A stretch of 49,706 bases of DNA from Pseudomonadota bacterium. GTDB lineage: Bacteria > Pseudomonadota > Alphaproteobacteria > SP197. Where the stretch lies: contig JAQCLG010000006.1 of NCBI GenBank assembly GCA_027592745.1, positions 1 to 49,706 on the forward strand, given 5' to 3'. A program made the position numbers and the translations under genes. The notes under the pieces were generated by a model. It saw only the letters and a list, made by a program, of their open reading frames with translations. It was not told the DNA's origin and did no database searches. Positions within the stretch are counted from its first letter, which is position 1. Every line of letters begins with the position of its first letter. Shown in pieces: positions 1-49,706 of the stretch.

Positions 1-1
1 C

Positions 2-166
2 CTGCCGGCGGGCGCCCGCGTGGTCTCGATGATCGGGCAGGACGCCATCCTCACCCTGCTGGTGCAGACGCCCGACGGCGCCCAGAGCATCCTCACCCTG
101 GACCGGCGCAGCGGCGAGATCCTGGGCACGCTGGAACTGCTGCCCCGCAGCACGGGAGACAACTGA
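2..166 (+). CDS. C-terminal fragment of an unidentified protein
   Basis: An open frame enters from the left edge and ends in TGA whose last base is the first base of the threonine aldolase ATG (ATGA-type overlap), so the two are probably co-transcribed. The 54 visible residues alternate hydrophobic strands and turns (ILTLLVQTPDG, ILTLDRRSGEILG), as in the last blade of a beta-propeller or a similar beta-rich fold. The family cannot be named from this fragment. Confidence 0.6.
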   Translation: MPAGARVVSMIGQDAILTLLVQTPDGAQSILTLDRRSGEILGTLELLPRSTGDN

Positions 167-1215
167 TGGCATCGCCCCATTTCGGCAGCGACAACGTCTC
201 GGGCATCGCCCCGGAAATTCTCGACGCCATTGCGGCGGCCAATCGCGGCGGCGTCGATTCCTATGGCGGTGACGCCCTGACCCAGGGACTGGAGCAGCGC
301 TTCGGTGCTCTCTTCGAGACCGAGGTCAGCGTCCTGCCGGTGGGCACCGGCACGATCGCCAATTGCCTGGCCCTCTCCCTGGCGACGCCGCCCTGGGGGG
401 CGGTCTTCTGCAGCCAGGAGGCGCATATCGTCGTCGACGAGGCCAACGGCCCGGAGTTCTTCACCGGCGGCGCCAAGCTGACGACCATCCCGACCGCCGA
501 TGGCCGCCTGGAAGTGGACGCCGTGCGAGCGGCTGCGACCGCCTTCGATCCCGCCGATGTCCACCATCCCATGCGGGCGGTGCTGTCGATCACGCAGTCG
601 ACGGAGACCGGCACGCTCTACACGCTCGAGGCGGTACGCGCCCTGGGCGCGCTTGCCCGCGAGCTCGACATGGCCTTCCACATGGACGGTGCCCGTTTCG
701 CCAATGCCGTGGCGGCGCTGGGCGCCAGCCCGGCCGACCTGACCTGGCGCGCCGGGGTCGACGTGCTCTCCTTCGGTGCGACCAAGAACGGCTGCCTGGC
801 GGTCGAGGCCATCGTCGTCTTCGGCAGGCTGCGCGAGCAGATGCCGCGCCTGTTGCGTCTGCACAAGCGGGCGGGCCAGCTCTACAGCAAGATGCGGTTC
901 TTTGCCGCCCAGCTCGATGCCTACCTGGAACAGGATCGCTGGCTGGCCTGGGCGGGCCATGCCAATGCCCAGGCCAGCCGCCTGGCGCAGGGCCTCAGCA
1001 CCATCGAAGGCATCGAACTTGCCTATCCCGTGGAGGCCAACGAGGTGTTCCTGACCATGCCGGTCGCGGCCTACGAGGCGATCGTTGCGGCCGGCATCGG
1101 GCTCTATCCGATCGCGCCGAGCGGCGACGGGCGGGGCAGCATCCGCCTGGTCACCGCCTTCGACAGCGATCCGGCCGACATCGACCGGGTGATCGCGGCG
1201 GCGCGCGGCGCCTGA
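166..1215 (+). CDS. ltaE: Low-specificity threonine aldolase, PLP-dependent
   Basis: A 349-residue beta-eliminating lyase / threonine aldolase, which cleaves threonine or allo-threonine to glycine and acetaldehyde in the cytoplasm. Visible family marks are the PLP-stacking and binding stretch HMDGARFANA (about residues 170-180) and the Schiff-base lysine in LSFGATKNG (Lys207). The start SDNVSGIAPEI is typical of the family. The length is close to normal (330-350). The start codon overlaps the stop of the preceding frame by one base. It converges on the DUF1513 gene with only five bases between. The substrate stereochemistry (L or D, threonine or phenylserine) cannot be told from sequence. Confidence 0.9.
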   Translation: MASPHFGSDNVSGIAPEILDAIAAANRGGVDSYGGDALTQGLEQRFGALFETEVSVLPVGTGTIANCLALSLATPPWGAVFCSQEAHIVVDEANGPEFFTGGAKLTTIPTADGRLEVDAVRAAATAFDPADVHHPMRAVLSITQSTETGTLYTLEAVRALGALARELDMAFHMDGARFANAVAALGASPADLTWRAGVDVLSFGATKNGCLAVEAIVVFGRLREQMPRLLRLHKRAGQLYSKMRFFAAQLDAYLEQDRWLAWAGHANAQASRLAQGLSTIEGIELAYPVEANEVFLTMPVAAYEAIVAAGIGLYPIAPSGDGRGSIRLVTAFDSDPADIDRVIAAARGA

Positions 1216-1227
1216 AGCCTTCAGGCG
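1209..1227. terminator. Palindrome holding both stop codons of convergent genes
   Basis: A perfect inverted repeat, CGCCTGAAG-C-CTTCAGGCG, contains the TGA of the aldolase gene (1213-1215) and the TGA of the minus-strand DUF1513 gene (1221-1223). As RNA it could fold as a 7-bp stem with a 5-nt loop from either strand. There is no U-tract, so a terminator role is only a suggestion. Confidence 0.35.
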
Positions 1228-2318
1228 ACCCAGCGCAGGTGGTTGTCCCACAGGCTGGCCGGCCGGGCCTGGTCGAGGGCGTGTTTGGTGCCATCGGCAG
1301 CAACCGTCCAGAGGCCGCCCAGCCCCGATGACATGACGACGGTACCGGGTTCGATGCCGGGGCACAGGCCGCAGACTTCCGGGATTGCCAGGCTGGCAAG
1401 GGGAACAAGATCCTCGCGCCGCCACAGGCCGGCGCTGTGGCCCTGAGGGGAGGTTGCCGCGATGATCGTGCCGGTCGGATCGAAGGCTATCGCTCCGGTG
1501 TAACCCTGCAACGCCAGGTTGGCCGGTTCGCCCTCGTCGCAGAGCATCAGTTCGCCCGCACCGTCCCAGGTCGCCACCAGGGGCACCATCTCGAAGGGAT
1601 CGCCCTCCCACTGCATGCCCACGGCGACGAGGCCGTCGGGGGCGACCCAGACGTGGCGGGTCGAAAGCTGGTGCCAGTCGCGGGGCGGTTCCGCCAGCGC
1701 CAGCAGGCTGCCGTCGCGGGCATCGATCAGGGCGACACCGGGCGCCATGGTGTCGAGGTTCAGCTTCTCGCGGTCGCGCGCGGGATGGGTGCGCACGCCG
1801 CCGTTGGCCGCGATCAGCGCCGTGCCGTCAAGGGACAGGCAGAGGTAGTGAGGTCCGATGCCATGGCTCGGCCAGTCGCCGGCGCGGCTGTAGCCTGCGC
1901 CGACATCGTAGATCGCGATGCGGCCTTTGCCGGTCTCGTAGGCGTTTTCGGTGGCAAAGATCAGGGTGCCGTCGGCCGAGTAGGTGCCGTGCCCGTAGAA
2001 GTGCCGGCCCTGCGGACTCTCCAGCGTGGCAAGCAGGGCGCCTTCGTCGAGATCGATGACCGCGGCAAAGAACCCGGGACGGCGGCCGAAGACCACGGCA
2101 CTGCGGCCATCGGGCGCGACCGCGATGTCATGGCCGCGGTCGGGCAGGGGCACCCGGAGGCCACGATCGGGCGTGCCTGCGCCATAGCCGCCGTCCGCGT
2201 TCTGCCAGGCGCCCAGCAGGCGCGGTTGCGGCGTTGCCGCACGTACGCCCGGCACGCCGAGCAGGACGGCAGGGGCGGCGGCGAGTCCCGCCAGGAGAAG
2301 ACGCCGGTCAATCGCCAT
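1221..2318 (-). CDS. DUF1513 periplasmic beta-propeller protein
   Basis: A 365-residue protein whose N-terminus, MAIDRRLLLAGLAAAP..GVRAA, is a Tat-like twin-arginine signal. The rest shows repeated beta-propeller blades (HDIAVAPDGRSAVVFGRRPG, HFYGHGTYSADGTLIFATEN, GPHYLCLSLDGTALIAANGG), the pattern of DUF1513 proteins. Its biochemical role is unknown. It is the last gene of the imelysin cluster and overlaps the preceding imelysin gene by 11 bases, so it is translationally coupled. In Pseudomonas and other proteobacteria the same gene order is iron-regulated, which suggests a role in periplasmic iron handling; that is context only. Confidence 0.85.
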   Translation of the reverse strand: MAIDRRLLLAGLAAAPAVLLGVPGVRAATPQPRLLGAWQNADGGYGAGTPDRGLRVPLPDRGHDIAVAPDGRSAVVFGRRPGFFAAVIDLDEGALLATLESPQGRHFYGHGTYSADGTLIFATENAYETGKGRIAIYDVGAGYSRAGDWPSHGIGPHYLCLSLDGTALIAANGGVRTHPARDREKLNLDTMAPGVALIDARDGSLLALAEPPRDWHQLSTRHVWVAPDGLVAVGMQWEGDPFEMVPLVATWDGAGELMLCDEGEPANLALQGYTGAIAFDPTGTIIAATSPQGHSAGLWRREDLVPLASLAIPEVCGLCPGIEPGTVVMSSGLGGLWTVAADGTKHALDQARPASLWDNHLRWVA

Positions 2319-3387
2319 CGAGACTGTTGAATCCGAGGTTGAGGCCGAGCGCAGGTGCGCCGTCGCACACCATCAGGCGGCGTGCGTCGTCGAGCCAGGC
2401 CGCGGCATCGGAGACCGCCAGGCGGACCTCGGGATCGTCGACGTGATCGAAAAGGTCGCCGGGTTGCAGGGCAAGGGTCTCGCCGGCCGCGATCATGCGA
2501 CCGCCCGCCTCCTGGGCGGTTTCCGCTGCGCCGGCCTCCTGCAGGGCTGCGGCAAAGCGGCTGTGGCTGCCGGCACCGAAAAAGTCCGCCAGGGCCGCGG
2601 CGTTGATCCAGGCGTTGCGCGGGCTGCGGCGGCTGCGCCAGGATTCGGCAAGACGCGGCCTGGCCTCTTCCGGCGCCGCCCCAAGGGGCCCCAGCAGCTT
2701 GCGCTGTGCGACGAACTCGAGCTGGGTTGCAAGCGCGGTCATGAAGTGGCCGGTGACCTGCGCGGCATCGGCATAGGCGGTTTCGCTCGAACCCGGCTTG
2801 AGCAGATCGTCGAGGAATGCGCTTCCCGGCTGCCAGGCACGGGCGAGTTCGCCGGTGATGGCGGCGAGGTTGGCGCCCGAAGCAGCCAGCGCGGCGCCAT
2901 AGGTGCCCGGCGCCACTGGATCGACGAAGAGCAGGCGTTCGAGCACGGGGAAACCCTGCAGGGCGACGCTGGTGCCCGTGATGCCCTCGGACTCCAGCAG
3001 TTCGGAGCGCTCCTGCGCGAGGGCTTCGGCGAGCTGGCGATCGACCCTGTTGCGCTTGTCGGGCCAGTACTCGATGCGGAACTCGCGGGCATCGAGCTGG
3101 GAGGGTCCCAGGCGCAGATGCTGCACGGCCATCCAGGAATCCATGGACGTGCCGAAGGCGCCCTGGGCATCGCCAAGGGTGAGGGCGCCGTCGTTCAGTC
3201 CGGCCAGGGTGTCGCGCAGGGCGCCGGTGAAATGGGCAAAGAGGTCGTAACCTGCCGCGGCATCGTTGATCGCGATGTCCTCGTTGAGCGCCTGCAGGTC
3301 GACGCCGGCATGCGCCAGCCTCGAGGCCGCGGCCATGCCCAGCGGGAGGGTGCCAAGCAGGCGAAGGACATCGCGGCGTTGCATCAC
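2308..3387 (-). CDS. Imelysin-family protein (second copy)
   Basis: A 359-residue imelysin/peptidase M75-like protein with a twin-arginine signal (MMQRRDVLRLLGTLPLGMA). The helical imelysin body is recognisable (FAHFTGALRDTLAGL near the start, LQGFPVLERLLF around residues 143-154). The family's GxHxxE motif is degenerate here (GFPVLE, His replaced by Pro), as is usual for the second imelysin in these clusters, so metal binding at that site is doubtful. It overlaps the di-haem oxidoreductase by 4 bases and DUF1513 by 11. Likely periplasmic, acting in iron acquisition; the mechanism of the family is not settled. Confidence 0.85.
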   Translation of the reverse strand: MMQRRDVLRLLGTLPLGMAAASRLAHAGVDLQALNEDIAINDAAAGYDLFAHFTGALRDTLAGLNDGALTLGDAQGAFGTSMDSWMAVQHLRLGPSQLDAREFRIEYWPDKRNRVDRQLAEALAQERSELLESEGITGTSVALQGFPVLERLLFVDPVAPGTYGAALAASGANLAAITGELARAWQPGSAFLDDLLKPGSSETAYADAAQVTGHFMTALATQLEFVAQRKLLGPLGAAPEEARPRLAESWRSRRSPRNAWINAAALADFFGAGSHSRFAAALQEAGAAETAQEAGGRMIAAGETLALQPGDLFDHVDDPEVRLAVSDAAAWLDDARRLMVCDGAPALGLNLGFNSLDGD

Positions 3388-4850
3388 AGGGACTCCAGGA
3401 AGGTGATCAGGGCTGCGCGTTCCTGGGCCGGCATGGCGGCAAAGCGGTCGCGGCTATCCTGCGCCTCGCCGCCGTGCCAGAGGATCGCCTCGACCAGGTT
3501 GCGTGCCCGGCCGTCGTGCAGAAACTGGGTATGGCCGCTCACCGTCGCGGTCAAGCCGATCCCCCAGAGCGGCGGCGTGCGCCATTCGCTGCCGCCGGCC
3601 ATGCCCTCTGGGCGATGATCGGCCAGGCCTTCGCCCATGTCGTGGAGCAGCAGGTCGCTGTAGGGCCAGATCAACTGGTGCGACAGTTCCGGCCGATCCT
3701 CCAGCGTCATGGTGACGTACTTGGGCTTGTGGCAGGCGATGCAGCCGGCGCCGTAGAACAGCCTCTTGCCCTCCAGCACGGTGGCGTCGTCGACATCGCG
3801 GCGGGCCGGGACCGCGAGGTTGCGGGTGTAGAAGAGGAGCTTCTCCATGACCGTGGCCGAGGCCTCGTAGCCCTCGGCATCGCCGCCATGGGGCGCTTCC
3901 ATGCAGGCGGCCTAGGCCTGCGTGCAGTCGCCCCAGGAGCCCGGGGCAAGCGGGCTGGCAATGCCGACGTCTCCGCCGAAGGCATGGGCGTTCTGCTGCG
4001 CCAGGCTCGGCTCGCCGGCCTTCCACCCGAAACGCCCCAGTGCAGGGGCCTGCGCCTCCTCGTCCCAGACGGTGTTGGCGCGGCCCGATATGCCGTCGCC
4101 ATCGGCATCGTTTTCATCGACGCGGGCGAGGATGTCTGCCGGATCGATCGCTTCGAGCAGGCCCAGGCCGATCATCGGCGGCGCGACGCGCGGCGAGACC
4201 ATGAGCTCGGGATGGAGCGGACCGTAGGCGAGATCGGTGATGGTTTAGGTCGGCGCCCGCAGCGAAACCTCCTGGCCATCCATCAGGACGACCGGGATCT
4301 CCTCGTAGGCGATCGCCATGCGGCCTTCGCCGGAGAGGCCGGGCACGGCGAAATCCTGGAGCTGGCCGCCATAGACCGGATCGGGAACGGTGTTGATGCG
4401 ATGCTGTGCCAGCAGGGCCTGCTCGGCCGCGTCGCGCGGCGGGATCGAGAGGCGCAGGAACATGGAGACGGCATTGTCGTCGGGCCAGTTGGCGGCCGGC
4501 GCATGGCCGCGCCCATCCTTGAGGTGGCAGTTCTGGCAGCCCCGCGCGTTGTAGAGCGGGCCCAGGCCGTCGGCCGACGTCGTGGAGGAAGGCGAACTCA
4601 CCCAGATGCGGCGGAAGAAGCCGTTGCCGACGAAGAAGTCGAGGCGCTGTTCCAGCGTGATGTTTGCTGCAGGCTGGGAAAACGCGTTGGCATTGGCCGA
4701 GCCGTGGTAGGTGCCCGCGCCGCCCTGATTGGTCTCGTAACGTTCGGCCGCCTCGAACTGTGTGGCCGGCGCAGTGATCCCCGTGTCTCCGGCCATGGCG
4801 GCGGCGAGGCCGGAGAGGATCAGGGCAGTGGCCGGACGCAGTACCCTCAT
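3384..4850 (-). pseudogene. Di-haem oxidoreductase (DUF1111), two in-frame stops
   Basis: One continuous 488-codon frame for a di-haem peroxidase-like thiol oxidoreductase (DUF1111), cut by TAA at 4245-4247 and TAG at 3912-3914. All three pieces are in the same frame and both c-type haem motifs survive: CQNCH in the first piece (about residue 103) and CIACH in the last. The TAA replaces a residue that is Tyr in the family (LRAPT-stop-TITDLAYGPL); the TAG sits where Gln is one transition away (GDCTQA-stop-AACMEAPHGG). The N-terminus is a Sec-like signal. It lies between two imelysins in the iron cluster. If the stops are real, no haem-complete protein is made unless both are read through. Confidence 0.85.
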
Positions 4851-4884
4851 GGGTGCCGGTCCGGCCGGCTGGAAAGCCCCTCGC

Positions 4885-6147
4885 TCACTGGAAGACGGCG
4901 TCGGGATCGTCGAGGCTGTCGGAACCCTCGATCGCCAGGGTCTCCAGGCCGAGTGCGGCCACGACCTGCTCGATCTGCGTCGTCTGCGCCTTCAGGGCGT
5001 CGACGACGTCCTGGATGACGCGGTTGCCGGCATCGTCGCCCTCGGCCAGCATCTGGTCGTAGCGCTTGCCGGCTTCCGAGACGCGCACCATCGTCATCAT
5101 GGCGGCATCGGTGTTCGCGAAGGCGAGGGCGGTGGCATGGGCCACGTCGAAGTCCTCGTGGGCGACGAGGTCGGCGACGCTGGGCCCCTCGACGATGCTG
5201 CCGTCGGTCCGGACGTAGCGGCCCGTGAGGACGTTCTGCATGCCGACCTGGTCGTAGTAGTGCGACCATGCCGTGTTGTCCGAGAAGCAGTCATGCTCCT
5301 CCTCGGGGTCGTGCAGCATGAGGCCGAGCTGGATGCGCTCGCCGGCAAGCTCTCCGTAGCTCAGGCTGCCCAGGCCGGTCAGGATCATGGCCAGACCCTC
5401 TTCGGCCGTGCCGTCGGTGAGATCGGTGCGTGCGGCGCCGCCTTGCGACCACATGGCGACGGCATCCTCGAGATCGGCGACCAGCAGGGCGGTCGCTGCA
5501 GTCAGATAGGCAGCGCGACGGTCGCAATTGCCATGGGTGCAGTTGGCGGTGTCGAAGTCGCTGGCGGGACGTGCGCCGGCGCCTGCGCCGGTGCCGTTCA
5601 GGTCCTGACCCCAGAGCAGGAACTCGATCGCGTGGTAACCGCGCGAGACGTTGGACTCGACGCCGTCGATCTCCTGGAGCTGTTCGAGCAGGGCCGCATC
5701 GATCGTCGAGGCGTCGATGTCGGCGCCGCCGATGCGCAGTTCGGTATGGGCCACGACATTGGCCGCGTAATAGGGGTTCTCGTCGGAGGTATCGCCGTAG
5801 CCGGCATCGACATAGTCGATCAGGCCCTCATCGAGCGGCCAGGCATTCACCAGGCCTTCCCAGTCGTCGACCGCCGGATTGCCGAAGCGGAACGCCTCGC
5901 TCTGCTGGTAGGACACGCGGGACTCGCGCCGAGCCTGGCGCGCGGCGGCGAGAGTGGCGCCGCCCGGCTCGGCCACCAGCGCGTGGGCGGCGGCATCGAG
6001 GGCCTGGGCGCCGGCCAGGGCGTCCTCATAGGTTGCCTGGGCGATGTTGGCATAGGTGTCGAGAACGGCGGCGGGATCGGGTGCGGCATCGGCCATGGTC
6101 GTGGTGCCGGCGAGCATCATGGCGCCAGCCAGTACGAAATGTTTCAT
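4885..6147 (-). CDS. Imelysin-family iron-regulated protein
   Basis: A 420-residue protein with a Sec signal (MKHFVLAGAMMLAGTTTMADA). The imelysin hallmark GxHxxE is intact in RGYHAIEFLLWGQD (about residues 168-181), and there are the usual conserved stretches VNAWPLDEGLIDYV and FSDNTAWSHYYDQVGMQNVL. It resembles cyanobacterial IrpA and Pseudomonas IcmP-type proteins, which are periplasmic or outer-membrane and induced by iron limitation. It is the first gene of the four-gene cluster and lies 45 bases downstream of the Fur-type palindrome. The 34-bp gap to the di-haem gene supports an operon. Confidence 0.88.
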   Translation of the reverse strand: MKHFVLAGAMMLAGTTTMADAAPDPAAVLDTYANIAQATYEDALAGAQALDAAAHALVAEPGGATLAAARQARRESRVSYQQSEAFRFGNPAVDDWEGLVNAWPLDEGLIDYVDAGYGDTSDENPYYAANVVAHTELRIGGADIDASTIDAALLEQLQEIDGVESNVSRGYHAIEFLLWGQDLNGTGAGAGARPASDFDTANCTHGNCDRRAAYLTAATALLVADLEDAVAMWSQGGAARTDLTDGTAEEGLAMILTGLGSLSYGELAGERIQLGLMLHDPEEEHDCFSDNTAWSHYYDQVGMQNVLTGRYVRTDGSIVEGPSVADLVAHEDFDVAHATALAFANTDAAMMTMVRVSEAGKRYDQMLAEGDDAGNRVIQDVVDALKAQTTQIEQVVAALGLETLAIEGSDSLDDPDAVFQ

Positions 6148-6191
6148 GTCACTTGGTTCCCCTTCTGGATTGGGAGGGAAGGTTTAATGCG

Positions 6192-6210
6192 ATTGCAAAT
6201 GATTTGCAAT
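6192..6210. promoter_or_regulatory. Fur-family operator (19-bp perfect palindrome)
   Basis: ATTGCAAATGATTTGCAAT is a perfect palindrome around a central G. It stands 45 bp upstream of the first imelysin start, in the 241-bp space after the lipoprotein gene. Its core TGCAAATnATTTGCA has the 7-1-7 symmetry of Fur/Mur/Zur sites, and the downstream genes are of a type usually iron-repressed. Which Fur-family member binds is not decidable here. Confidence 0.7.
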
Positions 6211-6243
6211 GCCAACATGATCGCAACAGGCTCGCAAGGCTGT

Positions 6244-7002
6244 TCAGGACGCGGTCCGGCGCAACTCGCCGACGATCGTGCGCACCACGGGTTCGGCCTC
6301 GTCCCAGGCCATGCCCGGCTTCAGCCGGGGATCGTAGAGCACCCGCAGCAGGATGCGGTCGTGGTCCGAAAGCATCAGGTTGGGGCTGCTATCGTTGAAG
6401 ATCGACGGCCGGATATCGTCGGAGTCGTTGAACAGGCCCATGGCCTGGGTCAGTTCCTCAATGATGCAGGCGTGCAGCACGAAGCGCCCCTGATCGGTAG
6501 GGATCAGGGCCATGGCGCCCGTGATCACGGTGCCGGGATCATCGGTGATGACCCGCGCGTAACAGGTCGCCTCGCCCTTCATCTGCGCGGTCACGGCCTC
6601 CATCGCACGGTCGCTGCTGAAAAAGGCGCGGTAGTCGGTGCGATAGGTGTCGAGCGCCCGCTCGAAGGGTTGCGGCGAGAGGATGACGAGGACATTGGCG
6701 AGGTCCTGGCCGGTCAGGCGCACGTCCAGGCCGGTCAGATCGGCGAGTTCGGCCAGATGGGCCCGGCCGTAGGCGACGGTGCGGTCGTTGACATCGCCGA
6801 TCAGCGCGACGCGCAGGGGGCCTTCCCAACGCGTCAGCGCCTGCTCGCGCTTCTCGGGGTCGAACTCGCGATAGAACGCAACCGTCTTGAAGTTGCGCAC
6901 GTAGTCGTCATCCGTGAGGCTACGGGACGTCGGGTTGCCCCCGCAGGCCTGGAGCGACAGCAGCAGGGTCAGGGCAACGGTCAGCCGCCGCAGCCTTGTC
7001 AT
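6244..7002 (-). CDS. DUF2927 lipoprotein
   Basis: A 252-residue protein with a lipoprotein signal and lipobox (LLLSLQAC, Cys20), so probably membrane-anchored on the periplasmic side. The body matches the DUF2927 type: VLVILSPQPFERAL, CYARVITDD, and the C-terminal IIEELTQAMGLFNDSDDIRPSIFND and LSDHDRILLRVLYDPRLKPGM. These resemble the metal-binding and substrate region of a zincin-like fold but no HExxH is present. Function unknown. It ends upstream of the Fur-type palindrome and is not obviously part of the iron operon. Confidence 0.8.
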   Translation of the reverse strand: MTRLRRLTVALTLLLSLQACGGNPTSRSLTDDDYVRNFKTVAFYREFDPEKREQALTRWEGPLRVALIGDVNDRTVAYGRAHLAELADLTGLDVRLTGQDLANVLVILSPQPFERALDTYRTDYRAFFSSDRAMEAVTAQMKGEATCYARVITDDPGTVITGAMALIPTDQGRFVLHACIIEELTQAMGLFNDSDDIRPSIFNDSSPNLMLSDHDRILLRVLYDPRLKPGMAWDEAEPVVRTIVGELRRTAS

Positions 7003-7138
7003 GGTCGGGGAGGCCTGTGCTGGCGCATCTGGAGGGCGACGTTTCCCGCTGCAGGACCCGCCGGGCGTCCGGCGGGCAACACGCTCAGGCTAGCGGCATG
7101 GGGGCCGGGGCGGCAACAGGAACGCAGCGCCGGTTTCC

Positions 7139-7802
7139 TCAGCCGCCAAGGTGGCGCTTCAGGAAGGAGGACATGCGATCCCAGGACTGCCGCTGGCAGG
7201 CGACATCGTAGACGTCGGACTGTTCGTTGAAGAAGGCATGCGCGGCATCGTAGCGGAAGATCTCGTGCTCGACGCCGCCCTTGGCGAGGTCGGCCTCCAG
7301 GGTGTCGACCGCCGCCGGGGTGCACCAGTCGTCCTCGTTGGCGAAATGGCCCTGGAAGGGCACCTTGATGCTCGCGGGATCGGCGAATGCCTTGGGCGGA
7401 ATGCCGTAGAAGCAGACGCCGGCGGCGCATTCGGGAACGTGGACGGCGGCAGCGATCGTCAGCGCTCCTCCCATGCAGAAACCCATCACGGCGACCTTGC
7501 CGCCCATGCCGGCCAAGTGCTGCGTGGCGCCGCGCAGGTCCTGGTGGGTGGCGTCGGGAAAGTCGAGCCCTTCCATCAGGTGGTTGGCCTCGTCGGCCGC
7601 CGAGGCCAGCTGGCCCTTGTAGAGATCGGGCGCGATCGCGTTGTAGCCGGCGCGCGCAAAGCGGTCGGCGACACCGCAGATCTGGTCGTTAAGCCCCCAC
7701 CACTCCTGGATCACCACGACGCCGGGCCGCCCCTTGCCGGCTTCTGCAAGGTCCCCTGGTGGCGCCCCCGTCGGGCCGCTTGAATTCGATCATCTTGCCC
7801 AT
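7139..7802 (-). pseudogene. Dienelactone hydrolase family protein, frameshifted near the start
   Basis: The alpha/beta-hydrolase body is intact: WWGLNDQICGVADRF, nucleophile elbow VMGFCMGGALT with Cys, acid-containing ANEDDWCTP and histidine in YDAAHAFF, the Cys-Asp-His triad of dienelactone hydrolases. The natural N-terminus MGKMIEFKRPDGGATRG begins at 7802 but is in another frame; the shift lies at about 7750-7754. A two-base loss from a Gly-Tyr-Leu codon run (or one extra base) explains it. Restored length is about 221 residues, normal for the family. A shorter product from the internal ATG at 7717 would lack the first strand. The physiological substrate is unknown. Confidence 0.8.
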
Positions 7803-7978
7803 GGCCGGCTCCCGTCTTCTGGATTGGTGCTGTGCCGCGATCCTGTCACAGCCCGACGCGGCGCGGCAAGCCGGGGAGGGCTTCACGAAAGCGTTGCAGG
7901 GATGCGCGATCCTGTTGACCCCAACCCGTCAGTCCACTATGTGATGGCCCTCGCGCCGCTTCAGCGGCCGGCCACTGC

Positions 7979-8054
7979 GTCCCCATCGTCTAGTGGCCTA
8001 GGACAACGGCCTCTCACGCCGTAAACCGGGGTTCGAGTCCCCGTGGGGACGCCA
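7979..8054 (+). tRNA. tRNA-Glu (CTC anticodon)
   Basis: A 76-nt cloverleaf. Acceptor stem GTCCCCA pairs with TGGGGAC, then discriminator G and an encoded CCA (8052-8054). D-arm TCTAGTGGCCTAGGA, anticodon stem ACGGC/GCCGT around loop CTCTCAC (anticodon CTC), and T-arm CGGGGTTCGAGTCCCCG. It closely resembles bacterial tRNA-Glu. Confidence 0.97.
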
Positions 8055-8514
8055 TTTATTTCAAGCACTTAGCAGCACGCCGCCGACCCGACAGGGGCGC
8101 CTGGCGAAACCCTCGCGGACTATCCCTTGCGGTCGAGCTGTCGTTGCGGGGGTGTGCTGTCGGAACAGCAGTGAGGCGGTGGAGTGCCGCCACGCGGTTG
8201 CAGAACCGGTAGTCGTCGTTCAGCCCATCCCGGTTGGGGGCGACGTTCGGTGCCGCCTTGGTCCTTTCCATCGTGCTGCGGATCAGGGGCAGGCCGCCCC
8301 TGCGCTGACGTTGCACGTAGGTGACCGTTTCCCGGTGTGCGCGTCCGCCTCGACCAGCAACCAACGTTCCACACACGCGACGATGCGGTCGGTCTGTCCG
8401 TTCGCCTGACGCCCTCGCCAGGGCAAGCCTCCGGCAAGGCTGCCGTGGCGGCCCTGCTGAACGGCTTGCGTGAAAGGTGGATGTGCTGCTGGCCCGTGAC
8501 CCGTTCGCCCGGAC
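8055..8514. other. Gene-poor stretch after the tRNA
   Basis: 460 bases without a convincing gene. Minus-strand frames between about 8120 and 8420 read with some coding-like composition but change frame and show no recognisable family; they may be the remains of an old gene. No copy of the tRNA 3' end and no integrase were seen. Confidence 0.4.
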
Positions 8515-10152
8515 TCAGGCAGGCAAAGCCGCGTTCTGGCGGGGCTTGCCGAAACCGCCACCTCCGCATGTCTCGATGATGATGCGGTCGCCCCTTCCGA
8601 CCTGCAGGTTGGCGACGCCCGGTATGGCGTGTTCCGAGCCATCCTCGCCGCGCACGAGCGTCAGACGATAGGGTTTGCCGTCCTCGCCGCCCTGGATGCC
8701 GAAAGGCGGCACGACCATGCGGTCGACACAGGTGGTGAGCATCATCCGGAGTGCCAGGATCCTGTAGCTCATGGTGTAGCCGTCACCGCCCCGATGTTGT
8801 CCGTTCCCGCCCGAGCCGCTACGCAACTCCTGGCGCTCGACCTCGATGGCATGCAGGGCCTCGATCATCTCCACAGGCGTATTGCCGGTGTTGCCAAGGT
8901 GGACGCGGACGGCGGGGCAGCCGTCACGGTCGTGGCGTGCACCTTCGCCGCCGCCATGGACCTCGAAGAATGTCTTCCAGGTGCCGTCGTCGCAGGGTTC
9001 CGACAGGATGAGAACCGCGGTGGTTGTCGGTCCGCCGGCCGATATCCGCTCGGGCACCACGTGCTCCATCGCGCGGAAGATGGCATCGACGATGCGCTGC
9101 GAGGTTTCGTGGTTGCCTCCCACCACGGGCTTGTTCGGCCCGGGATCAAGCAGCGAACCCGGGCGGGTGATGATCCTGATCGGTCGAAGCGTGCCGCCGT
9201 TCTGCTGCATGTCGCGACCGCTCAGGAGCCGTGCGGCGTAGGCGACGGCCGAACCGACGACGAAGGGCGTGGTATTGTAGTAGTTCGTGACGATGTCGTC
9301 GGACTCGCTGAGGTCGAATTCGGCCTCGTCGCCCGCGATCGTGATTGCGACGCGGACTGCCGCCGGGCCACCGTCGGCACCGCCGAGGTCCATGTGGTCG
9401 ACGCCGCGATAGGTGCCGTCGGGGATGGCGCGAAGGCCCTCGCGCATCTCGATCTCGGAAAGGTCGCACAAGCGGGCAAGTGTAGCGGTCACCACTTCGG
9501 CGCCGTGCTCGTCACAGAGTTCCTGGACACGGCGTTCGCCGGCGCGGGTCGCCGCCATCTGCGCCATGATGTCGCCTTCGCGTTCGACGGGGCCGCGTAC
9601 GTTGGCGAGGATGAAATCGAGTTTCTCGCGGTCCACGCCGTCGCTCGTGAAGAGCCGGATCGGGGGGATGCGCAGCCCCTCCTGGATCGAATCGAAGGCC
9701 TGCGCGTAGTAGCTTCCGGGCCAGGCGCCGCCGATGTCGGGCCAGTGGGCCAGGTTCACCGCAAAGGCAACCAGCGTGCCGCGATGGAAGATCGGCCGGA
9801 TCAGTTTGACATCGGGCAAGTGGTTGCCGCCGATGTCGGGCAGATTGAGCAGCCAGGCATCGCCGGGCCGCAAGCGCTCGCGGGGCACGCATTTCAGGAA
9901 GTGCTTCACGGTGTAGGCCATGACGCCCAGATGCATGGGCAGATCGCGGCCTTGGGCGGCAAGTTCGCCGTCGGCATCGGTGATGGTCGACGACAGGTCG
10001 CCGCCCTCGCGCAGCACCGAGGAGCGTGCCGATCTGGTCATCACCAGCGACATTTCCTCCGCAGCAGCACTCAGGGCGTGGCGGATCACCTCGATCAGGA
10101 AGGGATCGATCTCGTGAGGCAGCGGCGGCGTTCCCGTTTGCAGGTCCTTCAT
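8515..10152 (-). CDS. hyuB: Hydantoinase B / 5-oxoprolinase B-type subunit
   Basis: A 545-residue HyuB-type subunit. Together with HyuA it hydrolyses a cyclic amide (hydantoin, N-methylhydantoin or 5-oxoproline type) using ATP, or carboxylates a ketone in the acetone-carboxylase relatives. Family marks are IDPFLIEVIRHALSAAAEEMS at the start, ARSSVLREGGDLSS, GDAWLLNLPDIGGNHLPDV, SGSGGNGQHRGGDG and the terminal IIIETCGGGGFGKP. The start at 10152 shares an ATGA overlap with hyuA and gives the family's usual N-terminus; the frame is open further upstream but that part lies inside hyuA. Which cyclic amide is used cannot be told; the surrounding N-methyl and guanidino-type enzymes make N-methylhydantoin plausible. 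Confidence 0.88.
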   Translation of the reverse strand: MKDLQTGTPPLPHEIDPFLIEVIRHALSAAAEEMSLVMTRSARSSVLREGGDLSSTITDADGELAAQGRDLPMHLGVMAYTVKHFLKCVPRERLRPGDAWLLNLPDIGGNHLPDVKLIRPIFHRGTLVAFAVNLAHWPDIGGAWPGSYYAQAFDSIQEGLRIPPIRLFTSDGVDREKLDFILANVRGPVEREGDIMAQMAATRAGERRVQELCDEHGAEVVTATLARLCDLSEIEMREGLRAIPDGTYRGVDHMDLGGADGGPAAVRVAITIAGDEAEFDLSESDDIVTNYYNTTPFVVGSAVAYAARLLSGRDMQQNGGTLRPIRIITRPGSLLDPGPNKPVVGGNHETSQRIVDAIFRAMEHVVPERISAGGPTTTAVLILSEPCDDGTWKTFFEVHGGGEGARHDRDGCPAVRVHLGNTGNTPVEMIEALHAIEVERQELRSGSGGNGQHRGGDGYTMSYRILALRMMLTTCVDRMVVPPFGIQGGEDGKPYRLTLVRGEDGSEHAIPGVANLQVGRGDRIIIETCGGGGFGKPRQNAALPA

Positions 10153-12179
10153 GGCGTCGCCTCGCTCATGATCAGGTTGCCGTAGTTGTCGCTTTCGATG
10201 CTCCAGCCCGGAGGTACAACCGTCGTTGACCAGGCATCGACGATGATCGCGGGGCCGACGACTTCCCGGCCCTCTGCAAGGTTCGGCCGGGAAAGGCATG
10301 GGGTACGGATCGGCCCGCTGGCGTCGAAGTGGCAGTCGCGATGGGCGACGGTGACGGTCGCATCGTCTTCCAGGCCGATCCCGAGGGTTCCCAGTGCGAT
10401 GCCCGAGGGTTGCGATGCCGTTACCCGCAGCCCTTCGAGGACCCAGGGTTCGTCCATGGCATAGCCGAAGATTTCGTGATGCCTTCGGTTGAAATCGGTC
10501 GCGAAACGGCCGTGGTCGAACGGCAGGTCGAAGGGAACGGCGATTGCTTCGCTCTGGCCGTCATAACGGGCGAGGCCGACGTACTCGATGGCGATGTCCT
10601 CGGTCGCGATGCCCTGGTCGCGCAGAGGGCGCGAGAGTTCTTCCTGCATTTCCGCCCGCGTCCGCTCCAGGGCATCGGCATCGAACGCCGCGGCGTGCAG
10701 CCTTGTCGTGCGCTGCTGCGTGTAGGACATGTCCGAGAGAAGGCAGCCATAGGCCGAAAAGGTGCTGGAGGCGACCGGCACGATGATGCGCCGGATGCCG
10801 ACCTCGCGGGCCAGGCCGGTCGCATGCATCGGACCGGCGCCGCCAAAGGCCAGAAGGGTACATTTGCGGCCGTCGATGCCGCGCTCCACCGTGACGCGGC
10901 GCAAGGCACGCGCCATGGCTGCGTTGGCGATCCTGTGGACGCCCAGGGCCGTCTCGGTGACGCTTTTCCCCAGGGCTTGCGCTATCGGGGCAAGCGATCG
11001 TTTCGCGCCCTCGATGTCGAGTGTGATGGTGCCGCCCAGCCTGGTATCGGGATCAAGCAGGCCGAGCACCGCGTTGGCATCGGTCACGGTCGGCAGGATT
11101 CCACCCATGCCGTAACATGCCGGCCCGGGCACGGCCCCGGCGCTGTCGGGGCCGACGGTCAGGCCGCCCGGAGTCAGCCGCACGATCGACCCACCGCCTG
11201 CGCCGATGGTCTCGACCGCCGCCATGGGCTGGCGGATCGGCCTGCCGCCAATCGACCGCCCGCTGCTCACTTCGATCTGGCCGTCGCGGACCAGGCAGAC
11301 GTCGGTCGTGGTGCCGCCCATGTCGAAGGTCAGCAAGGTTTCCTCGCCTCTGGCACGGGCGAGCGCCGCAGTTCCGGCGACCCCGGCCGCCGGTCCGGAC
11401 AGCGCCAGGATTAGGGGGCGCTCGCGGGCGACCTCCGGTGAGGCATACCCGCCAGCCGAGTGAAAGAGCTGGAAGCGGCCGTCGAGATCCGAGCCGGTCA
11501 GGATCTCGTCGATGTAGTCCACGGCGACGGGCATGGCGGCAGCGTTCAGCACGGTCGAGGAGGCACGCTCGAACTCGCGCGCCTCCGGATTGACACGATG
11601 GCTGAGCGAAACATGGGGCACCACTTCCCGCAGGGCAGCTGCCAGCGCGCGCTCGTGTTCCGGGTTGACATAGGCATGGAGCAGGCACACCGCGACCGAA
11701 TGCACGCCGGATCGACGCACATCGTCCACGGCTCGTGCGATCGCCTGTTCTTCCAGGGGGCGTGCGATCTCACCCCTGAAAGTCGTGCGCTCATCGACGC
11801 CGAACCGGCGCTCTGCGGGAACCAGGGGAGGACGCTTGGGCGGTACGTCCAGGCGATAGAGCTCGTGCCGCCGCAGGCGGCCTATCTCGATGCTGTCGCT
11901 GAAGCCTTGCGTCGCGAGCAGGGCCACCGGGGGCAGCTTGTCCTCGACGATCGCGTTGGTGACCCGCGTGGTGCCATGGATGACGTTCGCAATGTCCTCC
12001 AGGGCGAGGCCGACGGCGGCGATGCCGTCGTCGATGGCCGCCGCTGGCGCATCAGGACGGCTTGCGACCTTGGCCGTGCGCATTTCGCGGCCATTGATCG
12101 CCACGACATCGGTAAACGTACCGCCGATGTCGATGCCGACGAGCCATCCCGCAGCCCTGTCCTTCTTTCCTGTCGGCAT
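10149..12179 (-). CDS. hyuA: Hydantoinase A / 5-oxoprolinase A-type ATPase subunit
   Basis: A 676-residue HyuA-type subunit with the ASKHA-like phosphate-binding motifs WLVGIDIGGTFTDVV near the N-terminus and LLTFDMGGTTTDVCLV around residues 277-292. Other family marks are NVIHGTTRVTNAI, GAGGGSI, GPACYG and LAFGGAGPMHA. It provides the ATP-dependent phosphorylation half-reaction and pairs with HyuB, whose start codon overlaps its stop. No clear ribosome-binding site precedes the ATG at 12179. The pair is transcribed alone, without the permease or carbamoylase often next to hydantoinases. Confidence 0.88.
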   Translation of the reverse strand: MPTGKKDRAAGWLVGIDIGGTFTDVVAINGREMRTAKVASRPDAPAAAIDDGIAAVGLALEDIANVIHGTTRVTNAIVEDKLPPVALLATQGFSDSIEIGRLRRHELYRLDVPPKRPPLVPAERRFGVDERTTFRGEIARPLEEQAIARAVDDVRRSGVHSVAVCLLHAYVNPEHERALAAALREVVPHVSLSHRVNPEAREFERASSTVLNAAAMPVAVDYIDEILTGSDLDGRFQLFHSAGGYASPEVARERPLILALSGPAAGVAGTAALARARGEETLLTFDMGGTTTDVCLVRDGQIEVSSGRSIGGRPIRQPMAAVETIGAGGGSIVRLTPGGLTVGPDSAGAVPGPACYGMGGILPTVTDANAVLGLLDPDTRLGGTITLDIEGAKRSLAPIAQALGKSVTETALGVHRIANAAMARALRRVTVERGIDGRKCTLLAFGGAGPMHATGLAREVGIRRIIVPVASSTFSAYGCLLSDMSYTQQRTTRLHAAAFDADALERTRAEMQEELSRPLRDQGIATEDIAIEYVGLARYDGQSEAIAVPFDLPFDHGRFATDFNRRHHEIFGYAMDEPWVLEGLRVTASQPSGIALGTLGIGLEDDATVTVAHRDCHFDASGPIRTPCLSRPNLAEGREVVGPAIIVDAWSTTVVPPGWSIESDNYGNLIMSEATP

Positions 12180-12538
12180 ATCGGATCAGTCCAGTCTGTC
12201 GCGCCGCGACGATACGCTTGCCACAGTTCGACAAGCCAGTCCCGATTTCCGTCGATGGCGATGCGCTGTCGGGGAAGGCCGCGCGACAGCAGGAATGCGC
12301 GTCGTTGGTGCCATCGATGCGGGAGACATCACGATCGCGCCGATGTGGGGACGTGCGGTCTCCATGGCGGGCGCTCCCAGGTGCTCGTCCGGCAAGGCTT
12401 CCTGCAGGGCTGCCACCCTGGCACGGCAGTCTTTTCGTCCGTCGCCAGTTGAGCAGGGGCTTGAACGGGACGAAACGAACGAAAGGTGAGGCCCGGTCCG
12501 TCGGGCAGGCCTGGCCGATGCGGCTCCTATGGATGCCC
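12180..12538. other. 359-bp space between hyuA and the TetR gene
   Basis: It should hold the hyuAB promoter. I see no clear operator palindrome and no recognisable gene; short open frames on both strands here have no family resemblance. Confidence 0.4.
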
Positions 12539-13213
12539 TCAGGTGGGCAATCGACACGCAGCAGGGTTCTTCGACGCAGCAAGCAGGCGCACCACATAAC
12601 GCGAGCAGATTTCGTGGGAGAGTTCACGGCTTTGCGCATCGGGGTCGATCATCCGCTCCTGCCACAGACCATCCGTGAGCGCGATCAGGCTCCTCGCCTC
12701 GATCGCAACATCGACATCGTTCCAATCGCTCGTCAGGTCTCGCACCAGGGTCGAGATGCGCTCGAGATACTGCGCCTGAAAGCCTCGATTGATGTCGTGG
12801 AGCGCCTTGTCGTCGCGTGCCTCGTTCCACAAGGCGAACCACGCCGATGCGGGTTCGTAGCCGATGGCAAACGGATCCTGGACGACATCGAGATAGGCCC
12901 GGAGGCGTTCGACAGGATCCTTGGGGCCATTTGCCAGCGCGTGGTCGATGGCTTCAAGAAAGTGCTCTGCGATCTTCTGATACGCGGCACACAAAAGGCC
13001 CGCCCTGCCGCCGAAGTGGTGACGGACCAGGCCCGCGGAAAGTTCGGCCTCGGCGGCAACACGTTCAAGACTGAATTCGCCCAGCCCATCGCGTGCGAGA
13101 ACTGCGATGGTCGCTTCGATCAGCCGCTGGCGTTTGGCCTCGGGCTGCCGGCGCCATCTGGGCTCCCTGTCTTCCGCGACTGTGACCGGGTCGCTCATGT
13201 CCTCGCCATGCAT
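12539..13213 (-). CDS. TetR/AcrR-family regulator (BetI-like)
   Basis: A 224-residue one-component repressor. The N-terminal helix-turn-helix reads RQRLIEATIAVLARDGLGEFSLERVAAEAELSAGLVRHHF (split here over residues about 28-67), a layout like BetI, and the C-terminal half is the helical ligand domain (AYLDVVQDPF, WFALWNEARDD, LIALTDGLWQERMI). The ATG at 13213 is the longest start; an internal ATG at 13198 (MSDPV) is also possible. It is divergent from SBP1 with 332 bp between. An AT-rich inverted repeat there (13304-13337), repeated before the Rieske operon at 17.3 kb, is its best candidate operator. Confidence 0.85.
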   Translation of the reverse strand: MHGEDMSDPVTVAEDREPRWRRQPEAKRQRLIEATIAVLARDGLGEFSLERVAAEAELSAGLVRHHFGGRAGLLCAAYQKIAEHFLEAIDHALANGPKDPVERLRAYLDVVQDPFAIGYEPASAWFALWNEARDDKALHDINRGFQAQYLERISTLVRDLTSDWNDVDVAIEARSLIALTDGLWQERMIDPDAQSRELSHEICSRYVVRLLAASKNPAACRLPT

Positions 13214-13303
13214 GCCGTTCTTGTGATGTGCCAGCCGTGGCGTGTCAAGAAAGCCAGGCCCGGCCGATCCGGCATGGTCGGGCTTTGGGTCGGCGGGAAG
13301 GCT

Positions 13304-13337
13304 GTAGTTATTTCTTTAAGCAAATAATTATAGACGG
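13304..13337 (+). promoter_or_regulatory. AT-rich operator/promoter element, copy 1
   Basis: The 332-bp space 13214-13545 between the TetR gene and SBP1 contains an AT-rich island in otherwise G+C-rich DNA. It includes the inverted repeat TTATTT-N8-AAATAA (13308-13327) followed by TTATAGACGG. The stretch GCAAATAATTATAGACGG matches 17246-17277 at 15 of 18 positions in the same orientation. A TetR-type binding site overlapping a -35 region is the simplest reading. Confidence 0.5.
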
Positions 13338-13545
13338 CCCGCAGCGCTGGTGAAAACCTTCCGGGCAGGTGAAGCCATCAGAACGCCTGGCCGTTACTTG
13401 GCGTCGATCGGGTCGCGGAATGCGCCGCCTCAGAAGAAGGCGGCGGCGAAGAAGTGACCAGATGGATGGTTCCTCAAGTTTCAGAACGGACGGGCCGACG
13501 TCCTTCGGCATTTCGTCGGGGCGCGCACAGATGGGAGACTTCGAG

Positions 13546-14670
13546 ATGATTGACGCAAGGCTGCGTGACCTCCTGGACGCCTGGGCGACGGACCGCCGGC
13601 GCTTCCTCGGTCTTCTGGGCGCTGCGGGTGTCACTGCCGTACCGATGACGCGTGCCATGGCTCAGGACGACATGACGTATTTCACCAGGGCCGGCTACGA
13701 ACTCCCGGAGTTCTTTCAGGCCTACATCGACAAGCACGGCGCCCCGCCCAACATCACGTTCTACGGCGGTACCGATGAAGCCCTGGCGAAGATGCGCAGC
13801 GGTTTTCATGTCGATGTCGCCCATCCATTCCTGCAAGATGTCGGCACATGGGCAGACGCCGAGGCGATCCAGCCGATCGACACGTCTCGCCTCTCGAACT
13901 GGCCCGACCTTGCGCCGTCTCTCGCTGACGATCCCGGCACGAGGTCGGGTGGCCAGCAATTCTTCGCCCCCAACGACTGGGGCATCACCAGCGTGGCGTA
14001 CCGGTAGGATCTGGTCGATCCGGCCGATATTGCCGAGAATTCCTGGTCTCTCCTCATGAACGAGGCCTATGCCGGCCGCCTCTCCATGTACGATTCCAAC
14101 AACGCCTTGATCCAGTTTGCCGGACTCATGGCCGGTGTTGCTGATACGACCGCGCCGAGCGAGGCCGACCTTGCCGCGATGCGCGACGTCTGGGCACGCC
14201 AGCGCGACGTCCTGCGTCAGTACTTCGTGGTCGAGACCGATGCCGAAGCCATGTTGGCGAGCGGCGAGATCGTCGCCTGTTCCCTGTGGCCCGGACCTGT
14301 GAACAGGCTGATCGAGCAGGGTGTTCCCGTACGCCTGATGTCGAGCCCGAAGGAGGGAGCGTTCGTCTGGATGGCAGGACCCGTGATCTCCGCCTCGAGC
14401 GATACCCACCTTGATCGTGCCTATGACTTCATCGACGCTTGGCTGTCCCCGGAGGCCGGCCGATACCTGATCGAGACCTATGGCTACGGCCATTCGAACC
14501 TCAGGTCGTTCGCTCTTGCGAGCCCCGAATCCATTCGCAAGCTGGGCCTTGATCCTGACGGCGATGTCGCAGCGCAGATCGCAACCGTACAGCCCTATCC
14601 GACCCTGCCTCCTGCGGTCCTGCAGGCGTATGTCAACATTCTCGATGAGGTCCGGGCCGGCGCCGACTGA
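13546..14670 (+). pseudogene. SBP1: polyamine-type solute-binding protein, in-frame TAG
   Basis: A 374-codon PotD-like extracellular binding protein with a twin-arginine leader (DRRRFLGLLGAAG) and mature start MTYFTRAGYELPEFF. The frame runs through a TAG at 14005-14007, at VAYR-stop-DLVDP, where the paralogues have Thr (YRTD). Both sides remain coding and the C-terminal signature ETYGYGHSNL is kept. It differs from the other four in having HPF instead of the HPC motif (about residue 90) and FTRAGYE instead of FTWAGYE. No permease or ATPase is adjacent. It stands alone, divergent from TetR. A restart at 14056 would give only the C-terminal domain, without a signal. Confidence 0.82.
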
Positions 14671-14715
14671 CGATGCGGATGCTGCACGACGCTGCCCTGT
14701 TCGGCAGCGGGAGAG

Positions 14716-14744
14716 GGAGGACGCTCCAACCTCGAGCGCCCTCC
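14716..14744. terminator. Hairpin between convergent SBP1 and acyl-CoA synthetase genes
   Basis: GGAGGaCGCTC, a 7-nt loop, then GAGCGcCCTCC: an 11-bp stem with one mismatch, in the 171-bp space between the two converging genes. No T-run follows on either strand, so it could be a bidirectional hairpin rather than a classical intrinsic terminator. Confidence 0.4.
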
Positions 14745-14841
14745 ACCCCCACTTCGGTACGCAGCGAATGATCTGGAACTCACTGCTGGATCTGCGTCAT
14801 GCCCCACGGCCAGTGACGGCGAGTGCTCCCCGGGAGGCTCC

Positions 14842-16944
14842 CTAGGTCTTCGGTACGACCAGTGCATCGACGGCCAGGCAGCCGTCCGGGCCTGCGATGA
14901 CGGGATTGACGTCAATCTGGGCTACTTCCGGACCCAGTTCGCTGACAAGGATGGAGAACCGTGAGAGCGCATCGGCCAGGGCATCGATGTCGGCCGTGGG
15001 GCGTCCACGCACACCCTGCAGGAGGCGACGAATCCTGAGGCGCTGCAGCAGCCGCCGGGCCTCGGCGGCATCGAACGGCGGCAGGGCAAACACGGCGTCT
15101 TCCAGGACCTCGATCAGCAGGCCGCCGGCGCTCACCATCACCAGGGGACCGGTCAGGGGATCGTTGACCATGCCGAAGGCGACCTCGGTGCCGGACGGCG
15201 CCATCGTCGAGACCACGACGTCTGGGCCGAGCCGTGCCGCCATGTCGTCCCATGCCGCGGCGACCGCCGAACCATCATGCAGGCCCAGAGCCACGCCACC
15301 GACATCGGACTTGTGTTGGATGCCGGGCATGGCCGTCTTGAGAGCGACCGGGAATCCTGCCTTCTCCGCGGCAGCGATGGCCTGGTCTCTGCTCGACGCC
15401 CGGTGCGGTACCGCGGCCGCGATACCGAAGGCTGCGATGAGTTCCAGCGCAGTCGCCTCGTCGGACACGGCACCTTCGGCCAGCCTGCCGCGCCATCGCT
15501 GGATCACAGCGGCGGCGGGTGCTGCCGGCAAAACCATGGCCGGGCGCGCAAGGAAATCCCGGCGTGCCAGGGCATGCCTCACGGCCGTGATCGCAGGGCC
15601 GATGCCCTCGAGCAGAGGCACGCCCTCCTGCCTGAGGCGCCGCGCGTAATCCTGGTTCGGACCCATCGGAACCGCAGTCGCGAACATCAGCGGCTTGCCG
15701 CAAGCGGCGGCTATCTTCGGCGCAGCCTCGACGAACGGCCCACGATAGCCGTCGGTGTCCCGCAGGTCGGCGATCCAGAGGCCGATGGCCGTGTCCGGGT
15801 CCTCCATGAGCGCCGACATGCAGTCGCGAAAGATGGCGGCGTAGTCCTGGCCGGTACCCCAGGCATCGAGGGGGTTGGACGGCTCGAGACCATAGTCGAG
15901 CCGTTCGGCCAGCTTGGAGATGGTGGCATCCCCAATCCTGGCGAAAGGAACGCCGGCATCGTCTGCAAGATCGGCGAGATGTTCGCGCTCGCCGCCCGAA
16001 TCGGTGATGGCTGCGAGGCCGCCCGGGCCTGGCGACGGCGTCTGGGAAACGACCTGCAACGTCGCGATCATCTCGTCCATGTCGCGACAACGCAGCACGC
16101 TGGTGCGGTCGAACAGGGCACGGTAGGCTGCATCGTTCCCGGCGAGAGCCCCCGAATGGCTTTTCGCCATCTCGACGGCTGCCGCGGTACGCGCTGCCTT
16201 GACGGCGACCACCGGCACGCCCCTGGCGTTGGCCTTCTCCATCGCGACCATGAAGGCGCCGGGGTCGCGAATGGTTTCGAGAAACAGACCGATCGCCCTT
16301 GTCGATGGCAGTTCGAGGGCGAAGTCCATGTAGTCGGCGGCCGAGACGGCGATCTCCTGGCCGCTCGAGACGGTGAGGTTGAACCCGAGGCGGCCATCGT
16401 TCTGGATGAGGCCGGCATAGATCGAACCCGATTGGGCGATCATCGCCACCTCGCCCGCATCTTCCCTGGGATAGCCGCCCAGAGAGCTGCGGACCTTGTG
16501 GACGCGGTTGTAGAAACCCATGCCATTGCCGCCGCAGACCAGCAGGCCGGATTCCCTGGCGCGGGCCTTCAGCCGGTCGAGCAGGCGAGGTTGCGCATCG
16601 CCCTCGACGTAGCAACTGGCAAAGATCGAGACGGCTGGAATTCCGGCCGTGATCGCCGCGTCAACGGTCGCTTCCAGGCGTTGGTTCGGAACATTGAGGA
16701 TCGCGTGGTCGACGCCTTCCGGCAGTTCCGCGAGCGAGGCAAAGCAGGGCAGCCCCCGCACATCCTGGTAGTTCGGGTTGACCGGGTAGACGTGGCCTTC
16801 GAAGCCTGCAGACAGGCATGCGTCGAGGACGCCGCGGCCGAACGAACCCTCGCGGGGCGAAGCACCCACGATGGCGATCGAGCGGGGCGCAAGGAGGGGC
16901 TGCAGACGGTGCGAATGGCATGTGTCGGCATCGGATGCGCTCAA
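14842..16944 (-). CDS. NDP-forming acetate/acyl-CoA synthetase (fused alpha-beta)
   Basis: A 700-residue protein fusing the CoA-binding/ligase alpha part and an ATP-grasp beta part, which interconverts acyl-CoA plus NDP and phosphate with acid plus CoA and NTP. CoA-binding: SIAIVGASPREGSFGRGV. Active-site histidine region: KSHSGALAGND. ATP-grasp: FPVALKTAMPGIQHKSDVGGV and IDVNPVIAGPDG at the end. The best start is TTG at 16944, with GGGAG seven bases upstream; it gives the standard family length, whereas the frame stays open further without family similarity. It ends in TAG. It may activate or release an acid from the neighbouring catabolic modules; the substrate is unknown. Confidence 0.85.
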   Translation of the reverse strand: MSASDADTCHSHRLQPLLAPRSIAIVGASPREGSFGRGVLDACLSAGFEGHVYPVNPNYQDVRGLPCFASLAELPEGVDHAILNVPNQRLEATVDAAITAGIPAVSIFASCYVEGDAQPRLLDRLKARARESGLLVCGGNGMGFYNRVHKVRSSLGGYPREDAGEVAMIAQSGSIYAGLIQNDGRLGFNLTVSSGQEIAVSAADYMDFALELPSTRAIGLFLETIRDPGAFMVAMEKANARGVPVVAVKAARTAAAVEMAKSHSGALAGNDAAYRALFDRTSVLRCRDMDEMIATLQVVSQTPSPGPGGLAAITDSGGEREHLADLADDAGVPFARIGDATISKLAERLDYGLEPSNPLDAWGTGQDYAAIFRDCMSALMEDPDTAIGLWIADLRDTDGYRGPFVEAAPKIAAACGKPLMFATAVPMGPNQDYARRLRQEGVPLLEGIGPAITAVRHALARRDFLARPAMVLPAAPAAAVIQRWRGRLAEGAVSDEATALELIAAFGIAAAVPHRASSRDQAIAAAEKAGFPVALKTAMPGIQHKSDVGGVALGLHDGSAVAAAWDDMAARLGPDVVVSTMAPSGTEVAFGMVNDPLTGPLVMVSAGGLLIEVLEDAVFALPPFDAAEARRLLQRLRIRRLLQGVRGRPTADIDALADALSRFSILVSELGPEVAQIDVNPVIAGPDGCLAVDALVVPKT

Positions 16945-17245
16945 GGGAGGACTCCCGGATGGAGGTGAAGAAACAAGGTCAGGATCCTTGCGGTCGTTGC
17001 AGTAGGCCGCGCGTCGTTCTGCCGCCCTGCGGCCAGGCCGCTTCGTTGCGGGAAAAGAGCAGGGCTCGTCCGACTGCGACCCGGTTGGGACGGACCGTTG
17101 GTCGCGCCGGGAGGCACGATTCCCTCGGCCGGCTGGTCGTGGATCTGCGCGGCCGGAGGCTCTGCGGGAAGAAGGTTTCGTCACGTTCCCGAGGCTTCAC
17201 GGTTCCAACGGCCCTTGCAGAGGTGAGGCCAGACGAGCTAGTGGC
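16945..17245. other. Upstream part of a 379-bp divergent intergenic region
   Basis: Space between the acyl-CoA synthetase start and the AT-rich element before the Rieske operon. No gene recognised; it should contain the synthetase promoter on the minus strand. Confidence 0.35.
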
Positions 17246-17277
17246 TTTTAATTATTCAGGCAAGAAATTATTGACGG
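17246..17277 (+). promoter_or_regulatory. AT-rich operator/promoter element, copy 2
   Basis: An AT-rich patch ending GCAAGAAATTATTGACGG, 47 bp before the Rieske start. It matches the element at 13304-13337 at 15 of 18 positions in this core, with further similarity to the left. TTGACG (17271-17276) would serve as a -35 hexamer. The imperfect symmetry TAATT..AATTA suits a TetR dimer. The shared site suggests that the TetR protein at 12.5-13.2 kb controls this operon too. Confidence 0.5.
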
Positions 17278-17323
17278 ATGCCTTGGCGCCGGGAAGGCTG
17301 ACAGCACACACACGAATCACCGG

Positions 17324-18544
17324 ATGCCGCCCAGCGATGAACAACGCGATGCAGATATCCAGAACGCCGGGCCATCGGAGATGAACGCGCCAGTGCACGA
17401 GCGGAGCAGCTGCCCCTTTGACGCCGAGACGCTTGCGAGTTTCCAGGCGCCGATCGAGGAGGGCCGCGGCCTCCCCAACCGCTGCTACACCGACCCCGCC
17501 TGGCTGAAGCTGGAGAACGAGCGCCTGTTTGCACGCACCTGGATGCTGGCCGGTTTCCAGCATGACGTGCCGGGCAAGGGCGATGCCTGTCCCGTCGAAC
17601 TCGCCGGCATGCCGCTGCTGTTGCTGCGGGACCATGCGGGCGACATCCGTGTCTTCCACAACGTCTGTCGCCATCGCGGCGCGGTCATCGTGCCCGAGCG
17701 CTGTACGGGCCGGAAGGTGCTGACCTGCCCCTACCACGCCTGGGCGTACGGGCTCGACGGATCGCTGCGGACGCGACCGCACTTCTTCGGTGGGGATCGC
17801 CACGACACGAACCCGGGGCCGGACGCACCCGGCCTGCTACCCGTGCGCCATGCGGTCTGGAACGATCTGGTCTTTGTCGACCTTTCGGGCGAGGCGCCCG
17901 AGTTCGAGAGCCACTGGGAGCCCTTTGTCCGGCGCACGCGCGACTACGATTTCTCGGCCCTGCGCTATGCCACGACGCTGGAGTTCGACGTCAAGGGCAA
18001 CTGGAAGCTCATCCTCGAGAACTTCTTCGACGCCTACCATGTCCCGGCCGTCCACCCCAAGCTCGAGGAGTTCGCGCCGATCCACACGCGGATCGGCACG
18101 CAGACCGACGGCGTCTGGTTCCACAACACGAACCCGATCACCGAACCCCAGGAAGGGCGCGGCCTGGGCATGCCCTGTTATCCGGGGCTCGACGAGATCG
18201 GTCGCAGGACGGAGTGGTACTTCCATCTGTTCCCGACGACCCTGTTCGAGATCTGGCCGGACCAGATGGCGGTCTTCCAGCTCCATGCGCTGGAGCCCGG
18301 CCGCACCATCGAGAAGATCCACATGTATTTCATCGGCGAGGGCGCGACCGATCCGGCCTTCGAGAAGCAGCGCCAGGACGTCTACAGCATGTGGCAGGAG
18401 CTCAACACCGAGGACTTCCGGATCGTGGAGAACATGCAGCGGGCGCGTGTTTCACCCGGCTTCGACGGTGGCGTGCTGTCGCCCTTCTGGGACCCGGCGA
18501 CCCAGCATTTTGCCAGGCTCATGGCCGAGGCGATGACCGGATGA
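17324..18544 (+). CDS. Rieske non-haem iron oxygenase, alpha subunit type (copy 1)
   Basis: A 406-residue Rieske oxygenase. [2Fe-2S] ligands: C115-R-H117 in NVCRHRGA and C135-x2-H138 in TCPYHAWAYG. Mononuclear iron site: NFFDAYHVPAVHP with Asp236, His239 and His244. Overall size and motif spacing resemble glycine-betaine, carnitine and stachydrine demethylases rather than aromatic dioxygenases, so oxidative N-demethylation releasing formaldehyde is a reasonable guess. It needs a reductase that is not in the window. The start at 17324 lacks a strong ribosome site; ATG at 17381 is an alternative. First gene of a probable six-gene operon ending at 23697. Confidence 0.87.
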   Translation: MPPSDEQRDADIQNAGPSEMNAPVHERSSCPFDAETLASFQAPIEEGRGLPNRCYTDPAWLKLENERLFARTWMLAGFQHDVPGKGDACPVELAGMPLLLLRDHAGDIRVFHNVCRHRGAVIVPERCTGRKVLTCPYHAWAYGLDGSLRTRPHFFGGDRHDTNPGPDAPGLLPVRHAVWNDLVFVDLSGEAPEFESHWEPFVRRTRDYDFSALRYATTLEFDVKGNWKLILENFFDAYHVPAVHPKLEEFAPIHTRIGTQTDGVWFHNTNPITEPQEGRGLGMPCYPGLDEIGRRTEWYFHLFPTTLFEIWPDQMAVFQLHALEPGRTIEKIHMYFIGEGATDPAFEKQRQDVYSMWQELNTEDFRIVENMQRARVSPGFDGGVLSPFWDPATQHFARLMAEAMTG

Positions 18545-18584
18545 CTGCCCTATTGGCCGCTTCAATCGCAAGGGAGAACGCTGC

Positions 18585-19391
18585 ATGAGCGACGAGGTGC
18601 TCTACGAGGCAAGGGACAAGATTGCCACGATCACGATCAACCGTCCCTCGAAGTTCAACTCCATGAATCCGCCCTTCATGAAGGAACTGTCTGCTGCCTT
18701 TCGCCGTGCCGACCAGGACGGAAGCATTTCGGTCGTCATCCTGACCGCGGCGGGTGACCACTTCGGTGCGGGCTACGACCTGAAGTTCCCCTGGAGCGAG
18801 ACCTATGGGCGCGGCCCCATGGGCACGCGCAGGATGCTGAAGGACTGTGCAGAGTTCGAGTTTGGTCCCTGGGACTGCTCCAAGCCGGTGATCGCCATGG
18901 TGCGCGGCTACTGTCTGGCCGGTTCCTGCGAACTCGCCATGATGTGCTGTATCACCTACGCGGCCAAAAGCGCGATGTTCGGCGAACCGGAGATCCGCTT
19001 CTCGACGTCGCCGCCGGTGGTGGTCATGCCCTGGCTGGTCGGCCTCAAGCGCTCGCGCGAACTGCTCTACACCGGCGACATGATCGGCGCCGAGGAAGCC
19101 CGCCAGATGGGCATGATCAACAAGGTCTTCGACGACGACAAGCTCGAGGAGGAGACCCTGAAGTACGCCCGCCGTGCCGCGGCGATCTCGCTGGAGGGCC
19201 TGCAGACGACCAAGGCCTCGATCAACCGCGGCGCCGAGATCGCGGGCTTCCGCAGTGCGGTCGACTATGGCGTGGAAGTCGGCGCCATCCTCGATGCGGC
19301 CGAGACCGAGCAATACAGGCAGTTCGAGGCGGTAAGGGCCGAGAAGGGCCTTTCCGCGGCGATCCGCTGGCGCGAGGGCCAGTTCGAATAG
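18585..19391 (+). CDS. Enoyl-CoA hydratase/isomerase family protein
   Basis: A 268-residue crotonase. Oxyanion-hole segments are HFGAGYDLK and YCLAGSCELAM; the two acidic positions used by true hydratases are present (Glu in GSCELA and Glu in FGEPEIRF). It acts on an acyl-CoA, by hydration, isomerisation or C-C cleavage. It lies 40 bp after the Rieske gene and 96 bp before SBP2. Together with the Rieske protein it implies that the operon substrate has a carbon skeleton passing through a CoA ester. Ends in TAG. Confidence 0.88.
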   Translation: MSDEVLYEARDKIATITINRPSKFNSMNPPFMKELSAAFRRADQDGSISVVILTAAGDHFGAGYDLKFPWSETYGRGPMGTRRMLKDCAEFEFGPWDCSKPVIAMVRGYCLAGSCELAMMCCITYAAKSAMFGEPEIRFSTSPPVVVMPWLVGLKRSRELLYTGDMIGAEEARQMGMINKVFDDDKLEEETLKYARRAAAISLEGLQTTKASINRGAEIAGFRSAVDYGVEVGAILDAAETEQYRQFEAVRAEKGLSAAIRWREGQFE

Positions 19392-19487
19392 GGCCTCGCC
19401 AGTTCCCAGTCTGCAGTGCTTCCGGACCGGAGCCGATGAGAGGAAGTTCGACAGCCACGCATTTCGACAAGTCCAGGGAGAACGTCG

Positions 19488-20597
19488 ATGGACATACAGG
19501 AATTCGAGGATCGCAAGGCGGCCGGGACACTGAGCCGCCGGGATGTCGCCAAGGCCATGGCAGCCGCCGGTCTGGCTACGGTCGCCTTCCCGCTGGGCGC
19601 GGGCCGCGCCGCCGCCCAGGACGGGCAGGCACTTTCCTTCACCTAGGCGGGCTACGACATTCCCGAACTCTACCAGCACTACGCGGACAAGAACGGCGCC
19701 CCGCCCGACTACGCAATCTACGCCGATGAATACGAGGCCTTTCAGAAGGTCAAGCAGGGGTTCCAGGCCGACCTTGTGCACCCGTGCAGCCCCCTCGTGC
19801 CGCAGTGGCGGGATGCCGGGCTGATCCAGCCCATCGACACCAGCCGGCTGCAGAACTGGCCCGATGTCTTCCCCGCACTGACATCGCTGCCGGGCACCCA
19901 GGTCAATGGTGAGCAGTGGTTCGTGCCATTCGGCTGGGGCCGCACGTCCGTGACCAACCGGACCGACCTCGTCGACTGGGACGAGGAGGACTCCTATGGC
20001 CTGCTGTGGGATGAACGTTACGCTGGCCAGCTTGCCGTCTTCGATTCCGTCGACGAGACCGTGTTCACCGCTGCGATCTATGCCGGCATCGATCCGTGCA
20101 ACATGAGCGACGACGATCTCGACACGGTCATGGCCCTTCTCGAGAAGCAGAAGGCGCTGCTGCGCTTCTACGCCATCTCCCAGAGCGATATCACACAGGC
20201 CCTGGCCTCCGGCGAGGTGGTTGCCGCACTGACCTGGGACAGCGGGGCCGCAGAACTCAAGGCCCAGGGTATCCCCGTGCGCATGATGCTGCCCAAGGAG
20301 GGTGTGGAGACCTGGTGCTGCGGCATGGTGCTCACGAGCAACCCCCCGCATGAGGACAAGGCCTACGACCTGATCGATGCCATGTTGTCGCCAGAGAGCG
20401 GTGCCTTCGTGATCTCCGACTACGGCATGGGGCACTCCAACCGGGCCGCCTTCGACCGCATCAGCGACGAGAAACTCGACGAACTGCAGTTGCCCCGCAA
20501 CCCCACGGAACTGCTCGAGTCGGGAGTCATGTACTGCCTGTTCCGCAACAAGGATCAGGTCATCGAGCGCTTCGAGACCATGAAGGCCGGCTTCTGA
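19488..20597 (+). pseudogene. SBP2: polyamine-type solute-binding protein, TAG at Trp position
   Basis: A 369-codon PotD-like protein with twin-arginine leader (LSRRDVAKAMAAAGL) after MDIQEFEDRKAAG. The start has GGGAG nine bases upstream. Codon 53 (19644-19646) is TAG in LSFT-stop-AGYDIPEL; intact paralogues read FTWAGYE or FTWGGYD, so a single TGG-to-TAG change explains it. As it stands only the leader would be made. The rest is well kept: LVHPCSPLVPQW, IQPIDTSRL, NRTDLVDW, SDYGMGHSN. It lies inside the Rieske / DMFase operon, so it is the expected binding protein for that pathway's substrate. Confidence 0.85.
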
Positions 20598-20682
20598 GAA
20601 CCATCGCGCTTCCCCAGCGCAACCAGTGCAACGGCGGCTCAGCTTCGACAGCGGAGCCGCCGTCTGCGGGAGGGTCATTTCC

Positions 20683-21066
20683 GTGACGACCAGAACCATC
20701 ACGCGCCTGCTGCCCGACGGTGCCCCGGGTGGGCGCATGGCGCCTCTGGGCTATATCGACCCGGCGTCAGTATCCCAGGGCAGTGCCCGCGAGACCGGGC
20801 ACATCTTTTTCACCAACGAGACCGCCACGGTGAACGTCGGCGTCTGGGAATGTACGCCCTGCACGGAGGAGGTCAGGGACTATCCCTACGACCAGTGCTG
20901 CTTTGTCCTGGAAGGCTGCCTTGCCGTCACCGACGAAGCGGGCCACACCGAGACCTTCGGGCCGGGAGATGCCTTTGTCATTCCCCGCGGCTTCAATGGC
21001 TCGTGGCGGATGACGGAGCGCTATCGCAACTACTTCATCACCGTCGAACCGCAGCGCGAGAGTTGA
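20683..21066 (+). CDS. Small cupin (DUF861-type)
   Basis: A 127-residue single-domain cupin. The core reads GVWECTPCTEEVRDYPYDQCC, VLEGCLAVTDEAGHTETFGPGDAFVIPRG and ends FNGSWRMTERYRNYFITV, as in the ureidoglycine-aminohydrolase-like / DUF861 cupins. The preferred start is GTG at 20683 with GGGAGG nine bases upstream; the frame is open from an ATG at 20626 but without conserved residues. Histidine metal ligands of classical cupins are mostly absent, so catalysis is uncertain. It sits between SBP2 and the formamidase genes; a larger two-domain cupin converges from the other side. Confidence 0.75.
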   Translation: MTTRTITRLLPDGAPGGRMAPLGYIDPASVSQGSARETGHIFFTNETATVNVGVWECTPCTEEVRDYPYDQCCFVLEGCLAVTDEAGHTETFGPGDAFVIPRGFNGSWRMTERYRNYFITVEPQRES

Positions 21067-21141
21067 CGTGCGGTGCCTGCGCTCCCGCGCCTGGCGCCGG
21101 CAGGTCCGATGCGACGTGAACCCGAGCAACGTGAGAAGGCC

Positions 21142-21441
21142 ATGTACCAGATCGATCCGACACGCACCGACCTGATCGAGGAGTTCGATCGGGCGCCGGG
21201 CGGCCCCCACAGCGCGGAACTCAAGCAGGTCATCATGCGCCTCAGGACAGGACCCATGACGGAACGCTTCATCGTCGTCTGTACGCGGCGCGGACGCGAA
21301 TGGGCCGTGGGAAGGATGCCGACGGAGCGTGGCAAACCCGTCGCGTTGGTCGAGGGAGTGGTGTTCGATGACTACGACAACGCCGCGCGGCTGGTCTTCC
21401 GCCTGCGCTGGCAGGCCGCTACCGGTCAGGCCCTGGGCTGA
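21142..21441 (+). CDS. dmfA1: N,N-dimethylformamidase-like small (alpha) subunit
   Basis: A 99-residue protein directly before the large-subunit gene (21-bp gap), as in known dimethylformamidase operons. The stretch from SAELKQVIMRLRTGP to YDNAARLVFRLRWQ, with ERFIVVCTRRGREWAVGRM and a Gly-Lys-Pro turn, has the order of hydrophobic, charged and aromatic positions remembered for DmfA1. It is shorter than the roughly 130 residues of the Paracoccus/Alcaligenes small subunit and lacks most of their N-terminal extension. Start chosen at 21142 (AGAAGG upstream); an ATG at 21109 would add 11 residues. Identification rests partly on its neighbour. Confidence 0.7.
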   Translation: MYQIDPTRTDLIEEFDRAPGGPHSAELKQVIMRLRTGPMTERFIVVCTRRGREWAVGRMPTERGKPVALVEGVVFDDYDNAARLVFRLRWQAATGQALG

Positions 21442-21462
21442 GCGTTGGGCGAGGAAGGAACC

Positions 21463-23697
21463 ATGAAGAAGATCATCGCCTACACCAACGTCTGGACCAT
21501 CGCACCGGGAGACACGCTGGAGGTCAAGGTCAGCACCTACGGGGTGCCGCGCTACCGGGCCGATCTGGTGCGCGTGATCTGCGGCGACGACGATCCCGAC
21601 CGCGGCATCTATCGCGAGGAAGAGATCGTGGCGCCGTTTTCCGGCGACTACCCGGGGCGCACGCAGATCATGCCGGCCGGCTCCCATGTCTGCGTGCCCA
21701 GCAGCGGCGAGTTGAAACATCTGAAGAGCTTCACCGTGCAGGTCTGGGTCTTTCCGACGACGCCGGAGAAGGGCGAGCAGGGGCTCGTCAGCCACTGGGA
21801 CGAGGACGCGCAGAGAGGATTTGCCCTGGTTGTCGATGGCAGCGGTGCCGCCGCCCTGCGTCTTGGAGCAGGCGCCGGCAAGGTCGTCGTGGTCGCGTCC
21901 GGCAAGCCGCTTGCGTTGCGGCGCTGGCATCTGGTCGCGGCATCCTGGGATGCCGCGACCGGGGAACTTGCGGTCAGCCAGGGCTTCGCCGGATCACCGT
22001 TCGAAGCCGACAGCTCCTCCTCGGCCAGGGGCAAGGCGGCCTTTGTTGCCGCGGACGCCGGCGATGCGTCCTTGCTGATGGCGGCTTTGCCGTTAAGCCG
22101 GAGCGCCACGGGGCAGACGACGCGGTGCCATTTCAACGGCAAACTCGACCGGCCGCGTCTCACGGGCCGCGTCTTGTCAGCCGCCGAGATCGAGGCGCTG
22201 GCCTGGGACAACGCACCGCGCGAGCGCGAGCGTCTCCTGGTGGCGGGCTGGGACTTCTCGCGCGACATCGGCAGCACCCGGGTCGCCGACAGCAGCTTCA
22301 ACGGACTGCACGGCCACACGGTCAACCTGCCGTCGCGCGGCGTGAAGGGGTTCAACTGGAGCGGCCGGGAACAGAACTGGCGCCACGCGCCGCAGGAGTA
22401 CGGCGCGATCCACTTCCACGACGACGACCACTATGACGCCGGCTGGGATACCGACTTCACCTATGTCGTGCCCGATGGGCTCAAGAGCGGCGTTTATGCC
22501 GTGCGTCTGCGTGCCGACGATGACGAATGGTACGCCACCTTCTTCGTGCGTCCGCGACGTGGTACGGCCACCGCCAAGCTGGCGTTCCTTGCCTCGACGG
22601 TGACCTACATGGCCTATGCGAACTATCGCTGGCAGGTCCACGAGCGCTTCGCAGAGGCGGCGGAGGTCTTCTGGACCACGCTCGACCGGGGCGATGCCTT
22701 CCTGCAGGAACATCCCGAGTTCGGTCTTTCGACCTATGATCATCATTGGGACGGCAGCGGCGTGCGTTATGCATCGCGCCTGCGCCCGGTGATCAACATG
22801 GCGCCCAAGACGCCACTGTGGAGCTTCAACCCGGACACCCACATCCTGGGCTGGCTGGAGCACGCCGGCATCGACTACGACGTCATCACCGACGAGGACC
22901 TCCACCATGAGGGCGTCGCCCTGCTGGAGCGGTACGAGGCGGTCGTGACGGGCACCCACCCTGAGTACTACACGACACCGATGTGGGACGGATTGCGGGC
23001 CTACATCGCTCGTGGCGGCCGGCTCGCCTACCTGGGCGGCAACGGTTTCATCTGGCGCTGTGCGCTTTCGGATGAACTGCCCGGCGTCCTGGAGCTTCGT
23101 CGTGCCGAGGACGGCATCCGCTATCGCGACGAGGAGCCGGGCGAGTATTACCTGGAGTTCACCGGCGAATACGGCGGCCTCTGGCGCAGGCTGGGCATGG
23201 CGCCCCAGGCCCTGGTCGGGGTGGGTACGGTCGCCGTCGGGTTCGACAAGTCCGGCTGGTACCGCCGCACGCCGGAGAGCTTCGACCGCCGCGCGGCGTT
23301 CATCTTCGAGGGCATCGGTGACGACGAAATCCTCGGCGACTTCGGTATCCTGGGAGGAGGCGCCAGCGGTTCGGAGATCGATGCCGTCGATACCATGCTG
23401 GGGACGCCGCCACATACCCTGGTGGTGGCACGGTCGGAAGGTCATTCCGAAAACACCTATCTCGTGCCCGATGAGACAGGTTTCCACCACAGCGCCATGG
23501 AGGGCACGCACAACCCGAAGGTGCGGGCCGACATGACGTTCTTCGAGACGCCCGGCGGCGGCGCCGTGTTCTCCGTCGGTTCCATCGCATGGGGCGGCAG
23601 TCTTCCCCACGACGGTTACGAGAACAATGTCGCGCGCATCTCGGGGAACGTGCTGCGCCGGTTCCTCGATCCCAGGCCTTTTGCCATGCCCGAGTGA
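21463..23697 (+). CDS. dmfA2: N,N-dimethylformamidase-like large (beta) subunit
   Basis: A 744-residue protein matching the dimethylformamidase large subunit in length and layout: an N-terminal beta domain (IIAYTNVWTIAPGDTLEVKVS, then a concanavalin-like LamG segment around residues 75-260 with SFTVQVWVFPTT) and the C-terminal catalytic domain. The known enzyme has a mononuclear iron held by two tyrosines and a glutamate. The best equivalents here are Tyr382 (STVTYMAYANYRW), Tyr425 (LSTYDHHWDG) and Glu501 with His499 (GTHPEYYT), all conserved; the assignment is my alignment by eye. The enzyme hydrolyses DMF to dimethylamine and formate, but the operon context (Rieske, enoyl-CoA hydratase, SBP) suggests a natural amide of another kind. 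AAGGA ribosome site precedes the ATG. Confidence 0.85.
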   Translation: MKKIIAYTNVWTIAPGDTLEVKVSTYGVPRYRADLVRVICGDDDPDRGIYREEEIVAPFSGDYPGRTQIMPAGSHVCVPSSGELKHLKSFTVQVWVFPTTPEKGEQGLVSHWDEDAQRGFALVVDGSGAAALRLGAGAGKVVVVASGKPLALRRWHLVAASWDAATGELAVSQGFAGSPFEADSSSSARGKAAFVAADAGDASLLMAALPLSRSATGQTTRCHFNGKLDRPRLTGRVLSAAEIEALAWDNAPRERERLLVAGWDFSRDIGSTRVADSSFNGLHGHTVNLPSRGVKGFNWSGREQNWRHAPQEYGAIHFHDDDHYDAGWDTDFTYVVPDGLKSGVYAVRLRADDDEWYATFFVRPRRGTATAKLAFLASTVTYMAYANYRWQVHERFAEAAEVFWTTLDRGDAFLQEHPEFGLSTYDHHWDGSGVRYASRLRPVINMAPKTPLWSFNPDTHILGWLEHAGIDYDVITDEDLHHEGVALLERYEAVVTGTHPEYYTTPMWDGLRAYIARGGRLAYLGGNGFIWRCALSDELPGVLELRRAEDGIRYRDEEPGEYYLEFTGEYGGLWRRLGMAPQALVGVGTVAVGFDKSGWYRRTPESFDRRAAFIFEGIGDDEILGDFGILGGGASGSEIDAVDTMLGTPPHTLVVARSEGHSENTYLVPDETGFHHSAMEGTHNPKVRADMTFFETPGGGAVFSVGSIAWGGSLPHDGYENNVARISGNVLRRFLDPRPFAMPE

Positions 23698-23712
23698 TCG
23701 TGCTGTTGCCGG

Positions 23713-24480
23713 TCAGCCGGTGGACTGCGGCGCCACCTTCGGGTCGACGATGGCATAGAACTTCCGCAGCAGGCCGTCGCTGCGCCAACTGCACACCGTT
23801 CCCTGGGGCACGAAGAACGTATCGCCTGCCCTGAAGTGGTGCCGTGTGTCCTCCGCTTCGACGATCGTGACGTCGCCCTCCACGATGTGGGCGAACTCGT
23901 GGACGGAGAAGGGCTGCATGGCGCTCTCGAAGGCGGTGGTCTCCCACATGCCGACGGTCATGTTCCCGATGGCGTTGGTCGTCACCAGGTTGTCCCGCTG
24001 GCTGCCGCCGCCGATCGTCATTTCCTGTGGCACGAGCCCTGCCTCCAACGCTTGCGGGGTGAAGACGATGACACCGCCGTCGGCCGAGGCGATCCGGGGC
24101 GCCGGCACGCCCGGTGCCGAGTGGGTGATGAAGAACTTGCGCAGGAATCCCTCCTGCTTCCAGCTGATCGGGATAGCCTTGTGCACGAAGAAGCACTCGC
24201 CTTGCTCGACCGGCGTTTCCCGGCCCTGGCCATCGATCATCAGGACGCGGCCTTCGAGCACGACCATGAACTCGTCGTCGGGATAGGGCCCGAAGGCTTC
24301 CTGCATGTCGGTGGTGGTCCAGACCCCCACGGCAATGCCGAGCGCGGGATCCTGGTAGCAGACATGGATGTGCTGCTCCGGGAGTTCGGACTGGAAGTCA
24401 CGTGGGTCGAGCTCCATCTTTGCCAGACCTGCGCCTTCCGGGCCTTCACGTTCGAGCCTGATGATGCCTGTCGGGGTCAT
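23713..24480 (-). CDS. Two-domain cupin protein
   Basis: A 255-residue bicupin. Domain 1 (about residues 45-125): VGVWTTTDMQEAFGPYPDDEFMVVLEG..GECFFVHKAIPISWKQ. Domain 2 (about residues 160-250): VGMWETTAFESAMQPFSVHEFAHIVEG..GDTFFVPQGTVCSWRS. The duplication is plain from the repeated WETT / FMVVLEG / FFVP / SW pattern. It is a paralogue in style of the small cupin at 20683, and converges on the formamidase large subunit with 15 bp between. Start at 24480 has GGAG upstream. Divergent from the GFA gene. The enzymatic role is unknown; DUF861 cupins act in ureide or amide metabolism in some cases. Confidence 0.75.
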   Translation of the reverse strand: MTPTGIIRLEREGPEGAGLAKMELDPRDFQSELPEQHIHVCYQDPALGIAVGVWTTTDMQEAFGPYPDDEFMVVLEGRVLMIDGQGRETPVEQGECFFVHKAIPISWKQEGFLRKFFITHSAPGVPAPRIASADGGVIVFTPQALEAGLVPQEMTIGGGSQRDNLVTTNAIGNMTVGMWETTAFESAMQPFSVHEFAHIVEGDVTIVEAEDTRHHFRAGDTFFVPQGTVCSWRSDGLLRKFYAIVDPKVAPQSTG

Positions 24481-24574
24481 GGATGTGCTCCGCGTTGACG
24501 TTTGGCAGGGTCGCGAACGACCTGTGTTGTTGTACCATGGATGACGGGAAACCGGCAGAAGGCAGGGAGAGGCC

Positions 24575-25027
24575 ATGGGCACGTTGACCGAGGACGCCAG
24601 CGGCGGGTGCATGTGCGGCGCGGTGCGTTACCGCGCGGAGGGCGCGCCGCTTTCGGTCATCTTCTGCCACTGCATGAGCTGCCGGCGCCATACCGGCGCC
24701 CCCGTGGTCGCGCTTGCGGGCTACCGGCGCGACCAGGTGGTCTATACGCAGGGCAAACCGAGAATCTTCAGTTCCTCTCCCGGCGTCGGTCGTGCCTTCT
24801 GCGGCGACTGCGGCACGCCGCTTACCTGGGAGGGCGACGGTGGTGAGATCGGACCCATGGTCGAGCTTCTCGTCAACACCTTCGACAAACCCGAAGACTT
24901 CGCGCCGGAGTGCCACATCCACCATCAGGAACGTCTGCCATGGCTCGAGATCCATGACACGTTGCCGCGCTACCGCGTCTGGCACGATGGCGAGGATGCG
25001 GCCTATCTTCACGGACCGGCCGATTGA
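24575..25027 (+). CDS. GFA / CENP-V family zinc protein
   Basis: A 150-residue protein of the glutathione-dependent formaldehyde-activating (Gfa) fold. Zinc ligands are visible as GGCMCGAVRY (about residues 10-19), CHCMSCRRHTGAPV (31-44) and FCGDCGTPLTW (76-86). Only some members act on formaldehyde and glutathione; others have unknown roles. Next to two N-demethylase-type Rieske oxygenases and a TMADH-type enzyme, a role with formaldehyde is reasonable. Strong ribosome site GGGAGAGG. Confidence 0.85.
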   Translation: MGTLTEDASGGCMCGAVRYRAEGAPLSVIFCHCMSCRRHTGAPVVALAGYRRDQVVYTQGKPRIFSSSPGVGRAFCGDCGTPLTWEGDGGEIGPMVELLVNTFDKPEDFAPECHIHHQERLPWLEIHDTLPRYRVWHDGEDAAYLHGPAD

Positions 25028-25057
25028 GCGGGGCAGCAACCGCAACGTCCACCGTCG

Positions 25058-26302
25058 TCAATCCTGATTGGAGCGGATCGTACGAGGCAGGCGCGAGAGC
25101 AGTTCAACCCCGTCTTCGGTGACCATGAAGGTCTCGATGAAGTTGCAGCCCGTGCCGCCGGGCCAGTCCTCCCAGATGTCGAACTGGTTTTCGTAGTTGA
25201 AGACGAGGCCGGGCTCGATAGTCAGCTTCCCGGGCGTCGGGCCAAAGACCTCCTCGTTCCAGTGGTTCCAGAAGGCGCCCGTCCAATCGGGCGGGAACGA
25301 GATACCCAGAGGGTAGCCGCCGATCCACCACGCCTTGTCATAAAGCCCGACACCCTTGAGGTGATCGATCGCAAGGTCGTTCACGCGCGACAGCGGATCG
25401 CCGATCCTGACGTTGTCGAGAATGGCATCGATCGAGCCTGCCGCCTTTTCCATCACGTCAATCCAGCGCTCGTCGGCCTTGCCGATGGAAAACGTGCGGC
25501 AGTGGTTGACGTGGTAGCGGTGCATAGAGGCGCAGACGTCGATGTGGACGAGGTCGCCATCCTTGACCTTGCGATGGGTGGGCGGCGAGTGGTGCGTGCC
25601 AGAGCGGATGCCCGATGCGACCATGGTGTGGATTGCCGGGTAGTTGCAGCCCTGGTGCATCAGGCTTCCGGCCAGGACGCCCTCGATCTGGGTTTCCGTC
25701 ATGCCCGGCCGCATCGACGTGCGTGCGGCTTCCAGAGCATTGTCGGCCGCCGCGGCGGCCTGGCGCATGATCGCCATCTCGCGCGCCGACTTGTAGACGC
25801 GTTGCGTCTCGACCACGAGGGAGGCGTCGACCACCCTGGCACCCTTCGCCCGGAGCTTTTCGGCGAGGGTTTCCACGACCGGTGTGGCGGGTCCCCACCC
25901 CCAGAACTGAAGGCCGATCGTGCCATCGATGAGGCCCCTGGCGGTGAGCTCGTCGGCAATGATGTCGAAGTCGTCGGCACCGGCCATCGGGTCGTGATCG
26001 AAAATCACGGCATCGCGTATCTCGGGCACCAGGGACACGATGGTCGTGTGCGCGGCGGCGTCGAAGAAGAGGGTGTCATCGCTGTCGGCCCGGACCACCA
26101 GCGTGGTCGAATTGCGCAGGTGGTTCCAGATCATGTCGTAGCCGGTCAGCCAGTTGATGTCCGGCAGGCGGCACAGCAGGATGAGGTCGAGACCGGCCTC
26201 GGTCATGGCTGCGCGAACCTTGCCGCGCCGCGCCGCGTATTCCTCCGGCGGGAACGGCAGTTCCCAGTCGATGCGGTCACGCAGGTAGGTCTTCAGTTCC
26301 AT
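25058..26302 (-). CDS. M24 pita-bread family protein (creatinase/Xaa-Pro peptidase-like)
   Basis: A 414-residue protein with the N-terminal creatinase domain (PPEEYAARRGKVRAAM, LLCRLPDINWLTGYDM) and C-terminal M24 domain (VYKSAREMAIMRQAA, HTMVASGIRSGTHHSPP, GDLVHIDVCASMHRY, GLVFNYEN, ETFMVTEDGVELLS). The two-metal ligand set of aminopeptidases is incomplete: the second Asp of the usual D..TRTF segment is Asn/His (HVNHCRTF), and the usual GHG histidine is replaced (GGYPLGI). That points to a metal-free creatinase-like or otherwise altered hydrolase rather than a peptidase. ATG at 26302 gives the family N-terminus. Last gene of the SBP3/Rieske/molybdo-oxidoreductase operon. Confidence 0.82.
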   Translation of the reverse strand: MELKTYLRDRIDWELPFPPEEYAARRGKVRAAMTEAGLDLILLCRLPDINWLTGYDMIWNHLRNSTTLVVRADSDDTLFFDAAAHTTIVSLVPEIRDAVIFDHDPMAGADDFDIIADELTARGLIDGTIGLQFWGWGPATPVVETLAEKLRAKGARVVDASLVVETQRVYKSAREMAIMRQAAAAADNALEAARTSMRPGMTETQIEGVLAGSLMHQGCNYPAIHTMVASGIRSGTHHSPPTHRKVKDGDLVHIDVCASMHRYHVNHCRTFSIGKADERWIDVMEKAAGSIDAILDNVRIGDPLSRVNDLAIDHLKGVGLYDKAWWIGGYPLGISFPPDWTGAFWNHWNEEVFGPTPGKLTIEPGLVFNYENQFDIWEDWPGGTGCNFIETFMVTEDGVELLSRLPRTIRSNQD

Positions 26303-26349
26303 GGGGTTCTCCGGGGCAGGAAGGGCGTTGCGGTCGGGCGCGACCGGGA

Positions 26350-26952
26350 TCACGCAAGTTCGATCAGGATTTCCGTGGGACCGCCCGGGTCGTTGATATT
26401 CCAGCCGGGGCCGGTCAGGTCGTAGGGACAGGACGACACGGCGCAGACCAGGTCCATGCGGGCCTCGAGCACGACATGGGCACCCGCCTTGGCCACGGGT
26501 GCGGCGGGTGTCGCGAAGATGAATCCGTCCGTCACCGTCGTTGTCGTGAAGAAGTTGACCGCGGGCGGCGGGATCGGGACCTCAAGGTTCAGTCGGGCCA
26601 TGGCCTCCACGAGGTTGCCCACGCAACTGCGGTGTTCGGGCACACCGAACTGTGCGTAGCGGATGGGATCGCAGGGCGCGATCAGCAGGTCGTGAACCCC
26701 ATCGGCGCCATCCTCAATCATCTCCAGCATCGGTTCGCGCAGGCGGCTGAGGAGAGTGTCGCCCACCCGCGGGTGCAGGGAGCGCGTCGGCATCCAGGTG
26801 TGAAGCGGCGAGAGCCAGTCGGTCATGTCGCCGTCGCGGAAGGCGAAGAAATCCGCCGACTGCCGGCCCTTGGGTGTCGTCAGGCGAACACGGCGGCCTT
26901 CGGCGAGGTGGAAGGCCAGGCCCTCTCCTGGCGGGACGGTCATGACGCTCAT
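26350..26952 (-). CDS. DUF1989 urea-carboxylase-associated-type protein
   Basis: A 200-residue DUF1989 protein. Family segments are GEGLAFHLAEGRRVRLTTPKGRQ, QSADFFAF, GVHDLLIAPCDP, PPPAVNFFTTTTV, GAHVVLEARMDLVCAVSSCPYD and the terminal DPGGPTEI. Paired DUF1989 proteins near urea/guanidine carboxylase are now known as carboxyguanidine deiminase subunits; here only one copy is present and there is no carboxylase, so another amidine, carbamate or imine hydrolysis is possible. It lies 47 bp before the M24 gene and 37 bp after the molybdo-oxidoreductase gene. Confidence 0.83.
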   Translation of the reverse strand: MSVMTVPPGEGLAFHLAEGRRVRLTTPKGRQSADFFAFRDGDMTDWLSPLHTWMPTRSLHPRVGDTLLSRLREPMLEMIEDGADGVHDLLIAPCDPIRYAQFGVPEHRSCVGNLVEAMARLNLEVPIPPPAVNFFTTTTVTDGFIFATPAAPVAKAGAHVVLEARMDLVCAVSSCPYDLTGPGWNINDPGGPTEILIELA

Positions 26953-26989
26953 GGTTCTTTCTCCTGAGGTATGATGTGACCTGCGCGAT

Positions 26990-28951
26990 TCAGCCGCTGA
27001 CGGCGGGGGCGGGTGCCGCGGCGGCGACGGTAACGAAGGTGTCGTTGTAGGCCGGCTGGCCGCCGGCGGACCAGCGCGACGGGGTCAGTATGTTCGAGAG
27101 CGCCGCGGTCTCGCGTGGCTGGCTCCACCACTTGCCCACCAGGGTGACGGCACCGCTGCGGATGACGTCGGTCACCAGAAGTTGAACCCGGATCTCGCCA
27201 CGCTCGTTGCTGATTGCCACCAGCTGACCACTGCTGAGCCCGCGCAGGTTGGCGTCGTCGGGGTGCATCTCCAGGGCCGGGACGCCCTGGGCCTTTCGCT
27301 GGCGCGGCATGTTCGCAAAGCTCGAATTGAGGAAGTAGTGCGACTTCGGCGTCAGCAGCCTAAGGGCGTCCGAGGTGACCGGAGCGGGATCGTCGCCGGC
27401 GAATCGCAGCGCCACCGGGCTTTTTGAAGGGTCGGGGCGTGGCGGCGAGAGCTTCAGCCAGCCCGCCTGCTGCAACGCCTCGATGGAGAGGCCGTCCGGC
27501 AGGGCGGTGGCCGCGATCTCCTCGTCGCTCTGGCCAAAGGCTTCGTGATCGAGCCCCAGGCGTGGCGCGAGAAGGCGCATGATCTCGCCATGGGACTTGG
27601 CTTCGCCCCGCGGAGCCACGGCCGGATTGTTGACCGTGAGATAGTGATGGCCCCAGGCGCCCACGATATCGAAATGCTCGAGCTGGGTGGTCGCCGGCAG
27701 CACGATGTCGGCATAGAGCGCGGTATCGGTCATGAAGTGTTCGAGAACGACGGTGAAGAGGTCCTCGCGCGCCAGGCCGCGACGCACCCGCCCGCTGTCG
27801 ACCTGGACCACGGCGGGATTCATGCACCACACCATCAGGCCCTTGACGGGCGGATCGAGGTCGGTGAGCGCCGGCCCCAGGGCGGAGAGATCGATGCTGC
27901 GCTGCGGACCGGGTGCGAGGTCGCCACGGGCCGCAGCGCCTTCATCGAAGGCCGGCGCATCGAAGATGAAAAGACCGCCACCGCGGTGTCTCCAATGGCC
28001 CCCGAGCATGGCGAGCGCCGAAAGCGAACGCACGAAAGCTTCGCCGCGCACGGTCTGCTGTGGTGCGACCCCGGCGCGCAGTACGGCGGGTCGCGCCGTG
28101 GCAAACTCCCGCGCCAGGCCGACCACGACGCGCGCATCGATGCCGCAGGCCTCTGCAACCCGTTCGGGCGTCCAGGCCGCCACCTGTTCGCACAGGGCAT
28201 CGAAGTCCGCGGCGGTTGCCCGGGCATAGTCGAGATCGGCCAGGCCTTCGGCCAGCATGACATGGGCAAGGCCCGCCGCCAGGATCGCATCGCTGCCGGG
28301 CCGGATGGCGATGTGCTGGTCGCATTGCTCCGCGGTGCGCGTGCGCCGCGGGTCGATGCAGACGACGCGTGTACCGTGCCTCTGGCGCGCCTGCTTGATG
28401 AACTGCCAGTGATGATGGCAGGTCGACAGCATGTTCACGCCCCACAGCACGATGAAACGGCTGTCGGCGATCTCCTCCGGGTCGAAGCCCATCGGATGCC
28501 CCTCGGCGTGGAGCACGCTCATGGATGCACCGCAGACTTCGCCATGCAGCTTGCAGGCGCCCAGTGCATGGAACAGGCGCATGGGCGCCTGGCGCTGCAC
28601 CACGCCCATCGAACCCAGGTAGAACAGCGGCATGAGTGCGCCGGGACCATGGTCGGCAATGATCGCCTTGAAGCGTCCGGCTATGGCGTCGAGAGCTTCC
28701 TCCCAGCCGATGCGTTCGAAGCTGCCGCTGCCCTTGGGGCCGGTCCGGCGGAGGGGGTGAAGCAGGCGGTCGGGTGCGTAGGTGCGAGCCTGGTAGTCGT
28801 TGACCTTGGCGCACAGCACCCCGCGTGTCATGGGATGGTCCCGTGCGCCCTCGACCTTGGTGACCTTGCCGTCCTCGACATGGGCGACCCAGGCGCAGGT
28901 GTCCTGGCAATCCAGCGGGCAGCAGCCCTTGATGGTCGTCGTCGCCCGCAT
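26990..28951 (-). CDS. Molybdopterin-dependent oxidoreductase (formate-dehydrogenase/BisC superfamily)
   Basis: A 653-residue member of the DMSO-reductase/formate-dehydrogenase superfamily. [4Fe-4S] motif: CCPLDCQDTC plus GVLCAKV. Cofactor-binding segments: SRFIVLWGVNMLST, VVCIDPRRTRTA, MVWCMNPAVV, ADIVLPATTQLEHFD, and the C-terminal dinucleotide-binding domain ending near SRWSAGGQPAYNDTFV. The electron partner and substrate are not evident; formate oxidation is one option. The start at 28951 (GAGG eight bases upstream) gives the usual family N-terminus; an ATG at 29038 with GAGG upstream, 8 bp after the Rieske stop, would add 29 residues. Third gene of the SBP3 operon. Confidence 0.85.
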   Translation of the reverse strand: MRATTTIKGCCPLDCQDTCAWVAHVEDGKVTKVEGARDHPMTRGVLCAKVNDYQARTYAPDRLLHPLRRTGPKGSGSFERIGWEEALDAIAGRFKAIIADHGPGALMPLFYLGSMGVVQRQAPMRLFHALGACKLHGEVCGASMSVLHAEGHPMGFDPEEIADSRFIVLWGVNMLSTCHHHWQFIKQARQRHGTRVVCIDPRRTRTAEQCDQHIAIRPGSDAILAAGLAHVMLAEGLADLDYARATAADFDALCEQVAAWTPERVAEACGIDARVVVGLAREFATARPAVLRAGVAPQQTVRGEAFVRSLSALAMLGGHWRHRGGGLFIFDAPAFDEGAAARGDLAPGPQRSIDLSALGPALTDLDPPVKGLMVWCMNPAVVQVDSGRVRRGLAREDLFTVVLEHFMTDTALYADIVLPATTQLEHFDIVGAWGHHYLTVNNPAVAPRGEAKSHGEIMRLLAPRLGLDHEAFGQSDEEIAATALPDGLSIEALQQAGWLKLSPPRPDPSKSPVALRFAGDDPAPVTSDALRLLTPKSHYFLNSSFANMPRQRKAQGVPALEMHPDDANLRGLSSGQLVAISNERGEIRVQLLVTDVIRSGAVTLVGKWWSQPRETAALSNILTPSRWSAGGQPAYNDTFVTVAAAAPAPAVSG

Positions 28952-29046
28952 GATACCCGCCTCGTCTGGCACTGTACCGGTGAAGTGTGGAGCCTTGGCG
29001 CACTGAATGGAACACGAGGAAGCACCAGGCTTGGCCATCACACGCC

Positions 29047-30270
29047 TCAGGATCCTGCCGCAAACGCTCCCTCTTGCCGAACCGCGAGCGCAATCTGGCG
29101 ATGGTAGTGGATGGTTCCCTTGTCCCAGTAGGGTGCCATTCGTCCGCCGTCGTAAGCCTCGCAGGTGCGACCTTCCTGAAGCCGGCGGCAGATTCCTTCG
29201 TCCTCGGCATTGAGCCCCGCCCAGTCGCTGTAGAGGCGGGCCCGTTGTTTCGAGAACTGTGATGCGCGCGCTGCATCGCCGACGTAGTAGAACCACATGT
29301 GCATGATGGTGCGGTCGTGAGCGACGGGCTCGAACAGGACCGCCTGGACACTCTCGGGATAGACATTGATCGCGAAGTTGGGGAACACCAGCCCAAAGAC
29401 CATGCTGTTGGCCAGATCGTCCCGCAGGCCCGGCTGCTTGGGCAGGTCTAGATCGGCCTGCTCGACGGAAATTCCGCTGCTGGCTCCCTCGAAGCTGTAG
29501 CCGTTGAACATGTGGCATCCCCCGGGCCACATAGCGCGGCGCACCTCGTCGGACATTGCGACGTCGAGCTCGGGATGGACGGCGAACACATGGTAGAAAT
29601 CGCAGTAGTTCTCGACCACCAGCTTCCAGTTGCTCTGAAACTCGAAGCGCATGGCGTCCTCGGAGCGGCGAAAAACCGAGAGGTCGTGGCCGTCGAATTC
29701 ACGCACGACCGGAGCGATGAATTCTTCAAATGCTCCGGCCCTGCCATCCAGGTTGACAAAGACCCAGTCGTGCCAAGTCTCGCTGCGGATCTCGAACAGC
29801 CTGGCCTCTTCGGGACTGCTGTTGCAGCGTGTCTGGTGCATCTTCGGACCGTGATAGTGGGGCCGGCCGTGGAGTGTTCCATCCAGGCCGTACGACCATG
29901 CGTGATAGGGGCAGGTCAGGACGGCCTTGCCGTGCAGTTCGTCGGTGACGAGGCGCGCGCCCCGATGCGGACAGACATTGTGGAACACGCGGACGGAGTG
30001 GTCACGGGCACGAGCCAGGAACACCGGACGCCCGGCCACAGTGATCGGAAGCACGTCCCCGGGTTCCGGTACGAGGCTGGCCGGCGCCGCAAAGGCCCAA
30101 GTCCTCGGGAACAGCCGCGCACGCTCGAGTTCATGAAACGACGGATCTGTGAACGCCGCGTTCGGCAATCCCCGGGCCTGTGCCGTGTCGAGGTCCAGCC
30201 TGGCGAGCACGTCGTCCGAGACCGTTGCCCAAGGGCCGGTTTCCTGATGGTCCAGACTTCCAAGAATCAT
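29047..30270 (-). CDS. Rieske non-haem iron oxygenase, alpha subunit type (copy 2)
   Basis: A 407-residue Rieske oxygenase, similar in layout to the one at 17.3 kb. [2Fe-2S] ligands Cys100/His102 (NVCPHRGA) and Cys120/His123 (TCPYHAWSYG); mononuclear iron motif ENYCDFYHVFAVHP. As with copy 1 the motif spacing is that of quaternary-ammonium demethylases; the true substrate is unknown and no reductase is nearby. The start at 30270 has AGAAGG nine bases upstream; the frame continues further without conserved sequence. It follows SBP3 by 86 bp and precedes the molybdo-oxidoreductase. Confidence 0.87.
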   Translation of the reverse strand: MILGSLDHQETGPWATVSDDVLARLDLDTAQARGLPNAAFTDPSFHELERARLFPRTWAFAAPASLVPEPGDVLPITVAGRPVFLARARDHSVRVFHNVCPHRGARLVTDELHGKAVLTCPYHAWSYGLDGTLHGRPHYHGPKMHQTRCNSSPEEARLFEIRSETWHDWVFVNLDGRAGAFEEFIAPVVREFDGHDLSVFRRSEDAMRFEFQSNWKLVVENYCDFYHVFAVHPELDVAMSDEVRRAMWPGGCHMFNGYSFEGASSGISVEQADLDLPKQPGLRDDLANSMVFGLVFPNFAINVYPESVQAVLFEPVAHDRTIMHMWFYYVGDAARASQFSKQRARLYSDWAGLNAEDEGICRRLQEGRTCEAYDGGRMAPYWDKGTIHYHRQIALAVRQEGAFAAGS

Positions 30271-30356
30271 GATCCTGACCTTCTTACTTGATTCTCCGCG
30301 TTGACCGGTAGCCGGCCGACCCGTGGTTCTACGGCGCGCAGTTGCCGGCCCCGGCG

Positions 30357-31484
30357 TCACATGCCGGTCTTAACCTCGTCGAACATTTCGACATACTTCA
30401 CGAGAAGGCTGGGCTCCCACGACCGGTAGGGAGTCGAGTTCGCCAGATAGCTTTCGATGTCGCCAGCAAGACCCATGGCTTCCAGGATCGCTGGGTCGAC
30501 GATTTCGTATGTCAGCCTGTTGGCGTGGCCGTAGCCATAGACCTCGACCAAGTACTTGCCGGCCTCTGGAGAGTTCCAGGCGTTGATGAAGTCGTAGGCG
30601 GCCTGCTCATCGCCGCCTCCGCGAGACGACATCACGAGACCGCATACCCACGAGATGATGCCGCCTGCGGGATCGTTCATGTAGGCCACCGGCAAACCCT
30701 GCTCCTGCAGGCGGTACACCGGTGCGCTCCACAGATAGCAGGCTTCGAGTTCCCCCGAAGCCAGCATGCTTTCGGCATCGGTCTCGGAGGTCCAGTAGGT
30801 CCTCAGAAGTTCCTTCTGCTCCGACAGGACCTCCTTCATGGCGGCTATCTGCGTGTCGGTGACGGCAGTGGTGTCCTTGATGCCGAGGATGATCGCGGCG
30901 TACGCCACGGCAGCCTCGAGCGAATCCCACATGCCGATCTTCCCGGCCAGTGCCGGATCCTGGAGCAGTCGCCAGCCCAGCTCATCGGCCCGTACCGGGT
31001 CGATCCGGTCGGTGCGATAGGCGACCGAGTGGCTGCCCCAGTCGTTGGGAAGGAAGATCGGCTGACCGTCGATCGTGTTTCCGGGAATGTCCCTCAGTGC
31101 GGGGATCAACTCGTTCCAGTGAGTCAGGCGCGAAGGATCCATCGGCTTGATGAGGCCGGCGTCATACCATCGCGACACGCTCGTGCTGCATGGGTGCACC
31201 ACGTCGGCGGTATAGCCGCCCATCAGTTTGGCAAAGGCTTCTTCCTCGTCGGCGAAGAATGCGGTGTCGGGAGAACTGCCGTACTTCTGGATATAACTGG
31301 GATGAAGCTCCGGAATCTCATACCCCGCCCATGTGAAGTAGGTCATATCGGCTTCGGCTCGAGCCGAGGTTGCTCCCAGAGGGATGGCCACCATGGCCAG
31401 GCCCAGGGATGCAAGTCTGGCATGGAAGTCACGCCGGTCGAGGCACTCCAGAAGATGCGTAGCGGCGACCGTCTTGCTGTCCAT
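30357..31484 (-). CDS. SBP3: polyamine-type extracellular solute-binding protein (intact)
   Basis: An intact 375-residue PotD-like binding protein. The leader has a twin arginine (LDRRDFHARLASLG) and ends near TSARA-EADMTYFTWAGYE. Conserved with the paralogues: VVHPCSTSVSRWYDAGLI, PMDPSRLTHWNEL, SVAYRTDRIDP, YLWSAPVYRL, VYGYGHANR. Periplasmic; the ligand is probably a small cationic or zwitterionic amine, by analogy only. First gene of the SBP3 / Rieske / molybdo-oxidoreductase / DUF1989 / M24 operon, divergent from a LysR gene. No ABC membrane or ATPase gene is in the window. Confidence 0.9.
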   Translation of the reverse strand: MDSKTVAATHLLECLDRRDFHARLASLGLAMVAIPLGATSARAEADMTYFTWAGYEIPELHPSYIQKYGSSPDTAFFADEEEAFAKLMGGYTADVVHPCSTSVSRWYDAGLIKPMDPSRLTHWNELIPALRDIPGNTIDGQPIFLPNDWGSHSVAYRTDRIDPVRADELGWRLLQDPALAGKIGMWDSLEAAVAYAAIILGIKDTTAVTDTQIAAMKEVLSEQKELLRTYWTSETDAESMLASGELEACYLWSAPVYRLQEQGLPVAYMNDPAGGIISWVCGLVMSSRGGGDEQAAYDFINAWNSPEAGKYLVEVYGYGHANRLTYEIVDPAILEAMGLAGDIESYLANSTPYRSWEPSLLVKYVEMFDEVKTGM

Positions 31485-31657
31485 TTTTTCCCCCGATCAA
31501 TTGGCAAATGCTGCAGTTGTGAGCCCAGAGCCTCTTCCGCAGGCCCCGGAATGTCAGTGGATTGTCTCGTTTGTTACCCCAGGTGCGGAAGATACATAAG
31601 GCAACCTAATCAAACTGAAATGATGCGAACCTGAAGTCTCATGCCGAAGCAGGAAGA

Positions 31658-31676
31658 AAGTTTCGCCACAAAACTT
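31658..31676. promoter_or_regulatory. Inverted repeat in the SBP3-LysR divergent region
   Basis: AAGTTT-N7-AAACTT, a perfect 6-bp inverted repeat in the 263-bp space between SBP3 and the LysR gene. It may be the SBP3-side regulator site. Confidence 0.35.
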
Positions 31677-31721
31677 AGGAATTCCTGCGCTCGTGCCGAC
31701 TCAAATTTCTTCCAGCAAGGC

Positions 31722-31736
31722 ATAAGTCTGTCTTAT
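31722..31736. promoter_or_regulatory. LysR-type T-N11-A box
   Basis: ATAAG-TCTGT-CTTAT, a perfect inverted repeat with the T-N11-A form of LysR-family sites, starting 26 bp before the LysR ATG (31748). Its place over the LysR gene's own promoter suggests autoregulation plus control of the divergent SBP3 operon. Confidence 0.5.
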
Positions 31737-31747
31737 AGAATGTCGCC

Positions 31748-32662
31748 ATGCCGGATCGCATGCCATCCCTGCGGGCCTTGCGGGCCTTTGAAGCCGTCGC
31801 GCGGCATCTGAGCTTCAGCAAGGCTGCCGAGGAACTGCACGTCAGTCAGGCAGCGGTAAGCCAGCAAATCAAGGCGCTTGAACTCGAGCTGGGCGGGCTA
31901 CTGCTTCGTCGCGGGAGCAGGCAAGTCGAGCTCACCGACACGGGTCGGGTCGGGCTGATCGAGATTCGGGAGAGCTTCGATCTCATGGCGCGCGGGGTCA
32001 GACGCATGCGCGCCCATCTTGAGAGACAGCTCCTTACCATTCGGGTGGAGCCGACCTTCGCCGCGACCTGGCTCGTTGCCAGGCTCGATCAGTTTCGCAG
32101 GGCCAATGAGGAACTCGACGTCCTGATCGACACCTCACTCGAGTTCCCGGATTTTGACAGGGAAGGCATCGACATCGCCATCTGCTTCGGAACCGGAGAC
32201 CATCCCAGGCTCGAAGGCCAGTTGCTTTTCCGCGATGTCGTGTTTCCCGTTTGCAGTCCGAGGCTGCTCCATGGCCTCAAGCCGCTGAACTCCCCAGCGG
32301 ATCTCGCACACCATACCCTGCTGCACTTGGAGACCGTTCCGGGCTACGAGGATTGGCCCTACTGGCACGGATGGTTGCGCGCCATGGGAGCGGAAAAGGT
32401 GGACGCCAGCCACGGCATGCGTTTCACGGATCATGCGGTGGCACTGCAGGCAGCCGTCGAAGGTGAGGGCGTGGCGTTGGGGACCACCGCCCTGGTTGCC
32501 GATTACATTGCCAGCGGACGCCTTGTCGCGCCCTTCGAGGAACACATCGTGACGAAGTTTGGCTACTATCTGGTTTGGCCTGGTGCCTTGGCTGCGGCGC
32601 CCAAGATCGTTGCGTTCCGGAACTGGATCTTCGGAGCGGCCAGCATGGTCAGGCCGGGTTGA
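31748..32662 (+). CDS. LysR-family regulator (GcvA-like), copy 1
   Basis: A 304-residue LTTR. N-terminal winged helix: LRAFEAVARHLSFSKAAEELHVSQAAV...; the GcvA-type look continues in LLLRRGSRQVELTDTG. The effector domain holds RVEPTFAATWLVARLDQF, ICFGTGDHPRLEGQLLF and FPVCSPRLL. It is divergent from the SBP3 operon and probably regulates it through the box at 31722-31736. It converges on the TMADH-like gene with 39 bp between. ATG at 31748 is used; MPSLRALRAF four codons on is also possible. Confidence 0.88.
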   Translation: MPDRMPSLRALRAFEAVARHLSFSKAAEELHVSQAAVSQQIKALELELGGLLLRRGSRQVELTDTGRVGLIEIRESFDLMARGVRRMRAHLERQLLTIRVEPTFAATWLVARLDQFRRANEELDVLIDTSLEFPDFDREGIDIAICFGTGDHPRLEGQLLFRDVVFPVCSPRLLHGLKPLNSPADLAHHTLLHLETVPGYEDWPYWHGWLRAMGAEKVDASHGMRFTDHAVALQAAVEGEGVALGTTALVADYIASGRLVAPFEEHIVTKFGYYLVWPGALAAAPKIVAFRNWIFGAASMVRPG

Positions 32663-32701
32663 GGTACGCAGACAACGTTTCAGCCGCGCCGCGGCGGCCT
32701 G

Positions 32702-34786
32702 TCACGAGGCCGCTGCGGCCTCGATGACATGGCGCTCGCGGCGGAAGGGCACATCGCAGGGATCGACGGCCGTGCCGAGTTCCCTGGCGTAGCGGTGGCC
32801 CTCGTAGACGGCCGTCGCAATGATGCCGGGGGCGAGGCAGTCGCCGACCCTGCGCAGCGTGCCGATCGCAGCCCCGGGTGTCGCCTCGAGCACCTGCGCA
32901 AGCTCACGATACAACCCTTCTTCGGGCGTGCGTGAGGTCACCATGACAATGCCGTCGGCCTGCCGTTCGCTCTCTTGCCTCTGGACCGAGTTCCACAGCA
33001 AGGCCTGCCCAGCCTCCACGGCGATCAGTGTCGTGTTGGGCAGCATGGTCACGCCGGCTTCCGCGAGCCGGTCCTGATTGGCTCCGTGCTCCAGGGTGTG
33101 GACCATCCACGCGGCGATCCGGGGCAGGGGGGTGGCGAGGCTGACCTCGTAGCCTTCGGCGCTCAGCAGTTCGGCAATCACGCTGGCCATGTAGTAGTGG
33201 TCGTCGTCGAACAGCAGCACCCCGGGGCCCGGCGGACGGCGCCCGGCCAGGATGTCGTCGGGTGTGAGGACATGCGCGGCCCCGGTGCCCGGGACCGGTT
33301 CGCTCAGGTGGCGGCCATAGCCGTCGCGCCGCCAGGTGGCGCCGGTCGCGATCGCGACATGGTCGGCCCCCAGCTCGATGATCTGTGCCGCCGTCATGCG
33401 GCTGGAGCGGTAGACCTCGACATTGGTCATCTTCTGGATCTGGCCAATACGGTAGTCCCGCACGCGCGCCCATGCGGAAAGGCCGGGAAGTCTGCTTTCG
33501 CGGCTGACCCGCCCGCCGAGTTCCTCGCCGGCTTCGGCCAGCGTGACGCGGTAACCCCGCAGCCCGGCCACCCGCGCGGCCTCCAGCCCTGCGGGGCCGG
33601 CGCCCACGATCAGGACGTGCTCGTCCGCCTGGGCGGGGGCCGCAGTTTCGGGATGCCAGCCCTTGCGCCATTCCTCGCTGAAGGTCGGGTTCTGGGTGCA
33701 GCGCGCCGGGGCCGTCATCTGGGTCCAGCCGACGCAGACGTTGCAACCGATGCACTCGCGGATGTCCTCGATACGGCCTTCCTCGACCTTCTTCGGGAGA
33801 AACGGGTCGGCGATCGAGGGACGCGCCGCACCGATCAGGTCGACAATGCCGCGGCGGATCGCCGAGACCATGGCGTCCGGCGACGTATAGCGGCCGACCG
33901 TGGAGACCGGCTTGGTCGTGACCTGCTTCACGAAGGCGACGTATTCCTCCTGGTAACCTTCCGGCGCGAAGCGCGAGGTCTTGGAATCGTTGTCCCAGTC
34001 GGCAACGTTGACGTCCCACAGGTCCGGAAGTTCGGCGAGCATCTCGACCGCCTCCCGGCCCTCGTTCTGCCACTCCAGGCCGTCCGGCCCCATCATCTCG
34101 TCGACGGCAAAGCGCACCGTGACGGCGGTGGTGTCGCCGATCGCCTCCTTGGTCTCCTCCAGCAGCTCGCGGAACAGGCGCAGCCGGTTCTCCAGGCTGC
34201 CGCCGTATTCGTCTGTGCGCTGGTTGTGCCGGCGGGCGAGGAAGTGGCTGGGCACCGTGCCGTCGTGGCCGGCATAGACGATGACCATGTCGAAGCCGAT
34301 GTCGCGCGCGCGGATCGCGGCCTGCCGGTGGGCCCGCCGGTAGGTGCGTATGTCCTCCTTGTCCATGGCGCGGGCCTGGATCGGCGCCAGGCTCCAGTTC
34401 ATCGGCCGATTCATCGGGCCGATCGGGATCTCGCGGCTGTAGAGGTTTGGCGTGTCGTGGCCGTTGTGGACCAGTTCGATGCCGGCAAGGCTGCCGTGGC
34501 GGTGCACTTCCTCGCACATGCGTCCGAGATAAACCTCGTCGCCGGAATCCCACATGTTGGTCTCGGCATAGGGCGAGGCATCGCCGCTGGCCAGGAAGTC
34601 GCATTGCTCGGTGCAGACGATGCCCCAGCCGCCCTCGGCCTTGGTGCCGCGCATGGCGATCATGGCGTTGGGAAAGACCCGGCCCATGCCGTTGCAATGG
34701 GGCACCTGGTAGAAGCGGTTCGGCGCGGTCACCGGACCGATCTTCAGTGGTTCGAACAGGATGTCGTAGCGGGGGTCGCGCGCCAT
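32702..34786 (-). CDS. Dimethylamine/trimethylamine dehydrogenase-like flavoprotein
   Basis: A 694-residue old-yellow-enzyme/2,4-dienoyl-CoA-reductase-type protein very like TMADH from its first residues (MARDPRYDILFEPLKIGP). Cys31 in YQVPHCNG matches the cysteine that carries covalent 6-S-cysteinyl FMN; CIGCNVCVGWTQMTAPARC is the [4Fe-4S] site; VLIVGAGPAGLEAARV is the ADP-binding domain. Where TMADH has Tyr60 in its aromatic bowl this protein has Gln (Gln61 counting Met, in CTEQCDF), as reported for dimethylamine dehydrogenase. Trp residues at the two other bowl positions appear nearby (ADWDND, VGWTQ). Expected reaction: secondary or tertiary amine to demethylated amine plus formaldehyde, with electrons to an ETF. 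N-methylproline-type demethylases are alternatives. It follows the methyltransferase by 79 bp. Confidence 0.88.
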   Translation of the reverse strand: MARDPRYDILFEPLKIGPVTAPNRFYQVPHCNGMGRVFPNAMIAMRGTKAEGGWGIVCTEQCDFLASGDASPYAETNMWDSGDEVYLGRMCEEVHRHGSLAGIELVHNGHDTPNLYSREIPIGPMNRPMNWSLAPIQARAMDKEDIRTYRRAHRQAAIRARDIGFDMVIVYAGHDGTVPSHFLARRHNQRTDEYGGSLENRLRLFRELLEETKEAIGDTTAVTVRFAVDEMMGPDGLEWQNEGREAVEMLAELPDLWDVNVADWDNDSKTSRFAPEGYQEEYVAFVKQVTTKPVSTVGRYTSPDAMVSAIRRGIVDLIGAARPSIADPFLPKKVEEGRIEDIRECIGCNVCVGWTQMTAPARCTQNPTFSEEWRKGWHPETAAPAQADEHVLIVGAGPAGLEAARVAGLRGYRVTLAEAGEELGGRVSRESRLPGLSAWARVRDYRIGQIQKMTNVEVYRSSRMTAAQIIELGADHVAIATGATWRRDGYGRHLSEPVPGTGAAHVLTPDDILAGRRPPGPGVLLFDDDHYYMASVIAELLSAEGYEVSLATPLPRIAAWMVHTLEHGANQDRLAEAGVTMLPNTTLIAVEAGQALLWNSVQRQESERQADGIVMVTSRTPEEGLYRELAQVLEATPGAAIGTLRRVGDCLAPGIIATAVYEGHRYARELGTAVDPCDVPFRRERHVIEAAAAS

Positions 34787-34865
34787 CTGGAAGTCTCCCG
34801 ATTGTCGTTGGGTGTCGTGCTGGGCCGGGACCGCGGGATCGCCCTGCGGCCCGGATGTCGGCCTT

Positions 34866-35645
34866 CTAGCGGGGACGCTGTCCGCGCAGGTGGTGGGGGC
34901 AGTGCTCGCCCGATTCGAGGACCTTCACCATCGCTTTCCAGACCTCGACGTTGTGGTCGACGAGCTCGCTGCCGAACCGGTCGACCAGGCCGACGCGTGC
35001 CTTGCCGGTCATCTGGTCCAGTTCCTGGCGGGCGACTGCGGCGTACCAGGCGTTGCGGTTGACCAGGCGGACGTTCTCGAAGCCTGCCGCCTTCAGCGCC
35101 GCCTCGTACCGCGCCGGCGAGGCCATCGCGAAGTCGAGCCCCTCGGCCTCGATGTAGCGTTTCATGTCCGCGCTGGGCTCGTCGTCATGGCTGATCAACC
35201 AGTCCGACGCGGCGAACCAGCCGCCGGGCTCGAGCACGCGGAACACGTCGGCCGCCAAGCCTTCCTTGTCGGCAATATGGATGATCGAGTCCTTCGAAAA
35301 CACGATGCCGAAGCTCCCGTCGGCGAAGTCGAGCGGGCCGGGTTCGACCGCCCGGATCGCGATGCGGTCGGTCAGTCCGGCCTCGGCGGCGTGCCGGGTG
35401 GCCGCCGCGCAGGCCGGCGCCTCGATGTCGATGCCGGTGACATGGGCCGCGCCGTGATCCCTGACCAGCGAGACGGCGATGCCTCCGGTCCCGCATCCGA
35501 TGTCGAGCACATGGGCATCCTTCACGTCGAGGCCGTGGAGGATGCGCGCGACCTCCTCGGGCCCGCCGGGCGAGAGATAACCCTCGCCCCAGACGACAGC
35601 CAGGAAGTCGTTGTAGGCGTCGCTGTAGAGATCGTTTTCGTCCAA
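34866..35645 (-). CDS. SAM-dependent N-methyltransferase (phosphoethanolamine-methyltransferase-like)
   Basis: A 259-residue class I methyltransferase. SAM motif I: VLDIGCGTGGIAVSLV; acidic residue for ribose: VTGIDIEAPA. The segment VFSKDSIIHIADKEG resembles the RDTILHI stretch of phosphoethanolamine N-methyltransferases, and VFRVLEPGGWFAASDW follows. So methylation of an amine head-group is likely; the acceptor is unknown. It sits between SBP4 (189-bp gap) and the amine dehydrogenase (79-bp gap) on one strand. A methyltransferase paired with a demethylating enzyme is unusual. Ends in TAG. Confidence 0.82.
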   Translation of the reverse strand: MDENDLYSDAYNDFLAVVWGEGYLSPGGPEEVARILHGLDVKDAHVLDIGCGTGGIAVSLVRDHGAAHVTGIDIEAPACAAATRHAAEAGLTDRIAIRAVEPGPLDFADGSFGIVFSKDSIIHIADKEGLAADVFRVLEPGGWFAASDWLISHDDEPSADMKRYIEAEGLDFAMASPARYEAALKAAGFENVRLVNRNAWYAAVARQELDQMTGKARVGLVDRFGSELVDHNVEVWKAMVKVLESGEHCPHHLRGQRPR

Positions 35646-35834
35646 CTTGTTCTCCTTGGATGCGGGATCGTGTCGTGCGCCGCCCTGGTTCGCCGCGGAG
35701 CCATCCTCGGATCGCGGATCGGTTGCGGCGGGACAGCGCCGTGCGCGTTATCGCATTGTTTGGCGGCCCGGGCACGATGGAACGTCCCTCTCCCGGGTTC
35801 GTCCCACCGTGCCGCCAAGGGCTCGCGCCAGGAC

Positions 35835-37185
35835 TCAGAAGCCCGCGGTAACCTCGCTCCAGTCACGCTCGATCCTGGTGTTCACCTCCGGGCTGGCACC
35901 GGGGATGAAGACGCCGGCCTGGAGGATCGCCAGCGGATCCTTTGAGAGCCCGCGCGCGACGAGGACGTCCTCGTCCACGGCCTCGAAGGCCTTCATGTTC
36001 GAGTGGCCGTAGCCGTATTCCTCGATCAGGAAGATGCCCGGGCGCGGACCGATCATGGCGTTGATCAGGTCGTAGGCCTTGTCGGGGTGCTCCGCGCCGC
36101 TTGCTATGACCAGGCCGCAGACCCAGGTCAGCGCGCCTTCCTTCGGGTTCATGAAGCGCACCGGGATGCCCTGGTTCGTCAGTTCCAGGGGCGAACTGTT
36201 CCAGGTCATCGCCGCCACCAGCTCGCCCGTCGCCAGGGCCTGTTCCACGGTGGTGGTGTCGTTGCTGTAGAAGCGCAGCAGCGGGCGCTGCTCCTCGAGC
36301 AGAGCCCGCAGTGCCAGGTCAGTGCGCCTTCCTTGGGCTTCGTCCAGGTCCATTCGATGTCCATGCCTTCTGTCTGTTCGACGAGCTGGGCGACCAGCGA
36401 ATTCTCGCCGGTGGCGATGACGAGTTCGCCGGATGCCAGCGCCTGGCTCAGTTCGGTCGAGGGGGTCGTGAACATCCGGTCGAGGGGAATCTGCGTCTTC
36501 AGAAGCTCGCCGCACTCGTTGATCTGCTCCAGGTTCATGTTCACAGGGTCGAAGCCCAGGATGAGCGCCGCGATCGTGAACGCCTCGTAGGAGTAGTTGG
36601 TGATCGTCATGCGCCCGGCGTACTTCTCGTTCCACAGAGCCTTCCAGGTCTGGTTCTCCGGGTCCCTGTACTCGGGCGCGAGGTCGGTCCGGATGATCAT
36701 GGATGTCTGGCCCCAGTCCTCGGGCACGTAGACGCGCTGCCCGTCCACTACCCAGTGCGGCGCGTTCTTGAAGGCGTCCAGCACGTATTCGAAGTTCGGG
36801 ATCATGCCGGTGTCGATCGGCGCGAGCAGGCCGGCGTCGTACCAGAGCTTGAGCGAGATGCCGCAGGGATAGGTCACGTCCGGCTCGAATCCGGCGCGCA
36901 TCTTGTTGAAGGCCTCGTCCTCGTCGCCGAACAGGGAGTAGCGCGGCGGCTCGCCATGCTCCGCGATGTAGCTCGTCATGAACTCGGGGACCTCGTAGCC
37001 GGCCCATGTGAAGAGAAGATCGGCTGGTCCTCCGGCGCGGCTGCCGCCGGGCTGCCGAGGGTCGTGGCGGTCAGCGCACCGACGCCGAAGGACGCCGCAA
37101 TGCGGTGTGCCTGACGCCGGCTCAGGCGGCCTTCGCTCAGCAGGTCGTGAAAGCGGGTGGTCTCCATCAGGGGCTTGTAGGTCAT
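35835..37185 (-). pseudogene. SBP4: chimeric and twice-shifted solute-binding protein
   Basis: Start ATG at 37185 (GGGAG seven bases upstream) begins a twin-arginine leader (LSRRQAHRIAASFG). A shift at about 37012-37020 separates it from the mature frame FTWAGYEVPEF. That frame continues to about 36302 (KEGALTWHCGL) and a second shift at 36290-36322 leads to LLEEQRPLLRFYSND...KEGALTWVCGLVIASG and a normal C-terminus (EEYGYGHSNM). The two central pieces cover the same part of the fold, so about 70 residues are present twice in diverged form; total length is about 450 codons against 370-375 for the paralogues. The second copy is most like SBP5. This looks like a fusion of two tandem paralogues, or an assembly merge. 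It heads the methyltransferase / amine dehydrogenase set. Confidence 0.82.
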
Positions 37186-37359
37186 TTGCGATCTCCCAAG
37201 GTGGTTGATGGCGCCGTTGGCCGGCATCGTGGCTTCACGTCTCCAGTCGGCACGACGTGATCGTCTCCGACTTGGGACCTGCGAGCCTTGTGGGCGAAGA
37301 CCCTACGGGGCTCCGCGATTGCAGATAGGTGTCATTCTCCGGGTGCCGGCAGCGCCAGA

Positions 37360-37400
37360 CAATTGACTAATCCGCACTTCAGTTAATTCAGAGTTAGTCA
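37360..37400. promoter_or_regulatory. Putative shared LysR site, copy 1 (before SBP4 / LysR 2)
   Basis: Within the 282-bp divergent space. Outer arms TGACTAA (37364-37370) and TTAGTCA (37394-37400) are perfect inverted repeats around CTTCAGTTAA. Over 40 positions (37360-37399) it matches 42172-42211, before SBP5, at 29. The same orientation relative to the SBP gene in both cases supports one regulator, most simply the adjacent LysR at 37468. Confidence 0.6.
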
Positions 37401-37467
37401 TATCCTGTTGGCGCCCGCTGCCTCGAGCGGCAAGGATTGGTGACATGACTGGCCGGCATCCCACGCC

Positions 37468-38367
37468 ATGATAAGGAAACAGCTCAATCTTCATGCCCTG
37501 CGCGCATTCGAGGCTGCTGCACGCCTCGAGAGCTTCAAGGGGGCGGCAGCCGAACTGGGCGTGACGCCGGTCGCCATCACCCGCCATATCAGGACGCTGG
37601 AAGGCGACCTGCGCGTGCAACTCTTCGAGCGCCTGCATCGCGGGGTCAGGCTTACCGAGGTCGGCCTGGAACTGCGCGAAGAGATCGTGCCGGCTTTCGC
37701 CGCGCTGGACCGGGGCGTCGAGCATGTCCGCGAACGCAGGGCGCATGACACGCTCCGCATCGGCAGCGAGGCCGCCTTTGCGAAACGTTGGCTGGCGCCA
37801 AGGCTTGAGGCGTTTCACGCGCTTCATCCTGAGGTCCACGTCGACCTGCGGCTGCAGGAGGACGACGAGGAGGTCGACGGCATCATCTTCTATGGTTTCC
37901 AGCAGAGGTTCGGGCGCAACCGGCACCTGCTGTTCAACGAGACGGCATTTCCAGTGTGCAGTCCGGCCCTGCTCGAAGGTTCCTCTCCGCTGGTGCAGCC
38001 CAGCGACCTGTCGCAGCACTGCCTGCTGCACGATGACAGCGACGACTGGTGGCAGCGCTGGTTCGAGACGGTCGGACTGCGAGGGATCGTCCCCCGCAGC
38101 AACGAGACCTTCTTTTCCCACGACCGCATCTACGAAGCCGCCATCGAGGGGTGGGGCGTGATGATCGGCGACGATATGGTCTACGGCGACGATCTTGCCG
38201 AAGGGCGCCTCGTGCGCCTCTTCGACGGGACCATGGCTGGCAACCAGTTCATTCTGACGGTGCGATCAGCGCCTCCGCGCAGGGCACTGGAGAGCTTTGT
38301 CGACTGGATTCTCTCGGCCTGCAGCTCGCACAAGAAACGCATGCAGCAGGTGCTCGGCCAACGCTAG
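37468..38367 (+). CDS. LysR-family regulator (GcvA-like), copy 2
   Basis: A 299-residue LTTR. Winged helix: LHALRAFEAAARLESFKGAAA, LGVTPVAITRHIRTLEGDL, then LFERLHRGVRLTEVG. Effector domain: LRIGSEAAFAKRWLAPRLEAF, FPVCSPALLEGSSPL, IYEAAIEGWGVMIGDDM. Divergent from SBP4, with the conserved 40-nt element between them. The same element before SBP5 suggests that it controls two modules. Ends in TAG. The following 299 bp (38368-38666) hold nothing I recognise. Confidence 0.88.
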   Translation: MIRKQLNLHALRAFEAAARLESFKGAAAELGVTPVAITRHIRTLEGDLRVQLFERLHRGVRLTEVGLELREEIVPAFAALDRGVEHVRERRAHDTLRIGSEAAFAKRWLAPRLEAFHALHPEVHVDLRLQEDDEEVDGIIFYGFQQRFGRNRHLLFNETAFPVCSPALLEGSSPLVQPSDLSQHCLLHDDSDDWWQRWFETVGLRGIVPRSNETFFSHDRIYEAAIEGWGVMIGDDMVYGDDLAEGRLVRLFDGTMAGNQFILTVRSAPPRRALESFVDWILSACSSHKKRMQQVLGQR

Positions 38368-38666
38368 ACCGCTCCCAAGGTGGGGCAGATGCTGTCACTC
38401 TCGGGATCTTTCAGGCTGGACACTTTCGCGTTCAGCCCCCCTGCTTGGCCGCAGCTCCAGCCATGCACAAGGAGGATGGTAATCAGAACAGTCAGAGGGG
38501 ACGGGCCAGAGCGCCTGACTCACGCAAAGATAACCGAGTGATGCACGACTCATTTGTCAGCGTTCGTATCCGCCCTTCACAATGAGCCCGCGCGCCGCGT
38601 CGATTACCGAGCCGATGCAGGCCCTGGTGCCTGATTGGCTTGCCCAGGTTTTGAAAGGCGCTATCC

Positions 38667-39533
38667 ATGACGATCGAATCCTTCGACAGCTCGGCAGAAC
38701 TCACAGACATCGTGGAGGCACTACGCCGGGACGGTGCGGTCATCGTCACCGGTCTCATCGATAGCCAAAACGTCGACAGCGTTGCCGCAGAGCTGCGCGC
38801 ACCGCTCGATCGCAGCGGCCTCGATGGCGTGAGCGATTTCAACGGCGCGCGTACCCAGCGCCTCGACAGCTCACTGGTGGTGGCGCCCAGTTCCGCGCCG
38901 CTGCTGGAACATGACATGGCCGTCGCCCTGGCCGATGCCATGCTGCTGCCGCACGCGGTGACCTACCAGATCAGCAGTGTGAACGCGATCGAGGTGCTGC
39001 CGGGGGAAACGCCGCAGGTGCTCCACCGTGACGATTCACCCTTTCCGATCAGCATGGCCGGCGCGGAGCTGATGATCGGCGTGATGTGGGCGCTCGACGA
39101 CTTCACGCAGGAGAACGGCGCGACCCGGGTCGTGCCGGGCAGCCACCGCTTCATCCGCTCCTGGCATGTGCCGCCGCTCGACAACTGGGTGCAGGCGGTC
39201 ATGCCCAAGGGTTCTGCCCTCATCTACCTGGGTTCGACCTGGCACGGCTCGGGCGGCAACCGCAGCAATCGCGCGCGTCTGGGGCTGATCACGACATACA
39301 TTGTCGGCTGGCTGCGCCAGGAGGAAAACCAGTACCTCTACAACCCGCCCGAGGTCGCCGCCAGGTTCAGTCCGCGCCTGCGCGCCCTTCTGGGCTATAC
39401 CTGTCACGGTGCGGGCGAAGACCTCCTCGGCAGCTACAGCGGCGACAATCCCGCCTGGGTCTCCGAGCCGCCGGAAGCGTCCTGGCGTGTCGATCGGGGA
39501 CAGGTCGCCAAGAAGGCGCAGGCCAGCAGCTAG
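38667..39533 (+). CDS. Phytanoyl-CoA dioxygenase (PhyH) family protein
   Basis: A 288-residue Fe(II)/2-oxoglutarate oxygenase. Iron ligands are HxD in VLHRDDSPFP (about residues 119-128) and the distal His in GSTWHGSGGN; the following RARLGL supplies the 2-oxoglutarate-binding Arg. VVPGSHRFIRSW is a PhyH signature. Substrate unknown; PhyH relatives hydroxylate acyl chains, ectoine or amino-acid and betaine-like molecules. It stands alone on the plus strand, converging on the amine oxidase gene with 14 bp between. Ends in TAG. Confidence 0.88.
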   Translation: MTIESFDSSAELTDIVEALRRDGAVIVTGLIDSQNVDSVAAELRAPLDRSGLDGVSDFNGARTQRLDSSLVVAPSSAPLLEHDMAVALADAMLLPHAVTYQISSVNAIEVLPGETPQVLHRDDSPFPISMAGAELMIGVMWALDDFTQENGATRVVPGSHRFIRSWHVPPLDNWVQAVMPKGSALIYLGSTWHGSGGNRSNRARLGLITTYIVGWLRQEENQYLYNPPEVAARFSPRLRALLGYTCHGAGEDLLGSYSGDNPAWVSEPPEASWRVDRGQVAKKAQASS

Positions 39534-39547
39534 AGCAGATCACGCCC

Positions 39548-40813
39548 TCAAGAAGACCGCTTCAAGGCAGCGGCGATTTCCCGTGCGGCGCGAACACCGG
39601 AGCGATAGGCGCCATCGCAGGTTCCCTGGCCGCCGACCTGGGTCGCCTCGCCGGCAAAGAACAGGCGGTCTTCGATGGCGCGCGCTAGGTGCTCGCGCTG
39701 GTGGGCCTGTCCGGGCAAGGCGCAGGCCCAGGAACCCCGTGTCCAGGGTTCGCTGTTCCATGCCGTGGTGATCGCGCGCAAGACATGCTTGCGGATGCCG
39801 TTGCCGAACACTTCTGCTATCCGATCGACGGCGAAGTCCCGGCAGGCCTGCGGGCCCTGCTTCTCCAGCCAGACGGCATGGCGGCCGCCGGTGAAGACCG
39901 ATACCGCATTGAAGCCCATGCCGTTGACGTCGACCTTGGCGGAGGTACCGTCGTCGCTCCACACCGAGTGGTAGCCCCGGCCGTCGGGTCCGAACACGTC
40001 CTTGTCGAAGGCGATGCCCATCTTGTTTTCGGTGCCCATCGGCAGGCCCGCGATGGCCTCGAGCTTCCAGTCGGGAAGTCCTGGCCCAAAGGCGATCTCG
40101 CCCGACGCCAGCATGCCAGCCGATACGGTGAGCAATGCTCGCCGGGCCTTGACGGTGCCTTTCGGCGTCTCCACGACGACCCCGGCTCCGGACCAGTCAA
40201 TGCGTTCGGCCCGCGCATTCAGGGTCACCGGGACATCCGCGCCCCAGGCCGCCACCAGGTTGCCGTAGCCGCGAGGCACCGGGTAGCCCAGCGCGCCGAC
40301 GGAACTGACGTTGTCGGCGCAGGACACGCCGTCGACGTCGACGCCCCAGCCGGTCGCGATGCTTTCGATGAACGGCGGAGCACAGGGGCTTTCGAGGTCG
40401 ATCACCTCGCTGATCGCTGCATCCGCTCCATTGCCGCAGGCTGCCGTGATCGCCGCGTAGCTGTCGGTGTAGTAGCGGCGGCAGGCGGCATGGTCATCGC
40501 CTCCCAGACGTTTGCCGTTGCGGATGAAGCGGTGGTTCTCGGGTTTGTTGTAGGCGTCCCACGTCGCCCGGCCCAGCGCGATGCCGAGGCGATCGGCGAT
40601 GCCGGCAAAGGGATTGGCATCGCCATCCGTCAGCCAGGCACAGCCCAGGTCGAACCAGGTTCCGGGGAGCAGTTCCTCCGAATAGGCGCGTCCGCCGATG
40701 CGGTGCGAACCCTCGATCACCGTCGTGGAGATGCCCAGTCTCTCAAGTTCCTTTGCGGCCGACAGGCCGGCCGAGCCTGCGCCGATCACAACGACGTCCC
40801 GCTCACCTGTCAT
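39548..40813 (-). CDS. FAD-dependent amine oxidase
   Basis: A 421-residue flavin amine oxidase of the monoamine/polyamine oxidase group. FAD-binding: DVVVIGAGSAGLSAAKELERLG, followed by the GG-doublet HRIGGRAYSEE; C-terminal signature RLFFAGEATQVGGQGTCDGAYRSG. ALLTVSAGMLASGEIAFGP is the usual strand next to the flavin. It would oxidise a primary or secondary amine to an aldehyde or ketone with hydrogen peroxide. It follows SBP5 by 140 bp on the same strand, so the SBP5 ligand may be its substrate. Confidence 0.88.
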   Translation of the reverse strand: MTGERDVVVIGAGSAGLSAAKELERLGISTTVIEGSHRIGGRAYSEELLPGTWFDLGCAWLTDGDANPFAGIADRLGIALGRATWDAYNKPENHRFIRNGKRLGGDDHAACRRYYTDSYAAITAACGNGADAAISEVIDLESPCAPPFIESIATGWGVDVDGVSCADNVSSVGALGYPVPRGYGNLVAAWGADVPVTLNARAERIDWSGAGVVVETPKGTVKARRALLTVSAGMLASGEIAFGPGLPDWKLEAIAGLPMGTENKMGIAFDKDVFGPDGRGYHSVWSDDGTSAKVDVNGMGFNAVSVFTGGRHAVWLEKQGPQACRDFAVDRIAEVFGNGIRKHVLRAITTAWNSEPWTRGSWACALPGQAHQREHLARAIEDRLFFAGEATQVGGQGTCDGAYRSGVRAAREIAAALKRSS

Positions 40814-40953
40814 GTCGCATCTCCCGTGTTGCCAGCGCCGCCGGCATCATGCCGCTGCATGGTCCGCCGTCATCATGAAAACGGGTGGCCCGCAACGCCC
40901 CGAAGTGCGCCGCAGGCCACCCGCCTGGAAACCTGCTGGGCAGGTTCGGATCG

Positions 40954-42081
40954 TCAGTAACCCGCCGTGATCTCCGCAAAGAGCGTGGCGATCTGGCTGG
41001 TGAACTCGTCCGAGGTCGGGATCTGGAACTTGCCAGCCCCCAGGATATCGTCCGGGTTGCGGCTGAGGCCCAGCTCGGCGAGACGTTCCTCGCTCACGAG
41101 ATCGAACGACTTAATGTTGGAATGGCCATAGCCGTAGTCGTCGATCAGGAAACGTCCGGACTCCGGGCTGAGCAGGGAGTCGATGACATCGTGGGCCTTG
41201 TCCACGTGCGGCGCGTCGACAAAGATCATGGCGCCGCACACCCATGTCAGGGCGCCTTCCTTCGGCGCTGCGAACTTGACCGGCACGTCTTCGGATTTCA
41301 GGATCACGGCCGAGCTGTTCCAGGTCATGGCGGCGACCAGCTCGCCGGCGGCCAGAGCCTGCTCCACCGTCGTCATGTCGTCGGAGTACATGCGCACCAT
41401 CGGCACCTGTTCGCGCAGGATGTCGGCGACCTTCTGGATGTTCTCCTCGGTCTCGATCTGGTCGAACGGCACCCCGGCGTAGATCGCGGCACACCACCAG
41501 GCGTCGCCCTCGCTGGCGATCATGCCGATTTTGCCAGAGTAGCGCTCGTCCCACAGAATGCTCCAGGACTCCTCGCCGTCGGGAAAGTCCACCATGTCGG
41601 TGCGATAGGTGACCGACGTCTGGCCCCAGTCCATGGGGGCGAAATAGGTCTGCCCGTCGCGGTCGGCAATGTGCTTCATGGAGGGGATGACATCGTTCCA
41701 GTGCTTCAGCCTGGATGTGTCGATCGGCTGGACCACGCCTGCATCGACCCAGTTGGGAGCGTTCGAGTTGCAGGGATGCAGGACATCGACGACGAAACCG
41801 GATCGCACCTTGGCAAGACCGTCTTCGCTGCTGCCATACGGCGCCATGTCCGGGTAGGCGCCGTGCTTGGCATGGTACTCGCCGAGAAGTTCGGGAACGT
41901 CGTAGCCGCCCCAGGTGAAGTAGAAGGCCTCTTCTCCATCGGCAGCAGCCGGCCGCGCAAGGGCCGGTACGGTCATCAGGGAAACGCCGGTCAAGCCAAG
42001 CAACTGGTGCATCTGGCGGCGGGAAAGTTTGCCTCTCGATGCCTTCTCGATCATGTCGTCGACGAATGATGTCGTGGTCAT
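40954..42081 (-). CDS. SBP5: polyamine-type extracellular solute-binding protein (intact)
   Basis: An intact 375-residue PotD-like protein. Leader with twin arginine (KLSRRQMHQLLGLTG), mature start near FYFTWGGYDVPELL. Conserved points: VLHPCNSNAPNWVDAGVV, QPIDTSRLKHW, SVTYRTDMVDF, MTWNSSAVIL, KEGALTWVCG, DDYGYGHSN. Start ATG at 42081 preceded by AGGGGG. Upstream lies the element 42172-42211 shared with the SBP4 region. It precedes an amine oxidase. No transporter partner genes are visible. Confidence 0.9.
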   Translation of the reverse strand: MTTTSFVDDMIEKASRGKLSRRQMHQLLGLTGVSLMTVPALARPAAADGEEAFYFTWGGYDVPELLGEYHAKHGAYPDMAPYGSSEDGLAKVRSGFVVDVLHPCNSNAPNWVDAGVVQPIDTSRLKHWNDVIPSMKHIADRDGQTYFAPMDWGQTSVTYRTDMVDFPDGEESWSILWDERYSGKIGMIASEGDAWWCAAIYAGVPFDQIETEENIQKVADILREQVPMVRMYSDDMTTVEQALAAGELVAAMTWNSSAVILKSEDVPVKFAAPKEGALTWVCGAMIFVDAPHVDKAHDVIDSLLSPESGRFLIDDYGYGHSNIKSFDLVSEERLAELGLSRNPDDILGAGKFQIPTSDEFTSQIATLFAEITAGY

Positions 42082-42171
42082 GGGAGCCCCCTCGTTCCTC
42101 GTGAATGTTCCCGTCCGGAGTGCGTCCGAACGCCGCAAGCCTACCATTATCGAGGGGACCCGTACTGGCTG

Positions 42172-42211
42172 CAACTGACTTATCAGGCCTTCAGTTAACT
42201 CCCAGTCAACC
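42172..42211. promoter_or_regulatory. Putative shared LysR site, copy 2 (before SBP5)
   Basis: Begins 91 bp upstream of the SBP5 start. It keeps TGACT (42176-42180), CTTCAGTTAA in the middle and AGTCA (42204-42208), and matches the element at 37360-37399 at 29 of 40 positions. No LysR gene is adjacent here, so the regulator at 37468 is the nearest candidate. Confidence 0.58.
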
Positions 42212-42268
42212 TGGGGCGTTCGGAATCACCGGAAATCGCAAGGATCGGCGGTGCCGGCGCGGATCGTT

Positions 42269-43369
42269 TCAGGGCGCCAGCGAGCGCAGGACATCCTCGT
42301 TCATCGTCACGCCAAGACCGGGCTTGCGGGGCAGGCTCGCAACACCGTCCTCGATCACATAGTCGCAATCGGCGAACTGCGCGCCCAGTTCCAGGTAGTC
42401 GTAATAGAGTTCCGCATAGATCGCGTTGGGCATGACCGCACAGGTATGCAGCATGGCAAGAAAGGCCACCGTGGTGCTGTTCCAGCTATGGGGAGAGATC
42501 ATCACCGAGTGGGCATCGGCCATGGCGCCGATCTCGAGCATCGTGAGGATGCCGCCGACACCGGCGATGTCGGGATTGAGGACGTCGGCAGCTCTCCGGT
42601 CGAGCAGGTGGCGGAAGTGTCGCGTGCCGGCCTGGCGTTCGCCCGTCGTGACGCGCGTCATCGTGGCGGCACGGAACTCGGCCAGGGCGTCCGGGTCGTC
42701 GCCCGCCAGCGGCTCCTCGATCCAGTAGGGCCGGTACGGTTCGAACAGGCGTGCTGCGGCAAGCACCTGGCGAGGTTCCTTCTGGATGGCGAAGTCGAGC
42801 ATGATGTCGACGTCCCAGCCGACCGCCTCGCGCGTCAGCCGGACACAGGCTTCGGCCTCCGCCAGGCTCGACTGACGCAGGGGGTAGATCTTGACGGCGC
42901 GGTAGCCCTGGCGGTGCATCATGGCGCACCGGTCTGCGATGGCCTGGGGCGTCTGGAGCGGGGAATCCCACGCGTTGGCATAGACCGGCACCCTGTCGAT
43001 GATGGCGCCACCCAGCAGGGCGTGTACGGGTAGGCCTGTGGCCTTGCCGAGCAGGTCCCAGAGTGCGATCTCGATGGCGCTGACCGCCGAGGCATAGTCG
43101 ATTCCGGGGTGCTTGCTTTCCATGGGTTTGGCAATGCGGTGCAGGAAGGCGCGCGGCGAGACCTCCGCCATCTGTTTCAGGGCTTCGCCCAGGGCCAGGA
43201 TGATCTCGCGGGTCGCCCGTTGCCTGTGGCCCAGCGCATAGGCCTCGCCCCAGCCGACAAGCCCGCTGTCGGTTTCAAGCTTCACGAAGATCATGATCTG
43301 GCCCATCGACCAGCCGTCCAAGCTCGGCCTCGGGCCGACCAGAAAAGGCGTCACGGTGGCAATCTTCAT
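42269..43369 (-). CDS. Enolase-superfamily enzyme (mandelate racemase / muconate lactonizing type)
   Basis: A 366-residue enolase-superfamily protein. Metal ligands Asp in IMLDFAIQ, Glu in YWIEEPLAG and Glu in VTTGERQ; general bases Lys in AVKIYPL and the His of SPHSWNS paired with Asp in NPDIAGVGG, the MR subgroup layout (dehydratase or racemase of hydroxy acids). N-terminal capping domain: MGQIMIFVKLETDSGLVGWGEA. The substrate, probably a sugar acid or alpha-hydroxy acid, cannot be read from sequence. 234 bp separate it from the flavoprotein gene upstream on the same strand. Confidence 0.88.
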   Translation of the reverse strand: MKIATVTPFLVGPRPSLDGWSMGQIMIFVKLETDSGLVGWGEAYALGHRQRATREIILALGEALKQMAEVSPRAFLHRIAKPMESKHPGIDYASAVSAIEIALWDLLGKATGLPVHALLGGAIIDRVPVYANAWDSPLQTPQAIADRCAMMHRQGYRAVKIYPLRQSSLAEAEACVRLTREAVGWDVDIMLDFAIQKEPRQVLAAARLFEPYRPYWIEEPLAGDDPDALAEFRAATMTRVTTGERQAGTRHFRHLLDRRAADVLNPDIAGVGGILTMLEIGAMADAHSVMISPHSWNSTTVAFLAMLHTCAVMPNAIYAELYYDYLELGAQFADCDYVIEDGVASLPRKPGLGVTMNEDVLRSLAP

Positions 43370-43603
43370 TGGATCATCCCAAGGGCTGCAGTGAACACGA
43401 CCCGGTGCGCTGACGCCCGGAGGCGCAAGCCCGAGGTCCGTCTGTCCCGGGGCGGTGCGGCGGGCAGATCAGGAAAGACTGTGTGCACCTCCGGCGTCAA
43501 TGCCGTCCTCGTCCTGCCAGTTACGTCCGCCTCCGGCACTGCAGCACAAGCTGTTCTCGCGGTGGCGGCTTGTCTCGTAGTGGGAACAGTCGGCCTTGGA
43601 CGA

Positions 43604-44746
43604 TCAGTTCGTCGAGAAGCTGGGTGCGGGCGCGATACCCGCGATCTGTCCGGCCACCATCTCGGCGATGGCCAACGATGCGGTCAGACCCGGAGATTCG
43701 ATCCCGAAGAGGTTCACAAGCCCTGGAATGCCGTGTGCCTCCGGTCCGGAGATCATGAAATCGGCAAAGGACGATTCAGGACCATGAATCTTCGGTCGCA
43801 CCCCGGCATAACCCAGCTCAAGTTCCCGCTCCATCACATTCGGCCAGTAGCGGCGCACGGACTGACGGAACCCGTCGATGATTTCGGGTTCGACGGTGAA
43901 GTCCATTTCATCGACCCATGAAATATCGGGGCCGAGCTTGATGCGACCGCCAAGATCGAGCGTGACGTGCACGCCAAGTGCGCCCGGCACCGGCATGGGG
44001 TAGATCAGATGGCGGAAGGGCGAGGCGCCCGAGACCGTGAGGTAGCGGCCCTTGGCAAGGTAGCGCGGCGGGATCGAGCAGGGGTCGAGGCCGGCCATGT
44101 CCCGGGCGATGGCATGGGCGCCGTGGCCGGCGCAGTTGACGATACTGCGGCAGGAGAGCGTCATCTCGGCGCCGTCCGCGTCGGCGATGTCGAGCAGCAT
44201 GCCGCTGACGCCGACCCTTCCGCGCAACACCCGCGTGCGGTGCACGACCATGGCGCCGTGGGCTTCGGCCTCGCCCTGAAGGGCCAGCATGTAGCCGTGG
44301 CTGTCGACGATTCCGGTGGAGGGTGAGAGGAGGGCGGCCTCGCAATGCAGCGCCGGCTCCAGGGTCCGTGCGGCGGCGGCATCCAATGGCTGTAGGTTGT
44401 CGACGCCGTTGCCCGCCGCCGTCGCCACCAGCGCCTGCAGCGCGGGCAGCTCCTCGGGTGTGACCGCGACGATCAACTTGCCGATGGCCTCGGCGGCAAC
44501 GCCGTTGCGGGCGCAGAAGCCATAGAGCAGGTCGCGCCCGCGCACGCACAGTCGTGCCTTCAGGCTGCCCCGGGGATAGTAGATGCCGGCGTGGATGACC
44601 TCGGAATTGCGCGAGGAGGTGCCTTCGCCGATGGCCGCCTCGGCCTCGATCACCAGAACCTCGCGGCCGGACATGGCAAGTGCGCGGGCTACGGCGAGCC
44701 CGACGACTCCCGCGCCGATCACCACAGCGTCTGCGGCTTCGAACAT
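43604..44746 (-). CDS. FAD-dependent oxidoreductase, L-2-hydroxyglutarate-oxidase-like
   Basis: A 380-residue DAO-family flavoprotein. FAD-binding: DAVVIGAGVVGLAVARALA; the segment SSRNSEVIHAGIYYPRGSLK is the hallmark of L-2-hydroxyglutarate dehydrogenase/oxidase (LhgO) relatives, and LGYAGVRPKI and NLFGIESPGLTASLAIA near the end agree. Likely oxidises an L-2-hydroxy acid, perhaps the product of the enolase-superfamily neighbour. Divergent from the acyl-CoA dehydrogenase gene, with 257 bp between and no clear operator seen. Confidence 0.85.
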   Translation of the reverse strand: MFEAADAVVIGAGVVGLAVARALAMSGREVLVIEAEAAIGEGTSSRNSEVIHAGIYYPRGSLKARLCVRGRDLLYGFCARNGVAAEAIGKLIVAVTPEELPALQALVATAAGNGVDNLQPLDAAAARTLEPALHCEAALLSPSTGIVDSHGYMLALQGEAEAHGAMVVHRTRVLRGRVGVSGMLLDIADADGAEMTLSCRSIVNCAGHGAHAIARDMAGLDPCSIPPRYLAKGRYLTVSGASPFRHLIYPMPVPGALGVHVTLDLGGRIKLGPDISWVDEMDFTVEPEIIDGFRQSVRRYWPNVMERELELGYAGVRPKIHGPESSFADFMISGPEAHGIPGLVNLFGIESPGLTASLAIAEMVAGQIAGIAPAPSFSTN

Positions 44747-45003
44747 CCCCTCAAGACCTCGTCGCGGCGCCTGGGCCCACGCGCGCCCGCAGCGCTTCTG
44801 GTTGGTGTTTTTGCTACCGTGCCGATCCTCGATTGCATTCTCAACAAAATTACATCTCCGTCGCTGGACGGCCGATTTTGGAACAGCAAGATTCCTGCCG
44901 TTGCTACCGGGGAATCAGACTTCCCGCGGCCATCCTGATGGTCTATCGCGAGGTAGGCCGTGGCCGTCACGGAACCGGCGAACGGTCAACTTCGGAGGAG
45001 CGC

Positions 45004-46800
45004 ATGGGTACGGTCTGCAGCCGGCGGGATATCGACTTCCTGCTGCACGAGGTTCTCGATGTGACGTCGCTTGTCGGGCGCGAGCGTTACGCCATGCACG
45101 ACCGCGTGGCCTTCGATGCCGCGATCGACCTGGCGTTCCGCCTGGCGGAAGAACGGCTTCAGCCCCATGCCTCGCTGGCCGATGCCGACGAGCCGCACGT
45201 GGTCGATGGCCGGGTGGTCCAGATCGCCGAGACCGGGGCGGCCCTCGAGGCCTTGCGCGAGGCGGGTTTCTTTGCCGCCACGGTCGATGAAGAGCAGGGC
45301 GGCATGCAGCTTCCCTTCGTCATCGGCCAGGCCTGCGCGGCTTTCTTCAAGGGCGCCAATGTCTCGACCACCGGTTATCTGCTGCTGACGCGTGCAGCCG
45401 CCAACCTTCTGGAAGCACACGGTACGCCCGATCAGAAGCAGCGCTACATGCTGGCGATGAACGCCGGGCGCTTCTTCGGCACCATGTGCCTGTCGGAGCC
45501 CGATGTCGGCTCCTCTCTCGCCGACATCCGCACGCGGGCGATGCCGCGCGGCGACGGTACCTATGCCATACGCGGCAACAAGATGTGGATCTCGGGCGGC
45601 GAACACGAGCTTTCCGAGACCATCGTGCACCTGGTGCTGGCCAAGCTGCCCGACGCGCCACCGGGCGCCCGGGGAATCTCGCTCTTCATCGTGCCGCGCC
45701 ACAGGCTGGATGGCGACGGCAACCCGGGAGAGGACAACAATGTCGTTCTGGCAGGGCTCAACCACAAGATGGGCTATCGCGGCATCACCAACTGCCTGCT
45801 GAATTTCGGCGAGAGCGGGGAAACCATCGGCGAACTGGTTGGCGAGCCCCATCGCGGGCTGGCCTACATGTTTCACATGATGAATGAGGCGCGTATCGGT
45901 GTCGGCCTGGGCGCCACGATGCTCGGCTACGGCGGTTATCTTGCAAGCCTTGCCTACGCCCGCGAGCGCCGCCAGGGTCGCCCGCTCGACGGTCGCGATC
46001 CCCATGCACCGCCCATCGCCATCGTCGAGCACCCGGACGTGCGTCGTATGCTGCTGCAGCAGAAGGCCTATGTGGAGGGCGGACTGGCGCTCGGCCTGTG
46101 GTGCGGTCTCCTGGTCGACGAGCAGAAGACCGCACCCGAGGCGTCTGCGCGCGACCATGCACGCCGTCTGCTCGACATCCTCACGCCCATCGCCAAGGCC
46201 TGGCCCAGCGAGTTCTGCTTGGAGGCCAACAAGCTGGCCATCCAGGTTCTGGGCGGTGCCGGATACACCCGCGACTTTCGGGTCGAGCGCCTGTACCGCG
46301 ACAACCGGCTCAATCCGATCCACGAGGGGACCAACGGTATCCAGGCTCTGGACCTGCTCGGCCGCAAGGCGGTCATGGAGGAGGGGGCCTGCTTTGACGC
46401 TCTCGGCGCAGAAATCACGGCCATGACCGGACAGGCCCGCGATGCCGGACTCGATAAAGAGGCGCAGGCCGTGGAGTGCGCGTGGGATGCCACAAGCGCC
46501 GCCAGAGAGGCCACCGTCCAGCGCATGGCTCAGCAGGGGCTTGCCGCAGCCCTCGCCAACGCCACGACCTTCCTGCACGGCTTCGGCCATGTCGTGGTCA
46601 CGGCACTGTGGCTGCGCCAGGCGGTGGTGGCCAGTCGGGCGCTGCCTTCGGCGTCGGACGGCGATGCCGATTTCTACCACGGCAAGGTGCAGGCCATGCG
46701 CTACATGGTGCGTCACGAACTGCACCTGGCCCGGGCCTGGCTCCAGGCCACCCTGACCGGCGATGCCACCGTGCTGGAGACCGCGGCCGAATGGCTCTAG
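45004..46800 (+). CDS. Acyl-CoA dehydrogenase (large, ~600-residue type)
   Basis: A 598-residue acyl-CoA dehydrogenase of the long form with a C-terminal extension. FAD/substrate segments: TMCLSEPDVGSSLADIRT, KMWISGGEH; C-terminal catalytic stretch NPIHEGTNGIQALDLLGRK with the Glu base, and QVLGGAGYTRDF before it. It introduces a double bond into an acyl-CoA with transfer to ETF; chain specificity is unknown. ATG at 45004 with GGAGGAG just upstream; the frame is open further but overlaps the divergent promoter. Ends in TAG. Confidence 0.9.
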   Translation: MGTVCSRRDIDFLLHEVLDVTSLVGRERYAMHDRVAFDAAIDLAFRLAEERLQPHASLADADEPHVVDGRVVQIAETGAALEALREAGFFAATVDEEQGGMQLPFVIGQACAAFFKGANVSTTGYLLLTRAAANLLEAHGTPDQKQRYMLAMNAGRFFGTMCLSEPDVGSSLADIRTRAMPRGDGTYAIRGNKMWISGGEHELSETIVHLVLAKLPDAPPGARGISLFIVPRHRLDGDGNPGEDNNVVLAGLNHKMGYRGITNCLLNFGESGETIGELVGEPHRGLAYMFHMMNEARIGVGLGATMLGYGGYLASLAYARERRQGRPLDGRDPHAPPIAIVEHPDVRRMLLQQKAYVEGGLALGLWCGLLVDEQKTAPEASARDHARRLLDILTPIAKAWPSEFCLEANKLAIQVLGGAGYTRDFRVERLYRDNRLNPIHEGTNGIQALDLLGRKAVMEEGACFDALGAEITAMTGQARDAGLDKEAQAVECAWDATSAAREATVQRMAQQGLAAALANATTFLHGFGHVVVTALWLRQAVVASRALPSASDGDADFYHGKVQAMRYMVRHELHLARAWLQATLTGDATVLETAAEWL

Positions 46801-46989
46801 GCACTGCGACTGGCCAGTTGCTCAACGTTGATGGCCCATGCCTTGTTCACGGATGCCGTATCCTCTCAGCAAAGTTTAGAAAAAGCTATGCCAAAGCCAG
46901 ACAATTGATATTTTGATGAAGCCAACCTCCGTTCTAGGCTGACGCCGGTTCGCATGTGAACAGCGGCAAGTCAGGAAGGGGAAGCAGGA

Positions 46990-48264
46990 ATGTCCATCGA
47001 ACATGTCGAGACGCTCGTGGTCGGTGCCGGCCAGGCCGGGGTGGCGATGAGCGAACATCTGACCAGGGCCGGCCTGCCGCATCTTGTGCTGGAACGCCAC
47101 CGGATCGCCGAACGCTGGCGCTCGGAGCGCTGGGATTCCCTGGTGGCCAATGGTCCTGCCTGGCATGACCGCTTTCCGGGCATGACCTTCACCGACACCC
47201 ACCCCGATGCCTTTGCCGCCAAGGAAAGCGTTGCCGATTACTTTGTTGCCTAAGCGGAGCATTTCCATGCGCCGATCCGTTGTGGCGTCGAGGTGCGGGA
47301 AGTGCGCCGCACCGAAGGCCGGCCGGGCTTCCGCGTCGAAACTTCGCAAGGCGTGATCGAGGCCAGGAATGTGGTTGCCGCCACCGGGCCCTTCCAGCGC
47401 CCCATCGTCCCCGATGTCGTCCCCGCGGACGCCGGCTTCCGGCAGATGCACTCCAGCGCCTACCGCAATCCCGGACAGTTGCCGGAAGGTGCGGTCCTTG
47501 TGGTCGGCGCCGGATCGTCGGGCGTGCAGATCGCAGACGAACTCCAGCGTGCCGGGCGACAGGTCTATCTCTCGGTCGGTCCGCACGATCGTCCGCCGCG
47601 CAGCTATCGCGGCCGCGACTTCGTCTGGTGGCTGGGCGTGCTCGGCAAGTGGGACGCCGAGGTTCCGGCCGCCGGCCTGGAACACGTCACGATCGCGGTC
47701 AGCGGTGCGCGCGGCGGCCACACCGTCGACTTCCGCCGTCTGGCAGCCCAGGGCATGGTCCTGCTCGGTCGCACCAATGCCTACCGGGATGGCGTGCTGG
47801 AGGTTGCTTCAGACTTGGCGGACAATCTTGCCAGGGGCGATGCCAACCATCTCTCCGTGCTCGACGAGGCCGACGCCTACATCGCCCGCAATGGCCTCGA
47901 CCTGCCCGAGGAACCCGGCGCACGGCATATCGAGCCGGATCCTCCATGCGTCACCGAGCCCCTGCTTTGCCTCGACCTTGCCGCCGCAGGCATCGGCACG
48001 ATCATCTGGGCCACCGGATTTGCGGTGGATTACAGCTGGCTGAAGGTCGATGCCTTCGATGACAAGGGCAAACCCAGCCATCGGCGAGGTGTCTCGAACG
48101 AACCCGGGATATACTTCCTGGGACTGCCCTGGCTGTCGCGCCGGGGGTCCTCGTTCATCTGGGGCGTCTGGCACGATGCGCGTCACATCGCCGACCATAT
48201 CGCCACCCAGCAGGCCTATCGCGCCCATGACGAAGCCGCCCGGAGCGGGGTGAAGGCGGCCTAG
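46990..48264 (+). pseudogene. Flavin-containing monooxygenase-like protein, in-frame TAA
   Basis: A 424-codon frame for a CzcO/FMO-type NAD(P)H flavoprotein. FAD motif VVGAGQAGVAMSEHL, then RWRSERWDSLVANGP and FPGMTF; second nucleotide motif VLVVGAGSSGVQIADEL; C-terminal IIWATGFAVDYSWL and FLGLPWL. Codon 88 (47251-47253) is TAA in DYFVA-stop-AEHF, where relatives have Tyr. Both sides stay coding, so a single third-base change explains the stop. GGAAG ribosome site near 46977. As read, only the FAD-binding N-terminus would be made. The DAO gene follows by 118 bp. Confidence 0.85.
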
Positions 48265-48382
48265 AGAACGGCAGGCATGTGCTGTGAAGGGAATGGCGCA
48301 TTTTCCGGCGGCACCCTGCGATCGCCGGGGGTAAGGTTCGGGCCGAGAGGGTGACAGCCCTCGATCTGCCACAGGAACCGCC

Positions 48383-49546
48383 ATGTCCCCTGCACCTCAT
48401 GTCGTCGTCATTGGAGCCGGAACGCTCGGCCTGTTCACGGCGGTCAACCTCGTCGAGCGCGGCGCCCAGGTGACGGTGCTCGAGGCGCAATCGGTCGCCT
48501 CGGGTTCGAGCGGCCGCTCGGTCGGTGTCGTGGGAACGCAGTTCACCCATGCCTTCGACCTGATGCTGCGCAGCCATGCGTTGCGGCAGTTCCGCGATTG
48601 GGAAGCGCGCGGCATGCGTTTCAACCGCATTGGCTATCTCCGGCTCGCCCGGACCGCTGCGCAGATGGCGCTGTTCGAGGAAACCGCCGCGCTGCGGGCC
48701 GCGGCCGGGTTCCGCTCCACGCTCTACCGCGGCCGGGACCTGCTGCAACTGGTGCCCGACATGGACCTTGAAGGGCTGGCCGGGGGCAGCTTCGGCCCCG
48801 ACGACGGCTTCATCGATCCCCACGAGCTCTGCACGATGCTGGCGCAACACCTGCGCGATGAGGGCGGCCTGCTGCGCCAGTCCTGCCGCCTGGAAGGCAT
48901 CGTGCGGCGCACCGGCGGCTACAGGCTGGAGACCACCGGCGAAGCGCTCGACTGCGATGTCGTCGTCAACGCCGCCGGTGCCTGGGCGCCACAGGTGGCG
49001 GCGATGTTCGGCCAGACCCTGCATGTGCAGCCAGAGCGGCACGAAGCGGTCACGATCCTGCTCGACCGGCCGCTCGGCTACACCATGCCGATGGTCATGG
49101 ACCTGGTGAACGGACAGGGCACGGGGCTCAACTTCCGCCACGACAAGCCCGGCGAACTGATCGCAGAGATTCATCATGTCGAGGACGCCGGGCCGGAAGA
49201 TCCCGACCGCTACAACGACCAGTGCGACGAGGCCTCCAAGGTCCATCTGGCCGAACTTCTGCTCGAGCGCCTGCCGGACCTGCCTGGGGCCCGGCTTGGA
49301 CGCGGCTGGGCTGGGCTCTATCCCACCACCGCCGACCATCGTCCGTTCGTGGGACCGATCGATCCGGACGAGCCGTTGCTGGTGACGGCCGCCGGAGCAG
49401 GTGGGTACGGGATCCAGCTGTCGCCGGTGATCGGACAGGTTGCCGCGGACTGGGCAGTCCATGGCGCCCCCGTCTCGGCGCCCGGGACCGAGGCGCTCCT
49501 GCCGACGTGCGAGCGCAACGTCGACCGCCTGTCCGTGCAGGCCTGA
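48383..49546 (+). CDS. FAD-dependent oxidoreductase, DadA / sarcosine-oxidase-beta-like
   Basis: A 387-residue DAO-family flavoprotein. FAD-binding: VVVIGAGTLGLFTAVNLVERG; flavin-site segment ASGSSGRSVGVVGTQF; CDVVVNAAGAWAPQVA; C-terminal GLYPTTADHRPFVGP and TAAGAGGYGIQLSPVIGQ. It should oxidise an amino or imino acid, such as an N-methyl amino acid (sarcosine, dimethylglycine) or D-amino acid. The order of preference is unknown. CAGGAA precedes the ATG. Downstream 160 bp to the window end contain no gene I can support. Confidence 0.88.
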   Translation: MSPAPHVVVIGAGTLGLFTAVNLVERGAQVTVLEAQSVASGSSGRSVGVVGTQFTHAFDLMLRSHALRQFRDWEARGMRFNRIGYLRLARTAAQMALFEETAALRAAAGFRSTLYRGRDLLQLVPDMDLEGLAGGSFGPDDGFIDPHELCTMLAQHLRDEGGLLRQSCRLEGIVRRTGGYRLETTGEALDCDVVVNAAGAWAPQVAAMFGQTLHVQPERHEAVTILLDRPLGYTMPMVMDLVNGQGTGLNFRHDKPGELIAEIHHVEDAGPEDPDRYNDQCDEASKVHLAELLLERLPDLPGARLGRGWAGLYPTTADHRPFVGPIDPDEPLLVTAAGAGGYGIQLSPVIGQVAADWAVHGAPVSAPGTEALLPTCERNVDRLSVQA

Positions 49547-49706
49547 CCGGCGTGGACGGTTGCCCGCATTAGAAGCGCCGGCGGAACAGCCCCCGAAGCT
49601 GGTAGGCATGCGCGGCTTCCTCGACCAGGACAGCGACCGGGGGCCAGATTGGCGGCGGCGGTCGCCCGGCCTCCGCTCGTGCTCACCGGTGTGCAGTTGT
49701 GCTATC

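Follow-up and report, generated by a model that had tools for sequence, protein, structure and literature searches.

The locus described here raises the question of what an enzyme built like N,N-dimethylformamidase (DMFase) does at the end of a gene run that begins with a Rieske oxygenase and a crotonase. The characterised DMFase converts N,N-dimethylformamide (DMF) to dimethylamine and formate; to our knowledge, it is known only for this industrial solvent, and we know of no explanation for the natural origin of its unusual iron site. The window, which is the whole stretch of 49,706 nucleotides analysed, comes from an alphaproteobacterium (SP197). The reading preferred here, with a probability of about 0.6, is that its DmfA1-DmfA2 pair is an Fe(III)-dependent amide hydrolase acting on a natural N-acylated amine or a related amide, not on DMF, that the amine is then oxidised, and that the Rieske and crotonase genes are separate from this function.

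Six genes are co-directional on the + strand. The first encodes a Rieske oxygenase alpha subunit, identified by sequence matches as the stachydrine-demethylase/carnitine-monooxygenase type (17324-18544), and is followed by a crotonase/enoyl-CoA hydratase in which both catalytic glutamates, Glu116 and Glu136, are present (18585-19391), a gene for a PotD-like solute-binding protein with an internal TAG codon (19488-20597), a single-domain cupin of Pfam PF05899 (about 20626-21066), dmfA1 (21142-21441) and dmfA2 (21463-23697), the successive gaps being 40, 99, about 94, 75 and 21 nt. The real start of the cupin probably lies 50-70 nt inside the open reading frame start at 20626. A two-cupin protein gene (23713 to about 24480, - strand) converges on dmfA2. 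These coordinates confirm the one-strand order and the converging bicupin described in an earlier note on this DNA; the two-cupin gene was not found at the other dmfA2 loci compared. A scan for sigma-70-like promoters, low-powered at such base composition, found none across the stretch. An ADP-forming acyl-CoA ligase gene (14842-17184, - strand), omitted by the earlier note, is divergent from the Rieske gene, and a GFA-domain (formaldehyde-activating-like) protein is encoded at 24575-25027 on the + strand. Elsewhere in the window are genes for an amine dehydrogenase of the histamine dehydrogenase/trimethylamine dehydrogenase family (32702-34786, - strand), an FAD amine oxidase (39551-40813, - strand), an M24 peptidase, a DUF1989 protein, a molybdopterin oxidoreductase, a second Rieske protein, further PotD-like binding proteins, a methyltransferase, a PhyH protein and an FAD-dependent (DAO) oxidoreductase. 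Hydantoinase A/B genes (8515-12179, - strand) are separated from DmfA2 by about 9 kb and are 88-90% identical to a pair directly adjoining DmfA2 in a genome of the same genus (L091), a difference in distance indicating that the wider island has been rearranged between the two.

DmfA2 (744 aa) matches the Paracoccus DMFase (PDB 6lvb) over its whole length in a PDB search (E=1e-159), and contains a LamG domain and a DMFA2_C domain (PF20254; E=2.5e-92, 310.6 bits against a Pfam cut-off of 27). Its second-best PDB match, also full-length, is the N-acetyl-(R)-beta-phenylalanine acylase (8huy; E=1e-143), so the fold is not confined to a single amide substrate. The small subunit homologue DmfA1 (99 aa) has no Pfam match by itself and no match in a single-sequence PDB search, while an iterated profile HMM seeded with it picks up DmfA1 of P. 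aminophilus (E=3e-22) and 66 other loci. Its gene adjoins dmfA2, as is expected for members of the DMFase superfamily, and most likely starts at ATG 21142 rather than GTG 21073, a ribosome-site-like sequence preceding the ATG. By these sequence comparisons, both proteins qualify as true homologues of the two DMFase subunits.

The iron ligands of the Paracoccus DMFase are Y399, Y440 and E521; its activity requires H519, N547 and E657, F693 narrows the pocket, and mutation of Y440, H519, E521, N547 or E657 kills the enzyme (PMC7686228). In an alignment of 58 homologues, the 2-Tyr-1-carboxylate ligands correspond to Tyr385, Tyr425 and Glu501 of the window DmfA2, and the catalytic residues to His499, Asn527 and Glu638, all six positions being invariant. 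Tyr425 and Glu501 had thus been named rightly in the earlier note, whereas the Tyr382 given there as the third ligand is equivalent to Paracoccus Tyr396, a neighbouring non-ligand residue, with Phe in its place in at least one of the homologues. The constriction residue is kept as Phe674 (DMFase Phe693); in the window clade this position is F in 17 and L in 3 of the 20 sequences, and outside the clade the residue varies. Retention of Phe674 may be compatible with a small, DMF-like amide as substrate, and the larger acyl part once proposed for the substrate is not supported, as this residue speaks, if anything, against a bulky acyl group.

By analogy with the mechanism of DMFase, a ferric iron bound by Tyr385, Tyr425 and Glu501 would act as a Lewis acid, polarising the amide carbonyl and activating a water molecule, the metal-bound water being the predicted nucleophile. 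Glu638 would serve as the base, Asn527 would hold the oxyanion and His499 would assist, and cleavage would yield a carboxylate and an amine. Judged from gene context, the substrate would be a natural N-acylated amine or a related amide other than DMF, and the freed amine may be oxidised by the histamine/trimethylamine-dehydrogenase-type or flavin amine oxidase enzymes of the region.

A quick maximum-likelihood tree places the window enzyme in its own clade of 20 sequences (SH-aLRT 100), which excludes both the acylase and the P. aminophilus DMFase, an enzyme of proven DMF use; the branches of the reference enzymes are long, so the deeper branching order is unsure. The window enzyme shares 41% identity with the P. 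aminophilus DMFase and, on phylogenetic grounds, is not regarded as its orthologue. A second dmfA1-dmfA2 locus of P. aminophilus, about 40% identical to the true DMFase, was not linked to DMF use (PMC4543880). The separate clade at this identity, together with the P. aminophilus precedent, makes a non-DMF substrate likely, which supports the view in the earlier note that a DMFase-type site sits here on a probable non-DMFase.

The same comparisons bear on whether the pair could nevertheless be a genuine DMFase or N-methylformamide hydrolase, releasing formate and methylamines from formamides, with the methylamines oxidised by the trimethylamine/histamine-dehydrogenase-like enzyme and formaldehyde handled by the GFA-domain protein. 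Such a pathway would agree with the retention of every catalytic residue and of the constriction phenylalanine, and with the presence of the dehydrogenase and GFA-domain genes in the window. It is nonetheless unlikely, as the enzyme is divergent and a P. aminophilus homologue at 40% has no link to DMF use, as it would be hard for a single xenobiotic to account for the 8-12 divergent copies present in many relatives, and as the best match of the dehydrogenase is histamine, not dimethylamine, dehydrogenase.

Compared in detail, the window enzyme resembles the Paracoccus DMFase (6lvb; pAMI2 DmfA1-DmfA2) in its two subunits, in its LamG/pentraxin-like and DMFA2_C domains and in its full set of iron ligands, catalytic residues and constriction Phe, but its DmfA1 is without the long N-terminal extension, no LuxR-type dmfR adjoins it, and its genes are associated with those for a cupin and for PotD-like binding proteins. 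It shares the two-gene organisation of the pAMI5 dmfA1-dmfA2 pair of P. aminophilus, each being about 40% identical to the true DMFase, but is only about 40% identical to the pAMI5 DmfA2. The dmfA1A2 pair of Rhodobacteraceae bacterium M382 (L062) lies directly downstream of a spermidine/putrescine-type ABC transporter and binding protein; the M382 enzyme is 42% identical to the window enzyme and not orthologous to it in the tree, and its locus differs in containing, besides a complete transporter, glutamine-synthetase-like and aldehyde dehydrogenase genes. Other annotated plasmid homologues adjoin class III aminotransferase and ABC genes or, in Burkholderia, amino-acid transporter and D-amino-acid dehydrogenase genes. 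With such varied contexts, including the spermidine/putrescine-type transporter, the family looks like a group of amide hydrolases with differing substrates. In the window clade, the DmfA2 of a record titled Gemmatimonadetes (L013) falls among the alphaproteobacterial sequences, and this record may be mislabelled or mis-binned.

These contexts are also relevant to an N-acyl amino acid acylase, similar to N-acetyl-(R)-beta-phenylalanine acylase or to the Burkholderia homologues near amino-acid transporter and D-amino acid dehydrogenase genes. The acylase 8huy belongs to the same large-subunit family, with equivalent Tyr/His/Glu motifs aligned in the window DmfA2, and its rank as second-best PDB match and the plasmid homologues beside amino-acid ABC and D-amino-acid dehydrogenase genes, or beside a class III aminotransferase, speak for such an activity. 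It is distinctly unlikely, however, since the window clade is separate from the acylase references in the tree, where 8huy groups, on long branches, with another paralogue of the source genome (L005), and since the gene context differs and the linked binding proteins are PotD-like and not of the amino-acid type.

Whether the six genes form a conserved unit was examined in 15 other genomes of the source bacterial family, in which the best DmfA2, Rieske and crotonase orthologues were located. The regions compared comprise 24 around dmfA2 and 12 around Rieske or crotonase orthologues; as several end at contig ends and some share recent ancestry, the figures are counts and not tests. In none of the 15 genomes does a Rieske or crotonase orthologue stand beside DmfA, as they are found on separate contigs or far apart; in the near-complete genome G006, the DmfA2, Rieske and crotonase orthologues are at 1.417, 1.562 and 0.503 Mb, respectively, of one contig. 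The crotonase orthologue is paired with a CoA ligase in all four crotonase regions fetched, the Rieske orthologues adjoin choline-sulfatase-like and GMC choline-dehydrogenase-like genes in three regions (L098, L101 and L103), and none of the 12 Rieske or crotonase regions contains a dmfA, cupin or PotD-like gene. A cupin occurs in 12 and a PotD-like binding-protein gene in 9 of the 24 dmfA2 regions, and the family's best cupin matches mostly adjoin DmfA2 directly. The conserved unit is therefore cupin-DmfA1-DmfA2, often with a PotD-like binding protein, while orthologue positions suggest that the Rieske and crotonase genes are members of other modules and chance neighbours here.

It had been proposed that the six genes from Rieske to DmfA2 make up a single operon by which a natural N-alkyl amide is degraded, where the Rieske enzyme would carry out N-dealkylation and the acyl part would be oxidised in a CoA-dependent manner. 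This is very unlikely, even though the genes are co-directional with short gaps, the Rieske enzyme is of an N-demethylating type, a CoA ligase gene adjoins it and the crotonase retains both catalytic glutamates. The earlier note took a gene order found in this genome alone as a reason to drop the pathway, and among the genomes searched the order is indeed unique to the source genome. The Rieske gene has orthologues away from DmfA in 13 relatives and the crotonase gene in 12, so that a role of the two enzymes as steps of a DmfA pathway is not supported. The source genome contains dozens of Rieske candidates (44 scored), which makes a Rieske neighbour unremarkable, the binding-protein gene carries a stop, and an electron-transfer partner for the Rieske protein was not seen within the run. 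Some Rieske gene is present in 7 of the 24 dmfA2 regions, but this count was set aside as evidence of a linkage to DmfA2, as the identities are low (about 26-40%), the orthologue of the window Rieske has another location and Rieske candidates number in the dozens in these genomes. The window crotonase is 87% identical to a copy on contig C26 of the source genome, and the window Rieske scores 131.8 bits against glycine betaine monooxygenase GbcA, below the NCBIfam equivalog cut-off of 670.

The in-frame TAG of the binding-protein gene (19644-19646) occupies a position where most homologues have Trp (FTWAGY), so the gene as assembled is not intact. Apart from this codon, the gene shows purifying selection relative to the copy of an SP197 relative (dN 0.14, dS 0.94), which itself contains a different TAG and a frameshift. 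A recent loss, strain variation or an assembly error are possible explanations. Pyrrolysine or other TAG recoding was rejected, as no PylS above the cut-off was found in the source genome and 16 relatives, and TAG terminates the crotonase gene. In the source genome, five PotD-like binding-protein genes have a frame that is good apart from one in-frame stop each, and a sixth is frameshifted; in the window these are 13546-14670 (TAG 14005-14007), 19488-20597 and 35838-37060 (frameshift), and the other loci are L127, L128 and L129. Unlike these genes, none of the 10 DmfA2 copies of the source genome contains an internal stop.

The proposed oxidation of the freed amine is in line with the neighbourhood of the window clade. 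The dehydrogenase at 32702-34786 matches histamine dehydrogenase (PDB 3k30) with E=1e-227 and lies 9 kb from dmfA2, and the FAD amine oxidase, homologues of which are near dmfA2 in 4 of the 24 regions, lies about 16 kb from it. Of 19 window-clade loci, 6 have a gene of the histamine/trimethylamine dehydrogenase family no more than 10 kb from DmfA2, where about 1.1 would be expected (P 0.001), a P value that is too strong since these loci share ancestry, so that the enrichment is weaker than it suggests. Two to three tandem DmfA2 copies adjoin groESL in G000 contig C32 (L115, L122 and L116), G006 (L123 and L124) and G015 (L125 and L126), followed in most by a GFA-like gene, a family-5 binding protein, an amine dehydrogenase, a CoA ligase and another DmfA2, in an order largely kept across the three genomes. 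The three-copy C32 cluster was rejected as a pathway model, as its synteny is partly carried by the neighbouring his and groESL genes, and only its amine-dehydrogenase link is used here.

DMFA2 matches number about 4-12 per genome in 14 of the 15 same-family relatives, some of them being fragments at contig ends. With at most 6 candidates scored per genome, DMFA2 occurs in 52 of 289 genomes drawn from the class, mostly in 1-2 copies, and a few other lineages have at least 5-6 copies. Each of G000 and its relatives G001-G015 also has 3-15 genes of the histamine/trimethylamine-dehydrogenase family and 4-32 genes for PotD-like binding proteins, numbers which, beside the DMFA2 expansion, point to an amine-specialised lineage.

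The window enzyme belongs to a known, poorly explored family, is well conserved and probably acts on a substrate other than DMF. It is tentatively suggested, at somewhat less than even odds, that its clade represents a type of DMFase-fold enzyme that has a cupin as partner, acts on a new natural substrate and serves the catabolism of N-acylated amines or polyamines, in a lineage with up to a dozen such enzymes per genome. The numerous database entries that carry the name N,N-dimethylformamidase at an identity of about 40% are probably annotated wrongly, and a conserved clade with a complete active site, a different gene context and about 4-12 copies per genome provides a concrete place to seek the natural substrates of these enzymes.
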